A stretch of 64,000 nt of DNA from positions 248,001 through 312,000 of the forward strand of contig JAJIRX010000019.1 in the NCBI GenBank assembly GCA_023853785.1, read 5' to 3'. Below the pieces are notes generated by a model, which worked only from the letters and a program-made list of their open reading frames with translations, was not told where the DNA came from and made no database searches. Below are positions 1 through 64,000 of the stretch, piece after piece; within the stretch, counting starts at the first letter, position 1, and every line of letters begins with the position of its first letter. The position numbers were made by a program, and so were the translations under genes. This DNA is from Psilocybe azurescens. Taxonomy: Eukaryota; Basidiomycota; Agaricomycetes; Agaricales; Agrocybaceae.

Positions 1-1466
1 AGCGGAAATGACGACGCATGACAGTCAGTTTGGTGTAATCGACGCAGAGAATGGATTTACCCACCCCCTGAGAGTGGAAACGACAACGCATGGCGGTCAG
101 TTTGGGCGGAACAGCGCAGACAATAAATTCACTCACCCACTAAGAATGGAAATGACGGTGCATGACAGTCAGTGCTGTGGAAATAGCTCGTATAATCGAT
201 CCACGCACGGTCTGAGAGTGGAAATGACGATGCATGACAGTTAGTTTGGTATAAACAGCGCAGAGCATAGATTCACTCACCCACTGAGAGTGGAGACGAC
301 AGATGGCAGTCAGTTTGGCAGAAACGGAGTAGACAACGGAGTCGCGCACAAGCTGTGAGTGAACGCGACAACGCATGCCGGTCAAAACAGGGCATAAAAA
401 GGTCACAAAACGGATTCACGCACATCCTGAGAGTCGATACGACGATCCATGACAGTCAGTTTGGTAGGAAAAACTCAGATAATCGATTCACGAACTTCCT
501 AAGAATGGAAATGACGATGCATGACAGTCAGTTCACTAGAAATGGCTCATATGCTCTAGTTACGCACTTCCTGAGAGTAACAGTCAATTACGCAGGATCA
601 GCTAAGATAATCGATGTACATACGAGCTGTGAATCAAAATGGCGGCGCATTACAGTCAGTTTGGTAGAAAAACTCAGATAATTGATGGACGCACTTCCTG
701 AAAGTTGAAATGACCACACAAGACAGTCAGTTTGGCAGGATCAAATCAGATAATCGATTCACGTACCAACTGGGAGTGGAATGACCACGCACGACAGTCA
801 GTCTGGGAGAAAACACTCAAATAATCGATTAACGCACGTCCTAAGAGTGGAAATGACCATGCACGACAGTCAGTTTGATGGGAATAGCTCAGATAATTGA
901 TTCACTAACCCACTGAGAGTGGAAATGATGATGCATGAAAATCAGATTGCCAAAGTCAGCTTGGACAATCGATTCACGTACATACTGAGAGTGGAAATGG
1001 CGATCCATGACAGTGAGAACTGTAAAAATAGCTCAAATAATTGTTTCACGCACTGCCTGAGGGTCGAAATGACGACAAGTGACAGTCAGTTTGGTAGTAA
1101 AAACTCAGATAATCGATTAGCTCACGTCCTGAGCGTGGAAATGACGACGCACGACAGTCAATTCGGTTGGAAAAGCTCAGATAATCGATTCACGCACTGG
1201 CTGAGGACGGAAATGACGACAGGTGACAGTCCGTTTGGTTGAAAGAACTGAGAAAATAAATTCACTCACCCCCTGAGAGTGGAAACAAAGATGAATGGCG
1301 GTCAGTTTTGCAGAGTCAACTCAAACAATAAATTCACTCACCGCCTGAGAGTGTAGACGACGATACGGGATGGTCAGTTTGGTACACGTAGCTCAGAAAA
1401 TTCTTTAACGAACTTCCTGACAGTTTAAATAATCACCCACAATAGTCAGTATGCCACACCTCAATA
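1..1466 (+). repeat. 72-bp satellite array 1 (cut by window start)
   Basis: This is a head-to-tail array of diverged units of about 72 bp, roughly twenty copies. Each unit carries the landmarks GATTCACGCAC, CTGAGAGTGGAAATGA, GCATGACAGTCAGT and CTCAGATAATC. This array has the variant TTTGG after CAGTCAG, where array 2 mostly has TTGGG. The copies become irregular towards 1380-1466, and the tail (AATAATTCAGTACACCTAC) is matched after array 4 near 46070. Because 72 is a multiple of three, one frame stays open across units, which explains the long but spurious reading frames here. Confidence 0.93.
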
Positions 1467-1684
1467 ATTCAGTACACCTACTCGTTGCCTGATCTGAAAA
1501 ATTACGATGAGGTCCAGAAGATTATCTTCATCCCTAGACGTTGTGGAACGAGTAGTGGCGTCCTTGGATGAGTTTGAATCACTCTGGTTGGTTCTTCTTT
1601 CAGCGTTTGTTATTTGAAAACGACTAGGGCAGCCGGTGCTGACAAATTTTGAATAACTGTCTCACAAAGAATATAATTTTACCT
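1467..1684. other. Spacer between satellite and ubiquitin-like gene
   Basis: I see no gene here. The stretch is paralogous to 46060-46265, sharing ACACCTACTNGTTGCCT and a later GCGTTTGTTAT. It is the 3' flank of the minus-strand gene that follows. Confidence 0.6.
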
Positions 1685-2886
1685 TTACCAGTCAATCCAG
1701 CTGTCCTTCACGCCTGCATTATGATTCCACTTCCTGCACTGTGGCCGTGGACACTGGTATCGATCCCCAAAGCATAGCTGGCCAAATATCGCGCCCATGA
1801 CGATTCTCGTACCTGATTGGACCATATTCCATTTGTTTAACTGGCTAACGTCGCTCCTAGTTTCCGTATAAAGCTCGTAAGCGCCTTGGTCTATGATACT
1901 ACGCAAAATCTCATCCCTCCTATCGGTCTTTTCGAAGTACCAGCGAAATACACCAATGAATTGCTGTAGAAGGCGTCAGGGGGTAGGGATAAAGTTCAGA
2001 CCCGTTGAATAGAGCTTACCTGAGGGGAACAACATTGTTCAACTAGTAATTTATATTCCCGACCTGTAGGATCTTTTATAAAGATCATTCCCTGTTGAAC
2101 GACATTTGGGATCTGAGATGCGATTTCCTCGACTCTGTTTTCAGTCCGCATTAAAGCAAGCAGCTAAAGATAAAATTGTGAAAATAACATATATCATCTT
2201 CCAAGGGGACAACTCACCGCATAATCTCTTTCCAGCGCGTCGATGTCCCTGATGCAATCGAGAATAGCGCCCTGGACGTCCGTGCTGCCAAATATACTCC
2301 TCACATTCATTCCCTTCACCTGATTTGAAATCGCATTCAGTTTTCTGAAAGTACGGCCCAAATTAAGTCTGTATCACTAGTCTGAACTGTGATGCATACC
2401 GAACCAATTCTTCGTTTCGGAGTTGTACAACAGCAGATGCGGCAGGCATTGCTGCAATGTTGGCCTCCAAACAGTAAAGCCGTTGGATCACATAGTCAAC
2501 CGTTCGTCTGTTCGTGCTCTTTATCTGCCGAAATAGTCGATATACATGCATGATATTCTCATAGACGGTCGAACTCACATTAAGTCCATTGAGCACCACC
2601 AGCAAGGCATCTATGGAGGCCTTTAACGGACTGCCAGCTACAGGAATGGCTCCTGCCATGGGAGAGCTGAGGTTAAGGAACTGTCGCGCATAATCAACGA
2701 ATTTCTGAGTAGCGAAATTGTGCTGGAGGGTATGATTAACGATTGACTAGAATGATTGAACGGGTTGCTTACCGGCACGGGATCCCTTCTTAAAGGAGGC
2801 CCAAATCTCCGTAATATGGCCGATATTCCGGCGGCGATGGAGTATTTTTGTATGTGACTCGGAGTAGTCGACCTTGATGGGTTCAT
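1685..2886 (-). CDS. Fungal ubiquitin-like-domain (ULD_2-type) protein, intact
   Basis: The gene reads as five exons: 2886-2773, 2722-2400, 2344-2218, 2163-2020 and 1963-1685. They are joined by four GT-AG introns of 50-56 nt and give an uninterrupted protein of 328 residues ending in TAA. Residues about 60-190 are helical (AIPVAGSPLKA, then a run ending ALERDYA) and resemble the N-terminal helical region of many basidiomycete NACHT/STAND-type proteins. Residues about 214-300 resemble the fungal ubiquitin-like domain, with FIKDPTGREY, LLVEQC, a Y-x-L-Y-T strand and GTRIVMGAI. The C-terminus has a cysteine pair (CPRPQC, about 307-312) and ends in DW. The function is unknown; no NTPase domain follows, so it is not a complete NLR-like protein. 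The start is the ATG before NPSRSTTPSHIQKY, which is also conserved in the copy at 47470. This is the only complete multi-exon gene in the window. The family name comes from memory of motifs, not a search. Confidence 0.72.
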
Positions 2887-3371
2887 TGTGATGGAGAAAA
2901 CTACGGATATTGAACAATCAAGGGGAGGATGGGAGGTGGTTGGGAGTATAAGGGCAGAGCAGATGAAGAAAGAGAACGGCAGTGAAGAGAATTGACGAAC
3001 ACAGCCAGTCTTTGCCATATCCCACGGTCGGACCTCCTATTAGGATCCTAAATCGCGCCCGAATATATCGCAACCAACATAACGTTAATGGCAGTGTCGA
3101 CCCATGTCAGCACAGCTATGGACGAATATTCTCACCGTGTCTTGTACCTGAGCTCACTCCACATAACGGTGCTTGCAGCAGTCACAAACGATTTTACTTC
3201 AGTAATCTATGTTGGCTACACTGGGTACATTTTTCGTACAGAACAATTCGACACTGAAAATTCAGAAACTCCAAGACATTTTTGACGACCTCTTGACTGA
3301 CCCGCACTCCTTTCATGAAATATTCTATCAGCCAGATAGCCCGGGAATCCAATAGCATGGCTAGCACATGT
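2887..3371. other. 5' flank of the ubiquitin-like gene, conserved in all three blocks
   Basis: No convincing gene. The flank aligns by eye with 26745-27215 in block B and 47471-47698 in block C. Landmarks are TATAAGGGCAGAGCAGATGAAGAAAG (in parts), GAACACAGCCAGTCTTTG and CAGCTATGGACGAATATTCTCAC. It contains the empty sites used to define insertions in block C. A TATAAG lies about 55-60 bp upstream of the gene's ATG on the opposite strand sense, so a promoter role is only a guess. Confidence 0.6.
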
Positions 3372-3887
3372 CACTGCTGGCAGGGGGGGGTTTTAGGCAG
3401 GGTAAAATCTAGGTTAAATATTAGCTTGATTGTATTAAATTTATCCAGCTTTCACCTAATCGAAAAGACAATTAAAATGAAAACTGTGACCTGGCTCAAA
3501 ATAGTCGAAACAAGAGAAATTTAACAAGTCTTTTATGGCGTGATTTATATTTAATTTTATGGAGATTTTGTGCCACCGAAAACAATAGCAACATTTGATA
3601 TTTATGGAGAATTGTTCCTCAAATTAAATGTTAAAATTATTTATGGACAAAAAACGATCGAAAGGCAACTATTATCAATAATTTCATACTTTCTAAAAGT
3701 AAAAATCGATTGTGACATTTTACCGACAATAAAAATCCTGCCAAAAGTTATACTTGAACTGCGCCAAAAGGAATAGGGTGCTGAAGGCCCCTCTGTGCGG
3801 GTGCCTAGCAACCCGATTTGAGCACACTCGAACCTAGTATTCCTTCAGGCAATTGATAAGCAGTGAGACGGAGATTAGATAGGTTTG
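3372..3887. repeat. Left terminal and subterminal region of the CACTA element
   Basis: AT-rich, no gene. It begins with the terminal inverted repeat and carries short motifs resembling GTGACATTTTACC (near 3713) and GCAACATTTGATATTTATGG (near 3588). Related motifs occur at the other end (GTGACATTTTACC near 18628, CAACATTTTATCGG near 18586). Such subterminal motifs are the usual transposase-binding region in this superfamily. Short open frames here look random. Confidence 0.65.
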
Positions 3888-6800
3888 TTATCTTACCCGA
3901 GATAAGGAGACCACGGCGATGACATTGCGATCTTCCCACCGCATGGGACAATAGGCGAAGTGCGAAGCGATATTATCAAGTGGATACAGTTCGAGTTCAT
4001 CGAGTTCTTTGCTCCATAACTGTGCCCGGAGGAAAGGGAAAGACGAGAACGGATCAATTTTGACCTCAGATGGCATATAGCGTTGGGCAGCCGCAAACAT
4101 TAGCAAAGTTTCAGGGTTATCGGGTAAGGAGAGCTGTACGAAGTATTCAATCTGAGCGGGGAGCATTACGCCTTGCCGTCCCGAGTCAATCAAAACTGAG
4201 CTATTTCCCAGATGACGTGAAGCCACTGAATATGTGATTCCTTTGATAGTGAGTGTCTATATCACCGAGATAGAGTTAGGGCGATCGCCATCAAAGGTCT
4301 CGAGGATACAGGACATTAATGCAGGAGGGATTCTGGTATTAGGAGTAGTCGGTTTTTCGTCAATGTTATCAACATCGTCCAGGTTCCTGATGGCAAAGCT
4401 TAACATGTCGGTCGCCAAAGTATCTCGGGTCTGAGGTTGAATAAACTTCTGAAATATGGGCTTGCAGTGTCGAATAACTTCAGGAGTCCCTGTTTGCTCA
4501 AGAATCCGCCGAAGGTTCGATGAACGGACAAAACTTTCAGCAATAGTCACCTCATATTCACCTGCCCATATTGAAATAAATAAAATATCACATAACTTGC
4601 TTTATAAAATCAATCATACCTTGTTTGTAGTTGGTTAGGATGCGCTGGAGCATCCCAATCATACGTTCAAACGGAAATGCCCACCAAGAATGCACAGGAC
4701 CATATAGAAGGATGTAGTTGGCCAAGTGGAGTGCCATATGGTGGTTGGGAACAAATTTGAAGGTCGGAAAGAGCTCTTTTATTCAGCTCAAGTAAGCCTG
4801 CATGTGCTGCAAGTACTCATCGGCGTGGCAGCGAGACATTTTTGTGAAGTGGCGATAGACACCGCGGAGAGGAGAGAAATCGTGACATCCAGGATTTTCT
4901 GGCACCGCACTGATTGTGGATCTCCTGGATCTGCAGACCACCAAAGACGCATAAGGGTAATAGGGAAGAACACAGCGCCCAGAACTCGCCATTGGTCCGC
5001 TTTTAGTTTACCGTGACTAGCAGATCCCAACTTTGCTGGAACGGAGGTGAACCACGAAGGCGTAATTGTAGATGAGATGTCATCATGAATTTGTTCCATT
5101 TCTTCCTTATTGAAGATGTGGCCACAATTGGTCAATGTAGTGACATGTCCGTAAGGGTCAGTTTGCCTTTCGACCTGGATTTTACGCTGTGGGTAGGTGA
5201 TATGTGCATTGAGTATCATCACATACTGAATGCGTAGACATGAAAACATACCCATTCTAGAATACCACGGGCATAGTCTGCCCGGGTGAAACGGGAAACC
5301 TTACGGCCGTCAGTGGCCAATGGTTTACACCCACGATGCGCGAGTTCCGAGCAAGCAAGGTCCAGTGCTGCAAGACGGAGATTCGACAACCCTTTAACCC
5401 ATAAAGCCATGCCAATTTCGGTTTGCAAGTCCTGGTTGAGAGGTCGAGTTAAAATTTTCATTAGTCGAACAACACCCTTTTTGTCTGCAGGATCCATGGT
5501 GGTCCAGCGATCGGAGAATAGCAAGTCGATTGAAGGAGTATCGACGTCTGGATCTTTGTCTAATCGTATACCAAGAATGTCCTGAAAATGTTTATTGATT
5601 ACACCCAAAAAGAGATTGTGCATGGGATCGATGACAACAAAGCGGGTAGGATCAAAATAGGGGAGACACAGAAGCTCCGACCATTGTACACCTGTTTGAG
5701 CAAATATTTCTTCACTCTCGAGTCTAGTCGTGGAACTGATGTACGCCTGTGCAGATGTACATGTTTCTTCATTAGTTCAGGGCCGCCAGAGGTGATTCTC
5801 AAGGTGTCCATAGCCATGCACGTTGCGGGTACAATGACATATGTGGCAAAAATTCTTATGGGCAACAGAACCAAATCCTGCTAATTTTTTGGCCACAATT
5901 AAATCACATACTAAGCACGCGATAGCGCACCGAATCAGTCTTCCATTTGGATGACAATGGGTGTGTGTAAACCAAACACCGGGGCACCAAAGTTCCAAGA
6001 AAAAGTCGACAATAGGCTGAATATAGTGGTTCAACGTGTCGAGTGGAGGTTCATGAGGGCCAGGTATAATACCAGCGAGAAACATGTATTCCGATTTGTA
6101 GCGAGTATCGGGAGGAAGGTTGAGACAAACTAAAGATATAAGCCCAATTGAGACCTTCTTTCCCGCTTGCTTATTCGACAGTGGGTTGAAAAAGTCAACC
6201 GACAGGGAGAAGACATAGTGACCTTCTTCGCCGCTTTCGCTGAAAAGGTTTCCATTCGGCCCTTTGAAATTTCTCAGCATATCGCCATCAAAGATATCGT
6301 TCATGTCTTCTCCGTTGCTGCCTGAGTTAGTCCATGCACTGTCCATTTTCGCTTCCAACCCCGGTTGCCCTAAGAGGCGTCCAATCCAATCCTTCAAGTC
6401 GTAGGCCACATATGTTTTGATCGGAACCGAAATCATAGAGCCTGAAATAATGCGGGGGGCGAACAGGGGCATTTTGCACCGTATTCCAAAGCGACGATGG
6501 GTGCAAAAGGAGGGATATATGGGTATCGGCGATCCTTCATTGAACGTTGGCTTGTAGGAGGCGTGACAATCAGTGTCGGGGCAAACGGCATAGATAGTGG
6601 CCTTGGCGTCAAGGTTGAATTCCTTGTCAGCGGTACGAGGGTCGATTGGGAAATCAGACAGTAACTTGACGTCAGCGCTGGGAGAGCGATGAATGCTCGC
6701 GCATGAGGCATAGCTGAACGATATAACGCAACATGGCATATAAAAGAGCACATCCCCTGCGATTAGTTCCCGATATGACCTGGCAAGCAACGACCATGAA

Positions 6801-7571
6801 TATAGAAAGTTGGATTAGAGGATCACTCGGCGACATGAGAGGTTTAAAATGATGGTCTAGAGGTTACCAAGAGTAAGTATAAATAGTGTGTTGGAATACG
6901 ACTGGGATGTCAATTACCGTTTGAGTATTCGATGGAAGATTTCTTAGGGTGCTGGACAACTTCTTGGGCCTTTTCCCAATCTTCCTTCGCAGATTGCAAC
7001 ATTCTCTTGATGACATCAACTTGTTTCCGGACGGCGTCCTTAGCTGCAGTGACGGCTGGAGATTTGCAGGTAATTTTGGTAAGATCTGATTCGAGATGGC
7101 GGCAATTGTCAATTGATTTGGCCAACGGGAATAGTGGAGCACGAAGGAAAGGCAATCTCTGCGAATGGTGAAGTTTGGTGGCGACTTCCACGTGTAGGGT
7201 ACTGGCTGAAAATTCTATTTCACTCAGACGTTCAAGGACCCGATGTACACGGGCAATCCTCACAGATGAGTCCTCCGTAGGCTGATACAGAGACGGGGAT
7301 AGATCGTGGACGATATCAAGGGAAGAATCTGCTTTCGGGAGTTGGATAGTTTTGTCGTAGCCAGATGTTGAATTATGGTATCAAGTTGGTTCTGAATAAC
7401 GTCTTCTGCAGCGTCAACAGCTTTCTGGGCTAAAGCAGATTGACTGGGAGCGCCTGCATGCTGATGCTCCTGGGCTGTTCGATCATGAAGGGAGTGGGCC
7501 TTCTGGGTACGAGGGTCGATATCTTTGCCTCCGCACTTGTAGAATGCACAATGGCAGGGAACTTTGACCAT
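3888..7571 (-). pseudogene. Tnp2-type CACTA transposase, decayed
   Basis: Read on the minus strand it starts at the ATG before VKVPCHCAFYKCGG, a typical N-terminus of this basidiomycete family, followed by a helical segment. The central block (6790-5777) carries the conserved run from SYRELIAGD to AGFGSVAHKNFCHICHC. After an in-frame TGA at 5779-5777 comes VIDPMHNLFLGVINKHFQDI (about 5650-5580). It continues with DQWRVLGAVFFPITLMRLW (near 4990), a stretch around FVPNHHMALHLANYILLYGP (near 4710) and the C-terminal part ending VIAVVSLSR (3900). Family knowledge: these proteins catalyse cut-and-paste transposition of CACTA elements. At least one frameshift near 7360, another near 4890 and the TGA break the gene. 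It fills the left quarter of the element and is transcribed towards its left end. I am confident of the family and do not expect an active product. Confidence 0.88.
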
Positions 7572-7920
7572 ATCTGTAAGAAACCCGACACCCGTTGTAC
7601 GACGAAGAGATCGCTGGAAGACAGTGAAATGTGAAGGGATGTGATTTGGGGAGATATTGTACAGCAGACACCCGATGTACAAAGAAGGGAGCGTCGGAAT
7701 GGATGAAGTTGTTGAGGGTTGAAATTGGGAGTGACAAAGACGGATGAGATGTTGAGGGCAAAGCTTGCGGCTCTGAAGAAATACTTGAGGTTTGAGCGAA
7801 TATAGAACAATTGTTGCCTTGCAACCATTCTTGCTCGTTCGCCGGCCGCCCCCACTGAGAAAGTGTTATTGTTCTCAAAAGGGAGAAACATCTTGAAGGT
7901 CTTGAAGTCCGGAAACTGAT

Positions 7921-8201
7921 ATCTGGACACCCAGATCTCATGTTATAAGCTCGTACTGAACATTGAAACCGTCCACTGGACACCCAGTGGACGATCTCGT
8001 CAAGCGTGGGCGGAGTCGGTGTCTGCAAACTGCGTTGGGTCGTGTTGGGCATTGAACGTTGAACGTTGAGATCATCCACTAGACACCCAGTGGAAGATCT
8101 CGTCAAGCGTGGCAAAGTCGGTGTCTGCGAAGTGCGTTGGGACGTGTTGGGCATTGAACGTTAGAGGTTGGGATCGTCCACTAGACACCCAGTGGACGAT
8201 C
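7921..8201. repeat. Hairpin cluster 1: four loop-conserved hairpins in ~90-bp tandem units
   Basis: Hairpins lie at 7921-7936, 7970-7993, 8070-8099 and 8172-8201. Each has the 8-nt loop GGACACCC or AGACACCC flanked by complementary arms. At 8172-8201 the arms GATCGTCCACT and AGTGGACGATC pair perfectly over 11 bp; at 7921-7936 the arms are ATCT and AGAT. The last three sit in tandem units of roughly 90 bp that also carry TTGGGCATTGAACGTTG and CAAGCGTGGG. About 300 bp of this tract is duplicated at 11883-12203. Confidence 0.85.
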
Positions 8202-8849
8202 TTGTTCAAGCGTGGGCGGACTCTGCGAAGTGGTGTTGGGTGATTGTATGAAGTCCGCCGAAGCTCTTACCAAGCACCACCAAACAATTGAACCACCCGC
8301 TAGCTCGTTCTCCACTCAACCTGTACTATCTCTGGCTCTCAACTCCATATCAACTAGGTGTCTGGTTGATGTGGAGTTGATATCCGTCGGTCATATTCCT
8401 CTCTCTCATAGGAACTGTCAACTGGGTGTCTAGTTGAGTTCCTACCAACTTGTAATTACTCGACTCAATCGTTCAGATATATCATTCGGTAAGTGCTTGG
8501 GACCTTCTACATGAAAAAAAAATAGAGAATATAATAAGACTTCTTAAGGGAACTTCCTTCCAAAGCATATCCTCGCTCTCGACGCTTTCAACTCCATATC
8601 AACTGGGTGTCTAGTTGGATATGCACCACCTTTCTTCGACACCAACTAAAGCTCATCCCACCTTTCGCCTTGAAGCTTGCCCCATTCGATACCGTCTCCG
8701 TCATATTCATCCTCCTCCGATGGCGGAAATGCTGCTTTCGGATCCCATTCAGTTATCCCCGGTCCTTTCCTTCCTGCCTGAGCCTTGGTGGACTGCTCGA
8801 CGATCTGATTGATCCCTTCCAGTGTACGTCTTGCTGCCTGTTGAAATTA
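8202..8849. repeat. Hairpin cluster 2 (8340-8623) in a gene-free stretch
   Basis: Three hairpins share loops of the GGGTGTCT type. The first (8340-8379) has 15-nt arms, CAACTCCATATCAAC against GTTGATGTGGAGTTG, with a single T:G pair. The second (8411-8442) pairs TCAACT with AGTTGA and continues with GGAAC against GTTCC. The third (8595-8623) pairs CATATCAACT with AGTTGGATATG, one base bulged. I see no credible gene in this interval. Confidence 0.82.
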
Positions 8850-10330
8850 TCAGTATCTCCTTACATGTATAATGCAGGAATATTTACTTGTGAAGCAAGA
8901 GGTGCCCAAATCGCCGACGTCCAATATAATACCAGAAGAATTATCAGAAGATTCAAAATCCTTCCCGACCTTTCCCGCTATTGTAGTCACTTTCATCGTG
9001 ATATCTTCGCCTTTTAATCTGACATTCATCGGTAGGTTTCTCAACAATTCTCGGTATGTTTTCTTTCTTACCGTCTTTTCCCATACAGTGATCTTGAAAG
9101 ACCCGGCCGATACACCACTTGCTATAAAATGTGCCTCGGTGGTTGTCGTTGTCTAGTGTCATGGTCAGAGGTACATTCAAGAGAGAAATTATCACGACGT
9201 ACACTGATTGCTTGCACCTCCACTCTCTTGCTAGCAGGGGCCAAGACCTGGATGGGAATTGACGACAAATTGGTGAATATATATACCCTTCCATGGTCAC
9301 TTCCACAGACAATCGCTAGGATCCCTGCTCGGCAAAGGCTCCATCTTTGACACACTTCTTGGTACTGGGGATTGCGAAGGCGCAAGAGGGAGAAGAGCGT
9401 GGTAAGTTGTACAAATCAAATCCTTTTGACAAATTGTCGACAAGTAATAGCTTGCTTGAGGGACAGGTCGTCGCATTGCCACTGATCAACTTTGTGAGTA
9501 TCCAAAAGATCGTGCTTATTTTGGACTTACATTCCTGACTTCAGGACCTTTCTCCATTCTTCTCGAGATGTCTCTACATCGTGGCAAACCCTGAGAAGAG
9601 CTACTGTAAGTCTCAGCGGTCTTCGTTCCAAAAAGTGCTTACATTTCGCCAGTTTCCAGAATAAAAACTAGGATCTTCCTGCCTCCCTCAAAAATTGAAC
9701 AGATCGCGGTATGCCGATCTTCTTTCTTTGTTGCTTTTCACTGACCACAGCTCAATCATAGTTCCTGTTGATCGACTAATTTATATTACTCCACAATGGT
9801 GCCAGATATAACTCACCATTTCTACCAATATCGTACAAGGCAATACTACCATGGTGACTTGTTATTGCAAGGTGAGATTTTTGCTGTCAAATGCAATTGC
9901 TTCCAACGGGGTCACTAGCTTCAAACACCCTATTACTAGCCAATTCGACCATTCGTGCCTTGAAAGTTGTCAACATAATTTATTCAGGAAATGTTGAAAA
10001 AGGCCTACATCGACCCTTGGACGCTGATAAATGACTACAAGACCACGACCAGTACCAAACGCGATTGGCTTCAGTTCGTCGTTCCCTGGGCTGCCCAGCC
10101 AGGTCAGACACGTAATTTGGCCCCATCGTTTCCCAGGATCTTCGAGAATATCCAGGCACTTCTTCGTGGAAATCTCCCAGATGCGCACCGCTTCATCGTC
10201 ACCTACAACACTTTCAGATTCAGCGAAGCCGTTAGTCATGACATACGACCTCCACTAGCCAGTAGTTCGCCTCCGTGGGTGAAAGATAGACAGTTCACTG
10301 GGCCTGTTGGTCCTTTGAACTTAGCGTACT
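8850..10330 (-). pseudogene. WD40-repeat protein remnant (CACTA cargo)
   Basis: On the minus strand the piece at 10239-9970 reads VVGDDEAVRIWEISTKKCLD, then GQITCLTWL and FGTGRGLVVIYQRPR. These are WD40 blades of a kind repeatedly found in mushroom genomes. Further along come ITSHHGSIALYDI (near 9830) and ILAIVCGSDHGRVYIF (near 9290). Between them the frame is lost several times, for example around 9900. WD40 propellers are protein-interaction scaffolds, but no function is expected from this copy. It is transcribed in the same direction as the transposase and sits between hairpin clusters 2 and 3. Confidence 0.72.
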
Positions 10331-10778
10331 TGTAGTAGGCCTAAATCATGCGTAATTAATAAGTTATTTCATGAACCCTAAAACACACCTCATCTGGTGA
10401 TGAGCGCAGATAGACGGAAACAAGACGAAAACATTTATAGAGGAGATCAGCCAACATGAGAGTCGATAGTACTATGTCAATTGCTTCTGAGGTCAACCCA
10501 TCCTATTATATGAGAACCGATTTTATTGTTGTCATTCACTTATTGTTTACTTAACGACACACTTAGATGACGATGATGTATAAATCTGGTAAGTGTGTCC
10601 TGGCACTGTCATCTCGGGTGTCAATATCCCCAAGGCGAAGACAAAGACAAAGCTGTCGGATCCGGATTTAAAACAATGCACTTATTATTCAAGCTGGTAA
10701 ACGAAATACAAAGCAAATACAATACAGGAATCAGACTATAAGTGCGTCCACATCGAAACGCAATGTAAACTTCGAACC
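10331..10778. other. Gene-free stretch inside the CACTA element
   Basis: No gene or repeat recognised. It separates the minus-strand WD40 remnant from the plus-strand gene at 10779, so it could hold divergent promoters, but I see no clear motif. Confidence 0.5.
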
Positions 10779-11567
10779 ATGGATGCTCAGATTGAAACCC
10801 ATCTTCCACTGATCACGGCTAGGCTCATATTTGCTCCCAAAGTGTTTCACCCTCCTCCTACCATTACTCCACGAATGGAGTTTCCGTCAATTATTTTAGA
10901 AGAACGAGAGCATTTTCCTACTCCTGACATCAGGCGCCGCGAACTACTCCAGTCCAGCGAGCGACTACTCCAGTCAGGCGAGCGACTACTCCAGTCCGGC
11001 AAGCGACTACTCCACCCAAGCGGGTCAGAATTTCCGAAGCTCCTTCAAAGGGTGTACAACGTGGGCGCATCACCAGGCCATTCAACCATAGGAGATGCAA
11101 TCGAGGTCGAGTTCATCATGTCAGATGATGACGAGATCATGGGCGACGACGACGGCGAAGAAGCGAGTGAGGACGAAGAAGCAACCGGAAGTGAGGGAAT
11201 CAGAAAGGGGTTGATACCGAAGCCAAAGGGTGATGTATTGCATCCAGGAAGAGGCGGCTATAACCTCAGCAAGGCGTTAGGTTGGAACCAGAAGACCTAT
11301 GACAGTGTATTGGTAAGTCACCCTGTAGAGTCTAAATACAAAGCCGCTGACCGAAAACTTAAGAGTGTTGTCACAAAATTGGCCAAGGAGAAGCTTGATA
11401 CAAGCAAGAGCTATTGCAGGCAAAGCAAGAGAAAGGTTCATCAGCTCTTAGAGACTGTCAGTGACATTTCGTTCCCCAAATTATGTTCAAGGACTTACTT
11501 TAAGAATCTAGGTTCACAAAGAATTCAGTTTCCTGAAAGACTACGAGAAAGATTGGCCAGTACATGA
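10779..11567 (+). CDS. Conserved agaricomycete hypothetical protein, C-terminal fragment-like (cargo)
   Basis: An open frame of 262 codons starts at ATG 10779 and stops at TGA 11565-11567. Residues about 48-83 contain three to four copies of a short repeat (RLLQSGE/RLLQSGK). Residues about 114-145 are strongly acidic (SDDDEIMGDDDGEEASEDEE). A block with PKPKGDVLHPGRGGYNLSKAL around residues 147-170 resembles the GRxxxGGYNL core of a very expanded mushroom family of unknown role. After that the match weakens: a CNKxxxxxQ-like region remains, but the usual DYExDWxVxDF end is only found out of frame (KDYEKDWPVHD near 11540), so this copy is probably frameshifted. Hairpin cluster 3 follows directly. 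Confidence 0.55.
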   Translation: MDAQIETHLPLITARLIFAPKVFHPPPTITPRMEFPSIILEEREHFPTPDIRRRELLQSSERLLQSGERLLQSGKRLLHPSGSEFPKLLQRVYNVGASPGHSTIGDAIEVEFIMSDDDEIMGDDDGEEASEDEEATGSEGIRKGLIPKPKGDVLHPGRGGYNLSKALGWNQKTYDSVLVSHPVESKYKAADRKLKSVVTKLAKEKLDTSKSYCRQSKRKVHQLLETVSDISFPKLCSRTYFKNLGSQRIQFPERLRERLAST

Positions 11568-12415
11568 CATGCTGAAGACTTACCTAAAAACAGTTCACAA
11601 ACAGCTCAGAATACAAGGGGAAGAGAGACCACTGAGGAGATCGAGAAGGTAAGGAATTACATATAAGCATATCAGCAGAACAGCATTTGACGAGACTTAC
11701 AGATTGCAAGGCGGGCTTCATCGAAGAGTAAGGAGTAGATAGTAGTACAATATACCACAAATAAAGAGGTCCTCTGGACACCCAGAAGACGTTCAATTCA
11801 AACAAGATATGTTCTGGTCACCCTGAACACGTTGAAGACAGACAGAGAGTGAGCATCCTGGTCGTATTACTGGTGCACTTGAGCATTGAAACCGTCCACT
11901 GGATACCCAGTGGATGATCTTGTCAAGCGTGGGCGGAGTCGGTGTCTGCAAACTGCGTTGGGTCGTGTTGGGCATTGAACGTTGAGATCGTCCACTAGAC
12001 ACCCAGTGGAAGATCTTGTCAAGTATGGGCGGAGTTGGTGTCTGCGAAGTGCGTTGGGACATGTTGGGCGTTGAACGTTGAGGTTGGGATCGTCCACTAG
12101 ACACCCAGTGGACGATCTTGTTCAAGCATGGCGGACTCTGCGAAGTGTGTTGGGTGATTGTATGAAGTCCGCCAAAGCTCTTACCAAACACCGCCAAACA
12201 ATTAAATGCTCAACCCTATCTCCTGGCATATCAACCAATGGGGTATATTAAAAAATTATGAAGCTACAGAATCGTGTTTCCTGGATCTTCAACGTCTCCG
12301 GAAGCAAAGCCATTCTCCACCTACCCTCAAACCAGACTGCCTCACACAAGACAAGAATCTGAAGGGTAAGACATATCATCAAATTTCAACAAATTTGCAT
12401 TGCAGGTGCACTAAC
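11568..12415. repeat. Hairpin cluster 3 and duplicate of cluster 1
   Basis: Hairpins lie at 11769-11790 (GTCCTCT/AGAAGAC), a degenerate one at 11811-11828, then 11893-11916, 11986-12015 and 12088-12117. The last again has perfect 11-bp arms (GATCGTCCACT/AGTGGACGATC). The tract 11883-12203 is a near copy, in the same orientation, of about 7959-8284, extending into the flank GATTGTATGAAGTCCGCC. From 12204 to 12415 I see no gene. Confidence 0.82.
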
Positions 12416-13221
12416 TCACTTTTTGACAGCAAAGTCTACGCGTCCTGCATCCTTTCCACCCATGTCAACTGGGTCAGACGGATTTTTCTTGCCTATCCTC
12501 ATGACCACAATATCCCCGTGCCATTTTCCGCCCATCTTGTCAATAACATTGTTGTACACAAGGCCTGTTCGGTTCTTACATGATATCTGGAATTCATGTG
12601 ACTTGCGGCCTTCAAGGATGACTATGTGATAGTCGTAGATGTATGACTTGGGGAATGGATCTCCAAAAGCACTGTGCATCTGCTTCAATTTCGGAGCTGC
12701 ATCTTGGACCATTATATTGCCAAAGAATGGCCTGGTTTCACCTTGGCGATAAAGTCGCCCCCCTGACTGTGAAATATTTGACCTAGGAAGTAGTGAGCTT
12801 GTATAAGTACAATAACCCAATATATCAATTTCTTTCATACCTTCTTCAAAGCATAAACTGGGAGTTTTTGGGCATTTCTGATGTTCAAAGGCGATTGAGC
12901 ACAAAGATCGACTTCTTTGCTGTTTGCTTTGCTCCCAACTCCGAGACCATACACTTTATATAATAATTATTGTGAGCCCTGTTGTAACCATGTAATTCAT
13001 TCTACGCACTTGTGCATGTAGATGGATAACAAAATCATAACAATTATAACAATAAACTTGTGATGGACAACCGGACAACTTACTTGATTTGTATTTGATG
13101 TTCGCTCAGTTTTGCAAGTCGACAAAAGAACGCTATAAATACCGACTTGCATTATAGCGGCAAGTGGATCGCGAAGGGTCGGATTGAGTACTAGTTTGCA
13201 TTGCGTCGACACTTTCTCCAC
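12416..13221 (-). pseudogene. Conserved mushroom hypothetical gene remnant (cargo)
   Basis: The main exon (12782 to 12426, minus) reads SNISQSGGRLYRQGE to GKDAGRVDFAVKK. It has the core KWHGDIVVMRIG and an ending of the form GKDAxxxDFAV that I recognise from a multi-copy family of unknown function in mushroom genomes. A GT-AG intron of about 55 nt (12839-12783) precedes it, and a donor follows AVKK. Upstream exons towards 13221 (LVLNPTLRDPLAAIMQVG) are short and out of phase. No role can be assigned. Confidence 0.45.
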
Positions 13222-13360
13222 TTGGCGACTCAGGAGAAAGGAGCCATTGTTCGGTTACTCGGTAGCTTGAAATCGTATACCCATGTAGTGAAACAATAAA
13301 GTTATTATATTCAATATATAGCAGTAGTATTACGGTTGCAAATTGCTTTACCGAAACACC

Positions 13361-15096
13361 ATGCCTTCGAGTTCATTCCTACAGCAGATTTTACCACTGT
13401 CCAGGCCGCGGACTAGAACCAAGGACATTGAGATGAACGAAAACACTGCATCTAACAGCAAATTCCAGAAATCGACCAACGACGAAGAGGTATTTACACG
13501 ATGCTATATCTGTCCATTTTCTAATACAGAGATCTAGAATCTCATGGGCGTGTTTACTCCCCCCCTCACGTTATATACCACCGCCTTTTGGATATGTGCT
13601 AGGACTGGTGCCGACTTGAGCCACCCATTGGCAGGGGAGCAGCTGGATGCAGTTCCAAGACCACTCATGGATGATAGCCCTGGACGTTTGTCCGCCATAA
13701 CCTCTGTCCAACCAATTTCAACTTCAATTCCTTCCGGCGCCTGCATTGGGATCACCTTTTCAGTTCAAATTTGGTGAAAAAGGCCAATATCCCACAAGCG
13801 TCCATCCCATCTTGAAGGCAGAGCAGGGAAATATAAGGGTACTGAACGACTTCCGATCTCGGAAGAATCGATGGTCGAGAAAACTCGCGTCGTCGAACAG
13901 CAGGCATTGGCAACCAGGCAGATAATTAATCAGAAGAGTGCTGAGGTAGAGGCTGAGGTATGCCTTAAAATGCCCTGTATATGCAAATTGACTTCAACAT
14001 ATATAGGCCGAGAAAACACGCTTCATCGAACAGGAAGGACTGGCGACGAAATTGTTGCTTGGACAGAGGGAGGAACAGATCATTGAATTAGAGGCCCAGG
14101 TACAGCTATATGTGCCCTCGAAACCATTTAAAAGCTAACAAATGATAGGTCGACGTTTATAAAACCGAATTATCAGAGTTCATGGCACGACTGGAGAAGC
14201 TGGAGGGGGATATAGCGAAAAGGGACAATCTAGGCAATGGGTCAACCACTCAGGTTGCTGCCATATTGACCCCAAATTCCTCCAACAATCCTTTGCCCAA
14301 CAATCCTTTGCCCAGTGGGGAAGACATTCACATGGCCAGTGCCACTGAAGTGGGGTCGGAAACGGTCATGCTCCATAAAGCATCACACGCAGAAGATGCT
14401 GCGACAACCAAAGAGAGCATTTCGAATGAGGGAGACTCAAGTTCTATGGCAAAGGATGCCGAGGAACGGGGCCAGGAACCAATTGAATTCAACGACGATG
14501 AATTCGAAGGCGATGATGTCAACATGTACGATGACGACAAGGGAACCAAAAACAGGAAGGGAAGAAAGTTACGGGAGAAAACACCGTTGTGCTGCGTTGA
14601 ACAATGATGATGATGAAATGACCGCCAAGTCCGACAGTGATAGTGACAAGGAGGGCGATGACGAGGACGACGAGGACGACGGGGAAGAATTGGTAAGATG
14701 CCTTTTTGTCTTGGAGATCTACGCTGACTCTCTCACAGAACGACGATAAATCTTCCATCCCAAAGCCTGTCTTTCATTTCCAAAGACCACGCTGGAGGTG
14801 CTGGGCCACGATTACGAGTGGATCCTACAAAGCCTTTCAATCCCACCACCAAGCCAACACCCAATCCCACAAACATGCCAACGTCGTTACTTCAGCCACT
14901 TGGAATGACACCAGAGCAAGTTGCAGCAATTGTCCAGATTGTCCTTGCGATTCAGGGCCAGAATTCGGGCAAGTCGGTCGCTCCGATACGGACCTCAACC
15001 GACGAGTCGAAGGGAAGTGGTGCACCAGGAGGCATCGGTCGAAACATCGCACATATATCGCCATTGCCCCGGACACAGTATCAGTCCTCACTCTAG
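13361..15096 (+). pseudogene. Coiled-coil and acidic-tract protein remnant (cargo)
   Basis: Coding pieces can be followed from the ATG at 13361 (PSSSFLQQILPLSRPRTRTK). A coiled-coil segment runs from EEQIIELEAQ (near 14080) over short introns to LEKLEGDIAKRD (14220). A strongly acidic tract follows (near 14480-14695: EFNDDEFEGDDVNMYDDD, then DDEDDEDDGEE). A proline/threonine-rich tail with LGMTPEQVAAIVQIVLAIQG lies near 14900-14960. Frame is lost near 14570 and again near 14770. A GT-AG intron is plausible at 13963-14006. The layout (coiled coil, acidic stretch, low-complexity tail) matches a multi-copy mushroom gene type without known function. Confidence 0.5.
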
Positions 15097-15710
15097 ACAC
15101 CCAGAGCGAGAAGAGAACCGTGAACCAACCGCGGGGCGAAGTCGCTGTTCCTCTAGACACCCAGAGTAACATCCTCAGCCACGACTCTAGACACCCAGAG
15201 TAGTGGATGGGAAGGCACAAGTGACAATGTCACAAGTGCCAACAGTCGAAGTGAGGCGCAGACGAAGTGCACACATGATGTTTGTACGCAAAGACGCTGA
15301 CAAACACTAGTGCCAGTTGTTGTCCTAAGTCGTTTCTCAACCTCTTTGACGACGACCAACGCACTCTGGGTGTCTAGAGTGCTTCTACAGGCCGTCTGTC
15401 TACTCCTACTTATCTCTCTCTTTAATACACACTAATTCACTCGCATAACTTCGTCTCTCTTCATTTTGACCACTTCCACTTATACCTCTACCCAACCTCT
15501 ACCTTCTCTCATTACGATGTGTTGACGCTGTATTCTGGGTGTCTAGAGCCCAGAGTCCTCCACCCAACCTCTCCCTCTTCGACGTGTTGACGCTGTGTTC
15601 TGGGTGTCCAGAGCCCAGAGTCCTCCATCCCAACCTCCAATACCTCAAATCCTACTGCTATATCTCCTTTTGGCGCTTTGACACCGTGTTCTGGGTGCCT
15701 AGAGCCCTCA
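15087..15710. repeat. Hairpin cluster 4 (seven hairpins)
   Basis: Hairpins lie at 15087-15110 (CTCACTCT/AGAGCGAG), 15147-15170 (GTTCCTCT/AGAGTAAC), 15184-15201 (ACTCT/AGAGT), 15361-15382 (GCACTCT/AGAGTGC, perfect) and three degenerate ones at 15534-15547, 15599-15612 and 15690-15703. The loops are again AGACACCC or its complement GGGTGTCT. The arms differ from those of clusters 1 and 3 yet remain self-complementary. The last three lie in tandem-like repeats containing GTGTTGACGCTGT. Confidence 0.83.
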
Positions 15711-15849
15711 GTCGCTTCGCTCTTGTCCAACACACTCAACGCGAATTTTATCGTTCAAACAACTTCTATTCAATGTATGTATTCAGTATGTTTGATAGGC
15801 TCTCATTGCTAAACTCCTGCTAGAATGAAACCTGGCCTCAGTTCCAGCG

Positions 15850-18201
15850 AAATTGACCATTCTTTCGGGCATGCTTTCCTTAGGAATGGGGAGATCTACT
15901 ATTCCCCCAACTGCTCGCTGGTCGAGTAGCCGTACCGGAATACCACGAAAACAATCCCTACCTCTTTCATCGCCAGGATGCGCGATATGAAAGGTTCCTA
16001 TTGCCCACATGGTGGACGCGACCATATCACTATCTCGCGTTTGTTCCCCTCACGACCCTCATTCGATGGACTCGTGTTTGGTTGCCTCCGTGAATTTGTC
16101 CCCCACATCATATCATATGGAGATGGAGATAAGTACGGGTTGGCATCAGAGAAGGTTTCTCAGTGGAAGGATTTGGAGGATGGCCTCCTCATGATCGCTT
16201 TCCTCCTCAATAAACATCACTGAACGCAAATTTGTGCGGCCCTGAAGCCACCTCTTCCATCTTTTCTCGGGTTTGGCAAAGCCTATCGGGAACACCGCTC
16301 TGCTTGTCTTTCTATCGCTGCCTCACGCGATTGGTTCCTCATGTGGATGGCATTAATCTCTGGCAAGATGGCCGATATTTTGAGCTTAAACGAACCCGAG
16401 GAAGCAAAAGACTGGTTCTCTCTGCTCAGCGACGACCATATTCCAGAAGCTTGGTTGAATTCCATGATAGCCTCCAGGATATGCAGCTTTTCTCAGCAGT
16501 GTCCACGTGTCGGGACCTTCCTCAACATTCACAATCCACAGCCACACCAACCAAGCGTCCAATGGTTCCTTGCCTTTCATATACCTGTTTGGTATTGCTG
16601 GCACCCAGGCGGTCCTGACCAATTGCGGCCCCCAGCGCACTTCTTACAAGATGCGACAACTTTTATCCCCAAGTCACCATCTCGAACGGTTCCGATCGTT
16701 TCCTTCTTCGGCACCATCACCTCGCTCCTTTATCTCCCCTTCGCCGACCTACGGAGCTCTCACTTGATGAGTACCAGAAAGCCAAGAATACGACGCCGTT
16801 TCAAATGTCTGGGATTGCTGTGAGTACTTTGGAGAACCTGACTACAATGACAACTATGACGACAACAACAACAATTACGGGGATATGCACCCAGAGTCCT
16901 CTGCCCCAGAACTTGGCACAGAAGCTCAGGACTATGAAGCCATCCTCAACGAGTGGGTTGAGGAGGTTCAAAGAAATCCGAATGCTTATTCCATCGACCT
17001 GAGAAGGTATTCCGAGCGCGGTCCAGAGACCAATCTGGAGCATAGTGCTGGTCAGGTCAATATTCATCAGTACCTATACCGCTACTACGGGTTTCTGGCC
17101 CCTATACCTATTTCTGATGCCACCCTGTAAATTCTAACAATGACTGGGGTGAATGTCTGAAATCTGTCGGCCTCAATGCCAAAGTCAATGAACCTCTTCT
17201 GGGACTCACTGGCCCTATCGTCAATTTCATCAAAGGGATGCAACAAGCAGCTGGACCACAGGCCTTCAAATGGGACCTTCTGGCGGATAATTACAATCCT
17301 CTAACCAAGGACCTCATCTCCCGTCACCTTCGGTCGACTTCCAAACGGGCGAATATCTCCTTCTGAAATCCTCTCTGTGCAATGATAGGCCGCGTGATTG
17401 GCATATCGCATTAACAACATCTGCCAATGCACTCTATGTAACCAGATGGCTGGTCGATATCAAAACCGAGAGCGTCCCGATTGAAGATGTGGCCCAACAT
17501 CTTGCCGAAGAAGGCATGTCTTTTCGCACATATCTCACCCTAGACCCACTCCCATCAACGATTTCTTTGTCTGGGATCAAAGCAGCAATTCCTCGGCGTA
17601 GCGCCAACTACACATTTACCGTCAACGATTACCAGACATATCTTTCAGACCACAATCGACTCCTGTCCACCCCTCGTGGCCGAGCAGCTATTCTTCGAGG
17701 GGGAATTGTAGGCCGCCTCGCCAAAGAGTGTCTTGGAGTCGACACGGTCCTCTCTGGCCCTTCTTCAGTAGTAACTACCTATCGTCTTGGTTGTTCCGTT
17801 GACCACTCCCAAGGGACTTTTTGGGATGACAATCTCACCGACGATGAACTTGCCATAATCTGTGGGATGTTTTACTGCCATACTGGTATGTTACATGTTC
17901 ATTAAGTCTATTGGTATCTAACCATATTTTAGGAAATCGAGACCAAATCGCAAAACTCTCATGGTGGCCGCTGCCTGAATATTGGGACCAAGTGAGTAAC
18001 TCGTTCAACTGGGGACATTGGACGGAATGGGACGAACACTGGTATCAAGAGCATTTGCTGAAGATCCAAGATGGGAAAGTCCTGCCTCTTAGCCATACGG
18101 GATGGCGGCGTAAATTGAAGTCGGCGCCTTCTTGGAGAAAGGTCACGATGATAAATCTTGAACAATCGAACAAAATATGTGCATCCCTTCCCATTGCCTA
18201 G
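15850..18201 (+). pseudogene. Conserved agaricomycete gene of unknown function, decayed (cargo)
   Basis: Pieces of one long protein follow each other on the plus strand. They include LFPSRPSFDGLVFGCLREFV (16040), SFLGFGKAYREHRSA (16270), RDWFLMWMALISGKMADI (16340), EAWLNSMIASRICSFSQQCP (16450) and QPSVQWFLAFHIPVWY (16560). The C-terminal part is DDELAIICGMFYCHTG (17850), then after a short GT-AG intron (17886-17931) AKLSWWPLPEYWD and YQEHLLKIQDGKVLPL, with the stop at 18199-18201. I recognise the sequence of motifs from a family present in very many copies in mushroom genomes; its function is not known to me. Several frameshifts (for example near 16220, 16800 and 17130) show it is dead. Confidence 0.6.
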
Positions 18202-18728
18202 ACCTTCAATTTTTATTATCCACTTTGATTCCGTTACCATAGCTCAGCCTTGGCTTTCCGCATCAGGTCACTGTGAGTCTGTGACCTCCGTCGAACCCCG
18301 ATTGGCGAGTCGCATGGAGGGGCGATAATTATTACTACTTGTTAAATATGTCATTTTTGCAAAAATTTTACCGACGGCAAAAACAATTGAGAAAGTTTAA
18401 GTTTGAGTGTCAAGAAAAGAATTGGTATGCATTTCTTTTTGTTCCTTTTTTCTCCTTATACAAATTTGATCTATTGTTGTCCATAATATTTGGGCAAAAT
18501 GTGTCGTGTATGCCCGATTTGCCCTCCCGATAAAGTTACAATTGAAGCAATATTTTATTGAGACTACAATAAACTAAATACGCAACATTTTATCGGTCTG
18601 CAATTGTTACTAAAAGGAGACCTTTTAGTGACATTTTACCTGTGTTATTATCTGACTAAAACTAAAACAAGCAAACTGATCTTTTACGAAGATTTTGCCC
18701 TATCTAAAAACGGCCCCTGCCAGCAGTG
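18202..18728. repeat. Right subterminal and terminal region of the CACTA element
   Basis: AT-rich and gene-free, ending in the inverted repeat CCCCTGCCAGCAGTG. Motifs such as TTTTACCGACGG (18362) and GTGACATTTTACC (18628) match motifs in the left subterminal region. Confidence 0.65.
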
Positions 18729-18731
18729 TGT

Positions 18732-19632
18732 ACCTGTCAAGATGTCATACAACTATATCACAACGGTTCCCTCTCGAGAATTTTAAAAATGCAAAGCCAT
18801 TAAAATTTGCAGCACATGGAAATCAGAATGAGACGAAGATGATTACATTTTAGTACATCTGCTGCTAACCCATATGTCGGTCAGAATATGAAATGTTTGA
18901 GCCAGGGCTTTTTGATGGATCAGCAATAAGAAACCGAGTAAGAGCATATCACCACAAATTTTGAACGAGCAGTGGGTGCGAATAATGACAGCACAATAAA
19001 ATAGTTCTATTATTTAAATGTGATTATAGAAAGCATAAATAAAACATGATTGTGTCAGCGGTCGTAACAGATAAAGCATCCACAACCAATTCATAACGAT
19101 AAATCAGTACGTAAAGAAAATAGAGGGGAGAGACAGGCAATTGAATGAAAATATACACCTCCAGTCATCGTCGTGCTATATATTGGGAGAATGTGGTATA
19201 TATGCCCTAGGAAAGTCGCGTCGCGAGTCCACGGCGCGCCAAACCAGACCGCACGCGCCGCGTCACGCTCTCAACACGTTCTCACGTGACTTATCATTTT
19301 ATTTCTCCAGTTCGCCTAGACGTCTCTTCACTAAGTACAACATCGACGAAAGGTAGACAAACTCCCTCTAACCGTCGTATCCCTTATCTGCCGCACTCTG
19401 ATTATATATATATATATATATATCTTGTGATCTCTTGCATTATACGACCACGGAATTATCGTCATTTTCGACTGCGTTGGCAATAAGCTCTGGTGGCGGT
19501 ACGAAACGAAAAGGAACAGACATCTATACGCACCAAGACCGAGGAGGCTGGGGATAAGCCAAAAACCCCAGGTCACACGACACAAACACCGACACCAACA
19601 CTTACGCACAAATCACGACGAGACAATGACGA
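18732..19632. other. Block A sequence upstream of the helicase-like pseudogene; (TA)n tract
   Basis: No gene. The stretch aligns with 27225-28670 of block B (minus its inserted retrotransposon) and 61040-61455 of block C, with landmarks CTCCAGTCATC, CACGTGACT and CATTATACGACCACGGAAT. A (TA)n microsatellite occupies about 19403-19423. CACGTGACT and the TA-rich tract just before the pseudogene's first exon could be remains of a promoter. Confidence 0.55.
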
Positions 19633-21330
19633 TTGAATGTCATCTCTTATCTCGCAATGCATTCCGCCCGCATTATCGCTCGATTCCCCTCCCTGCTCAG
19701 ACCCGGGACAACTGGAGGAGCAAAAATTGGTGGCGGCGGAGCAGGAACAGGAACAATAACGGCGCAGTTCCATAGCTCAGCTGGGTCGTGTTGCAATGGT
19801 GTGTTCTTTTCATCTTTTTTTTTGTTCCGTTTCTTTCCTAATCAACTGGGCGCCTTATTTTTTCCCGAGAGTGTTCATTGGGTTATTTCTCTGCTTCGTC
19901 TTTCCGTTTATTTATCAGAAATCCATTCTTATTTGTATCCAATTCGTTCTCGGAATTCACGATGCGAGCTCCCGCTGATGCTGCCTCATCTCTTCTCGAT
20001 CTCTTTGTCCGTCCCTTCTCTTTTCTTTCCACCATTCACCTTTTACCTTTCACATTGTCGTAACCTATCTTTCTCTGCGCTACACTACGAGCAGCTAACC
20101 AATATCTCTACTAACCGCACATATCTCTCCACACGTCTGTTCCTACTCACAGGTGCCTCATCTTCATCACTGAGTCAACCTTACTCAACCGAAACGTAGA
20201 CTCCGCCTACGCGCGTCGCGCACCGCACCCACCTGCACAACACCCCGTCCTACATGCACCTCGCGCGCTCCGCCGACGTCGTGTGCACCCACAAACGCGA
20301 CCGCCTCGCCAATCCGCTCATCGACTCTGATGATCGGAATCGCACGATGGCATGGGACTTGAAGAAGATGCATAAAACTTGAAACGGAAACGGGAGCGGG
20401 GTTGAGGGGTTGTGGAGCTGAACAGGGAGTATCAGGAGAGGCAAAGGAGGATGAGCAGACGGTGGAAACGATGGGGATGGGAAGATGTTATCGATGACGT
20501 CCGCGCCTCCTACACCTATTTTTTTCTCTGTTTTTTATTTTATTTTATTTATTTACTGACACTATAACCTCGTGGACTGTATAGATATGTGATGCACACG
20601 GTCATCGCAACGCGCTCGACGGCGCCGCCTCTTGTACCGGGAATTGTGAGTGCACTGGAGAAGGAGGTGTTTAGGAGGGGAACGAGGTTGACGCTTGTGT
20701 AGGGGCTGAATCTGGGATGGGTTGTTTATCGGATTACGAAGCAGGCGAATGAGCAGGTGCAAACTATGAAGAAGGGAGTAGGGGAGTTGATGGCTGTCAG
20801 GCCTTTGCGAGGAAGCAGGCGAGAAAATGTGGAGGTTGAAAACATACAGGCCCAGTAGGAAACGGAGACCCAGACGCCGGCGGGGATGCAACAATTCAAA
20901 GAAACAGGTTCCTGGAGATTCATCGCATATCCCCTCCCGTTGCTCAAGCAGTCCTAATCTGCCTTCATCCCTACTCTCACCCAACCATGCTGGAGCAGGA
21001 CCAGCCGGTCGCTGAAGGAGAGCGGATACCGCAAGAATATGAAGCACGGTACTGATGTGTTAGGGGCCCGTCAATCGAATTTTGCGAAATGGTCAGCAAA
21101 CGTGCATAGGACTGCTGGTAGTGATACACCGCAAGAGCAGAACAGCCAGGAAGCGAGCGATGTCGATGAGACACTCGGTGGAGGTTAAGCTGCGCAGGAG
21201 CCACGACAGGATGCTGCACGTAGATATCTAACTCGGAGATGTGCATGGAGAATGTCGAATGGATCGTTATTGATGAGGCTGAAGTTCTCTTTCGTGTATT
21301 TTTTCTTCATTATCGACGCCCCGTTACTCA
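19633..21330 (+). pseudogene. MRH4-like mitochondrial DEAD-box helicase remnant, copy A
   Basis: The first exon region (ending near 19796) encodes an arginine- and serine-rich leader, HSARIIARFPSLLR followed by a Gly-rich stretch and AQFHSSAGSC, that looks like a mitochondrial presequence. A GT-AG intron follows to about 20152. Later fragments include a helical piece near 20640-20810 and a Walker-B-like segment MENVEWIVIDEAEVLF at about 21245-21292, where the usual DEAD is DEAE. Copy C keeps the helicase motif ARQLAGF, which supports the family call. RNA helicases of the MRH4 type act in mitochondrial ribosome assembly. This copy has many stops and no C-terminal helicase lobe. The assignment to MRH4 is an inference from motif wording, and the middle part could belong to a different gene. 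Confidence 0.5.
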
Positions 21331-22743
21331 AACGCAATCCTTCTTTTTCTTCTCTTTCATCGTCTCCTCCACTACGATATCTAGAGCTCTCATCTCATCC
21401 TGTACAATCCTGTTCATTCTTGACATGCGTCTTTTCTCGTCTGCACTTAATTTTACAAATTGATTGGCTTGGGTGGGACCATTTCTTGTAGTAGTCACTT
21501 GGACACGACAGCGCCGAAATTAACTATACGCACTTGCCTATGCGCGCTGTCATTTAAGCTGCCCCGAGGTCCTTGTTTCTCGTTTGGTGTGCGTATATGT
21601 GCTGCTCTTACGACCGTCTTAGTAGTGCATCATGATCTCTATGCTCTTTGTCGCGGTGCCGCTTCTTGCTACCCCAAACGCGTTGTTATTGTTTCGACTT
21701 TTATTTGAATACCAGTTGAAACTGCCTAACATGTGCAGACCGCGGGGATGCCCACAACGTTATAATCCTCGTTTCTGTATTCATTCCGACTCGCCTCTCG
21801 ATTTGTGATCTGGTCACGTTTGACTTATGCAAGCGTGCCGCGCCGCGCCGTGCCCTCAATTTAGTAATACGTCATTTTGTTCCCCGGTTTCTCCGTTCTG
21901 TTTAGCTTGCGAACTTCAATGTTCGACTGTCGACATCTCTCTCGACCAACCAACCCATACCCATGCATTTTCACCTTCTGCGAGGTGGCGATGGGAATGC
22001 CGCTTGAATTCGGGGCAGGGGCGTCGTAAAGTGGTGTGTCGTATCTGGTGAGCGCGATCAACTAACATTGCGTCTGTTCTGTGATGCGGATATGACTCTC
22101 TTCCTCGTAAACTGGCCCTCTAGACCTCACCTGCACAGTCATTGCAGTATTGTCTTCTCTACTCATTAGTATGCTCGATTGCGACTGTGCGACTACTCGA
22201 GCGGCTTCCCGCATATATGGCCCCCATTCGATCCCCTTCCTGTCCTGTCCCCTTCATTACCAACACCACCACCACCACCACCACCATCATCATCATAGCT
22301 AACAGCATTCAAATCCGCTATCCTTCCCTCGCCGCTGTACCTTTCTCACACGCCGCTCTACACAACCCAGCCGCCTTGCCTTCTCTACTCCTTAGCATGA
22401 TCCATTGCGCTTATGCGGCTATTTGAGCCGCGTCCCGCATATATCACGCAAATTCGTCCCTCTTCCTGTCCTGCTGCTCCTTTACAAACACCATCACCAT
22501 CAGTATTATCATCATACTCTTATTCCTCCCTCGCCGCTGCCTCTTTCCTACATGTCGCTCTACACAACCCAACCCGCTTTCCCCCATGTTATACAATGCC
22601 TACGACCAGAACCGACGCTACCTGCGACGCTAACGTGCATGACATCACGGCCTCAATATATGAACATTATCACTGGAATGTCGACAGCGCGCAAGCTCGA
22701 TGTGACTGACAAGGAATCTCACGAACTCGCAATTGGAAGGCAG
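21331..22743. other. Block A spacer with (CAC)n microsatellite
   Basis: No gene recognised. It aligns with about 30325-31640 of block B (GACATGCG, TTGATTGGCTTG, CCTGCACAGTCATTGCAG, CGCATATATCACGCAAATTC). A (CAC)n/(CAT)n tract lies at about 22263-22298. The sequence CGGCTTCCCGCATATATG recurs twice within the spacer (near 22200 and 22430), so part of it is itself a diverged tandem duplication. Confidence 0.5.
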
Positions 22744-22929
22744 CTATGCGTTCAAGGATTCTGAGAGCAGCGGATCAGTATAGTATAGGTCCGGCGGGTA
22801 GGCGTCTGGATGTTCAAAAGCCCTCGACATGTGGCTCCACATGCGGGCATCGAGTCCCTCGTTGCTTGCAGGGCAATTGAATGGGGGAGGAAATGTTGCC
22901 CACTGTATGTCTTCTTCGTTATTTGCCAT
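22744..22929 (-). CDS. Small conserved ORF, possibly a last exon
   Basis: An open frame of 61 codons runs from the ATG at 22929 (ANNEEDIQWATFPPPFNCPA) to the TAG at 22746-22744 (ending DPLLSESLNA). The paralogous stretch in block B (about 31866-31676) keeps the same frame and most residues (ADNEEDIQRATFPPPFDCPA, YTDPLLPESLNA) but has one internal stop and lacks the ATG. Frame conservation between copies suggests it once coded for protein, perhaps as one exon of a larger minus-strand gene. I do not recognise the family. Confidence 0.4.
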   Translation of the reverse strand: MANNEEDIQWATFPPPFNCPASNEGLDARMWSHMSRAFEHPDAYPPDLYYTDPLLSESLNA

Positions 22930-23560
22930 TCTCACACGTGCTTGTATCGACGTTCGTTCTAGCGAGGCAGGACTAGCTTTTAACACTAGGCTTTGACATC
23001 CTGTTTCACCTGCTACACCCACACAGGCTCAAATTGATCTGCGACGCTGTGGGTGGGGTTAAGGTCGTGAACCGCAAGGTGTAGGAGTAAATATCAATAA
23101 TGGTGAGATTTAACTCTGGGTTCCATGTCGGGGACGCCATTTTGTATCACGCGCATAGCCATTCCCTGCTCCCATCAATGTTCGCAAACTGGCAAGTCAT
23201 GTCAACGTTAGCGCGTTCTCACTGAGCCGTCGTATGCATTGCAGTCCTTGTCGATAATCGAAGTATGTCATATCGTATATTAATCACCTTGAGATTGATT
23301 TCTTTCTCAGTTTGCCGTGGCCATCACAAAGAGGATTTTCCGACCAACTTTAATTATATTACAGAGTGCAAAAGGACGAAGGAAATGGGAAATGTATGAA
23401 CGATAACTAATAATAGACGAATAAGCACAGCTTGACAGATCCAGTAACTAATTTGTGTAATGACAACAGTAAACTTGATATAATAGCTCAAACGAAGATT
23501 ACACGCACTTTGGGATAGGGAAACCCCGCAGGTTACAATCGTAGCTTTTCACAAGCTCGG
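22930..23560. other. Block A/B junction spacer
   Basis: No gene. It aligns with 31870-32430, which likewise leads directly into a satellite array, so it marks the end of one ~8-kb unit and the start of the next. Confidence 0.55.
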
Positions 23561-26500
23561 CGTTGTTCTCTTGGTGGATGAAATGTTTTGTCGCTGATGA
23601 TAGCATGACAGTAAGTTGGGCACGATCAGCACAGACAATAGATTCACACACTTGCTGACAGTGGAAATGACGAGATATAACAGTCAATCGAGCACGATCA
23701 GCTCAGATAATCGAACCACGCACAATCTGAGAGTGGAAATGACGACACATGATAGTCAGTTGGCCAGGTTCGACTCAAATCAATGTTTCACGCACTTCCT
23801 GAGAGTCGAAACGACGATGAATGACAGTCAGTTGGGCAGGATCAGGTCAGATAATCGATTAACGCACTTCCTGAGAGTGGAAATGATGACACATGACAGT
23901 CAGGTGGCTAGAATCAGCTCAGATAATTGATTCACGTACAAGCTGAGAGTGGAAATGACGACGCATGACAGTCAGTTGAGCAGAATTAGCTCAGATAATC
24001 GATTGACGCACTTGCTGAGAGTGGAAATGACGACGCATGACAGTCAGTCGGGCAGGATCAGCTCAGATAATCGATTCACGCACTCGCTGAGAGTGGATGT
24101 GATGAGACGTAACAGTCAGTCGACCACGATCAGCTCAGATAATCGATTCACGCACAATCTGAGAGGGGAAATTACGACGCATGATAGTCAGTTGGGCAGG
24201 ATCAGCTCAGATAATCGATTCACGCACTCGCTGACAGTAGAAATGACGAGACATAACAGTCAGTCAAGCACGATCAGCTCAGATAATCGATTCACGCACA
24301 ATCTGAGAATGGAAATGGCGACGCATAATAGTTAGTTGGTTAGGTACGACTAAAATAAATGTATCACGCACTTGCTGACAGTGAAAATGACGAGACATAA
24401 CAGTCAGTCGAGCACGATCAGCTCAGATAATCGATTCACGCACAATCTGAGAATGGAAATGACGACGCATAATAGTTAGTGGGCCAGGTTCGACTCAAAT
24501 AAATGTATCACGCACTAGCTGAAATTGGAAATGACGACGCATGACAGTCAGTTGGGAAGGATCAGCTCAGATAATCAAATCACGCACTTCCTGAGAGGGG
24601 AAATGACGACGCATGACAGTCAGTTGGCTAGGATCAGGTCAGATAATCGATTCACGTACAAGCTGAGAGTGGAAATGACGACGCATGACAATCAGTTGGG
24701 CAGGATCATTTCAGAAAATCGATCGGCGTACAGTCTGAGAGTGGAAATGATGACGCATAACAGTCAGTTGGGCAAGACCAGGTCAGATATTCGATTCACG
24801 TACACGCTGAGAGAGTGGAAATAAAGATGCATGAAAGTCAGTTGGGCTGGATCAGCTCAAATAATTTTTTGACGTACACGCTGAGAGTGGAAATAACGAC
24901 GCATGACAGTCAATTGCGCAAGACCAACTCAGATATTCAATTCACGCACTTCCTGAAGGTGGAAATGACGATGTATGGCAGTCAGTTGGGAATGATCGGG
25001 TCAGATAATTGATTCACGCACTTCTTCAGATTGCAAACGACGACCCATGATAGTCTGTTGGACCGGATCACCTCTGATGTTCGATTCACGCATGGTCTGA
25101 CAGTAGAAATGAACATGTACGACAGTCAGTGACCCAGGATTAGCTGAGAGAATCGATTCACTCACTTGCTGAGAGTGGAAATGACGATGCATGACAGTCA
25201 GTTGGGCAGGATCAGCTCAAATAATGGATTTACGTACACGCTGAGAGTGAAAATGACAACGCATGACAGTCAGTTATGCAGGATCAGGTCAGATATTCGA
25301 TTCACGCACATCCTGAGAGTGGAAATCACGACGCATGACAGTCAGTTGGGCAGGATCAGCTCAAATATTCGATTCACGCACAGGCTGAGAGCAGAAATGA
25401 TCGCGCATAACTGTCAGTTGGGCAGGATCAGATCAGATATTCGATTTACGAACCTCCTTAGAGCAGAAATGATAATGCAACAAAGTCAGTCGGGCAGGAT
25501 CGGCTCAGATATTCGATTCACGCACACGCACATCCTGAGAGTGGAAATGACGACGCATGACAGTCAGTTGTGGGGGATCAGCTCTGAGAATAGATTTACG
25601 TACACGCTGAGAGTGGAAACGACAACACATAACAGTCAATTGGGCATGATCAACTGAGAGCATCGATTCACGCACGTGCTGAGAGTGGAAATGACAACAC
25701 ATAACAGTCAGTTGGGCATGATCAACTGAGAGCATCGATTCACGCACGTGCTGAGAGTGTAAATGATGATGCATGACTGTCAGTTGGGCAGGATCAGCTT
25801 AGATATTTGATTCACGCACTTCCTGACAGTCGAAACGACGATGCAGGACACTCAGTTGGGCAGGATCAGCTCAAATAATGGATTCACGCACAATCTGAGA
25901 GTGGAAATGACGATGCATTACAGTCGGTTGTGAAAGATCAGCTCAGAGAATAGATTTACGTACAGCCTGTGAGTGGAAATGACAATGCATGACAATCAGT
26001 TGGGCAGGGTCATCTCAAATAATGGTTTCACGTACATACTGAGAATGGAAATGACAATACATAACAGTCAGTTGGGCAGGATCAGCACAAATGATGTTTC
26101 CACGTACAAGCTGAGAGTGGAAATGATAATGCATGGCAGTCAGTTGGGCAGGATCAACTCAAATACTGGATTTACGTACCCACTGAGAGTGGAGATGATG
26201 ACGCATGACGGTCAGTTCGGCAGATTCACCTCAGATATTCGATTCACGCACTCTCTGAGAGTGGAAATGACGACGCGTGACAGTCAGTTGGGCTGGATCA
26301 GCTCAAATAATGGATTCACGTACAAGCTTAGAGTGCGAAAAACTCTGCATGACAATCAGTTGGGGAGGATCAGCTCAGTTATACGATTCACGCACTTCCT
26401 GAGAGTGGAAACGGTGACGCACGACAGTCAGTTGGGAATGATCAGGTCAGATATGCGATTCGCGCACTTCATTAGATTCCAAACGACGACCCATGATAGT

Positions 26501-26700
26501 CTGTTGGACCGGATCGGCTCTGATGTTCGATTCACGCACGGTCTGACAGTAGAAATGAACATGTAAGAAAGTCAGTGGCCCAGGATAAGCTCAGATATTC
26601 GCTTCACGTACACGCTGAGTGTGGAAATGGCGATGCATGACAGTCAGTTCCTCACGATCAGCCCAGATAGTCCATTCACGCACGGTCTGACAGTGCGCAT
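23561..26700 (+). repeat. 72-bp satellite array 2 (about 43 units)
   Basis: This is the longest array in the window, nearly all in phase at 72 bp, with the consensus landmarks CGATTCACGCAC, CTGAGAGTGGAAATGACG, CATGACAGTCAGTTGGGCAGGATCAGCTCAGAT (in parts). Local higher-order structure is visible: around 23950-24520 units with CTGAGAGTGG alternate with units reading CTGACAGT and TAACAGTCAGTCGAGCACGATCAG, and two nearly identical adjacent units lie at about 25600-25760. It ends abruptly inside codon 10 of the ubiquitin-like gene remnant. Confidence 0.95.
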
Positions 26701-26714
26701 TATCATGCGCGACC

Positions 26715-26743
26715 GGAGTAGTCGACCTCGGCGGGTTCATTGC
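26715..26743 (-). pseudogene. Truncated first exon of the ubiquitin-like gene, block B
   Basis: Only the first nine or ten codons remain on the minus strand (ATG at about 26743, MNPPRSTTP). The next bases belong to the satellite. The upstream flank 26745-27215 is retained and aligns with 2887-3371. A deletion, or satellite expansion, has therefore removed the rest of the gene in block B. Confidence 0.75.
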
Positions 26744-27818
26744 GAATGAGAAAAAGGGGGATGTTCAACACTCAATGTGTTGGGGGAGGTGGCCGAGATT
26801 ATAAGGGCAGAGCAGATGAAGAAAGAGAGCGACAGTGAAGCAGCTTCGAAGAGGCGATGAACACAGCCAGTCTTTGCGTTATCCCACGGTTAGACCTCCT
26901 GCTAGAATCTTAAATGGCACCCAAATATATCGCGATCAACGTCACGACGTTAAAGGCAGTGTCAACCTATGTCAACACAGCTATGGACGAATATTCTCAC
27001 CCTTTCTTGTATCTTTGCGCTTACTCTACCTAACGTTGCTTGCAGCAATTGAAATCATTTACTTCAGTGATCCACGTTAGTAACCCGGGCTGCGTACGGA
27101 ATAATTCGAACTCTAAGATATTTTGGCAACCTTTTGACTGACCCTCAATCCTCTAGTGATATATTCTATGAGCCAGATAGGTCGTGAATCAAATAGCATA
27201 ACTGGTGCATGTGTCTGTCCTGATGCCATACAATTATATCACAATGTTTCACTCTGGAAAACCTAGAGAATTTAAACAATGTAAAGACATTAACATTCGC
27301 CGCACATGAACATCAGAATGTGACAAAGTTGACGTTAGTTTGATACGTCTGTTGCTGAAAGATATGTCGATCCGAATATGCAATGTTCACGGCAGGGCTT
27401 GTTGACGGATTGGCCAAAAGAAACCGAGGAAGAATATGCCACGAAAAATTGAGCACAAAAAATGGGTACGGATGGTGACATTATAGTGGAATAGTTCTAT
27501 AATCTAAATATAATCGTAGAAAGCACAACAGAACGAGATATTGTCGATTGTCATAACAGATATTAGAGCATCCATAACCAATTATTAGTAACTATAAGAA
27601 ATTAGTAGGTAAAGAAATAGAAATAGAGATAAGCTGTTGAATTTGAATATACAACTCCAGTCATCATCGTTCTACATACTGGTAGAACGTCGTAATGTGC
27701 ACAAGGGAAGTTGCATCGCGAATCCACTCACCAGAGGGGGACGCGTCGCGTCACACTCCCACCACATTCCCACGTGACTCAACATTTTCCTGAACCCAAT
27801 TTGCCTCTCCGCCCCTCA
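26744..27818. other. Block B flank: empty sites for three elements
   Basis: No gene. This stretch is uninterrupted where the other blocks carry insertions. The site near 26955-26980 corresponds to the 47699-49113 insertion. CAGCTATGGACGAATATTCTCAC (near 26980-27000) corresponds to the 49139-57012 and 57020-61022 insertions. The site near 27210 corresponds to the CACTA insertion of block A. Confidence 0.75.
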
Positions 27819-28293
27819 TGTAGCGGTCTGGGTTTCCCGCTACTATATAAGTCCACGGCCGCCCCAGGAAACATGTACTGGAGTAACGGGTGTGACGATC
27901 TGAAAGTTGTAACGTCGAAGCCTGACTTGGTTCAGACTTATCTCGGGACAGATAGTCCAACGGTTGTGCCGTGTGCAATTCCGGCATGTTCCATTTTAGG
28001 CAGAAACGTTACATTTGGTGGAACAAGAGCGAATGCGTTCGAACCACGGCAAACGAGAATGTTTGTGATTGACCCATGCCTCAATCAGGATGGGGGTATG
28101 TAGCGGTCTGGGTTTCCCGCTACTATATAAGTCCACGGCCGCCCCAGGAAACATGTACTGGAGTAACGGGTGTGACGATCTGAAAGTTGTAACGTCGAAG
28201 CCTGACTTGGTTCAGACTTATCTCGGGACAGATAGTCCAACGGTTGTGCCGTGTGCAATTCCGGCATGTTCCATTTTAGGCAGAAACGTTACA
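27819..28293 (+). mobile_element. TRIM: 475-bp LTR-internal-LTR retrotransposon in miniature
   Basis: Two direct repeats of 195 bp, identical as far as I can see, lie at 27819-28013 and 28099-28293. Both begin TGTAGCGG and end CGTTACA (TG...CA). They bracket only 85 bp of internal sequence, and a 5-bp duplication CCTCA flanks the element (27814-27818 and 28294-28298). A TATA box (CTATATAAG) lies inside each LTR. The internal part starts close to TGGTGGAACAAGAGCG, a possible primer-binding site, and ends in a purine tract (AGGATGGGGG) just before the second LTR. The empty site is present in block C near 61245 (TCTCCGCCTCTCAACTG). It cannot code for protein and must have used another element's enzymes. 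LTR identity means a recent insertion. Confidence 0.93.
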
Positions 28294-28663
28294 CCTCAAG
28301 TGTAACGTCGACGAAAGGTCGACAACTTCCCTCTAATCGCCGTATCCCTTGGCCACCGCACTCTGCATATATATATATCCTTTCTTCTTGAGAACTCTTG
28401 CATTATACGACCACGGAATCGTCGTCATTTTCGACTGCGTTGGCAACACGCTCTAGCGATTGTACGAAAGGAAAGGAACGAAAGACAGTGTGTAGACCGT
28501 GACGAGCTACATCTATGTCTATACGCACTAACACCGAGGATATTGGGGACAAACCGATCAAACGGAGCTACTACAAGCAGTATTGCTCATTATAGACTTG
28601 ACACGACACAAATATCGACACTTGGGCACATATCACGACGAGGCATAGATGATATATTGCAAA

Positions 28664-30330
28664 GCATGCATTCTGCACGCATTAACACTCGATACCCCTG
28701 CCTGCTGAGAGCTGGGACAACTGGTGGAGCAACCACTGGTGGCGGCGGAGCAGGAACAGCAACAAGGACGGCACAGGTCCATAGCTCAGCTGGGTCGTGT
28801 TACAATGGTGTGTTGTTTTTACATCTTTTTTGTGGTTTTTGGTTGTTCCGTTTCTTTCCTAATCAACTAGACGCCATATTTTTGCCCCGAGGGCGTTCAT
28901 CCTGTTATCTCTCCGCTTCGTCTTTCTGTTTATTTACCAGGGATCCATTCTTATTTCTATCCGATTCGCTTTGGGAATCCACAATGAAAGCTCCCGCTGG
29001 TGTTGCATTACCTCTCTATCTTTTGTCCTCCCTTCCTTTCCATATTTTACATTTCACATTGTCGTAACCTATCTTGTTCTACACTACACTACGAGCAACC
29101 AACCAATTTCTGTACTAATCACACATATCTCTTCATACGTCTGTTTCTGCTCACAGGTTGCTCATCGTCCTCATTAAGTCCAAACTGACTAAACTACAAC
29201 ATCGACCCCGCCTACGTGCACCGCACTCACCTGCACAACACCCGCACCTGCCTGCACATGCACCTTGCGCGCTCCGCCGATGTCGTGTACACCTCCAAAA
29301 GCGACCGCCTCGCAAATCCGCTCGTTGACCCTCATGATCAGAATCGCGCGATAGGGTGGAACTTGCAGAAGATGTATAAGGACCTGAAAAGGGAGCGGGC
29401 ACGGGTTCCAGGTCGAGGGGTTGTGGAGCGGGAGCATGAGGATTTTCGCGGCAAAGGAGCATGAGTAGATGGGGCAGACAATGGGGAAGATGCTGTCGAC
29501 GATGTCCCCGCCTCCTCCACCTGTTTATTCTTCCTTCACTGACGCTGTACCCCCGACGGACCATACAGGGATGTGATATACATGGCCATGGGGACGCGCG
29601 TCTCGGTGCTGCCTCTTATACGGGGTATTTTGAGCGTATAGGAGAAGGTATTTGGGAGAGGATCAAGGCTGACCTTGTGTGGGGGCTGATTCAGGGATGG
29701 GTTGTTGGTCGGATTGCGAAGCAGGCGGATGGGCAGGTGCCCACTATTGAGAAGGGAGTCGAGGAGTCGATAGCTGTCGGGCCTCGGCGAGGCAGCAGGA
29801 GAGAAGTTGTGGAGGTTGAAGGCATATAGCTGTACAGGCCCAGTCCGAAACGGAGACTCCGATGATGGCGAAGATGTAACAATTGATAGACACGGGATCC
29901 TAGAAATCCGTCGCATACCTCCTTTCCGTGCTTTAGTTGCTCAAGTACTCCTAACCTGCCTTCATCCCTTCGCCCCCAACCACATCGGAGGAGGAGCAGC
30001 CGGTCGCTGAAGAAAGGAGTGCAGCTACCACACGAATATGGAGCACGGTGCAGATGTGCTAGGGCACGCCGACCAAATTTTGCGATATGGTCAGCGAACG
30101 TGAATAGTGCTGCTGCTAGCGATGCACCACAAGAGCAGAACAGTCCGGACGGATACGAATGACGAAAATGATACATACGATGTAGCTTAAGCTGGGCCGG
30201 GGTAGCGACAAGATGCAGCAGTTGACGATGTGGAGACCCAAGTCGGAGATGTGCCTGGAGAATGTCCAGTGGGTCGTTGATGAGGTTGAAGTTCTCTTTG
30301 GTGGTTCTTTTCTTCATTATCAATACCCCT
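28664..30330 (+). pseudogene. MRH4-like helicase remnant, copy B
   Basis: It has the same layout as copy A: leader exon (MHSARINTRYPCLLRAGTT ... AQVHSSAGSCYN), GT-AG intron from about 28807 to 29156, then a second exon with LARSADVVYTSKSDRLANPL (29270) and AIGWNLQKMYKDLKRERAR (29350). These are followed by VLPLIRGILSV (29600, frameshifted), WGLIQGWVVGRIAKQADGQV (29685) and a Walker-B-like CLENVQWVVDEVEVLF (30255-30300, with DEVE in place of DEAD). Frameshifts and stops separate the pieces. It is a pseudogene of the same ancestral gene as copies A and C. Confidence 0.5.
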
Positions 30331-31675
30331 TGCTTAACTGCAATCCGCCTGTCTATTCTCTTTCATCAACCCCCTCCACTACGGTATCTAGGGCACCCAT
30401 TTTGATTCATTGTTGATACAATCCAGGTCATTCTCGACATGCGCATTTTTCTCGTTTTTGATTGGCTTGAGTGGGCCATTTTTTGTAGTAGTTATTCTGA
30501 CACAACACTGTCGATATTAACTATATGCGCACGTATCTATATACGCTATCATTTGAGCGGCTCCGAACTCTTTGTTTCTCATTCGGCTGTCTTTGTCGCG
30601 GTATTGTTTCTTGTTACCCCAAATGCATTGTTACTTGTTCGACTGCTAGTTGTGGACCAGTTGAAACTGGCCGGCATGTGCACACCATGGGGATACCCTC
30701 AATGTTATGATCCTCTTTTCTGTATTCATTCTAACTTGCCTCTCCGTTTGTGACCTTGTCACGTCTGACTTATGCAAGCGTGGTTCGATTAAATGAGTTT
30801 CGACAGGGATGCGCCCGCGCGCCGCGTTCTCGATTTAGTAATCGTTTTCTTCTTTGCTGACCTTCGAGCTTCAACCCTCCACGTTCAATTCTCGACATCT
30901 CTCCCCACTAACCCTTCTATACCAATGAATTTTCACCTTCTGTAAGGTGGCGATAATCATGCCGCTTGAATTTGGGGCAGGGCTGTGTAGTATCTGGTGA
31001 GCGTGTTCAACGAACAGCGCGTTTGTTCTGTGATACGGATGACTCTCTTCCTCGTAGACGGGCCGTCTAGGCCTCACCTGCACAGTCATTGCAGCATTAT
31101 CTTTCCTATTCGTTAGTAAGCTCGATTGTATCTATGCGGCTGCTCCAGCCGCTTCCCGCATATATGACCCCCATTCGACCCCTTCCTGTCCTGTCCCCTT
31201 CATTACCAACACCACGAACACCACGAACACCACGATCATCATCATAGCTAACAGCATTCAAATCCGCTATTCCTCCCTCGCTGTGCTATATCTTTCCCAC
31301 ACGTCGCTCGACACAACCCAGCCACCTTGCCATTGCGATTATGCGGCTACTCGAGCCGCGTCCCGCATATATCACGCAAATTCGTCCCTCTTCCTGTCCT
31401 GCTGCTCCTTTACAAACACCATCATCATTATCATCATACTCCTATTCCTCCTTCGCCGCTGCCCCTTTGCCCCATGGCGCTCTAAACCCAACCAGCTTTC
31501 CCCCATGTTATTCAATGCCAGCAACCACCACCGACGCCATTCGCGACGCTAACGTGCATGACATCACGGCCTCAATAGACGAACATTATCGCGCAAGGTC
31601 GATGTTACTAACAAGGGATCTCGCGAACTCGCTACTGGAAGGCAGCTGTGCATTCAAGGATTCTGGGAGCAGCGG
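30331..31675. other. Block B spacer
   Basis: No gene recognised. It aligns with 21331-22743 of block A and contains the same short motifs. A CAC/CAT-rich tract lies near 31210-31250. Confidence 0.5.
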
Positions 31676-31866
31676 ATCAGTATATTAGTACAGGTCCAGC
31701 GGGTAGCCATTTGGAGGTTCAAAAGCCCCCGACGTATAGCTGCGCATGTGGATATCAAGCACCACTTTGCTTGCAGGGCAATCGAATGGGGGAGGAAACG
31801 TTGCTCGCTGTATGTCTTCTTCGTTATCCGCTAATCTCACACGTGCTTGTATGGACGTTCATTGTA
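31676..31866 (-). pseudogene. Block B copy of the small conserved ORF
   Basis: It keeps the frame of 22744-22929 (NEEDIQRATFPPPFDCPA to YTDPLLPESLNA) but has an in-frame TAA/TAG before YTDPLL and no start codon at the equivalent position. It is the degraded partner that supports past coding of the block A copy. Confidence 0.4.
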
Positions 31867-32480
31867 ACGACAAAGGACTAAATTTTTAACACTAGGCTTC
31901 GACACTCCATTTAAACTGTCACACCCACACAGGCTCAAGCCGATAGGTGACGCTATGGTGGGCGTTAAGGGCGTGAAGTGCAAGGTGTAGCGGCAAACGT
32001 TAATATTGGTCATATTAAACTCTGGGCTCCATATCGGGGACGGGTTTTGTACCACGCGCCGCAGAGCCATTCCCTACTCTCATCAATGCTCGCAAACTCC
32101 CAAGTCATGCCAACGTAAACGCCTTCTCAACAAGCCGTCGTATGTACTGCACAGTGCAGTCTTTGTCGATAACTGAAGTATGTTATCTAGCATATTAATC
32201 ACCTTGATATTGATTTATTTCTTAATTTGCCGTCGTCATCACAAAGAGGATTTCCGACCAACTTTAAATATATTACAGTGCAAAAGGACGAAAGAGATAG
32301 GAAAACTATAAACGATAGCCAATGACGGACAAATAAGCACCGCTCGACAGCTCCAATAACTAATTGGTGAACGGACAACAGTAAATTGATAGAATAGACC
32401 AGACGAGGGACGAACGCACTGGGTGAGAGTCAAAAGTTGCGTGTGCAATCGTGGCTTTTCATAAGCTCCGCGTTGGGTCC
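31867..32480. other. Block B/C junction spacer
   Basis: No gene. It aligns with 22930-23560 and again runs into a satellite array. Confidence 0.5.
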
Positions 32481-33487
32481 ATGGAATATTCGACGGAGAC
32501 CAGCTGAGAATGGAAACAACGATGCAAAACGGTCAGATTTGGGAGGCAATGTGATACAATGGACATCTACGAACTTTCTGAGAGAGGCAACGACGAGGTA
32601 TGACAGTCAGTTCAGTAAAATCAGCTCAGATAATCGATTCACGGACTTCCTGAGAGTAGAAATGACGACGCATGGGAGTCAGTTTGGAAGAATAAGCCCA
32701 GGTAATCGATTCACGGACTTCCTGAGAGAAGAAATGACGACGAATGACAGTCAGTTTGGCAGGATCAGGTGGGGTAATCGATTGACATACAGGCTGTGAT
32801 TGGAAATGAGAACGAATCACAGTCAGTTTGGCAGAAACAGCTCAGATAATCGTTGAACGCACAAGCTGCGAGTGAAAACAACGATGCATAACAGTCACTT
32901 GGGCAGGGTCAGGTCTGATAATCAATTCACGCACTGACTGAGAGTGAAAATGTCGACGCATGGCATTCAGTTAGGCATGATCGGATGAAACAAATGATTC
33001 ACGTACAGTCTGAGAGTGGAAATGACGACGCATGACAGTCAGTTGGGCACGATCAGATCAAATATTCAATTCACGTACAATCTGAGAGTGGAAATAACAA
33101 CGCATGACAGTCAGTTGGGGCACGATCAGGTGAGATATTCGATTCACGCACCGGCTGAGAGTGGAAATGACGGCGCATGACAGTCAGTTGGGCAGGATCG
33201 GCTCAGATATTCGATTCACGCACTACCTGAGAGTGGAAATGACGGCGCATAACAGTCAGTTGGGCAGGATCAGCTCAGATAATTGATTCACGTACTAGCT
33301 GAGAGTGGAAATGCCGACGCATGACAGTCAGTTGGGCAGGATCAGGTCAGATATTCGATTCACGCACATCCTGAGAGTGGAAATGACGGCGCATGACAGT
33401 CAGTTGGGCAGGATTAGGTCAGATATTCGATTCACGCACCAGCTGAGAGTGGAAATGACGACGCATGACAGTCAGTTGATGAGGATC
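32481..33487 (+). repeat. 72-bp satellite array 3, first part
   Basis: About fourteen units. The first few are diverged (TTTGG type), and later ones have the TTGGGCAGGATC form and share CATGACAGTCAGTTGGG with array 4. It is interrupted at 33487 by a transposon. Confidence 0.92.
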
Positions 33488-34710
33488 TACCGTTGACGGC
33501 TGAGGTCAGGTCTATATTCGAATCTAAAAATGGTTGGCAGGTTGTGCTTCTTAGCTGTTGGGGTCCTATACTCCGTCCTATAGGTAAATTGTCTATAAAT
33601 TATCTGTGATTAATTGTGTGACCTTACGCGTTGCGACCCAATTGTTATGATATTGGATATGGCGTATGTTGTAAAACATAGACTTATAGAAACATTAAAC
33701 TCGGTGCTAGGTTATGAGCGGCTACTTGAGCGTGTTCGAGAGTCACTGAGATATACACAACACGTACTGCCTGTTCAATATGTTCAGAAAATGGTAAATA
33801 TCTGAACTTTGAAAAATCCAGCTGTCTGGCAGCAGCCGGACACGGTAATACTACTACTAAATTGCACTGAGCTAAACCAAACTGAGCTCAGCGCGCCTCC
33901 TTCCTGCTCTCTGGTCACCCTTGCGCGTCCGCTTGTCCCGCTCAGCCCTCCTGACTTCACTCCATAATAGAAGGTAAATATGCACCCATTACGTCTTAAG
34001 AACCAGAGGCAAACCAGATGCCAACAGAGACGTGTATGCGAGTTACTTTACACAGACCAGCACACCGGAGACTCATGCTATGAGGATGGAAACCTCCTTC
34101 AATATCCAGATGTCGTCAAAAATGAGTCAGCGATTTTTGTTTGATTTTTGTCTGACTATTTTCGAAATTCGGACTTCGAAATATAACAAACATGGACATC
34201 CCGACTAATCTCACGGCCATTCTTAAGCGCTCCGACACTTCGGCAGCTGTTATAGTATTATCGTAAGAGATAAAGATACATAATAGACACGTATTATTTG
34301 ACCGAGGTCCAGAAAAAGTCTATTGCACGCTTAAGAATGGCCGTGAGATTAGTCGGGATGTCCATGTTTGTTATATTTCGAAGTCCCAATTTCGAAAATA
34401 GTCAGACAAAAATCAAACAAAAATCGCTGACTCATTTTTGACGACATCTGGATATTGGAAGGAGGTTTCAACTTTTTCAAGAAGTTTCTGTAAAATATAT
34501 TTATGTTTCCACAGCAAGAAAGACATACATATATGACATGAGCGAATCACTGATCCAACCTGGCCACGACACCGTCATGGATACCACCTAGCTTGTCACG
34601 CTTGCAATCACACCAAGAAGCGGTGCCAAATGATGGGCGAATCCCCCTAATACTCATGAGAATTGAACTTCTCTTACCATATACAGACCTGACCTCAGCC
34701 GTCAACGGTA
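33488..34710. mobile_element. 1.2-kb TIR element inserted in satellite
   Basis: The element begins TACCGTTGACGGCTGAGGTC and ends with the exact reverse complement. The inverted repeats are about 30 bp with one mismatch (33488-33517 and 34681-34710). The satellite is duplicated as GGATC on both sides (33483-33487 and 34711-34715), and joining the flanks restores a normal satellite unit. No transposase is visible, so it is non-autonomous. I cannot assign a superfamily from a 5-bp duplication alone. Confidence 0.9.
34089..34470. repeat. Giant hairpin (foldback/MITE) nested in the TIR element
   Basis: Left arm about 34089-34234 and right arm about 34319-34470 are near-perfect reverse complements, with shared stretches GAAACCTCCTTCAATATCC, TCAGACAAAAATCAAACA and GACATCCCGACTAATCTCAC in inverse order. 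They enclose a loop of about 85 bp. Transcription would give a ~145-bp double-stranded hairpin. No target duplication is clear. It lies inside the 33488-34710 element and could be either part of it or a later insertion. Confidence 0.85.
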
Positions 34711-34715
34711 GGATC

Positions 34716-35115
34716 AAGTCAGATATACGATTCACGAACCGGCTGAGAGTGGAAATGACGACGCATGACAGTCAGTTTGGCACGATCAGGTCAGATATTC
34801 GATTCACGCACATCCTGAGAGTGGAAATGACGACGCATGACAGTCAGTTGAGGAGGATCAAGTCAGATATACGATTCACGCACCGGCTGAGAGTGGAAAT
34901 GCCGACGCATGACAGTCAGTGGGGCTGGATCAGCTCAGATGTTCGATTCACGTACTAGCTGAGAGTGGAAATGCCGACGCATGACAGTCAGTTGGGCAGG
35001 ATCAGCTCAGATATTCGATTCACGCACATCCTGAGAGTGGAAATGACGGCGCATGACAGTCAGTTGGGTAGGATCAGCTCAGATATTCGATTCACGCACA
35101 TCCTGAGAGTAGAAA
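34716..35115 (+). repeat. 72-bp satellite array 3, second part
   Basis: Five to six units continue the phase of array 3 after the insertion. They resemble array 4 closely (GGGCAGGATCAGCTCAGATA, CGCACATCCTGAGAGT), which is expected since only the 35129-44576 element separates them. Confidence 0.92.
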
Positions 35116-35508
35116 TGAGAGGGGAGGGACGATTGGTCTTATTCGATCCCATCAAATGAATAACAGAGAACCTCGAAGGGATCAAAGAATCCCAAGTGGA
35201 CCTAGGTCGGTCTGAACGGAGCTCTTGGTACACAGAGCCAAATATAATAAATAAACTGTTGAGTTGGAAGCGCAAAATTATATAATATCTAGCCGGGCAA
35301 CATAAGGCAACTGTCCGGAAGCACATGGCACCGCTCGTAACACGTTGCATTCCGCCTTGACGACTGGATTTCAAGCCTTCGCTATGAAGAGACTATGAGC
35401 CCCTTTTCCAGCTTTTTTGGGTGCGTTATCAACTATTTTGGCATTAATTTGTTCTAGCACCTTACAAGAACGTTTCTGAACGTCGACCTTAGTCAAAATT
35501 CTTGCGAT

Positions 35509-35769
35509 TCACTGTAAAGACCACCTCAGAGAGTTCGTTTTGAAAGCTGTTTCCTTCTCTGTGGCGTGATTTTCAGCTCTTTTTTGGCTTTTTGATGCAC
35601 TTTCGGCTATACTGGCGTCAGACTTACTGTTTTTGTTTTTGTGTCTTGCAGGAACGTTTCTCAACATCAACTTTGGTCTGTGATTCACCGCCAAGAGCAC
35701 CTCGGAGACTATGTCTTGAAAGCCATCCAATAGTTGAATGGCTTTTCTGGTAAGTTCATGACCATTCAA
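35509..35769 (-). CDS. Small ORF of unknown function with internal duplication
   Basis: An 86-codon frame reads NGHELTRKAIQLLDGFQDIV to NSLRWSLQ. A segment around VSEVLLAVNHRPKLMLRNVP and its follower is repeated in diverged form downstream of the stop (35500-35390: KTNSLRWSL, KVDVQKRSCKVLEQINAKI). The region is therefore a tandem duplication of about 190 bp that is coding-like in one frame. The composition is Lys/Ser-rich. I do not recognise it. Confidence 0.3.
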   Translation of the reverse strand: MNGHELTRKAIQLLDGFQDIVSEVLLAVNHRPKLMLRNVPARHKNKNSKSDASIAESASKSQKRAENHATEKETAFKTNSLRWSLQ

Positions 35770-35999
35770 GTTTTAGTTCCCCTCACCGTGCCTTATCATT
35801 TGTGCAGTCTTCTAGAAATCAGGGTGCAGAAGGATGTGGGCTCCGTTAACGCATGCTAACAAAAAAAAAAAAGGTGCGGTGTTTCTTCGAAACCATGGTC
35901 GTTCGAGGTGCTGATGAAAGGTGCTTTCCAACTCTAATTAAACCAAAAACTCCAACCCATCGTAGGACACTTTGACTACCGGAAGTGGCACTCACCAAG

Positions 36000-38900
36000 A
36001 TGCCCCGACATCGTCGACTCTCGTTGGCAGACTTGCTCAACCGGGCTGACGAGCACCCTGAGAGTACCGACATTCGAGAGCCATTGATGCGTCTCGTCCA
36101 CCGCCTTACAGATGCTCCAGTTATGGCCCCTCCTTATGTTTCCCAATGGCTACTATCCACCGCTGATGTCCTTCCACGAACATTTCCAAGATCTCGTGTC
36201 TCTGGGTCATCCATTACCGTACCACTGCGCAATCACATGGACACACCTGAGCTACCTCTTGGCCATCCGTCCTCTATTCATATCTCTCCCGAAATCCGCC
36301 AAAATGTCAGACTTAATCGGAAGACGACACTCTCTACTCTCTATGTTTACAATGACATTACCGCTTTTGTTGAATATCCCGAAACGCAACCTGATCAGCC
36401 AGTGGGATATCTGTTCCGACAAGACCCTGAGACATGGTATAACCCCGCCCGTAACTTTGTGTACTCGTTGGGTAAACCATCTGGGAGGACACAGGAAGGG
36501 TTTGAGGTGTATTGCAACATGTTGGTTGATGAACAGAACGAACTTGTACCTTGCACCAAACGTCATTATACTTGTATGTAGCGTTGAATATTATAGTTTA
36601 TGTTTCAAATTGTCTCATTCTCATGCGAAGGCCAAGGATCTAAAATATGCCCGGAGGCAAATTCAGAGATACTGTCTGAAGTCCATCAAAAGCCTAGTTT
36701 GGATGACGTTAAGAAAAGACTGCTGGAAGAGAGAGAAAATGAGACAGAAATCTCAAGTCCTGCGGTTGATGTCTTCCAGAAGACAGCCAGCGTTCATCAC
36801 AGCACTGTGCAAAGTTGGATGCCGAGCTCCAAGATGTGAGGAGACGCACATGAATGCTGTGGAGCAAGAAGCCTATGCTTTATTACTGGCTCACCAGTCA
36901 GCCCTCAGTCAAGGTTATGCACCTCCTGAAGAGTTCTGTGAAGGCCGCATATTGCTAGAATTTGACCAAACCGATAAACCTTTTGTGAGGTAAGATACTG
37001 TAGAGATTTTTTTACGTTTAGAACTGACAGAGTACTGGTTAGGTGCGAGCATTACAGCCCAACAGGTAATCAGGATCATTTTATTCAGTATCTGGAGAAC
37101 ACGTACGACATAGATTACCTGGATGCTCATTTCAACGAGGATTATGAAGAATTAGAAAGAATCGAAAGGTTGGCCTGGAGGAGAGGTTATGGTCCACTTG
37201 TGGAATGTTCAACTGTAACAAACTTCTCATCCCAACGTGTTTATTGTCGTGAGTACCATTATCTGTACCGATAGCGCTACCAATGATCTTAAACCCAATG
37301 ATATTCTAGCCAAAGACCACCGAGATACAGACCACCAGCTCGTGCAGCTCGTTATGCAACGACTTCCGTGTGATGCAACTTATCACATTTACGAGCCTTT
37401 GCCAGTGTACCGCAGGTCTTGTCCGTGGGTTCTTGTGGTCTGCAAAGGCATTCACCCTCACCCTGTACCGATTCCACAGAAAACTCCCCCTCTCATTCGC
37501 TCTGAGCTAGATGCCTTGCTCAAGAGTCTTGACAATGACCTAGCTGATTTAACGCCTCGCCGATTCCTGCGCCATCCCTTGCTCAAAAGCTTTTTATGTT
37601 CTCAATTGCCAGATATTCCACACCCTACACTTTCAGATCTCCATCTGTCACTCGCAAACCGATCACACTTAAAGCATTATGTTGATCAGGCCAAAGAAAA
37701 ATCATTTCCCAAAGGGACGGGATGGGAAGGTAAGCAGTTGTGTCGTTTATACATCTACCCTCTTACTTACCATTAGCATTCCAGGGGTGCAGCACCTCAA
37801 GCGACATCAAGACAATGCCTTACCACCTGAAGACCACTACATCCGTCGGATTCTTCAGATTTCACAGTCTGCCACTGATATTCATGAGGAAGATGAGTCT
37901 GAAGATATACTGGAGTCACTCCAAATCATAGTTTGCATGAGCAAAGAAGGCAGCAGGCGCCTCCTTGCAGCTCAGTACATCCAAAGCGATATTGGTTTCA
38001 AACGTGTGGTTGGATTTCATGAGTTCGAAATTGCATGCATGGATAGACGAGCAAATACAAGTCAGTTTGGCACCATTATGTTTTACTCGTTGGAAATCTG
38101 GACTTTGTGTTGACTGATTGATACTCTCCACACTCAGGTGTCATTTTTTGCAGAGTCTTTCTGAACCGACAAACAGCAGTTGCTCATCAAACTGTTCTTG
38201 CGGAAATTGAAAACATTGTCCTGCAGGATACTGGTTCTTCACTTCGATGGCGACATATTCACGCAGCCAGCATAGACGAGACGGAGGGGATGATCATTCA
38301 TTGGGGCGGTGATCAGCACGGCGTTCAGGCAAAAGGTATTCCTTTTTTGATAACTATGATTTATTACAAGCTTATGGCACTGCGACAGGTATTGGCCTTC
38401 ATCTTCAGAAAATAGCACAGAAGTACCCTGAAAAACGCGACCTGCATGAGCCTCATCGGTTTTTGCATTCACTTAGTCCATATGAACACCTTCATCGCCT
38501 TTTTCGACTTTGTACTGTACACGGAAAATGAAACATTCGCAAGCTACTGGTGCCCGAAAATGTTCGGAACCTGATGTGTAGCTTAATGTGTATGGAGCAT
38601 GATGACTGGGATGGTACGCTAGAAGCCATTATGGAACACGGAGGCAAAGCTGCAATAGGCAAGCATCCTCTATTTTTAATTTTCATTGTATCTGCTGATG
38701 TATAACTTTAATAGACTGGGTTCAGGACAAGTTGCGAAGCAAGTTCACATTTCAGGCAATGTGCTGGGAGAAGAGCCATATCCCAAGGGAAATCTGGAGG
38801 GCTGGTGACACAACTACCAACCTCATTGAGAGTGCTCATTCAGACATCAACCGTGAAGGAACTTATTGCACCCTGGTTGGGGGGAATCAAAAAAGGCCAA

Positions 38901-39421
38901 GTTTTCGATACGATGAAAATGAGAACACTACAGGTGATGAGAAATCTACATTAAAATTAACTACGTCCAATTTATAACCTTTTGCTAGGCATCTGAAGAG
39001 GCAGGAATACATCCATCTTATCTCTCTGGTCATATCTCCAAAAACGCGACTAAGAATCTCAAACGAAAATGTAAGTCAAGACAAAAAAATATTATCAATC
39101 TTATGAAGCTGTTTCAGTTAATGCTCATCATCATGCTCTTGATGCCCAAGACGCCAAGATAGAGCAGCATAACAAGAAGCTCCGTGTAGCACATGAAAAA
39201 TCAATAACACCCACCTGAAGGTTGTTGAATGTGCAGTGACCCTTGGAAATATTTCCCCTATGCAAGAGGCTGAACGATACCAGCATGCCTCCGAGTCTCT
39301 CAATAAGGCACAAACAACATTGACTCGTGCAGAAGCAGTTTACTGGAAGCAAGTTGACACAGGAAAGGCACTTGTCCAGACAGGTTCAGGGAAGTTAGGT
39401 ATTTGTCTTCCTGCTGCTTAG
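36000..39421 (+). pseudogene. Large multi-exon gene of an expanded agaricomycete family, slightly damaged
   Basis: Starting at the ATG at 36000 (PRHRRLSLADLLN), exons can be joined through short introns at about 36573-36628, 36990-37043, 37231-37310, 37731-37784, 38060-38137, 38336-38388, 38660-38713 (GC-AG), 38932-38988 and 39071-39117, with the stop at 39419-39421. Landmarks are WYNPARNFVYSLGKPSGRT, CEGRILLEFD, CEHYSPTGNQDHF, GYGPLVECST, DHRDTDHQLV, PWVLVVCKGIHPHPVP, LTPRRFLRHPLLKSFL, FKRVVGFHEFEIACMDR, RVFLNRQTAVAHQ, EHLHRLFRLCTVH, LMCMEHDDWDGT and NLIESAHSDINREGT. I recognise this order from a protein family of over 900 residues with many copies in mushroom genomes and no function known to me. 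Its place inside a TIR element fits a transposase-like role, by inference. Defects are an in-frame TGA (38529-38531) and single-base frameshifts near 36790, 38880 and 39200, each at or near a base run. These could be decay or sequencing error. Confidence 0.72.
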
Positions 39422-39989
39422 CCATGTCCTTGAAGCCAAACCTGTGGAAAGAAAGAGCGGATAGGTTTGGGTAGGTATTTAACCAACGACTTGTCAGAAT
39501 AATTTACGAGAGATAGCACAATGTTACGAGCTATATACCTTAGTCTACTTTGGCCTACCTGTTGGTTAAATGTATCAAACGAGTTGCTGAGTGAATTCTT
39601 GAGAGTGAAGACTTGAAAATTAAAAAAAGGCCTGATATAGTCTATGTTCTATAAGGACGCAAGCAAGAGTTATTTAGTTGAAGAGTTCATTTAAAGCCAA
39701 CATGACATTTTTGATAGCACGTTGGAATCTCACTTTCGTAACAGAAATATGTCAAGAAATAACAATTTGCAAGCTATAAATATAAATGTACATTTTTAAT
39801 AGCTATGCGAAGGTAAGGAAAGGAGAGAAAACAATAGACAATAGTCCAAGAAAATGATAGATGGGAGTGACAAGAACAGTTCAAAAGAAAGAAAGAGACG
39901 AGACAAGATGAGATGAAATGTGAGCGGGAAAAGACAGGCAGGGAATAGTGAGCCAAATACAAACAAGAAAGGGTATTAGAAAAATTAGT
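39422..39989. other. Gene-free stretch
   Basis: AT-rich sequence between the convergent genes at 36000-39421 (plus) and 39990-41300 (minus). No feature recognised. Confidence 0.5.
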
Positions 39990-41326
39990 TGCCTACAGCC
40001 TCACCATCTTCCCTCGACACTATCCTCCAGATTTGGAACATCATTTTCCCTTCCCTTTCCCTTCCCCTTCACCAAGGTTGCTCCAACTTCACTGAGATCT
40101 GGGCATTCACCAATATCATTGAGATGGGCCCAGTGTGCTGGAAATGTTTGCGACAGCTTGCAAGATCGACAGTCAACATAGGCTGTGGTTATGACAACAA
40201 ATACGTCCATAGGGACACCCATTTGCGAGTTCCACTCCAGGAAAGCGATGCCGATTGGAGTGTCAAGGAACTCCTTTGCTGTCTCAGCAAATGCTGGATC
40301 AGCAAAGGACCTCATCTTGAGGGCTCAAAGAGTATCGGTGTCGGCATCCTTCTTTGATACTGCAGACAAGATCGTAAGTTTCAAACTTTGACAGATAGAC
40401 AGATCAAAGTCATGACTTACTGGTTAACTCATTGGACGTGCTTTTGCAGCAGCTGTCTTGTGGATCAATATGGCGGTTGTAGCCATCAGGAGAGAACATA
40501 CAACCACAGACATCACACTTGACTGATAGTTCAACTAGGGCCTGGAGTGACGACTTCGGAACACCCAGAGTGGAGTTCAATTCACGAAGTATGGAGCCAA
40601 CAGTGGTGGTGAAAAAATTGAGGTTTTGGTAAATGCAATTGGTGCACCCAGGGTAAAGACGATCGTCATAGGCTTGTAAGACAAGAGGGGTGCTGTCAGA
40701 GTCCCATGCGATGTGAGCGGAAGGGGATTCTGAAAACAAACAAAAAGAAACATTGTTAGAATCACACATAAGATATTGAACATCTTCATTTACCTTTATA
40801 TAAACCAGATTTTTCGTTATAAAACAATTCAGTCATGAGAAAAGTATCTAAAAAGCAAAGGGTTACAGTCCATGCATACAAATATCAGCAAGGTTACATA
40901 CCAGAGTTTTTGCGTGCAGTAGCAACGGCCTCTGTAAAGAAGCTACAGCGCAGTTGCAAGTTGGCTCAACAATGTCATAGGGCATGGAGATGGCCGCAAT
41001 CGATGCTTGCCAGGAGATAGATTTGGTAACAACCTAGGATTAAAGTTTGGGGCGCCTGGGATGTTTTGAGAGCTGGAGCTGGAGAAGACTGGTCCTTTGA
41101 AGAGGGGCACAGTTGGAGAAGAGGATACCACAGAGGGGTTCTCGAGGAACCAGCCCTCGGAGCAAGCATGTGTTCAACCTCACTTCGCGGATGACGTGAG
41201 ACGCTTTCGATGGGCTGGAATCGGTAAGGCCAAGTAAAAAGTCCTGATCGTCTGAAAAAGGCTGTAAATATCAACATTGATGACTATAACTTAGAATCAA
41301 GACTTACAGGCACAGTACTTTACCAT
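39990..41326 (-). pseudogene. 3' part of an interrupted conserved mushroom gene
   Basis: Minus-strand exons read, in order, SDDQDFLLGLTDSSPSK (about 41265), CTNCIYQNLNFFTTTVGSIL and KCDVCGCMFSPDGYNRHI (40620-40460), and after an intron SKKDADTDTL, a TGA (40327-40325), then FADPAFAETAKEFLDTPIGI and ITTAYVDCRSCKLSQTFPAHW (40315-40130), ending at 40001. CxxC...H residues in KCDVCGC...H could form a small zinc finger. The 5' half lies at 43231-44000, on the other side of the 41328-43230 element. The family is multi-copy in mushrooms and its role is unknown. Confidence 0.5.
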
Positions 41327-41327
41327 C

Positions 41328-43230
41328 CCCCACACAGTCCATATGGACTCCAGTGGACTCCAGTGGACTCCACTGGACTTGCCTATATACTGAGTGTAAA
41401 AGGTAAACAGAGTCCAGTGGACTCCAGTGGATTCCACTGCACTTTAGTAGATCTTATACTATACATTGAATATGGACTAAAATAACTGTAGTCCACTGGA
41501 GTCCACTGGAGTCCACTGGACTTGACACAGTAAATAAATTCAATCTTAACATAAATTCAGATTAGTGGAATAAAGTATATTAATAACTATTTAATACATT
41601 ACTACATATCTACATGTGAGGGCCAAGACAAAAGGAAGAAAAAGATAATAAAATAAAAAATAAAAAAGGGGGAGCAGGAGCAGTACTTTACCATCGTACG
41701 TGTCGTCCGTCGGGTCGTCCGTCGGGTCATCGGTACCGCGTCCGTATCCATCGCTGTCGCAGCCGCCGTACCCGTCCTTGTCGCTGTTGCAGCCGCCATC
41801 CGGCGTCTCTCGTCCTCGCTCCTCGTCCCTGCCGTCCGCTGTCGGTCCTCGTCCCTGTCGCGGCCGCCGTCCGGCGTCCGCATCCTCGTCCCTGCCATCC
41901 CTGTCCCTGTCGTCCCCGTCCCTGTCGTCCCCGTCCGTCCCCGTCCGCTGTCGTCGTCGTCGTCCCTGTCGTCCCCGTCCGTCCTCGTCGCTGTCAGCGT
42001 CCGGCGTCGTCGTCCCTGCCGTCCGCGTTGGTCCTCGTCCCTGTCGCAGCCGCCGTTCGCGTCCACGTCGTCGTCCCTGTCGTCCCCGTCCCTGTTGCAT
42101 CCGCTGTCGTCGTCCCTGTCGCGTCCATGTCCGCGTCGTCGTCCCCGCCGTCCACGTCCGTCGTCCCCGCCGTCCACGTCGTCGTCCCCGCTGTCCACGT
42201 CGTCGTCCCCCGCTGTCCACGTCGTCGTCCCCGCTGTCCACGTCGTCGTCCCCGCCGTCCACGTCGTCGCTCCCCGCCGTCCACGTCGTCGTCCCCGCCG
42301 TCCACGTCGTCGTCCCCGCCGTCCACGTCGTCTCCCTGCCGTCGTCTCCCTGCCGTCCACGTCGTCGTCCCCGCCGTCCACGTCGTCGTCCCCGCCGTCC
42401 GCGTACATCGTCGTCCCTGTCGCAGCCGCCGTCCCCGTCCGCATCGTCGTCCCTGTCGTCCCCGTCCGTCGTCGTCCCTGTCGCGTCCACGTCCGTCCTT
42501 GTCCCTGTCGCAGCCGCCGTCCGGCGTCCGGCGTCTGCGTCTGCGTCCTCGTCCTCGTCCTCGGTCGTCAACCTCTGTCGCGTCGGGTTGGCTGTCGCCT
42601 GGCTCCGACCGGCGAGGTGGTGGTGGTGGTAGTCGGAAGAAAGGTTGGGGTCGTCCATTTGATGGTTGTCGTGCCGATCGGCTGATGCCGGGCACGTGTG
42701 AGCGTCACATGTTCTTGTGAAATTTGACCCCGCGGACTGAACAAAATACAAAATTGTATCCATAGGGAGGCATTGCTCCCTAGTGTATTTAACTATTGTT
42801 TCATTTAACTGTCATTTCATAGAGTTTATTTCCATTGATTTTAGTCTTTTATTTTTGCAATTAATATTAATAACTAATGATCATACTTTGGATATTGTGT
42901 TAATTATTGCATCCAGTGGACTCCAGTGGATTCAACTGGACTCCACTGGACTCCACTGGACTGTGCTAATAAATATATTATTTGTTGTTGTTCAGTGAAT
43001 ATTTAAGCCCCAGTCCAGTGGACTCCAGTGGACTCCAGTGGACTTGACTGGACTCATAATCCACTGGACTGAGACTGGACTGAAAATTTGGCAGGAGTCC
43101 AGTGCAAGTCCAGTGGACTCCAGTGGACTGCAGTCCAGTTCCAGTCCAGTGGACTGGACAATCTGTCAGCCAGTTTGGCTGGACAGAGAGTCCAGTGGAG
43201 TCCACTGGAGTCCATATGGATTGTGTGGGG
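41328..43230. mobile_element. 1.9-kb palindrome-rich TIR element splitting a gene
   Basis: Both ends read CCCCACACA(G/A)TCCATATGG inward, followed by repeated GGACTCCAGT, giving inverted repeats of more than 30 bp (41328-41360 and 43199-43230). Just inside each end lies an array of the palindromes GTCCAGTGGAC and GTCCACTGGAC (41338-41525 and 42910-43215). The core is a GC-rich minisatellite. The element separates the two halves of the minus-strand gene 44000-39990. A 15-bp exact direct repeat CAGTACTTTACCATC lies at 41313-41327, touching the left end, and again at 41681-41695, before the core. No simple target duplication spans the whole element. Confidence 0.75.
41690..42640. repeat. GC-rich minisatellite core (18-bp unit and variants)
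   Basis: A tract of near-perfect repeats of GTCGTCCCCGCCGTCCAC (18 bp) at about 42140-42410, with related CGTCGTCC and GTCCTCGTC repeats on both sides, in otherwise AT-rich surroundings. Because the unit is a multiple of three, long frames are open on both strands (one of 390 codons on the minus strand, rich in Asp, Gly, Thr and Arg). Frames open on both strands at once are the mark of a repeat rather than of a gene. Confidence 0.85.
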
Positions 43231-44010
43231 AAAGGAAAGACCTCTACAGGCATATGATTCACGCGTCTCGGCTGCTTCATCGTCATCTTGAAAGGCTGAT
43301 TGGAAGGTCAACCTGGTTGATAGAGTAGTGAGGGTCAAGAAATACTGACAAGTGTATTCGTCTATCTGCTCCTGTGTTTGCAGTATTACGGGAGCTTTGA
43401 GACGTGGTATGAGAACTGGAAATAACAAAAAAGGTGAAAGCGGTAAAAACAAGAAGAGAAGGACATACCTATAAAGTTACAGGGTGTGTATCACATCGGA
43501 AAACGACCTCGTACCGTCCTTGATACATCACCCTTAGATGTAAGGACATCGTAAAGTGCTTCAGGTCCTTGGACTGGTCGGCAGCATGGGGACACAAAGG
43601 GGCCTCATAGCCATCACGCAGGTTGCGGAAGCCAGAGGCGGCAACTTCATGGAAAGTCCCACTGGGCATAACTTGAATAGGTCTAGTGCAAAAGCAGATC
43701 GTCAAGAAGATATCACATTTAAAAAATCGGTCATTTACCGGGCGTACAGAACCCATGAGTCAGTGGCCAACTCATATGTGACCATCTCCCCATTGGTGTT
43801 GTGATTTTGAAGCTCACGGTAGAGCTCGCGCTCTCGAATGGCACGCGGTCCATGAGAGACATGGTGGTTTTTGAAAAGGAGGCTGACGAACTGATGGCAT
43901 AATGAGGTGTTGGAGTGTTAGTATAATAAGGAAATGGGACAATGGTGGAACCTACAGAGTGCAATTGGTTCTGCCCTATTTATCGCACAGTTGAAGATAA
44001 CATCTCAAGT
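43231..44010 (-). pseudogene. 5' part of the interrupted conserved mushroom gene
   Basis: Minus-strand exons read RALRERELYRELQNHNTNGE and VTYELATDSWVLYAR (about 43850-43742), then VQVMPSGTFHEVAASGFRNL to RYEVVFRCDTHPVTL (43690-43470), and PRLKAPVILQTQEQIDEY (43420-43360). The last exon runs into the end of the inserted element. It belongs with 41326-39990. No function is recognised. Confidence 0.5.
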
Positions 44011-44248
44011 TCAGAGTTGAAACTTGAGCTCTTGAGACCAAAGCAACAGAGAACGAGGCCACGGGGGATCAAAAAATTCGTTCTAGGAAGCGCAAGTCGG
44101 TGCGCATCGTGCATCCCGCCCAGAAGATCATAGACAGTGAGTGAGACAGAATGGAAACACGAGGTGGAAACAGGAAACGATGTCGGTCGGCGGCGCCGGC
44201 CACACGTGCAGAAATATAACACAAACCAAATGTGATTGTTCACATAAC
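44011..44248. other. Short gene-free stretch before the solo LTR
   Basis: No feature recognised with confidence; possible upstream region of the minus-strand gene. Confidence 0.4.
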
Positions 44249-44443
44249 TGTAATGTTTCTGCCTAAAATGGAACATGCCGGAATTGCACACGGCACAACC
44301 GTTGGACTATCTGTCCCGAGATAAGTCTGAACCAAGTCAGGCTTTGACGTTACAACTCTCAGATCGTCACACCCGTTACTCCAGTACATGTTTCCTGGGG
44401 CGGCCGTGGACTTATATGATAGCGGGAAACCCAGACTGCTACA
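44249..44443 (-). mobile_element. Solo LTR of the TRIM family (inverted orientation)
   Basis: 195 bp, the reverse complement of the LTRs at 27819-28013 with only a few differences (for example TGTAATG in place of TGTAACG). It begins TG and ends CA and is flanked by CATAAC on both sides (44243-44248 and 44444-44449). A single LTR with its own target duplication is the usual product of LTR-LTR recombination. Confidence 0.9.
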
Positions 44444-44589
44444 CATAACATTTGGTTGCAGCTTATTACCTAAATAATGGGAGCTAGCAGGACAAGGAAG
44501 GAGTGGCTGGCAACGCTTCCCTGTCCTTCCAGCCTTCTCCTTCTTTCATTTGATGGGATCGAATAAGACCAATCGTTAGTAGACTCTGG

Positions 44590-46055
44590 AAATGACAGCG
44601 CATAACAGTCAGTTGGGCAGGATCGGCTCAGATATTCGATTCACGCACCGGCTGAGAGTGGAAATGACGACGCATGACAGTCAGTTGAGGAGGATCAAGT
44701 CAGATATACGATTCACGCACCAGCTGAGAGTGGAAATGACGACGCATGACAGTCAGTTGAGGAGGATCAAGTCAGATATTTGATTCACGCACCCACTGAG
44801 GGTGGAAATGACGGCGCGTGACAGTCAGTTGGGCAGGATCAGCTCAGATATACGGTTCACGTACTAGCTGAGATTGGAAATGCCGACGCATGACAATCAG
44901 TGGGGCAGGATCAGCTCAGATATACGATTGACGCACCGGCTGAGAGTGGAAATGACGGGCGCATGACAGTCAGTTGGGTTGGATCAGCTCAGATATTCGA
45001 TTCACGCACATCCTGAGAGTGGAAATGACGGGCGCATAACAGTCAGTTGGGCAGGATCAGGTCAGATATTCGATTCACGCACCAGCTGAGAGTGGAAATG
45101 ACGGCGCATGACAGTCAGTTGGGCAGGATCAGGTCAGATATTCGATTCACGCACCAGCTGAGAGTGGAAATGACGGGCGCATGACAGTCAGTTGGGCAGG
45201 ATCAGGTCAGATATTCGATTCACGCACCAGCTGAGAGTGGAAATGACAACGCATGACAGTCAGTTGAGGAGGATCAAGTCAGATATTTGATTCACGCACC
45301 AACTGAGGGTGGAAATTACGGCGCGTGACAGTCAGTTGGGTAGGATTAGCTCAGATATAAGATTCACTCACATCCTGAGAGTAGAAATGCCGATGCATGA
45401 CAGTCAGTGGGGCAGGATCAGGTCAGATATTCGATTCACGCACCGGCTGAGAGTGGAAATGACGGCGCATGACAGTCAGTTGTGTACGATCATGTCAGAT
45501 ATTCGATTCACGCACCGGCTGAGAGTGGAAATGACGGCGCATGACAGTCAGTTGGGTAGGATCAGCTCAGATATTCGATTCACGCACATCCTGAGAGTGG
45601 AAATGACGGCGCATGATAGTCAGTTGGGTAGGATCAGCTCAGATATTCGATTCACGCACCGCCTGAGAGTGGAAATGACGATGCATGACCGTCAGTTGTG
45701 CAGAATTAGCACAGATAATTGATTCACGTACCGGCTGAGAGTGGAAATGCCGACGCATGACAGTCAGTTGAGTAGGATCAAGTCAGATATTTGATTCACG
45801 CACCCACTGAGGCTGGAAATTACGGCGCGTGACAGTCATTTGGGTAGAATTAGCTCAGATAATTGATTCACGTACAGGCTTTGAGTGGAACTGACAAAAC
45901 ATGATGGTCAATCCGGTACAATTTTTTTTTCACACAATAGATTCGCGTACACGCTGAGAGTGAAAAAGACAACACATGATAGTCAGTTTGGTAGATTTGG
46001 CACACAAAATTGTTTAACGCACTTTCTGACAGTGCAAATAATCACCATCATCATC
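44590..46055 (+). repeat. 72-bp satellite array 4
   Basis: About twenty units, continuing array 3 after the 9.4-kb insertion. Units with GACGGGCGCATGACAG carry a one-base insertion, which breaks the open frame. The last units (45880-46050) are diverged, and the tail AATACAGTACACCTACTTGTTGCC matches that of array 1. Confidence 0.94.
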
Positions 46056-46265
46056 AGTATGCCGTGCCCCAATAATACAGTACACCTACTTGTTGCCTAA
46101 TGTGGAAAATTTGAATGTTCATCCTTTGACGTCGTTAAATCAGTAATGCCAACTTTCGACTGGTTCGTTTCTTCTTTCTGCGTTTGTTATATGAAAACGC
46201 CCATTGCAACCAGAGCTGACAAGTGTTCAGTAATTGTCTCGCAGACAATACAAAGTTACATTTAC

Positions 46266-47470
46266 CACTCAATCCACCCTTCCTTCACGTCCTGCGTCAT
46301 CATTCCACTCCTTACACTCAGGCCGTGGACACTGGTATCGATCTCCGCTGCGGTCCTGGTCAATCAATGCGCTCATGATGATTCTTGCACCTGATTGGAC
46401 TGTCCTCCATTTATTCAATTGCCTGACTTTGTTCTTACTTTCCGTATACAGGTCATAAGTGTCTCGCTCGATGATACTATGCAATATCTTATCCCTCTCA
46501 TCGATCTGTCCAAAGTAACAGCGAAGTACACGAATGAATAGCTGTAGAAAATGTCAGGACGTATGTCTGAAGTTCAAACCTGCCAGAAACGACCGACCTC
46601 ACGCGATTCACATTGTTCAACCAGCAATTTATACTCCCGGCCTGTAGGATCTTTTACGAAGACCGTTCCCTGTACAACAGTATTTGGGATTTGATATGCG
46701 ATATCCTTTACTGTCTTTTCAGTCCGCATCAAAGCAAGCAGCTAAAAATCAAATTCGTCGAAAGAACACATGTCATCTCCCAGGAGGGCGACTCACCGCG
46801 TAATCTCTTTCCAGCGCGTCGATGTCCTTGATGCAGTTGAGAATGGCGCCCTTGACGTCTGCGCTGCCAAAGATACACTTCAGATTCATTCCCTTCAGCC
46901 GATTTGGGATAGCATTCAGTTTTCTGAAAGTGCAGTCCAAATTAAGTGCTTATCAATACTTCCTGAATAGTAATGCATACCGAACTAATTCTTCGTTTCG
47001 ATGTTGTACAGCGGCAGACGTGGCAGGCATTGCTGAAATGCTGGCCTCCAAACAGCGAAGACGTTGGATCATATCGTCAACAGTTTGTCTGTTCTCGCTC
47101 TTCATCTGCCAGAATAGTCGGTATACATGCAGGATATTCTCAATGGCAGCCGGACTGACTTTAACTCCATTCATGACCACCAACAAGGCATCGATGGCCG
47201 CCTTTAACGGAGTGCCAGCTATGGGGATGCCTCCTGCGATGGGAGAGGTGAGGTTAAAAACTGTCGCGCATAATCACTGAGTTTCTGCTCGGCGGTGTTG
47301 AGCTGGAGGGTATGGTTAACGATTGACTGGAATGATTGGACGGAATGTTTACCTGCACAGGCTCCCTTTTTGGCGAGGGGAGGCCCAAATCTCTGTAATG
47401 TGGCATATATTCCTGCGGCGAAGGAATATTTTTGTATGTGGCTCGGAGTAGTCGACCTTGACGGGTTCAT
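46266..47470 (-). pseudogene. Ubiquitin-like-domain gene, block C copy, frameshifted
   Basis: It is collinear with 1685-2886: the start (MNPSRSTTPSHIQKYS at 47470), the same exon order, and the end RYQCPRPECKEWNDDAG near 46330. Compared with the intact copy, exon 1 gains a base around its AAAAAGGG run, exon 2 loses one (GACAGTTTTTAACC against GACAGTTCCTTAACC, near 47252), and exon 5 gains one after GCAGG (near 46290). The reading frame is therefore lost at both ends. Intron positions are conserved. The sequence retains a useful record for comparing selection on the intact copy. Confidence 0.8.
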
Positions 47471-47698
47471 TGCGATGGAAAAAAACGAGCGGTGTTCAAC
47501 ACTCAAGGTGAGGGGGGGAAGGTGGGAGATGGTCGAGAGTATAAGGGCAGACCAGATCAAGAAAGATAATGACAGTGAGGCAGCCTCGAGAAATCGATGA
47601 ACACAGCCAGTCTTGACGTTATCCCATGGGTAGACCTACTAGAATCTTAAATCGCACCCAAATATATCGTGACCAACGTGACGTTAAAAGCAGTGTAG
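47471..47698. other. Block C 5' flank of the ubiquitin-like gene
   Basis: No gene. It aligns with 2887-3110 and 26745-26960 and ends at GTGTAG (47693-47698), the target duplication of the next element. Confidence 0.6.
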
Positions 47699-49113
47699 TA
47701 TGGAAAGCCGGACTGTCAAGCCTCCAAATATGTTGACAAACACTTTGTTGCCGTGATTGCCAATGCTCGTCGGCATTCATGGGTTGTGTCATGTATGTCA
47801 GGACCACGGAAACCTCTCTGGATTGTTTGTATAATATGTAGTTCTGTTGTTAAAGTTTAAAGTACCACTCTTCTATTAAAGTGGATAAGCGCACTCTGTA
47901 CAGCAGCCCAACCTCAGTTAGATGGATGTACTATGGCATCTACAATAAAATCTATGGTCCTACACTTTCAGCATGGCCATATCACAACCATTTGCAATAG
48001 TGATTGCATTGATGTTGAATAATAAAGGCTTTGAATATGGCATTAATGTTTCCCTCTCTTAATAATGTGTCTTCAAAGTTTCCCCACTCAGATTGAAAGC
48101 ATGGGCAGTCTTGTTTTAAAAGCAGAGAATATCTAGGAGGTCTATCAAAACCTTCTGGCATAATTTGAGCAGCTGGATAATGCACTGGATTCCATTGAGA
48201 AATATAAAATATACTTGGCATTGTCAGAAGCTCAAATCAAAAATGAGGAGAACCTTGCGCCAATTGGCCAAGAGCTATAGTAGATGCAAAAATAATGCAT
48301 GGGATTTGTTGTCACACTTTTTAACAATGGTTGCATATTTTTTATAATTCAAATTGCAGTGTGTAGATATAATTTGGATGCATCTTTGTACAATATTTTG
48401 AGATCCTATCTTGAGAATTGGGCACAGGATAAGAAATAACAAAATTGGGGATGATCAAATATTAGAAGTAGCAGTTTACTTGACACAAAACTTTACCAGA
48501 GCATATTCTGGAGCAATTAGACTACACCATAATTTAAATCTTAAAAAATCTTCAGCTGTTCAAGAGATACAGCTCATTGGAATGTCTCCTTTATCCCTCT
48601 TTCCGTGGGAAAACATAGAAAAAGCCTGAAATCTACTCTTTATGCAACCTGTATCTCATAGAAACTAGAGATTTTTAAAAATTTTAAGCTGTGGTGTAAT
48701 CTAATTATGCCATACTACATCCTGGTAGAATTTTAGGTCAACTGAACTGCTACTTCTAATACTTGATCACCCCCAATTTTGGTATTTCTTATCCCCTGTG
48801 CCCAATTCTTAAGATAGGGTTCTCCAAAATATTGTACAAAATGCGTCCAAATTATATCTACACATTGCAATTTGAATCATAAAAAAATATGTAGCCGTTG
48901 TTGAAAAATGTGACAACAAATCCTGCACATTATTTTTGCACACTGTAAATGAGCAGCAGACGGAAATATTACAACAAATGTCCGGTTACATAAAGGAGAT
49001 TTTCGGGGTCCTAACGACCTTAAAATAATCTATCCGTGCAAGTCCACTTCGGCATTGATGGCTGCAAGATGTTTGGCAGCTTCTTTAGAGGCTTGACAGT
49101 CCGGCTTTCCATA
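47699..49113. mobile_element. 1.4-kb foldback element with 6-bp target duplication
   Basis: The left end TATGGAAAGCCGGACTGTC is repeated as an inverted copy at the right end (TIR about 26 bp). GTGTAG flanks both sides (47693-47698 and 49114-49119), and removing the element restores the paralogous sequence at 26952-26980 without a gap. A second, internal inverted repeat of about 200 bp pairs about 48285-48485 with 48740-48945 (shared AATTGGGCACAGG and TTGTACAATATTTTG in inverse order). The ends read as codons (YGKPDCQASK on each inward strand), hinting that the parent element coded up to its ends. No transposase is present. Confidence 0.88.
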
Positions 49114-49170
49114 GTGTAGATCTGTGTCAACACAGCTAAGATAGGGAGCGTCAGGAACCAGCACCCTTAG

Positions 49171-49594
49171 TGTTACGACTTCAAGCTTATATTCACATGC
49201 GTGGATAAAGCCGACAGTCAAGTAGTCAAGAACAGCGAGTTCCAAGCGGTGTCAAGTAAGAGGAGGTTAGATTCTCAAGAACTAGCTAAAGAATACAGTG
49301 GATCCTTCCTGGTATAAATACTATGAACCGCACAGCAAGTTGAAACGAGTTTGAATGTTCATCAGCAGATGTATATAAGAATAGAGGAAACAGATCAAGC
49401 ATTCATCGAAGATGTATCATAAAAGATAGAAGTGAAAGTCCATCAAAGATATGATGGAGTTTCATAGATATGATGGAAAGCAAAGTTCATCAGAACATAC
49501 GATGATGTATCAATGATGTGACAGATGACAAAGAAAAGGGAAAAGAAAAAGAAAAGAGAAAGGAAAAGCAAAAGAAAATAAAGTGTCCATAACA
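49171..49594 (-). repeat. 3' LTR of the gypsy element
   Basis: 424 bp, TG...CA ends, nearly identical to 55893-56317. It is rich in GATG/CATC repeats and in a purine-rich AAAAGAAAAG tract near 49530-49580. Confidence 0.95.
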
Positions 49595-49604
49595 TTACCC
49601 CCTT

Positions 49605-50321
49605 CTAAGGTTCGACTGTCCCAGTCAAATGGTCTTCAGTATCTGTAGGGTTCTCCGGTATTTTTGCGATGCCAACATCATCCGTGGGGTCGTCATAATC
49701 AAAGTAATCGCTTCTGTGAGGAGAGTCGTTACGCTTGAAAGGACAGTATCTTGTTGTATGTCCTGGTCCTCGGCGGTGGCAGTGGTTGCAGGTGAGCTTG
49801 GGGCAATATTGTCATATATGTCCCAACTTTCCACATGCGAAGCATGTAACATCCGGTCGATGTTGATTCCCAACACTTGTCCGTCGGGCTCGAGTCGGGC
49901 TGACGTAGAAGGCGTGCCAGTCTGATTGTTGATGTTGAAAGGTTGTGGTGGATCAGCGTCGGTGAGTCGTTCTGTGGGGGTGTCTGCGTGCGGTGTTTGA
50001 TGAGCATGTGTTCGATGGCTCGTTCAAAACCCTTGAGTTGAAGACATTTGAGGGAGTCAGTGGCGGCTTTGTGGTGGACTCGGACTCTCGCCTGTTTGAC
50101 TGCGATGTCCGCCCTCGATGATTCGTGATTTCGCCAGATAAATAGTTGAAGAATTCAAGTTCTCGTTCGATAAAGGGGGGGCAAAGGGCTTCAATGTCGT
50201 ATCGGTTTTTGGCATTTTTCAAGATTTCAAGTAGTTCGTAGACAGAGAGAGTATTAAAAAGTTGAGACGATGTAGTAGTAGATTGGGGAACAGATGAGGC
50301 ACGAGCAGTGGAATGAGACAT
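49605..50321 (-). pseudogene. Extra 3' ORF of the gypsy element with two CCHC zinc knuckles
   Basis: From the ATG at 50321 (SHSTARASSVPQSTT) one frame runs 238 codons to TAG at 49607-49605, immediately before the polypurine tract, broken only by two TGA codons. An N-terminal helical part (LFNTLSVYELLEILKNAKNR, FIERELEFFNYLSGEITNH) is followed by a Ser/Thr/Arg-rich linker. Two zinc knuckles follow: CFACGKLGHI-TGA-QYC (CX2CX4HX4C, TGA at 49814-49812 where Arg is expected) and CNHCHRRGPGHTTRYC (CX2CX6HX4C). The tail is acidic. Such knuckles bind nucleic acid. It resembles a second nucleocapsid-like product downstream of pol, which is unusual for Ty3/gypsy. Confidence 0.65.
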
Positions 50322-50344
50322 TGTTGGATATCAATATTTGTTGC

Positions 50345-50602
50345 CTAGAAGTGTAGCGACTTGACCTTTCTTATAGCCTTTGTTGCCAGTCCGGGTCTAA
50401 GTTTTTCCTTGAGCTGGGAAATCCGCAGTTGATACTCTAGATTTTGGTCATGCGCCATTGCTGTGCATCTTGCCTTGAGTTCATTGTGTGCTTGTTTCTC
50501 TGCTTCTCGAGACATTATAAACACTATCTCGAAGTTCTTCAAGCATTTGTTGTTGATCTTCTTGGGATTTTGGTATTTTTGTCGTGAGGAAAATAGGTTC
50601 AT
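50345..50602 (-). CDS. Small helical ORF between chromodomain and 3' ORF of gypsy
   Basis: An 85-codon frame; the more likely start is the internal ATG before SREAEKQAHNELKARC (about 50515), giving 56 residues. The sequence is charged and helical (LEYQLRISQLKEKLRPG), suggesting a coiled coil. It lies just upstream of the zinc-knuckle ORF and could be its displaced N-terminus. No family recognised. Confidence 0.35.
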   Translation of the reverse strand: MNLFSSRQKYQNPKKINNKCLKNFEIVFIMSREAEKQAHNELKARCTAMAHDQNLEYQLRISQLKEKLRPGLATKAIRKVKSLHF

Positions 50603-50750
50603 GAGTGTTTTGGGGAAAGAGAGTGGACTTGACGTGTTTGATCGAGGGAAAGGAGAGCATGTTGATTGATTGTTGAGTGAGGGAAGATGGTGGTCTTTTT
50701 ACAGCTTGTGATGTGTTCGGTAAGTCTGTAAGATTTCGTTACTGGTTTCT

Positions 50751-52948
50751 TCAAAGACCGGCCGGTTCCCATGTTGCTTCAGTGATCGGATAGTCCTTCC
50801 ATTTGACGTAGTATTGGTATCCTCTTCCTCTTTTTCAATGTTTGAGAATCGTCTCTATTTCCCAATGTTCTTCTTCGTTTAATATCTCTGGTGGTGGTTG
50901 AATGAAATTGGGTCCATGTGTTTCGGTCTCGTGGTATGGATTAAGAAGTGTCGCATGGAATACATCATGAATGAGCCATCCTTTGGGGAGTTCCAGTCGA
51001 TAAGTTAGGGGTCCTAAGACTTCTTTGATCTTGAAGGGTCCTTCTCGTTTTGGTGCCATTTTCTTGTGATAATTTGTCTGTAAATTTGTCGCTTCTAGCC
51101 AAACTCTTTGTCCTTGGATGAATGGTGTGAAGTTCGAGTTTTTCCTTTCAGCCATCCTTGTCCGGGCTAGTTTGTGGGCTGCTAGGGCTTCTTCTCGATC
51201 CTTTTGAAGATACTTCAGTCTTTCTTCTACTGAAGGAAACTTGGTGTGTTCAAATGCGGTGGGAATTGTGATGGGGAGTATCCGAGAATTAATTCGAATG
51301 GTGTTCTCTGTCTGTCCGCATGTCTTCGGTTATTGTGAGTGAATTCGAGGGTCCCAAGTCATTCGTGCCAGTCTTCTGGGTGAGACGAGCAGTATATGGA
51401 TAGATAGGCTTCAATCTCTTGGTTATATCGTTCGTTGTTCCATCCATTTGAGGGTGATAAGCAGTTGAAAATTTCAATTTTACTCCAAGGAGTTTCATAT
51501 GCTCTTTGAATGATTCAGCGGCAAATCTGGGGTCTCAATCTGATGTGAGGCTGTCTGGTAGTCCAAACCTTTTGTAGAGATTGTCCAGTAAGAGTTTGCC
51601 AGTCTTTTCAGCATCCAGTCCTTTCATTTGGCATGGAATAAGGATAAGTCCTTTTGTGTTCCCGTGATCGGTGATGCTTAGAATTGCATCAAATTCAACT
51701 TCTCCTTGCTTGTCCAGGATCGGTGGAAGGTCTGTAAGGAAGTCCATAGCACTGTCTGCAAAGGGTCGGGCTGACTTTGGTCCAGGTATCAGTATGAATG
51801 ATGGGTTAGAGGGATGTCGATTTATTTTGAACTGTTGGCAGGCGGCACATCCTTTTACGTATTGCTTGACAAATGATCGTAATCCTGGCCACCAGTAGTA
51901 TTGTTTTACCGAATTGAATGTTTCTAATTCTCCAGGGTGTCCGGCTGAGATAGGGTCGTGATATGATTTGACTATGTCTTTCCGTAGGGTTTGATCTTTT
52001 GGAATGTAGGCTCGTCCTTGATAGTATAAGATAGTTTTACTGTTCACGTTCTCTGTTTTCCATTCTCTGAGGTCGTGGTCGTGCATTTGGTGGTCCTCCT
52101 TCTGATAGGGTTTTCATTGCTTCTGCTGCGTTGTGGTCCAGTTCGTTCGCATTGGCAATTCTTTCCTGTAACTCAGCGTCGATTAAGTCGATGAAAAGCT
52201 TTTCTGGAAGTAAGGTGATGTTTTCATTGTCGTGGTCTTCTTCTGGGGTGAAATCGGGCATCTTGAAAGGGTATCGGATTGAATCATTTTGTTTCCAGGT
52301 AGATGTACCAACTTCAGATTGAATTCTGAGACATACAGAGACCAGCGCGCCCTGTCGTCAGTTTAGATTTTGGGCCAATCTGAAATATGTCAAATTCTTG
52401 TCATCTGAATATACCATAGTCGTGTGTTCTGATCCTTGGATGTAGTGTCTCCATTCCTGTAATGATCTGATTATTCCCAGTAATTCCCTGTCGTAGATTT
52501 CGTAGTTTCTTTCGGTTGGAGAGAACGTTCTTGATATAAATGCGCATGGGTGTCTTTCGCCATTTCCATCCAGTTGAGTAAGGACTGCTCCGGAGGCATA
52601 TTTTGAAGCGTCAGATTCAATTTGAAATGGTTTGGTGGGGTCGGGCATCAAGAGTACCGGTTCTTCCGTGAATCGTTTCTTCAGTTCATCAAAGGCAGCT
52701 TGAGTTGTGTCATTCCATAGAAATCCTTTGTCTTTCTTCAGGAGTTCATTTAGAGGTCGAGCTACTTCAGAGAATTTCCGGATGAATTTTTGGTAGAAGT
52801 TCCCAAAGCCCAGGAATGATCGGACTTGTTTGAGAGTAGTAGGTGCTGGCCAGTCTTGAATTCCTTTGAGTTTTGTTGGATCCATAGAGATTTTTCCTGC
52901 TTCAACAATCATTCCGAGATATTCCACTTTTCCTTGAGCAAAGAGCAT
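50751..52948 (-). pseudogene. gypsy pol, part 2: RNase H, integrase, chromodomain
   Basis: RNase H lies at 52948-52358 ([38 protein letters not shown]). The integrase has the HHCC finger (YHDPISAGHPGE ... CAACQQ, near 51990-51840), the first catalytic Asp in DFLTDLPP and the ITDHGNTKG segment. After a TGA at 51537-51535 come DPRFAAESF and STAYHPQMDG. The region after that is frameshifted (PEDWHE, TGA at 51361-51359, LGTLEFTHNN). The chromodomain (WEIETILKH, TGA 50837-50835, KRGRGYQYYVKWKDYP, TWEP) ends near 50751. Another TGA sits at 52360-52358. Chromodomains direct integration to heterochromatin. Family certain, copy inactive. Confidence 0.92.
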
Positions 52949-53683
52949 TTTTCTGGTTTGAGATAGAGATCGTTTTCTCGGAGTCGTTGTAGAACCATTT
53001 TGGTGTATTTTTCCAATTCCCCTTGATCTTTCGCAAAGATTAGAATGTCATCCATATAGATGATTACGAAGCATTGTGATATCATGTCTTCGAAGATTGA
53101 GTCCATCATGGATTGGAAGGTTGCTGGGGAATTGCACATGCCAAAGAACATTACAGTTGGTTCAAAAAGTCCTCGGTTGGTTTTGAATGCTGCTTTCCAT
53201 TGATCACCTTCTTTTATCCTGATGTTGTTGTAGCCCCATCAGATATCTAGTTTGGTGAAGAATTTTGTGCCTTTCAATTTGTCCATAAGTTCCGTAATCC
53301 GTGGTAGTGGGTAAGCGTTCTTGATCGTCCAGTTGTTCAGATACCTGTAGTCTTGACAAGGTCTAAGCTTTCCATCTTTCTTTGATACAAAGAAGAAGGG
53401 AGATGCCATAGGTGATTCCGAGGGTCGAATGTATCCTTTGTCCAATTGTTCCTTTGTCCAGGTGTCCAGTTCTGTTTGTTCTGCCGGTGTGATATTGTAT
53501 GCCTTGAATTTCTTTGGTATGAATCCTTCTTTTAACTCAATTTTATGGTCCCATGGTCTTGGTTCCGGGAATCGGTCTGCCGCTTGTTTATTGAAAAGGT
53601 CCATATATGATTGATATTCTGGGGGAACGATTTCTTGGAGAGGTCTTGTCGGTTTCTCTGGTTCATATTGTTGGGCCAGCGTC
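52949..53683 (-). pseudogene. gypsy pol, part 1: reverse transcriptase
   Basis: Minus-strand reading gives PRPWDHKIELKEGFIPKKFK, SPFFFVSKKDGKLRPCQDYR and YPLPRITELMDKL. The catalytic block is FFTKLDI, TGA at 53241-53239 (Arg expected before WGYNNIRIKEG), FFGMCNSPATFQSMMD, and the active-site [14 protein letters not shown] (near 53060). The frame shifts between ...LLKEK and [12 protein letters not shown] at about 52940. YMDD-type motif and order are diagnostic for Ty3/gypsy reverse transcriptase. Confidence 0.93.
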
Positions 53684-53838
53684 CATCAGCAAACCTTGGG
53701 ATGCTAGCTAGCACTACATAGCACTATGTAGAGGGGGACCTTTGCTATGACACTAGGGCATGCTATGTAGTACTACATAGTACTCAGTAGCATCGTTTTG
53801 TGCTATTTTTAGCACAAAAAAATCAGGATTTGCTGATG
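53684..53838. mobile_element. 155-bp MITE-like insert inside gypsy pol
   Basis: Ends are the inverted repeats CATCAGCAAA and TTTGCTGATG. The interior contains palindromes (GCACTACATAGCACTATGTAG and TAGTACTACATAGTACT). The flanks carry TC on both sides, and removing the insert with one TC rejoins the pol frame as TSQ-TLAQQYEPEKP, an expected sequence ahead of reverse transcriptase. It is therefore a true later insertion. Confidence 0.8.
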
Positions 53839-54613
53839 TCTGTGAGGTTGTGATTTTGGTGTTAAGCCAAGTTTCTTTTATTTCGTCTTCGTTTGCATCC
53901 CGATATATCGGATGACTAATGATTCAAATTCCTCCAATGGGTGGGTAGTCTTGATTGTTGGTGTTCGTTCGTCCGTTTCTTCTTCAATGGTGGTTTGATT
54001 TATCGTAGGCCCTTGACGTGGTTTCTGTTGAAAAGACCAAATCAATCAGATAAAAACCGTGTGATTGGGAGGTAAACACGTAGTGTACAATAATGTAAAC
54101 ACTGTACTTATATACTGTAAATACAATTTATACTAACTAAATTTACTCTATAACGGAGAATTCAGTTTATATATAAAATCTACATACTTGTGGCTGCGTA
54201 TTCAGCGCACGGGATCACAGGAATTGTGCCGTTTGATTCCCATATTCCAACAGTTTCCAAGTTATCTGTCCGTTCTGCCAGTTGATTCCTGGATTCTTTT
54301 CCTGTAGCCAAGGGAATCCTAAAATAATTTTCTGTTTTCCTAGCCCAGAGACCAGTAATTGTTCCCGATGGTTCCAGTTTCCAACCTTTAGGTCCAGGTC
54401 TACAAATGACGAGATGGTTCCTTTCTTGTTCGGGGCTCCGTCTACGTTATAAACCTGGATTGGTTTTTCCAAGGGTTGTGTTCTGAGTCCAAGTTTTTGT
54501 GCATAGTTCTGGTCAATGAATTTCCCTCCTGCTCCTGAGTCTAAGCGCGCAGAGGTTTCGACGATTTGTGAGCCATTCTGTTTCTTGGTGGGGAATGAAA
54601 CTGGTAAAAGCAT
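53839..54613 (-). pseudogene. gypsy aspartic protease and linker, with intron-like segment
   Basis: The protease runs from 54613 (LLPVSFPTKKQNGSQ) with catalytic motif RLDSGAGGKFID (near 54540) to GINWQNGQITWKLL and AQFL (about 54217), where a TGA follows (CGA probable). At 54187-54025 a 163-nt AT-rich segment starts GTATGT and ends AACAG. Joining its edges gives a continuous frame QPQ-KPRQGPTINQTTIEEE, so it behaves as a spliceosomal intron or a later insertion. One frameshift follows near 53900 (DANEDEIKETWLN is in the next frame). Confidence 0.75.
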
Positions 54614-55892
54614 AGTTTTATTCTTGATTGTTGCCGTAAGTACAGATTGGATCTTCAGATAAGGAGAGACAGACGTCGTCCTGTTTCTCCACTTTAAAAA
54701 TCCTTTTCTTCTTTCTCTTCAAATCCTGTTTTAACCATGAGGTCTGCAAGTTCGTCTTTTTCATCCTTGTTCAGGCTCCTGATATGGGCATGGAGTTCCT
54801 TTGGGGTCCACTTCTTGCTGGGTTGTCCTTGGGTTCTGTTCTGGTTTGTTGGTCCTTTCTGTGGGCAATCTCTGGATAGATGTCCTCGTTGTTTGCACCT
54901 GAAACAGGCGCCTTTCCTGATTAATTCGGCTCGTTCTTCGGCTGTCATGGCGCTTATGTCCATCCTGTTTGGGTCATAGTTCCTGTTGTTCCTTGGGAAA
55001 TTGTTCCAGCGTGGGCGTCCTCCTGCGTTCTTCTGGTTCTTCTCTAAAGACTTTGGCCAGTCTGTAGTTGGTGTCAAATGTTGTTGCTTTTTGTACCAGC
55101 CTTGGATCGTTCTTGGAAGGTCTTCGGAGTACAGGATCCTGTCGGCGAGTTGAGGTGTGATGCATTTTGGAATAATCCTATGAGATGGGCATGGTCTGAT
55201 TCTGATTCTGTTCCTAGGTTGGCTTGTCCTACCAACAACTTGAATTTGTTGATGATGTTTTCCACCCTTTCATTGGGTTTTTGCCTATGTCATTTTATGT
55301 TGTTCATGGCTGATCTGGTTTTATCCACTGGAGTGAATGTGTCGTGGAATTTTTTGAGAAATGTTCTGAGGGTGTCCCATTTGAGGGTTTGGTTGGGACT
55401 AGTTCCTTTTGTCCTTGAGGTCAAGTACTGTTCCTTCCATAGTTTTGCTCCTCCTTCCATGCAAAATGATAAAATGAAGGCAATTTTTTCTTGTCTGTGT
55501 TGTAGACGTCATTGTTTATGTCCATGTAGAGGTAGCAGTCTTGCATGAAAGACCTGGATTTTGTCCTGTCTCCATCGAATACGGTGAGTTTGTTGATTGA
55601 GATTTCTTTCTTTCAGTTTGTTTCGACCATGTCTGTGTCTTGTTCTTCTTGATCTATCGCCAGGGTTGATAATAAGTTGTATAGCGAGTTTGATAGGTCT
55701 TTGTTGCCTAGGTTGATATCTTCAGAGCTTTGTCTGGACGGGTTCAGTGTCTGCCAATTTCGTGTCGGGGTTCCTTCTTCTGAGCTGTCGGTAGCGGGAA
55801 TTCTGCCTTTCGGTGGTGCCGTGTTTCGTTTTGGGCTTCAGAGGTCTCGTCTGCTGGGGAGCGGGTGAGATTCGTAGATGAGCTAGTTCTTT
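54614..55892 (-). pseudogene. gypsy gag with zinc knuckle, frameshifted
   Basis: The nucleocapsid part reads NRMDISAMTAEERAELIRKG followed by CFRCKQRGHLSRDC, a CX2CX4HX4C knuckle (near 54910-54870), then a Lys-rich tail (LNKDEKDELADLMVKTGFEE). Upstream, capsid fragments are in other frames (MENIINKFKLLVGQA near 55265, ATTFDTNYRLAKVFREEPEE near 55080). Gag has at least two frameshifts. The first bases after the 5' LTR (AAAGAACTAGCTCATC) do not give an obvious tRNA primer-binding site. Confidence 0.82.
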
Positions 55893-56317
55893 TGTTATGA
55901 CTTCAAGCTTATATTCACATGCGTGGATAAAGCCGACAGTCAAGTAGTCAAGAACAGCGAGTTCCAAGCGGTGTCAAGTAAGAGGAGGTTAGATTCTCAA
56001 GAACTAGCTAAAGAATACAGTGGATCCTTCCTGGTATAAATACTATGAACCGCACAGCAAGTTGAAACGAGTTTGAATGTTCATCAGCAGATGTATATAA
56101 GAATAGAGGAAACAGATCAAGCATTCATCGAAAGATGTATCATAAAAGATAGAAGTGAAAGTCCATCAAAGATATGATGGAGTTTCATAGATATGATGGA
56201 AAGCAAAGTTCATCAGAACATACGATGATGTATCAATGATGTGACAGATGACAAAGAAAAGGGAAAAGAAAAGAAAAGAGAAAGGAAAAGCAAAAAGAAA
56301 ATAAAGTGTCCGTAACA
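55893..56317 (-). repeat. 5' LTR of the gypsy element
   Basis: 425 bp, TG...CA ends, with only a few differences from the 3' LTR (for example GTTATGAC against GTTACGAC, and GTCCGTAACA against GTCCATAACA). Confidence 0.95.
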
Positions 56318-57014
56318 CTTAGGTAAGCAAGAAATGACTCTCGACGGTGACCTCAACTGCTTCCACAACAACAATCTTAATGCATTTTTGGCATGGTAGA
56401 ATAATGTAGTATATATTAAAGAACAACTTTGTGGAAAGAACTTTTATCAAAATGAGATACATGTCCCAAATTTCCACCTGAAAATTTTTAACCAAAACGC
56501 TCCAAAAAGCTTTAAAACATGCAGAGAAATAGCAGACAGAGAAAATTCAAAATGCAACCCAGATATTTTGCCGCTTATATAATACATACACGTGACCTAT
56601 AGCTTAAGGTAGTCATGACAAAAAGCCAAAAAAAGCCATAAAACGGCCATAAAGCAACCCTGAAACACTTTTGACCATGTCAAATCCACTTCTACACATG
56701 CAGATTAACTATCTAATGGTATACAGGCACACTTACATTTGTTTGTAGATCTTCTAATAATATAACCAAATAAACACCAATTATTAGAGAGTTGGATGAG
56801 TAGATATCACACCTTTCTGCAAAGTACCTCTGCACATTTGAAGAAGAAATTGCATGGAGGGTCTGATAAAGAGGTGGTATAACAATATTAATGCACATTT
56901 ATCCAAAATTATGAAGACAAAAACTTTTGAATTTTCAAAAGCGGGATTTTGCCAGGCTTGGCACTTACTAAGCTGATTACATAAAGGTGCTGGTTCCTAA
57001 CGCTCCCTATCTTA

Positions 57015-60000
57015 TGGACGTATGAGCTTTATGACCTGCCGGCTACAGCGTCGGGGGGATTCGCCGCTCACCCCCTGTGCTTCATGGCAGGGTCAACAGC
57101 TCACTGGGGGCTGCGCCCCCAGACCCCTGCTTGTCGGCGCCCTGCGCCTCCTCATTGAAAAATAAATAATAGCAATTACAATTATTATATCTTGGGGGGA
57201 ATGAGCTTCACTCATCCCCCCCTTTTTATTGACACTCCATGTCTCATGAAAATAATAATAATAGCAGTCACTCTTGGGGGATGAGCTGCATTCACCCCCT
57301 CCCCTACTTCACAGCCTGCCCTACAGCTTGTTGGGGTTGCACTCTTGCATCCCACTATGGAGCCACACAGCATCTTCATAGTCAGATTATATATACTCAG
57401 TCAATAACAGTGAACAAATACACAAATATTTTAAATCATATTAAACCCACCCCAACTAATCCACAGTACCTTTGCCACCATGTCTGTTTTAATATTCACA
57501 CCCATATCCACTCCCAATCAATTATTATTCTACTTTATATTTTATGCAATACTGCACTACTCATTTACTATCTATCACTCACCTCATAGGCACAGCACCA
57601 TAGGTGCCATGCTGTTTTAAATTTCATAACTTACACTTTCTCTTCACAACCAAAATATCTGTCTCTACACCCTACTATTTTAATTCTACAAAATTTAATC
57701 ACATCAATCTACACCCTATAGTACATTACAATCTAAAATCAAATTTCATAACATATCACAGAGCATTCACCCCACTCACCACTTCTGCTTCATCCTCAGG
57801 CCTACATCTTATCACTGCTCCATCTCTCTATCTCACTATAGACATTTGTAGCACCTCCATACTCACTTTTTTTTACTGACTGTCAATAACAGTGAACATT
57901 TCTGTCTCTATCTAACAATCTCACAAATCTCCAACCAAAATTTAAAACCATATTACACCCACTCCAACTAATCCACCACAACTTCACCCCTGTACTCAGT
58001 CAATCTACATCCCTGCCCATAACCACTCTCAATTATTTCCCAATTATTGCCTCTATTACTTATAATACTTGACTGCCCTTTCATGACCCACCAATATCTT
58101 GATATGTACAGCACCTGTGGCGCTGTGCCATTTAAAATTTATAACTTACACTTTTTTCTTCAAAATCCAAATAGCTGTTCCCAGCCCCCACCACTTTGGT
58201 CCTGTAGATGAATTAATCACATCAATCTATATCCTATAGTACATTAAAATTCAAATGTCAATTCCCACTCCTAATAGTTAACACTCTCTTTAATTTTACT
58301 CACTACATGGGCAAAGCATACTCCAGCTTTATTCTCAAAAATTAATTTAACTACCTATACAGCACTGTATATCACCTATTTTCAATTACAAAGGCATGTC
58401 TCAGTGCTATCTTTCTATCCAAATCTTTATTTTAATAGCACCCACACATCCACAAATCCCCCTGCTGCTATGTGTCAGTCATAAAGCTAAACGGTACAGT
58501 GCATCTGGGATTTGCTAAGTTGGTGCTCTACACCTCCATACCAAATATAATATCAATATTTCAATATTTCATCACTTCACCCTTTCTATGTCTAATGAAA
58601 AACATTTGGGTATGTCTCTACAAAAGCATGCCATCTTTAGCACTATGTCCATGCTACTATACATTTCCACAATATATCCCCAGCCCACTCTTGAACAATT
58701 ATTGTGTAGATTACTTGTGATAACATTTTTTTGCATAGAGAACTGGAATATTCTACTATGCACAGCACCTGCAGCACTGTATCATGTTAAAATTTACAGA
58801 TTACACTCTTCACAGTTAAAATTTAAAATAGCTGTCCCCTGATCTTTCCCATTGTAAAATTGTGTCCCAGTGCTATATTTCTGTCTACACCTTTATTTAA
58901 ACGGTTCCAACTATAATTCATTTCATACTAACTTTTCCACTGTCCACAATGCCCCCTGTTTTAATATTTATTTAGTTGTATTTATTTCAGCCTTTTAACT
59001 CTTTTATCCAATACATAGTCTCCATTACAAAGGTGTCAATCAACCACAATATCTGCAGACAGAAATGTCCCATTCAAATAGTCTTTGACACAGATTTATT
59101 GATCCACTTGCTCATAGTGCACTGTGCACTGTGCATGCAAGAGTGTGCATATTTTTTGTTTTCAGAGCCACCCAAAGCAGCTTCAATACAGCTGGGTATG
59201 GCTAATAGACACATTGAGTGTTCATTATTTAAGCACAGAATTTTTTTCAGGCTTTGTGGCACCCATTTTGTTATTTGCCATTAGCCTCTGGTTGTTTGTT
59301 TCAAAAGGTCCCATAGCGGCGGCCCCAAAACACAGCGGTCTGCTTAATAATAATTAGTCATGCTTAGGTAAAATTAAATCTCCTTTTTCAGAATTGCTTA
59401 GTCATTGAGCTCTCTTATATTATAGACAAAGCTTTATGACCTGCCGCTCGCGTCGGGGGGATTCGCCGCTCACCCCCTGTGCTTCACGGCAGGGTCAACA
59501 GCTGCTGGGGGCTGTGCCCCAGACCCCTGCTTGTCGGGCGCCCTCGCGCCTCCTCATTGATAAATAAATAATATTCTCCACTTACATATATAACAGATTG
59601 GGGGAGATAGGCTGTGTTTGTCAGTGCTTCACACTTTCTCTCATTGAAAAATAAATAATATTGGTACTTATATAACACCTCAGAGGGTATGAGCACAGCT
59701 CATCACCCTGCCTCACAGTCAGCCCAACAGCTTGCTGGCCTTGCACTCTTGCACTCCAGTATGAAGCCACACAGCACCTCTATAGTCAAATTATATATAC
59801 TCAAAGTCAAATAACAGTCAACATTTCTGTTCTTATATAAACAGAGAACAAATACACAAATATTTATCCACAGTACTTTTGCCACACTCCTGTTTTAATA
59901 TCCACATCACTGTCCATATCCATTCTCAACCAATTACCATTCTACTTTATATCTTATACAATACTCCACTACTCATTGACTATCCACTAATCACTTCATA

Positions 60001-61022
60001 TGCACAGCACCTATGGCGCTGTGCCATTTTAAATTGCATAGCTTACACTATCTATATCATCAACACTATTCAAACAACAGTTCCAACATTCAACTCATTT
60101 TTTTATCACTTGCAACTCGCATCTATTAATCCACTCCTACCTCCACCACTCCACCACTCCACCCACTCTAAAGCACTCATCAATCTTTGTCTCTGCCACA
60201 CTATATCTTGTACAATATTTATACATTACTGGGCTATTTGTTGATTATCCTGTCTTGATATCTACAGCACCTGTGGCACTGTGTTATTTCAAATTTTGTA
60301 TCTTATTCTCTTTCTTTTTACAATCAAAATAGCTGTCTCCAGACCCCATTACATTATTTCCACAAATTAATCATATCAATCTACAGCCTATAGTTCATTA
60401 CAATTTAAAATTCAATTGTCACATCCAGTATATTTATATTTACATGTGTAAAGCACACTGGAGCTTCATCCTCAAAAAATCAATTATCACCTGTACTGCA
60501 CTGGAGACTGCTTATTTGCAATTGCAAAATCATATCCCACTGCTATCTCTCTATGCACATCTTTATTTAAACATTTTCACTCAGAGAAAACATGGCCACC
60601 AACTCATAGTTCATTCCATATTAACATGTTCACTGTCCACAAAAACCCTTGCTTACAAATTTATTCAGTGGTACTTTTCTGGTTTATATGGTTGTTATAC
60701 AGATGGCAAAAAAATACAATATCTGTGGACAGAAATGCCATTAAATAGTCTTTAATGTGGATTTATTGACCCACTTGCCCCTGGTGCCCTGTGTGCATTT
60801 TTTTTTTGTTTTTAAACCCACCCAGAAAAGCGAATAAACGGGTTCAATGTAGGCACAGAATGCTTGTTAGCACCCATTTTGTTGTTTGCTATCAGCCACC
60901 AGTTGTTTGTTTCAAAAGGCCCTGCTTCACAGACAATGGTCTGCTTTGTCATGATTAAGTAACTTGACTTACTTAATTTGATTCTCCTTTTTAGGCCGTG
61001 AGAAACAGCTGTGTTTTATATT
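57015..61022. mobile_element. Two tandem copies of an AT-rich element with GC-rich head
   Basis: Two copies, about 57027-59425 and 59432-61022, each start with GCTTTATGACCTGCCG, then CGTCGGGGGGATTCGCCGC and GGGGGCTG(C/T)GCCCC, then a long AT-rich body, and end with CTCCTTTTT ... TTATATTATAGA. In the other blocks the flanks are contiguous (TATGGACGA-ATATTCTCACC), so the pair is an insertion, though I could not settle a target duplication. No coding sequence is convincing. The body carries five copies of a palindrome-containing motif (GCACAGCACC ... GGCGCTGTGCCATTTTAAAT) at about 57590, 58108, 58759, 60003 and 60262. Confidence 0.7.
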
Positions 61023-61455
61023 ATAGATATTCTCACCCTTTCTTGTATCTCTGCAAATAGAAAAAGAGACAAGGTGTTGAATTTGAATCTACACCTCCAG
61101 TCATCATCATTCTATATATTGGTAGAACATCGTAATATGCTCAAAGGAAGTCGCATCGCGAGTCCACAACGCGCTCGCGCCGCATCACGCTCTCCCAACA
61201 CATTCCCACGTGACTCAACATTTTTCCTAACCAGTTCGCCCTCTCCGCCTCTCAACTGTAACGTCAATGAAAGGTCAACAACTTCCCTCTAACTGTCGCA
61301 TCCTTTGGCCAGCCCACCATATATATCCTTTCTTCTTGGGAACTCTTGCATCATACGACCACGGAATCATTGTCATTTTCGACTACGTTGGTGATACGCC
61401 CTGGCGATGGTACAAAACGAAAAGGAAGGATAGACAGCGTGTAGACCGTGACGGA
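61023..61455. other. Block C flank upstream of the helicase remnant; TRIM empty site
   Basis: No gene. It aligns with 27640-28670 minus the TRIM. TCTCCGCCTCTCAACTGTAACGTC (in two parts) near 61240 is the unoccupied version of the TRIM insertion site. Confidence 0.65.
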
Positions 61456-63750
61456 ATGTCGTCTCTTATCTCACAATGCATGCATTCAGCGCGCATTAGC
61501 ACTCGATGTTCCTGCCTTCTGAGAGCTGGGATAAATGGAGGAACAACAACTGGTGGCAGAGGAGCAGGAAAAGGAATGGTGCAGTTCCATAGCTCAACTG
61601 GGTCGTGTTACAATGATGTGTTGTTTTTTTATACCCTTTTTGTTGGTTTTTTTGTTTGTTCCATTTCGTTCCTACTCAGTTGTGCTTCCTGTTTTCATTC
61701 CGAGGGTATTTATCTGGTTATTTCTCCGCTTTGTCTTTTCGTTTATTTCATTCTTATTTCTATCCAATTTGCTCTCGGAATCCCCCGATGCAAGTTCCCG
61801 CTAGTGTTGCCTTACTTCTTCCCAATCTCTTTCCCTGCACCTTTCTTTCTATCATCCACCTTTCATATTTCGCGTTGTCATAGTCTATCTTTCTAAGCTG
61901 TACTATGAACCACCAACACCAACTAATTTCACTGCTAACCACATATATCTCTTCCCACATCTGTTCCTACTTGCAGGTTCCTTATCGTCATTGGGCTCAC
62001 ATCGATTCAAACGCAAAGTAGACCCCGCCTATGCCCACCACACTCGCCCGCACAACACCCCCCACTCATATGCACCTCGCGCTCTGCCGAAGTCGTATAC
62101 ACCTCCAAACGCAATCGCCTCGTGGACCCGCTTCGTGGACCCGGGATGACCGGAATCACGCGATGGGGTGGAATTTGCAAAAGAGGCACAAGGATCTGAA
62201 AGGGGAGAGGGAGTGGGTTCGAGGAGTTGTAAGGCGGGAGAAGGGGGATCAGGAAAAGGAGAAGAGGGCAAGCAGACAAGAGGAGATAGGAAGAAGTATG
62301 GCGGTGTCGACGACGTTCCCACCATCTCCTCCCGTTAGGCCTTTGGGAGTCAGTGGTCCAGTGGGAGATGGCAGCAGGAGGAGTAGGATCTGGGCGAGCG
62401 GGAGCCGCAATCCCGGTTTGACCACTATACACCCCCTCGCGCGTGACCGCTGGCCCCCGCTCTGTTGCTCCCGTCTTGGATCCCATCAAGGCCGACAAAA
62501 GTGCCAGTGCAGATGGACGTTTCTCGAGGGACGAGGTGCCGCGACATCGGCAAGCGCCCGCGGTGGGAGCAGAGGCGAAGGACTGTAAGCGAGTGGCATG
62601 GGCAGAGGAGCTGTCGCACTTGAGCGCGGAATTGAGCAGGGGAAGTGGAAGTGGATTTGAGGGGAAAGGGCGCACGATCTCGATTGGCACTTCTATCGCC
62701 CCGGGAGGTGTTCACAGCCGCAGACGCGGATGCAGGCGTGAATGCCACTACTGCCAAGCAATTCAGGTTCGCATCTAGATGGCTGTACGGAGCAAATACG
62801 GAGGGATGCGAGGACGATGAAGTGGACATGGACGTTGAGATAGACAGGGAGAGAGAGGAGGCATTTGAGTTTGATGAGGATAGCGAGGAGGAGTTCTTCT
62901 ACCCGCCCTGGGGAGGTATCGAATGTCAAAGGCACCAAGGCTAATGCAGCAGATGCGACGAAGACAGGGACCACGACGCGCTTCGTCGCTGCCTTTGATA
63001 CTGGGCTTTGTGAGCGCACTGGAAGAGATGTTTTAAATCCATCGCGTACCTCCTCCCCATGCTGCAGTCGCTCAAGCAGTCTGAGTCATCCTTCGTCCCT
63101 TACTCGCCTCCCAAGGGTGCTGCGCAAAAGAAAAAGGAATACAGCCCTAGGGGAGTCGTACTGGCGCCGACGCATGAGCTGGCGAGGCAGCTGGCCGGTT
63201 TCGCAAAGGACCTGTATCATTTCCCGGATGCAAGGCTCAAGGTTGTGTGTGCATTGCGTGCAAATGTTGCTAGCACTGTTGGGAGCGGCGCTGGCAGTAC
63301 CACGATGTCGATGGAAAAATGGAGAGAGAGCAGAAGGAGGGGGGAGAGCGCGCGAGATGAAGATGATGGGAGGAGTTGTATTTGATGGAGAGTGCGTGGA
63401 AGGAGACGGAGGTGCTGGAGAGGGAGGAGACGTGGGACAACACCAGCGGGGACATGGAGCACGGTGCGGATGTAATGGTGGGCACGCCGATGAAGTTGTT
63501 CAAGATGGTCCGCTGGCATGGATGGGATAGGATCACGGAGCAGAATCATCGGCAGCTTGCGTTACAGGACGCCAGCGGCAAAGCAGCACCAAGAGGTAGA
63601 TGAAGATGGGGAGCCGAAACAGTTGTGCAGGGGCCGTGAAAGATGCCGCATTTCGGGACGTGGTGGCCCAAGTCAGAAATGGGCCTCAAGAATGTCTGTT
63701 TCATGTGACCCATTGTTTTTCTTCTCTGGTCCAGTTTGCCTCAATGCCTC
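61456..63750 (+). pseudogene. MRH4-like DEAD-box helicase remnant, copy C (best preserved)
   Basis: Leader exon (CMHSARISTRCSCLLRAGIN ... VQFHSSTGSCYN, to about 61615), intron to about 61978, then HLALCRSRIHLQTQ and WNLQKRHKDLKGERE (62080-62200). Unlike copies A and B it keeps a long middle part: SREVFTAADADAG-like (62705), FASRWLYGANTEGCEDDEV and an acidic run EEAFEFDEDSEEEFFYPPW (62770-62910). Helicase motifs follow: LLPMLQSLKQSESSFVPYSP (63057), GVVLAPTHELARQLAGF (motif Ia, 63150-63200), DARLKVVCALRANVAST (63230) and DVMVGTPMKLFKMVR (motif Ib, 63470-63510). The Walker-B region is degraded near 63680. The order fits a mitochondrial DEAD-box helicase of the MRH4 type. Several frameshifts inactivate it. 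Confidence 0.6.
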
Positions 63751-63754
63751 ACGA

Positions 63755-64000
63755 CTGCAACGTCGACGCAGGGCCGACAACCTCCCCTAATCATCGTATC
63801 CCTTGTCTGCCGTACTCTGCTCATATATATCCTTTCTTCTTGTCAATGCTTGCATTATACGACCACGGAATCATCATCATTTTCAACTACGTTGGCAACA
63901 TGCTCTGGCGACCGTATGAAACCAAAGGATAGACGGTGTGTAGACCGACACGAGCTACATCTATACACACCAAGACCAGGGAAACTAGGGATAAATCAAT
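63755..64000. repeat. Second copy of the helicase upstream region (tandem duplication, cut by window end)
   Basis: From about 63755 (AACGTCGACGCAGGGCCGACAACC) the sequence repeats 61260-61500 and 28300-28560, including CCTTTCTTCTTG, CATTATACGACCACGGAATC and GTGTGTAGACCG. Another helicase copy therefore begins directly after copy C without an intervening satellite. Confidence 0.75.

Follow-up and report, generated by a model that had tools for sequence, protein, structure and literature searches.

Hairpins of the iron-responsive-element type have a constant apex on a variable stem, are often located in 5' leaders and are bound by one reader protein. Integron attC sites and invertible shufflons are folded or inverted sites that lie between gene modules, and the order of the modules differs between copies. 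Plant CACTA transposons (En/Spm and soybean Tgmt*) contain arrays of short direct and inverted motifs that could fold into many stem-loops and that are family-specific (excerpt of PMC2613891). Fungal EnSpm elements have CAC...GTG termini and 3-bp duplications, and fungal EnSpm and Plavaka elements can contain cargo genes (excerpt of PMC12730594); in the text of this paper the words "subterminal" and "hairpin" are absent, and "palindrom" appears once, on another matter.

We describe here clusters of hairpins in a transposon that is present in a 64-kb stretch of DNA from a mushroom-type fungus (the window, meaning the whole stretch that was analyzed). Their constant tips, together with stems that change in matched pairs, suggest that they are folded RNA or single-stranded DNA signals used by transposons. 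In the literature, 168 papers contain one or more of six motif words of 10-12 bases, and the titles of the 15 papers listed among them are unrelated to transposons.

The transposon and its hairpin arrays

The host is a 15.36-kb CACTA/EnSpm transposon (family 1) with ends CACTGCTGGCAGGGG and CACTG...CAGTG termini. Like other elements of this type, it has CAC-initial terminal inverted repeats (~77 nt and imperfect, 3372-3448 and 18652-18728), a 3-bp target-site duplication and a Tnp2-type (Transposase_21) transposase, PF02992, which scores 41.9 bits against a cut-off of 28.6. Homology to other copies supports these borders: two copies begin to match no more than 6 bases from 3372, and two cease to match at 18728. 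The element and its genes are:

3369..3371, no strand: target-site duplication TGT, left copy (read by eye)
3372..18728, no strand: CACTA/EnSpm-type transposon, family 1 (terminal inverted repeat and homology to other copies)
3891..7571, - strand: G1, Tnp2 transposase gene with several exons (PF02992 in ORF 5780-6814, exceeding the curated cut-off with E 8.6e-11)
8864..10340, - strand: G2, uncharacterized gene (exons conserved in family 2, tblastn of window ORFs)
10701..11649, + strand: G3, uncharacterized gene, divergent from G2 (comparison with family 2)
12419..12955, - strand: G4, uncharacterized gene (comparison with family 2; relatives in Gymnopilus and Galerina)
13360..15093, + strand: G6, probable gene (open frames)
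15825..18198, + strand: G5, uncharacterized gene (exons matched in family 2)
18729..18731, no strand: target-site duplication TGT, right copy (read by eye)

The tblastn search with the window ORFs also found family 2 counterparts for the G1 exons and no family 2 match for G6. Gymnopilus, Galerina and Psilocybe have relatives of G4 or G5. Candidate starts, chosen by eye, are at 7571-7569 for G1 and at 15825-15827 for G5, the latter 3' of an intron-like GTATGT...TGCTAG stretch.

A covariance model, which was built partly from sites of the same window, identifies 20 hairpin sites, all of them inside 7654-15712, and has no match in the rest of the 64 kb at E<=1 (its output has 21 rows, with the 11889 site listed on both strands). 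Nineteen sites are in 7913-15712, and a decayed one is at 7654-7685. They form the following arrays, all located with the model:

7654..8202: array A-left, GGGTGTCY on the - strand (outward, transposase sense); hairpins 7654-7685 (decayed), 7913-7944, 7966-7997, 8069-8100, 8171-8202
8344..8624: array A-right, GGGTGTCY (AGGTGTCT at 8344) on the + strand (outward); hairpins 8344-8375, 8412-8443, 8593-8624
11764..12118: array B, GGGTGTCY on the - strand; hairpins 11764-11795, 11804-11835 (weak), 11889-11920, 11985-12016, 12087-12118
15083..15208: array C-left, GGGTGTCY on the - strand; hairpins 15083-15114, 15143-15174, 15177-15208
15356..15712: array C-right, GGGTGYCY on the + strand (outward, G5 sense); hairpins 15356-15387, 15525-15556, 15590-15621, 15681-15712

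Array B is a partial duplicate of A-left, as both repeat regions resemble the same stretches of other copies. The arrays lie between the genes of the element, at module junctions, just as an earlier note on this DNA had placed them in the gaps between cargo genes. In families 1 and 2, A-left is upstream of G1 and C-right is upstream of G5, both in the mRNA sense. Outward transcription of A-right and C-left would produce RNA complementary to the 3' ends of neighboring genes, and array B is between two 3' ends with no known gene start; both positions count against an RNA reading.

The exact 8-mer AGACACCC occurs 14 times in the window, compared to a mean of 1.74 and a maximum of 5 in shuffled sequences. 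Eleven of the 14 copies are in 7921-15703, and the remaining hairpin sites differ from it by one or two bases. Thus the 19 sites that the earlier note credited with a shared 8-nt core are obtained only if such changes are allowed. In place of the invariant 8-nt loop of that note, about 12 nt are constant, and on one strand the "8-nt loop" consists of 2 bp and a GUGY tetraloop. The ends of the element lack the motif: the model finds no hairpin outside 7654-15712, and no comparable array is present in the terminal 801 bases on either side. We therefore rejected the idea that these are subterminal repeats of the family 1 element. A known RNA family was also rejected, because no Rfam family matches 3300-18800 at gathering scores.

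Pairing, covariation and conservation

Genome-wide, CTRGACACCCAG is present in 262 places compared to 17 for the reversed control. Most of the places are clustered, and 95 among the first 100 listed have another one within 1 kb. A core just as frequent without complementary flanks, which the earlier note named as a refuting result, was not observed. Flanks were examined at two solitary places (C30 and C66), and they do not pair. A chance or general genomic motif was rejected, since the window counts exceed the shuffles, the genome count exceeds the reversed control and the arms pair. The earlier note noticed no sites outside the CACTA element, which is correct for the 64-kb window, but in the genome the motif occurs in other places too. 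No relatives were confirmed in viral contigs.

Arm pairing was scored in 20 groups of CTRGACACCCAG sites without selecting on the arms; at positions 3-11 outward it declines from 0.85 to 0.41-0.46, versus 0.23-0.38 for shuffled arms. The arms thus pair more than expected, but several contain mismatches or bulges and cannot be called always self-complementary. In all, 147 site matches were reduced to 131 by dropping unrelated cores, and the alignment includes every one of the 34 representatives except the decayed 7654 site (33 sites). In this alignment the 12-nt apex is constant and the stem-forming arms are not. There are 95 double-change cells, compared to 38.3 +/- 5.4 after shuffling and 29-42 when the partner is slid, so the compensating stems around a constant loop are real, and covariation of this kind is expected of a structured cis-acting RNA element. 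Further pair types in the stems are not in excess (31 versus 31.4 shuffled).

A related family has the same apex and different stems that still pair, so there is no sign that all stems descend from a single ancestral palindrome. A third family has another apex, GGATCATCC, and an identical layout; the two-sided array layout is common to all three families. Hairpin arrays are not universal upstream of Tnp2 genes. In a scan at a score of at least 8, several hairpins were found only upstream of L053 (4) and of L055 of family 2 (8), and the other genes had one (L051, L054 and L057) or none (L052 and L056). This strict scan undercounts: in the window it recovers four hairpins from A and three from B, and it misses C entirely.

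Between copies, the hairpins are less variable than the spacers (p 0.0004 in family 2; p 0.0035 in family 1, where the pooled figures count cluster A in two versions, one that includes a misaligned stretch of C248 and one from which C248 is omitted). For the arms alone the conservation is weak (p 0.047 and 0.18, respectively). Open frames cross A and B on the minus strand. The reading frame is not kept in A-left, because the units are spaced by 103 and 102 bases in the window and by 102 and 101 in copy C253; a coding tandem repeat is thus thought unlikely.

Palindromes can be corrected by template switching or by arm-to-arm conversion. The arms might therefore be kept alike by mutation rather than selection, with imperfect palindromes perfected in this manner and the core fixed by descent. 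Tandem duplicates are present in the arrays, such as A and B, and would fit this explanation. It does not easily accommodate a core that is nearly invariant within families (2 of 119 columns variable in family 2) and that is shared between families, nor the strand bias described below, and we consider it improbable.

Strand polarity and a possible RNA signal

The earlier note overlooked the strand polarity of the hairpins and a wobble pair within the core. Read outward from the center of a cluster, the core folds as CUGG[GUGY]CYAG, and its A/G variation is the difference between a G.U and a G-C pair. On the outward strand the outer core pair is standard in all 33 aligned sites (19 G-C, 13 G.U and one A-U), compared to 20 of 33 on the other strand. 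In the stem (columns 4-12) there are 27 G.U cells outward versus 4 inward, counts that are not independent because of shared descent; at the group level the ratio outside the core is 11 to 3. Just beyond the stem (columns 1-3) the cells number 8 outward and 12 inward. Under the mutational explanation, wobble pairs should have no strand preference, but one is present in the stem and absent beyond it. Sites from family 3 and C650/C496 have five wobbles outward and one inward when the identical L054 and L057 sites are counted once.

Strand-specific G.U pairs are what one would look for in a structured cis-acting RNA element. Against this reading, changes between copies inside the hairpins have no strand bias (11 C>T and 10 G>A), and the spacers have 43 C>T and 21 G>A on the outward strand, so that a bias in composition or mutation may contribute to that of the wobble pairs. 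All 11 half-clusters examined are pyrimidine-rich on the outward strand, with several values close to the median for the richer strand across the window (0.56). Single sites fold lower outward in 19 of 23 groups (p 0.0019). Whole arrays A-left and A-right beat shuffles outward (z -3.6 and -5.0) and also inward (z -3.0 and -3.4); C-right does not beat them (z -0.3).

The polarity and the core wobble pair favor a hairpin of single-stranded nucleic acid, and RNA of outward transcripts would be its simplest form. They would be unexpected if the hairpins were double-stranded or cruciform DNA sites at internal promoters or junctions, where the dyad CTGG-N4-CCAG (TGGATCATCCA in family 3) would be bound by a dimer of a TnpA-like protein encoded by the element, regulating promoters or helping transposition. 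Plant CACTA elements have reiterated direct and inverted motifs near their ends; these motifs are capable of forming stem-loops, and TnpA-like proteins are assumed to bind them (excerpt of PMC2613891). The near-dyad apex and arrays of direct and inverted copies described here are consistent with such a role. However, a dimer site predicts conserved half-sites, whereas these arms differ between sites and still pair, and the usual place of such repeats, the element ends, has neither a model match nor a comparable array. We regard this DNA reading as rather unlikely.

The arrays, the covariation, the strand-polar G.U pairs, the low variability of hairpins relative to spacers and the three-family layout are direct observations. 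Our tentative preference, held at slightly less than even odds and based on sequence analysis, is that the hairpins are short single-stranded signals, likely RNA, in the leaders or promoter-proximal parts of outward transcripts. These transcripts would run from the junction regions of the modular transposon. In each hairpin the constant apex CUGG-GUGY-CYAG would cap a stem that may vary in sequence as long as its arms pair; the molecule is presumably RNA rather than single-stranded DNA. A putative protein of either the element or the host would recognize the apex and thereby control the output of the transposase (A-left) and of G5 (C-right).

A more general proposal, which we consider doubtful, is that fungal CACTA elements have a strand-specific hairpin code, in which arrays of RNA hairpins at the module junctions, with freely covarying stems and an apex particular to each family, are recognized by an RNA-binding protein specific to the element. 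Such a code would link transposase output to module expression through RNA, and the apex would co-evolve with its binder from family to family. If the hairpins act as RNA, this would be a eukaryotic DNA transposon with its own multi-copy structured RNA signal, and the families with differing apexes (GUGY versus AUCAU) would provide a convenient starting point for identifying the reader protein.

Rearranged modules and comparison with known systems

The hairpins are located where the gene modules of the element were rearranged. Copies C465 and C170 of family 2 have the 8.1-kb interior in opposite orientations; each of the two breaks is about 15-25 bp away from one hairpin and adjoins another. 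In addition, the gene order in the window could be derived from C465 by inverting the A-to-B segment. These observations might imply that the hairpins serve, or served, as recombination sites at module boundaries for inverting or exchanging modules. We find this very unlikely, as breaks between genes are expected anyway, and the one crossover that was resolved lies in a 3-base match in the spacer between hairpins, outside the core. Orientation, which could be scored in 17 of 24 good family 2 matches, agrees with subfamily in all 17 (10 copies with 97-100% identity one way and seven with 93-95% the other). Therefore, an active inversion switch was rejected, and the inversion looks like one old event, which ordinary recombination between inverted repeats would seem to explain. 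The hairpin clusters are module junctions and old rearrangement points; the suggestion that they resemble cassette recombination sites is supported for their position and not supported for active recombination.

Like attC sites and shufflons, these are folded or inverted sites between modules whose order varies among copies. Unlike in those systems, the one resolved crossover is not at or in a site, and the orientation is fixed by subfamily, with no switching seen among the scored copies that are otherwise alike. A Pfam scan of ten ORFs recognized no recombinase domain, although the majority of these ORFs had no match of any kind. The constant apex on a variable stem resembles the iron-responsive-element type, with no sequence kinship claimed; the fungal leaders would carry several copies, and the binder is putative. 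The element shares CAC...GTG termini and 3-bp duplications with fungal EnSpm, and related transposases and extra genes with EnSpm/Plavaka, but the PlavakaA/B termini (TGT..ACA and CATCA..TGATG) differ from its CACTG (excerpt of PMC12730594). As in plant CACTA elements (excerpt of PMC2613891), short motifs form direct and inverted arrays with stem-loop potential and family differences. The plant repeats are near the ends and have a constant stem motif, whereas the fungal arrays are internal, with a constant apex and varying, covarying stems. Even if they act as DNA signals, the fungal hairpins would show that stem-loop repeats of the kind seen in plant CACTA elements also occur at internal junctions in fungi.

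Hairpin arrays and their host element

All of the hairpins lie within a transposon at 3372-18728 that has CACTG...CAGTG ends, a TGT duplication and a Tnp2 transposase, features by which the element is classified as CACTA/EnSpm (family 1). In the genome searched (70.4 Mb, 937 contigs; the window is C19:248001-312000), copies on C248, C153, C253 and C465 have about 94-98% identity over most segments, less in some and across the repeats. The left limit of homology is within 6 bases of 3372 in two of the four, and the right limit is at 18728 in two. The genes (G1 is the transposase gene) and hairpin clusters (A, B and C) are ordered G1(-), A, G2(-) G3(+), B, G4(-) G6(+), C, G5(+). Named relatives of the G4 protein are from Gymnopilus junonius and Galerina marginata, and that of G5 is from Psilocybe cyanescens, which makes an agaric host probable. 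About 1.2 kb present in C153, including one more hairpin (C153:7421), is missing from the window copy at 14995-14998, where the junction has a 4-base overlap. The C465 family-1 copy (L046/L047, C465:155000-187999) is split by about 17 kb between the bases matching window 14402 and 14403.

The window has 14 copies of the motif AGACACCC, versus 1.74 expected. The earlier note had counted nineteen core sites in 7921..15703; exact AGACACCC is present only 11 times there, but the array itself stands. A covariance model, trained on 33 hairpins including the window's own, places 20 hairpin sites in the 64 kb, every one of them within 7654-15712. Genome-wide, CTRGACACCCAG is found at 262 places versus 17 for the reversed pattern. 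Among the first 100 listed of the 262, 95 lie within 1 kb of another and five are solitary; the arms are unpaired at both solitary places examined, on C30 and C66 (L016, L017).

Two further families carry such arrays:

Family 2: C465:1-16263, C170, C92, C186, C440, C582 and others
Family 3: C746 (L053), array upstream of a transposase 54% identical

The family 2 transposase has 49% protein identity to that of family 1 over the Tnp2 ORF, and counterparts of G1 to G5 are present; none of G6 was found in family 2. Its clusters A and C share the family 1 apex (GGACACCC or GGGCACCC), but their stems differ from those of family 1: GTGTTCT/AGAACAC, AAAACCT/AGGTTTT and AGTGTCCT/AGGACACT. The family 3 apex is GGATCATCC, on different arms that pair, with two sites on one side of the centre and three inverted sites on the other. 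TTGGATCATCCAA is present at 8 places genome-wide versus 0 for the control, and C650 and C496 each have one hairpin of the family-3 apex kind, identical to each other. The arrays are not universal, because three other Tnp2 regions (L051, L052, L056) have one strong hairpin or none.

The window has other repeats. The stretch at 41320-43238 is a second, smaller element-like sequence with inverted ends (51 nt, 90%), packed with palindromic AGTCCACTGGACT-type repeats and with long open frames in several frames; it may be a further transposon, having palindromic repeats of its own at the ends. At 49137-57014, inverted ends of 33 nt lie 7.8 kb apart, and an identical 32-nt hairpin (tgaaagtccatca AAGATA tgatggagtttca) is present at 49433-49464 and 56156-56187, so the stretch is probably a further mobile element, each end having a hairpin close by. 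Tandem repeat units of 72 nt occur at 15-1521 and from 23513, about 22 kb apart (largest family, 76 copies). Of the units of about 200 nt (27819-28293 and 44236-44443), two copies are direct and a third, 16 kb away, is inverted; complementarity is 95-97%.

Arm pairing and constraint

For 20 groups of CTRGACACCCAG sites, chosen regardless of their arms, pairing at positions 3-11 outward is 0.85, 0.76, 0.62, 0.79, 0.61, 0.52, 0.45, 0.41 and 0.46, and at positions 12 to 14 it is 0.26, 0.25 and 0.23; shuffled arms give 0.23-0.38. This test is cleaner than covariation in a 33-row alignment, because those rows were pre-filtered for Watson-Crick arms. The alignment has two-sided changes in 10 of 11 stem pairs and 95 double-change cells, versus 38.3 +/- 5.4 when shuffled and 29-42 when slid; further pair types are no more numerous than in shuffles (31 vs 31.4).

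Variable columns in family 2 number 2/119 in the core, 7/154 in the arms and 93/963 in the spacers (hairpin vs spacer, p 0.0004; arms alone, p 0.047). The family 1 values are 16/294, 35/386 and 191/1658 (p 0.0035; arms alone, p 0.18), in a pool to which cluster A contributes two sets of values, one including a misaligned C248 stretch and the other omitting C248; the latter set is 0/84, 3/112 and 28/532.

Strand polarity and layout

Families 1 and 2 share one arrangement in clusters A and C: the + sites precede the - sites, and GGGTGTCY therefore reads outward, away from the cluster centre, on both sides. Cluster B has + sites, the one exception being a site that also reads weakly on the opposite strand. 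The divergent intervals within modules (10340-10760, 12950-13400) have zero covariance-model matches. A-left is upstream of G1 and C-right upstream of G5, both in the mRNA sense, and by eye the candidate G1 and G5 starts come after acceptor-like sequences in both families. A-right and C-left are antisense at gene 3' ends. Cluster B is flanked by a gene 3' end on both sides, in the antisense orientation for G3 and the sense orientation for G4. All 11 half-clusters examined have a pyrimidine-rich outward strand (0.54-0.64), though in several the enrichment is slight, given a window median of 0.56 for the richer strand.

When each site is folded on both strands, the GGGTGTCY strand forms CUGG[GUGY]CYAG; two further pairs thus form inside the 8-nt core, which had been described as wholly loop. 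On this strand the outer core pair is standard in 33/33 aligned sites (G-C 19, G.U 13, A-U 1), versus only 20/33 on the opposite strand. G.U cells in stem columns 4-12 number 27 versus 4, and those in columns 1-3, where most stems end or have already ended, number 8 versus 12; the site-selection filter, Watson-Crick pairs only, by itself favours neither strand. These cells have common descent; by group, wobbles outside the core number 11 outward to 3, and family 3 plus the C650/C496 site gives 5 to 1. For 19 of the 23 site groups, the outward fold has the lower energy (p 0.0019). Whole half-arrays have z of -3.6 outward and -3.0 inward (A-left) and -5.0 and -3.4 (A-right); C-right, at -0.3 and 0.1, is no more structured than shuffles. 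Counting against polarity, the outward strand shows balanced between-copy differences within hairpins (11 C>T, 10 G>A), and its spacers have an excess of C>T (43 vs 21 G>A), which may reflect C-rich composition or mutation bias.

A single-stranded hairpin under selection best fits the covariation, conservation and wobble polarity. Its simplest form would be RNA in outward transcripts; a single-stranded DNA hairpin on that strand is another possible form. A protein may bind the hairpins, and they might control the transposase.

Rearrangement and known systems

C465:4237-12357 is inverted relative to C170:9312-1181 (92% identity, flanks collinear). Each break falls in a spacer, some 15-25 bp away from a GTGTTCTGGGTGYCCAG hairpin, and another hairpin adjoins it on the module side; the shared junction is three bases. 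Judged from gene order, an inversion of the A-to-B segment could turn the C465 arrangement into that of the window. Orientation was scored from site lists in 17 of the 24 good family-2 matches: ten copies, C465 among them, are 97-100% identical to C465 and oriented like it; the other seven, 93-95% identical, have the opposite orientation. The idea of the hairpins as an active module switch finds no footing here, as orientation follows identity class in 17/17 scored copies; the clusters are old breakpoints, not a demonstrated switch.

A search of titles and abstracts in the open-licence literature found no earlier description of such arrays. Of the published systems found, the nearest is soybean Tgmt*, with its stem-loop subterminal repeats (PMC2613891). 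Those repeats have a constant stem motif, and the present hairpins differ from them in both place and stem.

What the first reader, a model, noticed from the sequence alone, without database searches (positions are those of the whole stretch)
7921..15703. Family of hairpins with an invariant loop and locus-specific, covarying stems
Nineteen sites share the 8-nt core AGACACCC (complement GGGTGTCT). Their flanking arms differ between clusters but are always self-complementary: GATCGTCCACT/AGTGGACGATC, CAACTCCATATCAAC/GTTGATGTGGAGTTG, GCACTCT/AGAGTGC, ATCT/AGAT. Constant loop with compensating stems is the mark of a structure under selection or of a mechanism that copies flanking sequence as an inverted repeat around a fixed core. 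I noticed none outside the CACTA element, and they sit in the gaps between cargo genes. By loose analogy with structured cassette recombination sites they could mark module boundaries. I know of no described element like this.
Basis: partly seen in the sequence, partly recalled or inferred. Interest (0 to 1): 0.88.

Follow-up and report, generated by a model that had tools for sequence, protein, structure and literature searches.

The report
Family-coded hairpin arrays in fungal transposons
Four related jumping-gene families in one likely mushroom genome carry rows of small hairpins whose tip is fixed within a family while the paired stems vary together; they are likely RNA switches in the leaders of the transposon's own genes, which would give each family a private tag for controlling itself.

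Summary
The bare 8-mer is not enriched in the 70-Mb genome, but with closing pairs (CTRGACACCCAG) it occurs 262 times against 17 for the reversed control. Most of the 100 places listed lie in copies of two related CACTA transposons (CACTG ends, 3-bp target duplication, tnp2). Stems covary: 11 of 12 pairs change on both sides. Arm mismatches are G-U rather than A-C (27:3) in the strand running outward from each array centre, which points to RNA (or ssDNA), not duplex DNA. Arrays lie 3-4 kb inside the ends, in front of tnp2 and of a second conserved gene. Two further tnp2 families show the same architecture with other fixed cores, GGATCATCY and GGATATTCC; there the wobble skew alone is not significant (14:7). 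Best reading: leader RNA hairpins with a family-specific tip, likely read by a trans factor. Transcription, binding and function are not shown. Cassette recombination is not supported. Seven literature searches showed no description.

The parts
3372..18728 (.). Type I CACTA-type transposon, CACTGCTGGCA ends, TSD TGT at 3369-3371 and 18729-18731
   Evidence: ends and TSD read; copy in C515 with TSD TCA
3894..7571 (-). tnp2 transposase gene (exon matches 3894-7308; start codon proposed at 7571-7569)
   Evidence: PF02992 E 8.6e-11; exon matches to type II; ATG by reading
7654..8202 (-). Array A, left half: five hairpins (7654-7685, 7913-7944, 7966-7997, 8069-8100, 8171-8202), outward sense leftward into tnp2
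8344..8624 (+). Array A, right half: three hairpins (8344-8375, 8412-8443, 8593-8624), outward sense rightward
8885..10337 (-). Gene 2, conserved in type II; weak WD40-type similarity below cut-off
   Evidence: best E 0.01
10704..11640 (+). Gene 3, conserved in type II and in Psilocybe cyanescens (72%)
11764..12118 (-). Array B: four hairpins (11764-11795, 11889-11920, 11985-12016, 12087-12118), plus a weak one at 11804-11835; largely a duplicate of array A left half and centre
12419..12688 (-). Gene 4 piece, conserved in type II in opposite relative orientation
13778..15200 (+). Gene 5, open frames with intron-like gaps; no match in type II
15083..15208 (-). Array C, left half: three hairpins (15083-15114, 15143-15174, 15177-15208), outward sense leftward; overlaps the end of the gene 5 frames
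15356..15712 (+). Array C, right half: four hairpins (15356-15387, 15525-15556, 15590-15621, 15681-15712), outward sense rightward into gene 6
15825..18111 (+). Gene 6, conserved in type II; proposed ATG at 15825 after an intron-like stretch

Best explanation
These are arrays of hairpins with a tip fixed in each transposon family and varying but base-paired stems, likely acting as RNA structures in the leader transcripts of the transposon's own genes, where a family-specific factor is predicted to read the tip. Shown by sequence: covariation of the stems, the G-U over A-C asymmetry of the outward strand in types I and II, the place upstream of tnp2 and gene 6, the outward arrangement of the mixed arrays, and a different core in three of four families (types I and II share one). 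Inferred: that each array centre is a divergent promoter, that the hairpins are transcribed, that a trans factor (element-encoded or host) binds the tip, and that the outcome is control of the transposon's own expression (translation, stability or export). The stem would be selected only for pairing, to hold the tip, as in iron-responsive elements.
For: Covariation: 11 of 12 pairs with changes on both sides, 87.1% of cells paired against 66.6% shuffled and 37-44% slid; RNAalifold gives the same helix unprompted. Arm mismatches 27 G-U to 3 A-C in the GGGTGYCY strand, in both halves of arrays, against 13:18 beyond the stem. Outward strand has the more negative folding z in 10 of 10 half-arrays. 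Arrays upstream of tnp2 and of gene 6 in types I and II and, with another core, in type IV. Intron-like stretch between array C and the gene 6 ATG, and a similar one in type II. Analogous arrays with cores GGATCATCY and GGATATTCC in two further tnp2 families, at most 1 same-core hairpin in their shuffles.
Against: No transcript data at all. Half of the mixed arrays' hairpins (and array B) would lie on transcripts running antisense to genes 2, 3 or 5. In types III and IV the wobble skew is 9:0, 3:3 and 2:4 (14:7 together, p 0.19), and the outward strand is the more stable one in only 9 of 13 hairpins. Absolute folding energy favours the complement in 4 of 10 half-arrays. Copy-to-copy changes show no significant G-U preference in stems (23:15 against 55:51 in flanks, p 0.45). 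No reader protein was identified. Sites within arrays are partly duplicates, so counts are not independent.
Confidence: 0.5

Rival explanations
1. DNA operator or transposition-accessory sites: a TNPA-like or regulatory protein of the element binds the core in duplex or cruciform DNA, and the palindromic arms serve a dimer or extrusion.
For: CACTA elements of plants bind TNPA-like proteins at repeated, sometimes stem-loop-forming motifs (PMC2613891, passages); the arrays are inverted about a centre and lie at presumed promoters; array B repeats array A with its centre.
Against: Arrays lie 4.3 kb and 3.0 kb inside the ends, while the subterminal stretches show only two-copy repeats. Duplex or cruciform DNA gives no reason for G-U over A-C in one strand. 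A protein reading DNA arms would not leave them free to vary.
Confidence: 0.24
2. Small-RNA source or silencing-related hairpins: outward RNAs fold and are cut by Dicer, or shield the element from RNA interference.
For: Outward folding and antisense position towards genes 2, 3 and 5.
Against: Stems of about 8-13 pairs are short for Dicer (established knowledge, not tested) and their sequence is not kept, while the tip is; no small-RNA data.
Confidence: 0.12
3. Mutational upkeep: template switching during replication keeps turning imperfect palindromes around a fixed protein-bound core into perfect ones, without selection for the structure.
For: Explains arms that match each other but not other sites; two sites show compensated changes among copies.
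Against: Does not predict the G-U over A-C skew or G-U at the pair that closes the tip in 15 of 36 rows; the 5 exact cores elsewhere in the window have no palindromic arms.
Confidence: 0.08
4. Single-stranded DNA recombination sites marking cassette borders, like integron attC sites.
For: ssDNA hairpins could also tolerate G-T over A-C; gene order differs between types I and II; an 8.1-kb inversion separates type II subgroups.
Against: The inversion junctions lie in spacer between hairpins at a short near-match, not in the core; no recombinase was recognised in the 30 window frames scanned against Pfam, which do not cover everything.
Confidence: 0.05

Closest known systems
Iron-responsive element (IRE) of animal mRNAs
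   Same: Hairpin in mRNA untranslated regions with a fixed apical loop (CAGUGN; PMC9966554, passages)
   Different: Other loop, single elements rather than arrays, host genes; no Rfam match here
Smaug/Vts1 recognition element
   Same: Loop-specific reading on a non-specific stem; loop consensus CNGG plus 0-3 or 4 bases (PMC4053848, passages)
   Different: Here CUGG lies in the paired stem, not the loop, and type III has UUGG at most sites
Subterminal repeats of plant CACTA elements bound by TNPA-like proteins (En/Spm, soybean Tgm)
   Same: Repeated motifs, direct and inverted, some able to form stem-loops (PMC2613891, passages)
   Different: There the stem is the repeated motif and lies near the ends; here the tip is fixed, the stem varies, and the arrays lie 3-4 kb inside
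Integron attC sites (recalled)
   Same: Stem sequence varies while the structure is kept; one strand folds
   Different: As I recall, attC keeps conserved boxes in the stem and needs an integrase; no junctions at cores seen here

Membership tests
CACTA/EnSpm transposon (the host element) | CAC...GTG ends with inverted repeats | tested here: met
   CACTGCTGGCA at both ends of window, C515 and C529 copies
CACTA/EnSpm transposon (the host element) | 3-bp target-site duplication | tested here: met
   TGT, TCA and ACA in three copies
CACTA/EnSpm transposon (the host element) | tnp2-type transposase | tested here: met
   PF02992 E 8.6e-11, 41.9 bits over cut-off 28.6
TNPA subterminal repeats | position near the element ends | tested here: not met
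   nearest hairpins 4282 and 3016 bases from the ends
Iron-responsive element | CAGUGN apical loop | tested here: not met
   tip GGGUGYCY at nearly all rows; no Rfam match at E 1
[quoted passage not shown]
   CUGG is in the paired stem
Cis-regulatory RNA hairpin with fixed tip (works like) | tip conserved, stem varies with pairing kept | tested here: met
Cis-regulatory RNA hairpin with fixed tip (works like) | present in a transcript | not testable with these tools
   no transcript data held; only an intron-like stretch before gene 6
Cis-regulatory RNA hairpin with fixed tip (works like) | bound by a specific protein | not testable with these tools
   no reader identified
Integron attC-like recombination site | recombination junctions at the core | tested here: not met
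   one inversion examined; its junctions are in spacer

The most novel reading that the evidence does not exclude
Each CACTA family in this genome writes a private address on its own RNA: a hairpin tip, repeated many times on ever-changing stems in front of tnp2 and gene 6, that only the family's own protein reads. The address changes as families split, so the transposon tells its own transcripts from those of its relatives: a self-recognition code for a DNA transposon.
Probability: 0.3. Interest if true: 0.88.

Novelty: new variant of a known kind. Interest (0 to 1): 0.66.

Why it matters
Hairpins with a fixed tip on free stems are a proven way to mark an mRNA for one protein, but I know of none described as arrays in a DNA transposon with the tip differing between sister families. 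If they are RNA addresses, they make it testable how CACTA elements in fungi control themselves and avoid cross-talk, and each pair of tip and reader could become an orthogonal RNA-tagging tool.

Tried and rejected
Subterminal TNPA-type repeats: rejected by position. Site-specific inversion at cores: junctions are in spacer. Known RNA family: no Rfam match at E 1 in window 3372-18737. Selection visible among present copies: no significant G-U preference, perhaps because many copies are dead. Reader protein: Pfam on exon frames gave tnp2 plus weak or implausible hits (a Lipoprotein_3 match over cut-off at 25148-26566 lies outside the element, in a tandem repeat); AlphaFold models of a gene 6 piece and of gene 3 had mean pLDDT 49 and were not taken further. 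Relatives of tnp2 in viral contigs: none confirmed.

Other families: I sampled presumed leaders of 15 further tnp2 loci by stretches of 1.4-2.4 kb placed by distance from the tnp2 match, out of 65 tnp2 domain matches. Arrays at 5: C746 (type III) and C650, C497, C496, C649 (type IV). None at 10 at the main threshold: C815, C931, C554, C219, C712, C236, C580, C551, C781, C416. At a laxer threshold C712 (L091) gave one set of three identical cores (shuffles at most 1), not followed up. The stretches may miss arrays, and several of these loci may be decayed.

Literature: seven searches aimed at such arrays showed no description; two more were for the IRE and Smaug comparisons. I read passages of PMC12730594, PMC2613891, PMC4053848 and PMC9966554 and saw the other papers as listings only. 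One library of open papers was searched, so absence in print is not shown.
Full report
WHERE. Intron-like gaps and protein relatives point to an agaric near Psilocybe: gene 3 is 72% identical to a Psilocybe cyanescens protein, and a gene 6 piece is 97% identical to another over 15% of the query. That placement is an inference. The hairpins lie in a CACTA-type transposon, window 3372-18728, with inverted CACTGCTGGCA ends and target duplication TGT. The copy in C515 has duplication TCA and matches in blocks of 92-98% identity.

THE OBSERVATION. Exact AGACACCC occurs 14 times in the window against 1.74 expected, 12 inside the element and 2 outside. Of 16 exact RGACACCC sites in the element, 15 have 3-11 contiguous pairs at the core and one pairs beyond a mismatch; the 5 outside have none. 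A covariance model trained on them and 17 others gives the same 19, one weak twentieth, three opposite-strand echoes and nothing elsewhere. Genome-wide the bare 8-mer is no commoner than its reversed control (1919 against 2157); with the closing pairs, CTRGACACCCAG is 262 against 17.

TWO ELEMENT TYPES SHARE THE CORE. Of the 262 places only the first 100 are listed; most of these fall in copies of the window's element (type I) and of a second element (type II, 18.7 kb in C529, target duplication ACA). The two share tnp2, gene 2, gene 3, gene 4 and gene 6, with 26-74% identity over matched pieces and a different order; gene 5 found no match. Type II also uses the tip GGGTGCCC: CTGGGCACCCAG is 82 against 3. 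Some isolated sites elsewhere match the tip only (L024/L062, L025, L050, L084, L086), as chance would give, but L049 and L080 carry a good solo hairpin, L081 a weaker one, and L082 three good ones that I did not place.

COVARIATION. I aligned 36 sites (19 window, 3 from C153, 14 from C170) in the orientation GGGTGYCY; no gaps were needed. Other copies and the weak twentieth site were left out. Over twelve pairs, 87.1% of cells pair, against 66.6% when 3' letters are dealt anew (0 of 500 as high) and 37-44% when slid; 11 pairs have changes on both sides and one never varies; covariation 0.612 against 0.231. RNAalifold predicts the same helix unprompted. In a set of 29 site consensi, 165 of 232 positions pair, against at most 114 in 5000 exchanges of right arms. 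Sites there had been admitted partly on a stem score, which inflates pairing, though no exact-core site of the window element was dropped. Sites within an array are partly duplicates, so counts are not independent and the shuffles do not keep relatedness.

WHICH STRAND FOLDS. The stem score treated G-U and A-C alike. In the GGGTGYCY strand the arms (columns 5-12) hold 27 G-U to 3 A-C, 25:3 as distinct contexts; over columns 5-14 the skew is 16:1 in leader halves, 21:1 in the other halves and 3:1 in array B. The pair closing the tip is G-C (20), G-U (15) or A-U (1) in 36 rows. Beyond the stem (positions 12-16) the ratio is 13:18. Copy-to-copy mutations show no strand bias in flanks (55:51) and no significant preference in stems (23:15, p 0.45): mutation bias is not the evident cause, but present copies do not show the selection either. 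Outward strands have the more negative folding z in 10 of 10 half-arrays, narrowly in one, and absolute energies favour the complement in 4. This fits a single-stranded molecule running outward from each array centre, RNA most simply; ssDNA is not excluded.

PLACE. In the four mixed arrays of types I and II, sites with outward sense on the minus strand lie left and those with plus sense lie right; array B has only the left kind, next to a copy of array A's centre. tnp2 is proposed to begin at 7571, just left of array A; gene 6 at 15825, just right of array C, after an intron-like GTATGT...CTAG stretch, and type II gene 6 has a similar one (the type II tnp2 start was not clear). The other halves face the 3' sides of genes 2, 3 and 5. 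Purine content on the plus strand is 0.51-0.57 left of centres and 0.35-0.49 right, in keeping with divergent transcription. Transcription itself is not shown. A single further type II hairpin lies alone inside the element (L040 5755-5786).

OTHER FAMILIES, OTHER CORES. I sampled the presumed tnp2 leader at 15 other tnp2 loci. A search for hairpins sharing any core found arrays at C746 (type III, tnp2 54% identical; outward core GGATCATCY at five hairpins, plus a looser sixth) and at the type IV copies C650, C496 and C649 (core GGATATTCC or close; five, five and four hairpins), against at most 1 in their shuffles; C497 has the same five by pattern. Ten loci and four window controls had none at the main threshold. 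In C650 the same core recurs in three tandem hairpins upstream of gene 6 (L093). Arms vary and pair, and the outward order is the same; the cores of types III and IV are nearly palindromic, so their orientation rests on one to three central bases. The wobble skew is 9:0 in the type IV tnp2 array, 3:3 in type III and 2:4 in the type IV gene 6 array, together 14:7 and not significant (p 0.19), and the outward strand is the more stable in 9 of 13 hairpins.

REARRANGEMENT. An 8.1-kb internal segment of type II is inverted between two subgroups. Its junctions fall in the spacer between hairpins, at a short near-match, not in a core. Ordinary repair through short homology would explain it.

READING. 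A tip fixed within a family, free but paired stems, one folding strand, and a place before the same two genes in types I, II and IV match the logic of hairpins read by a loop-binding protein (iron-responsive element; Smaug element). Membership in either fails (passages).

Noticed in passing
window 4-1353, 23603-26683, 32578-33478, 34710-35118, 44587-45895: The same 72-base unit forms tandem arrays at five places across the window, about 6 to 43 copies each, 68-88% matches.
   Followed up: no
window 53684-53839; L060 781-936: A stretch of about 156 bases, 99.4% identical, lies in the window and also interrupts the centre of array C in the C465 copy; it looks like a small mobile element.
   Followed up: partly
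window 41591-42811: Long open frames in several overlapping frames on both strands, over CG-rich short tandem repeats.
   Followed up: no
L040 1219 and 9310 against L041 4239 and L042 813-858: An 8.1-kb internal segment of the type II element is inverted between two subgroups of copies, with junctions beside the hairpin arrays.
   Followed up: partly
L049 537-568, L080 519-550: Good solo hairpins with the type I/II tip (29.2 bits each) at places that I did not assign to either element.
   Followed up: no
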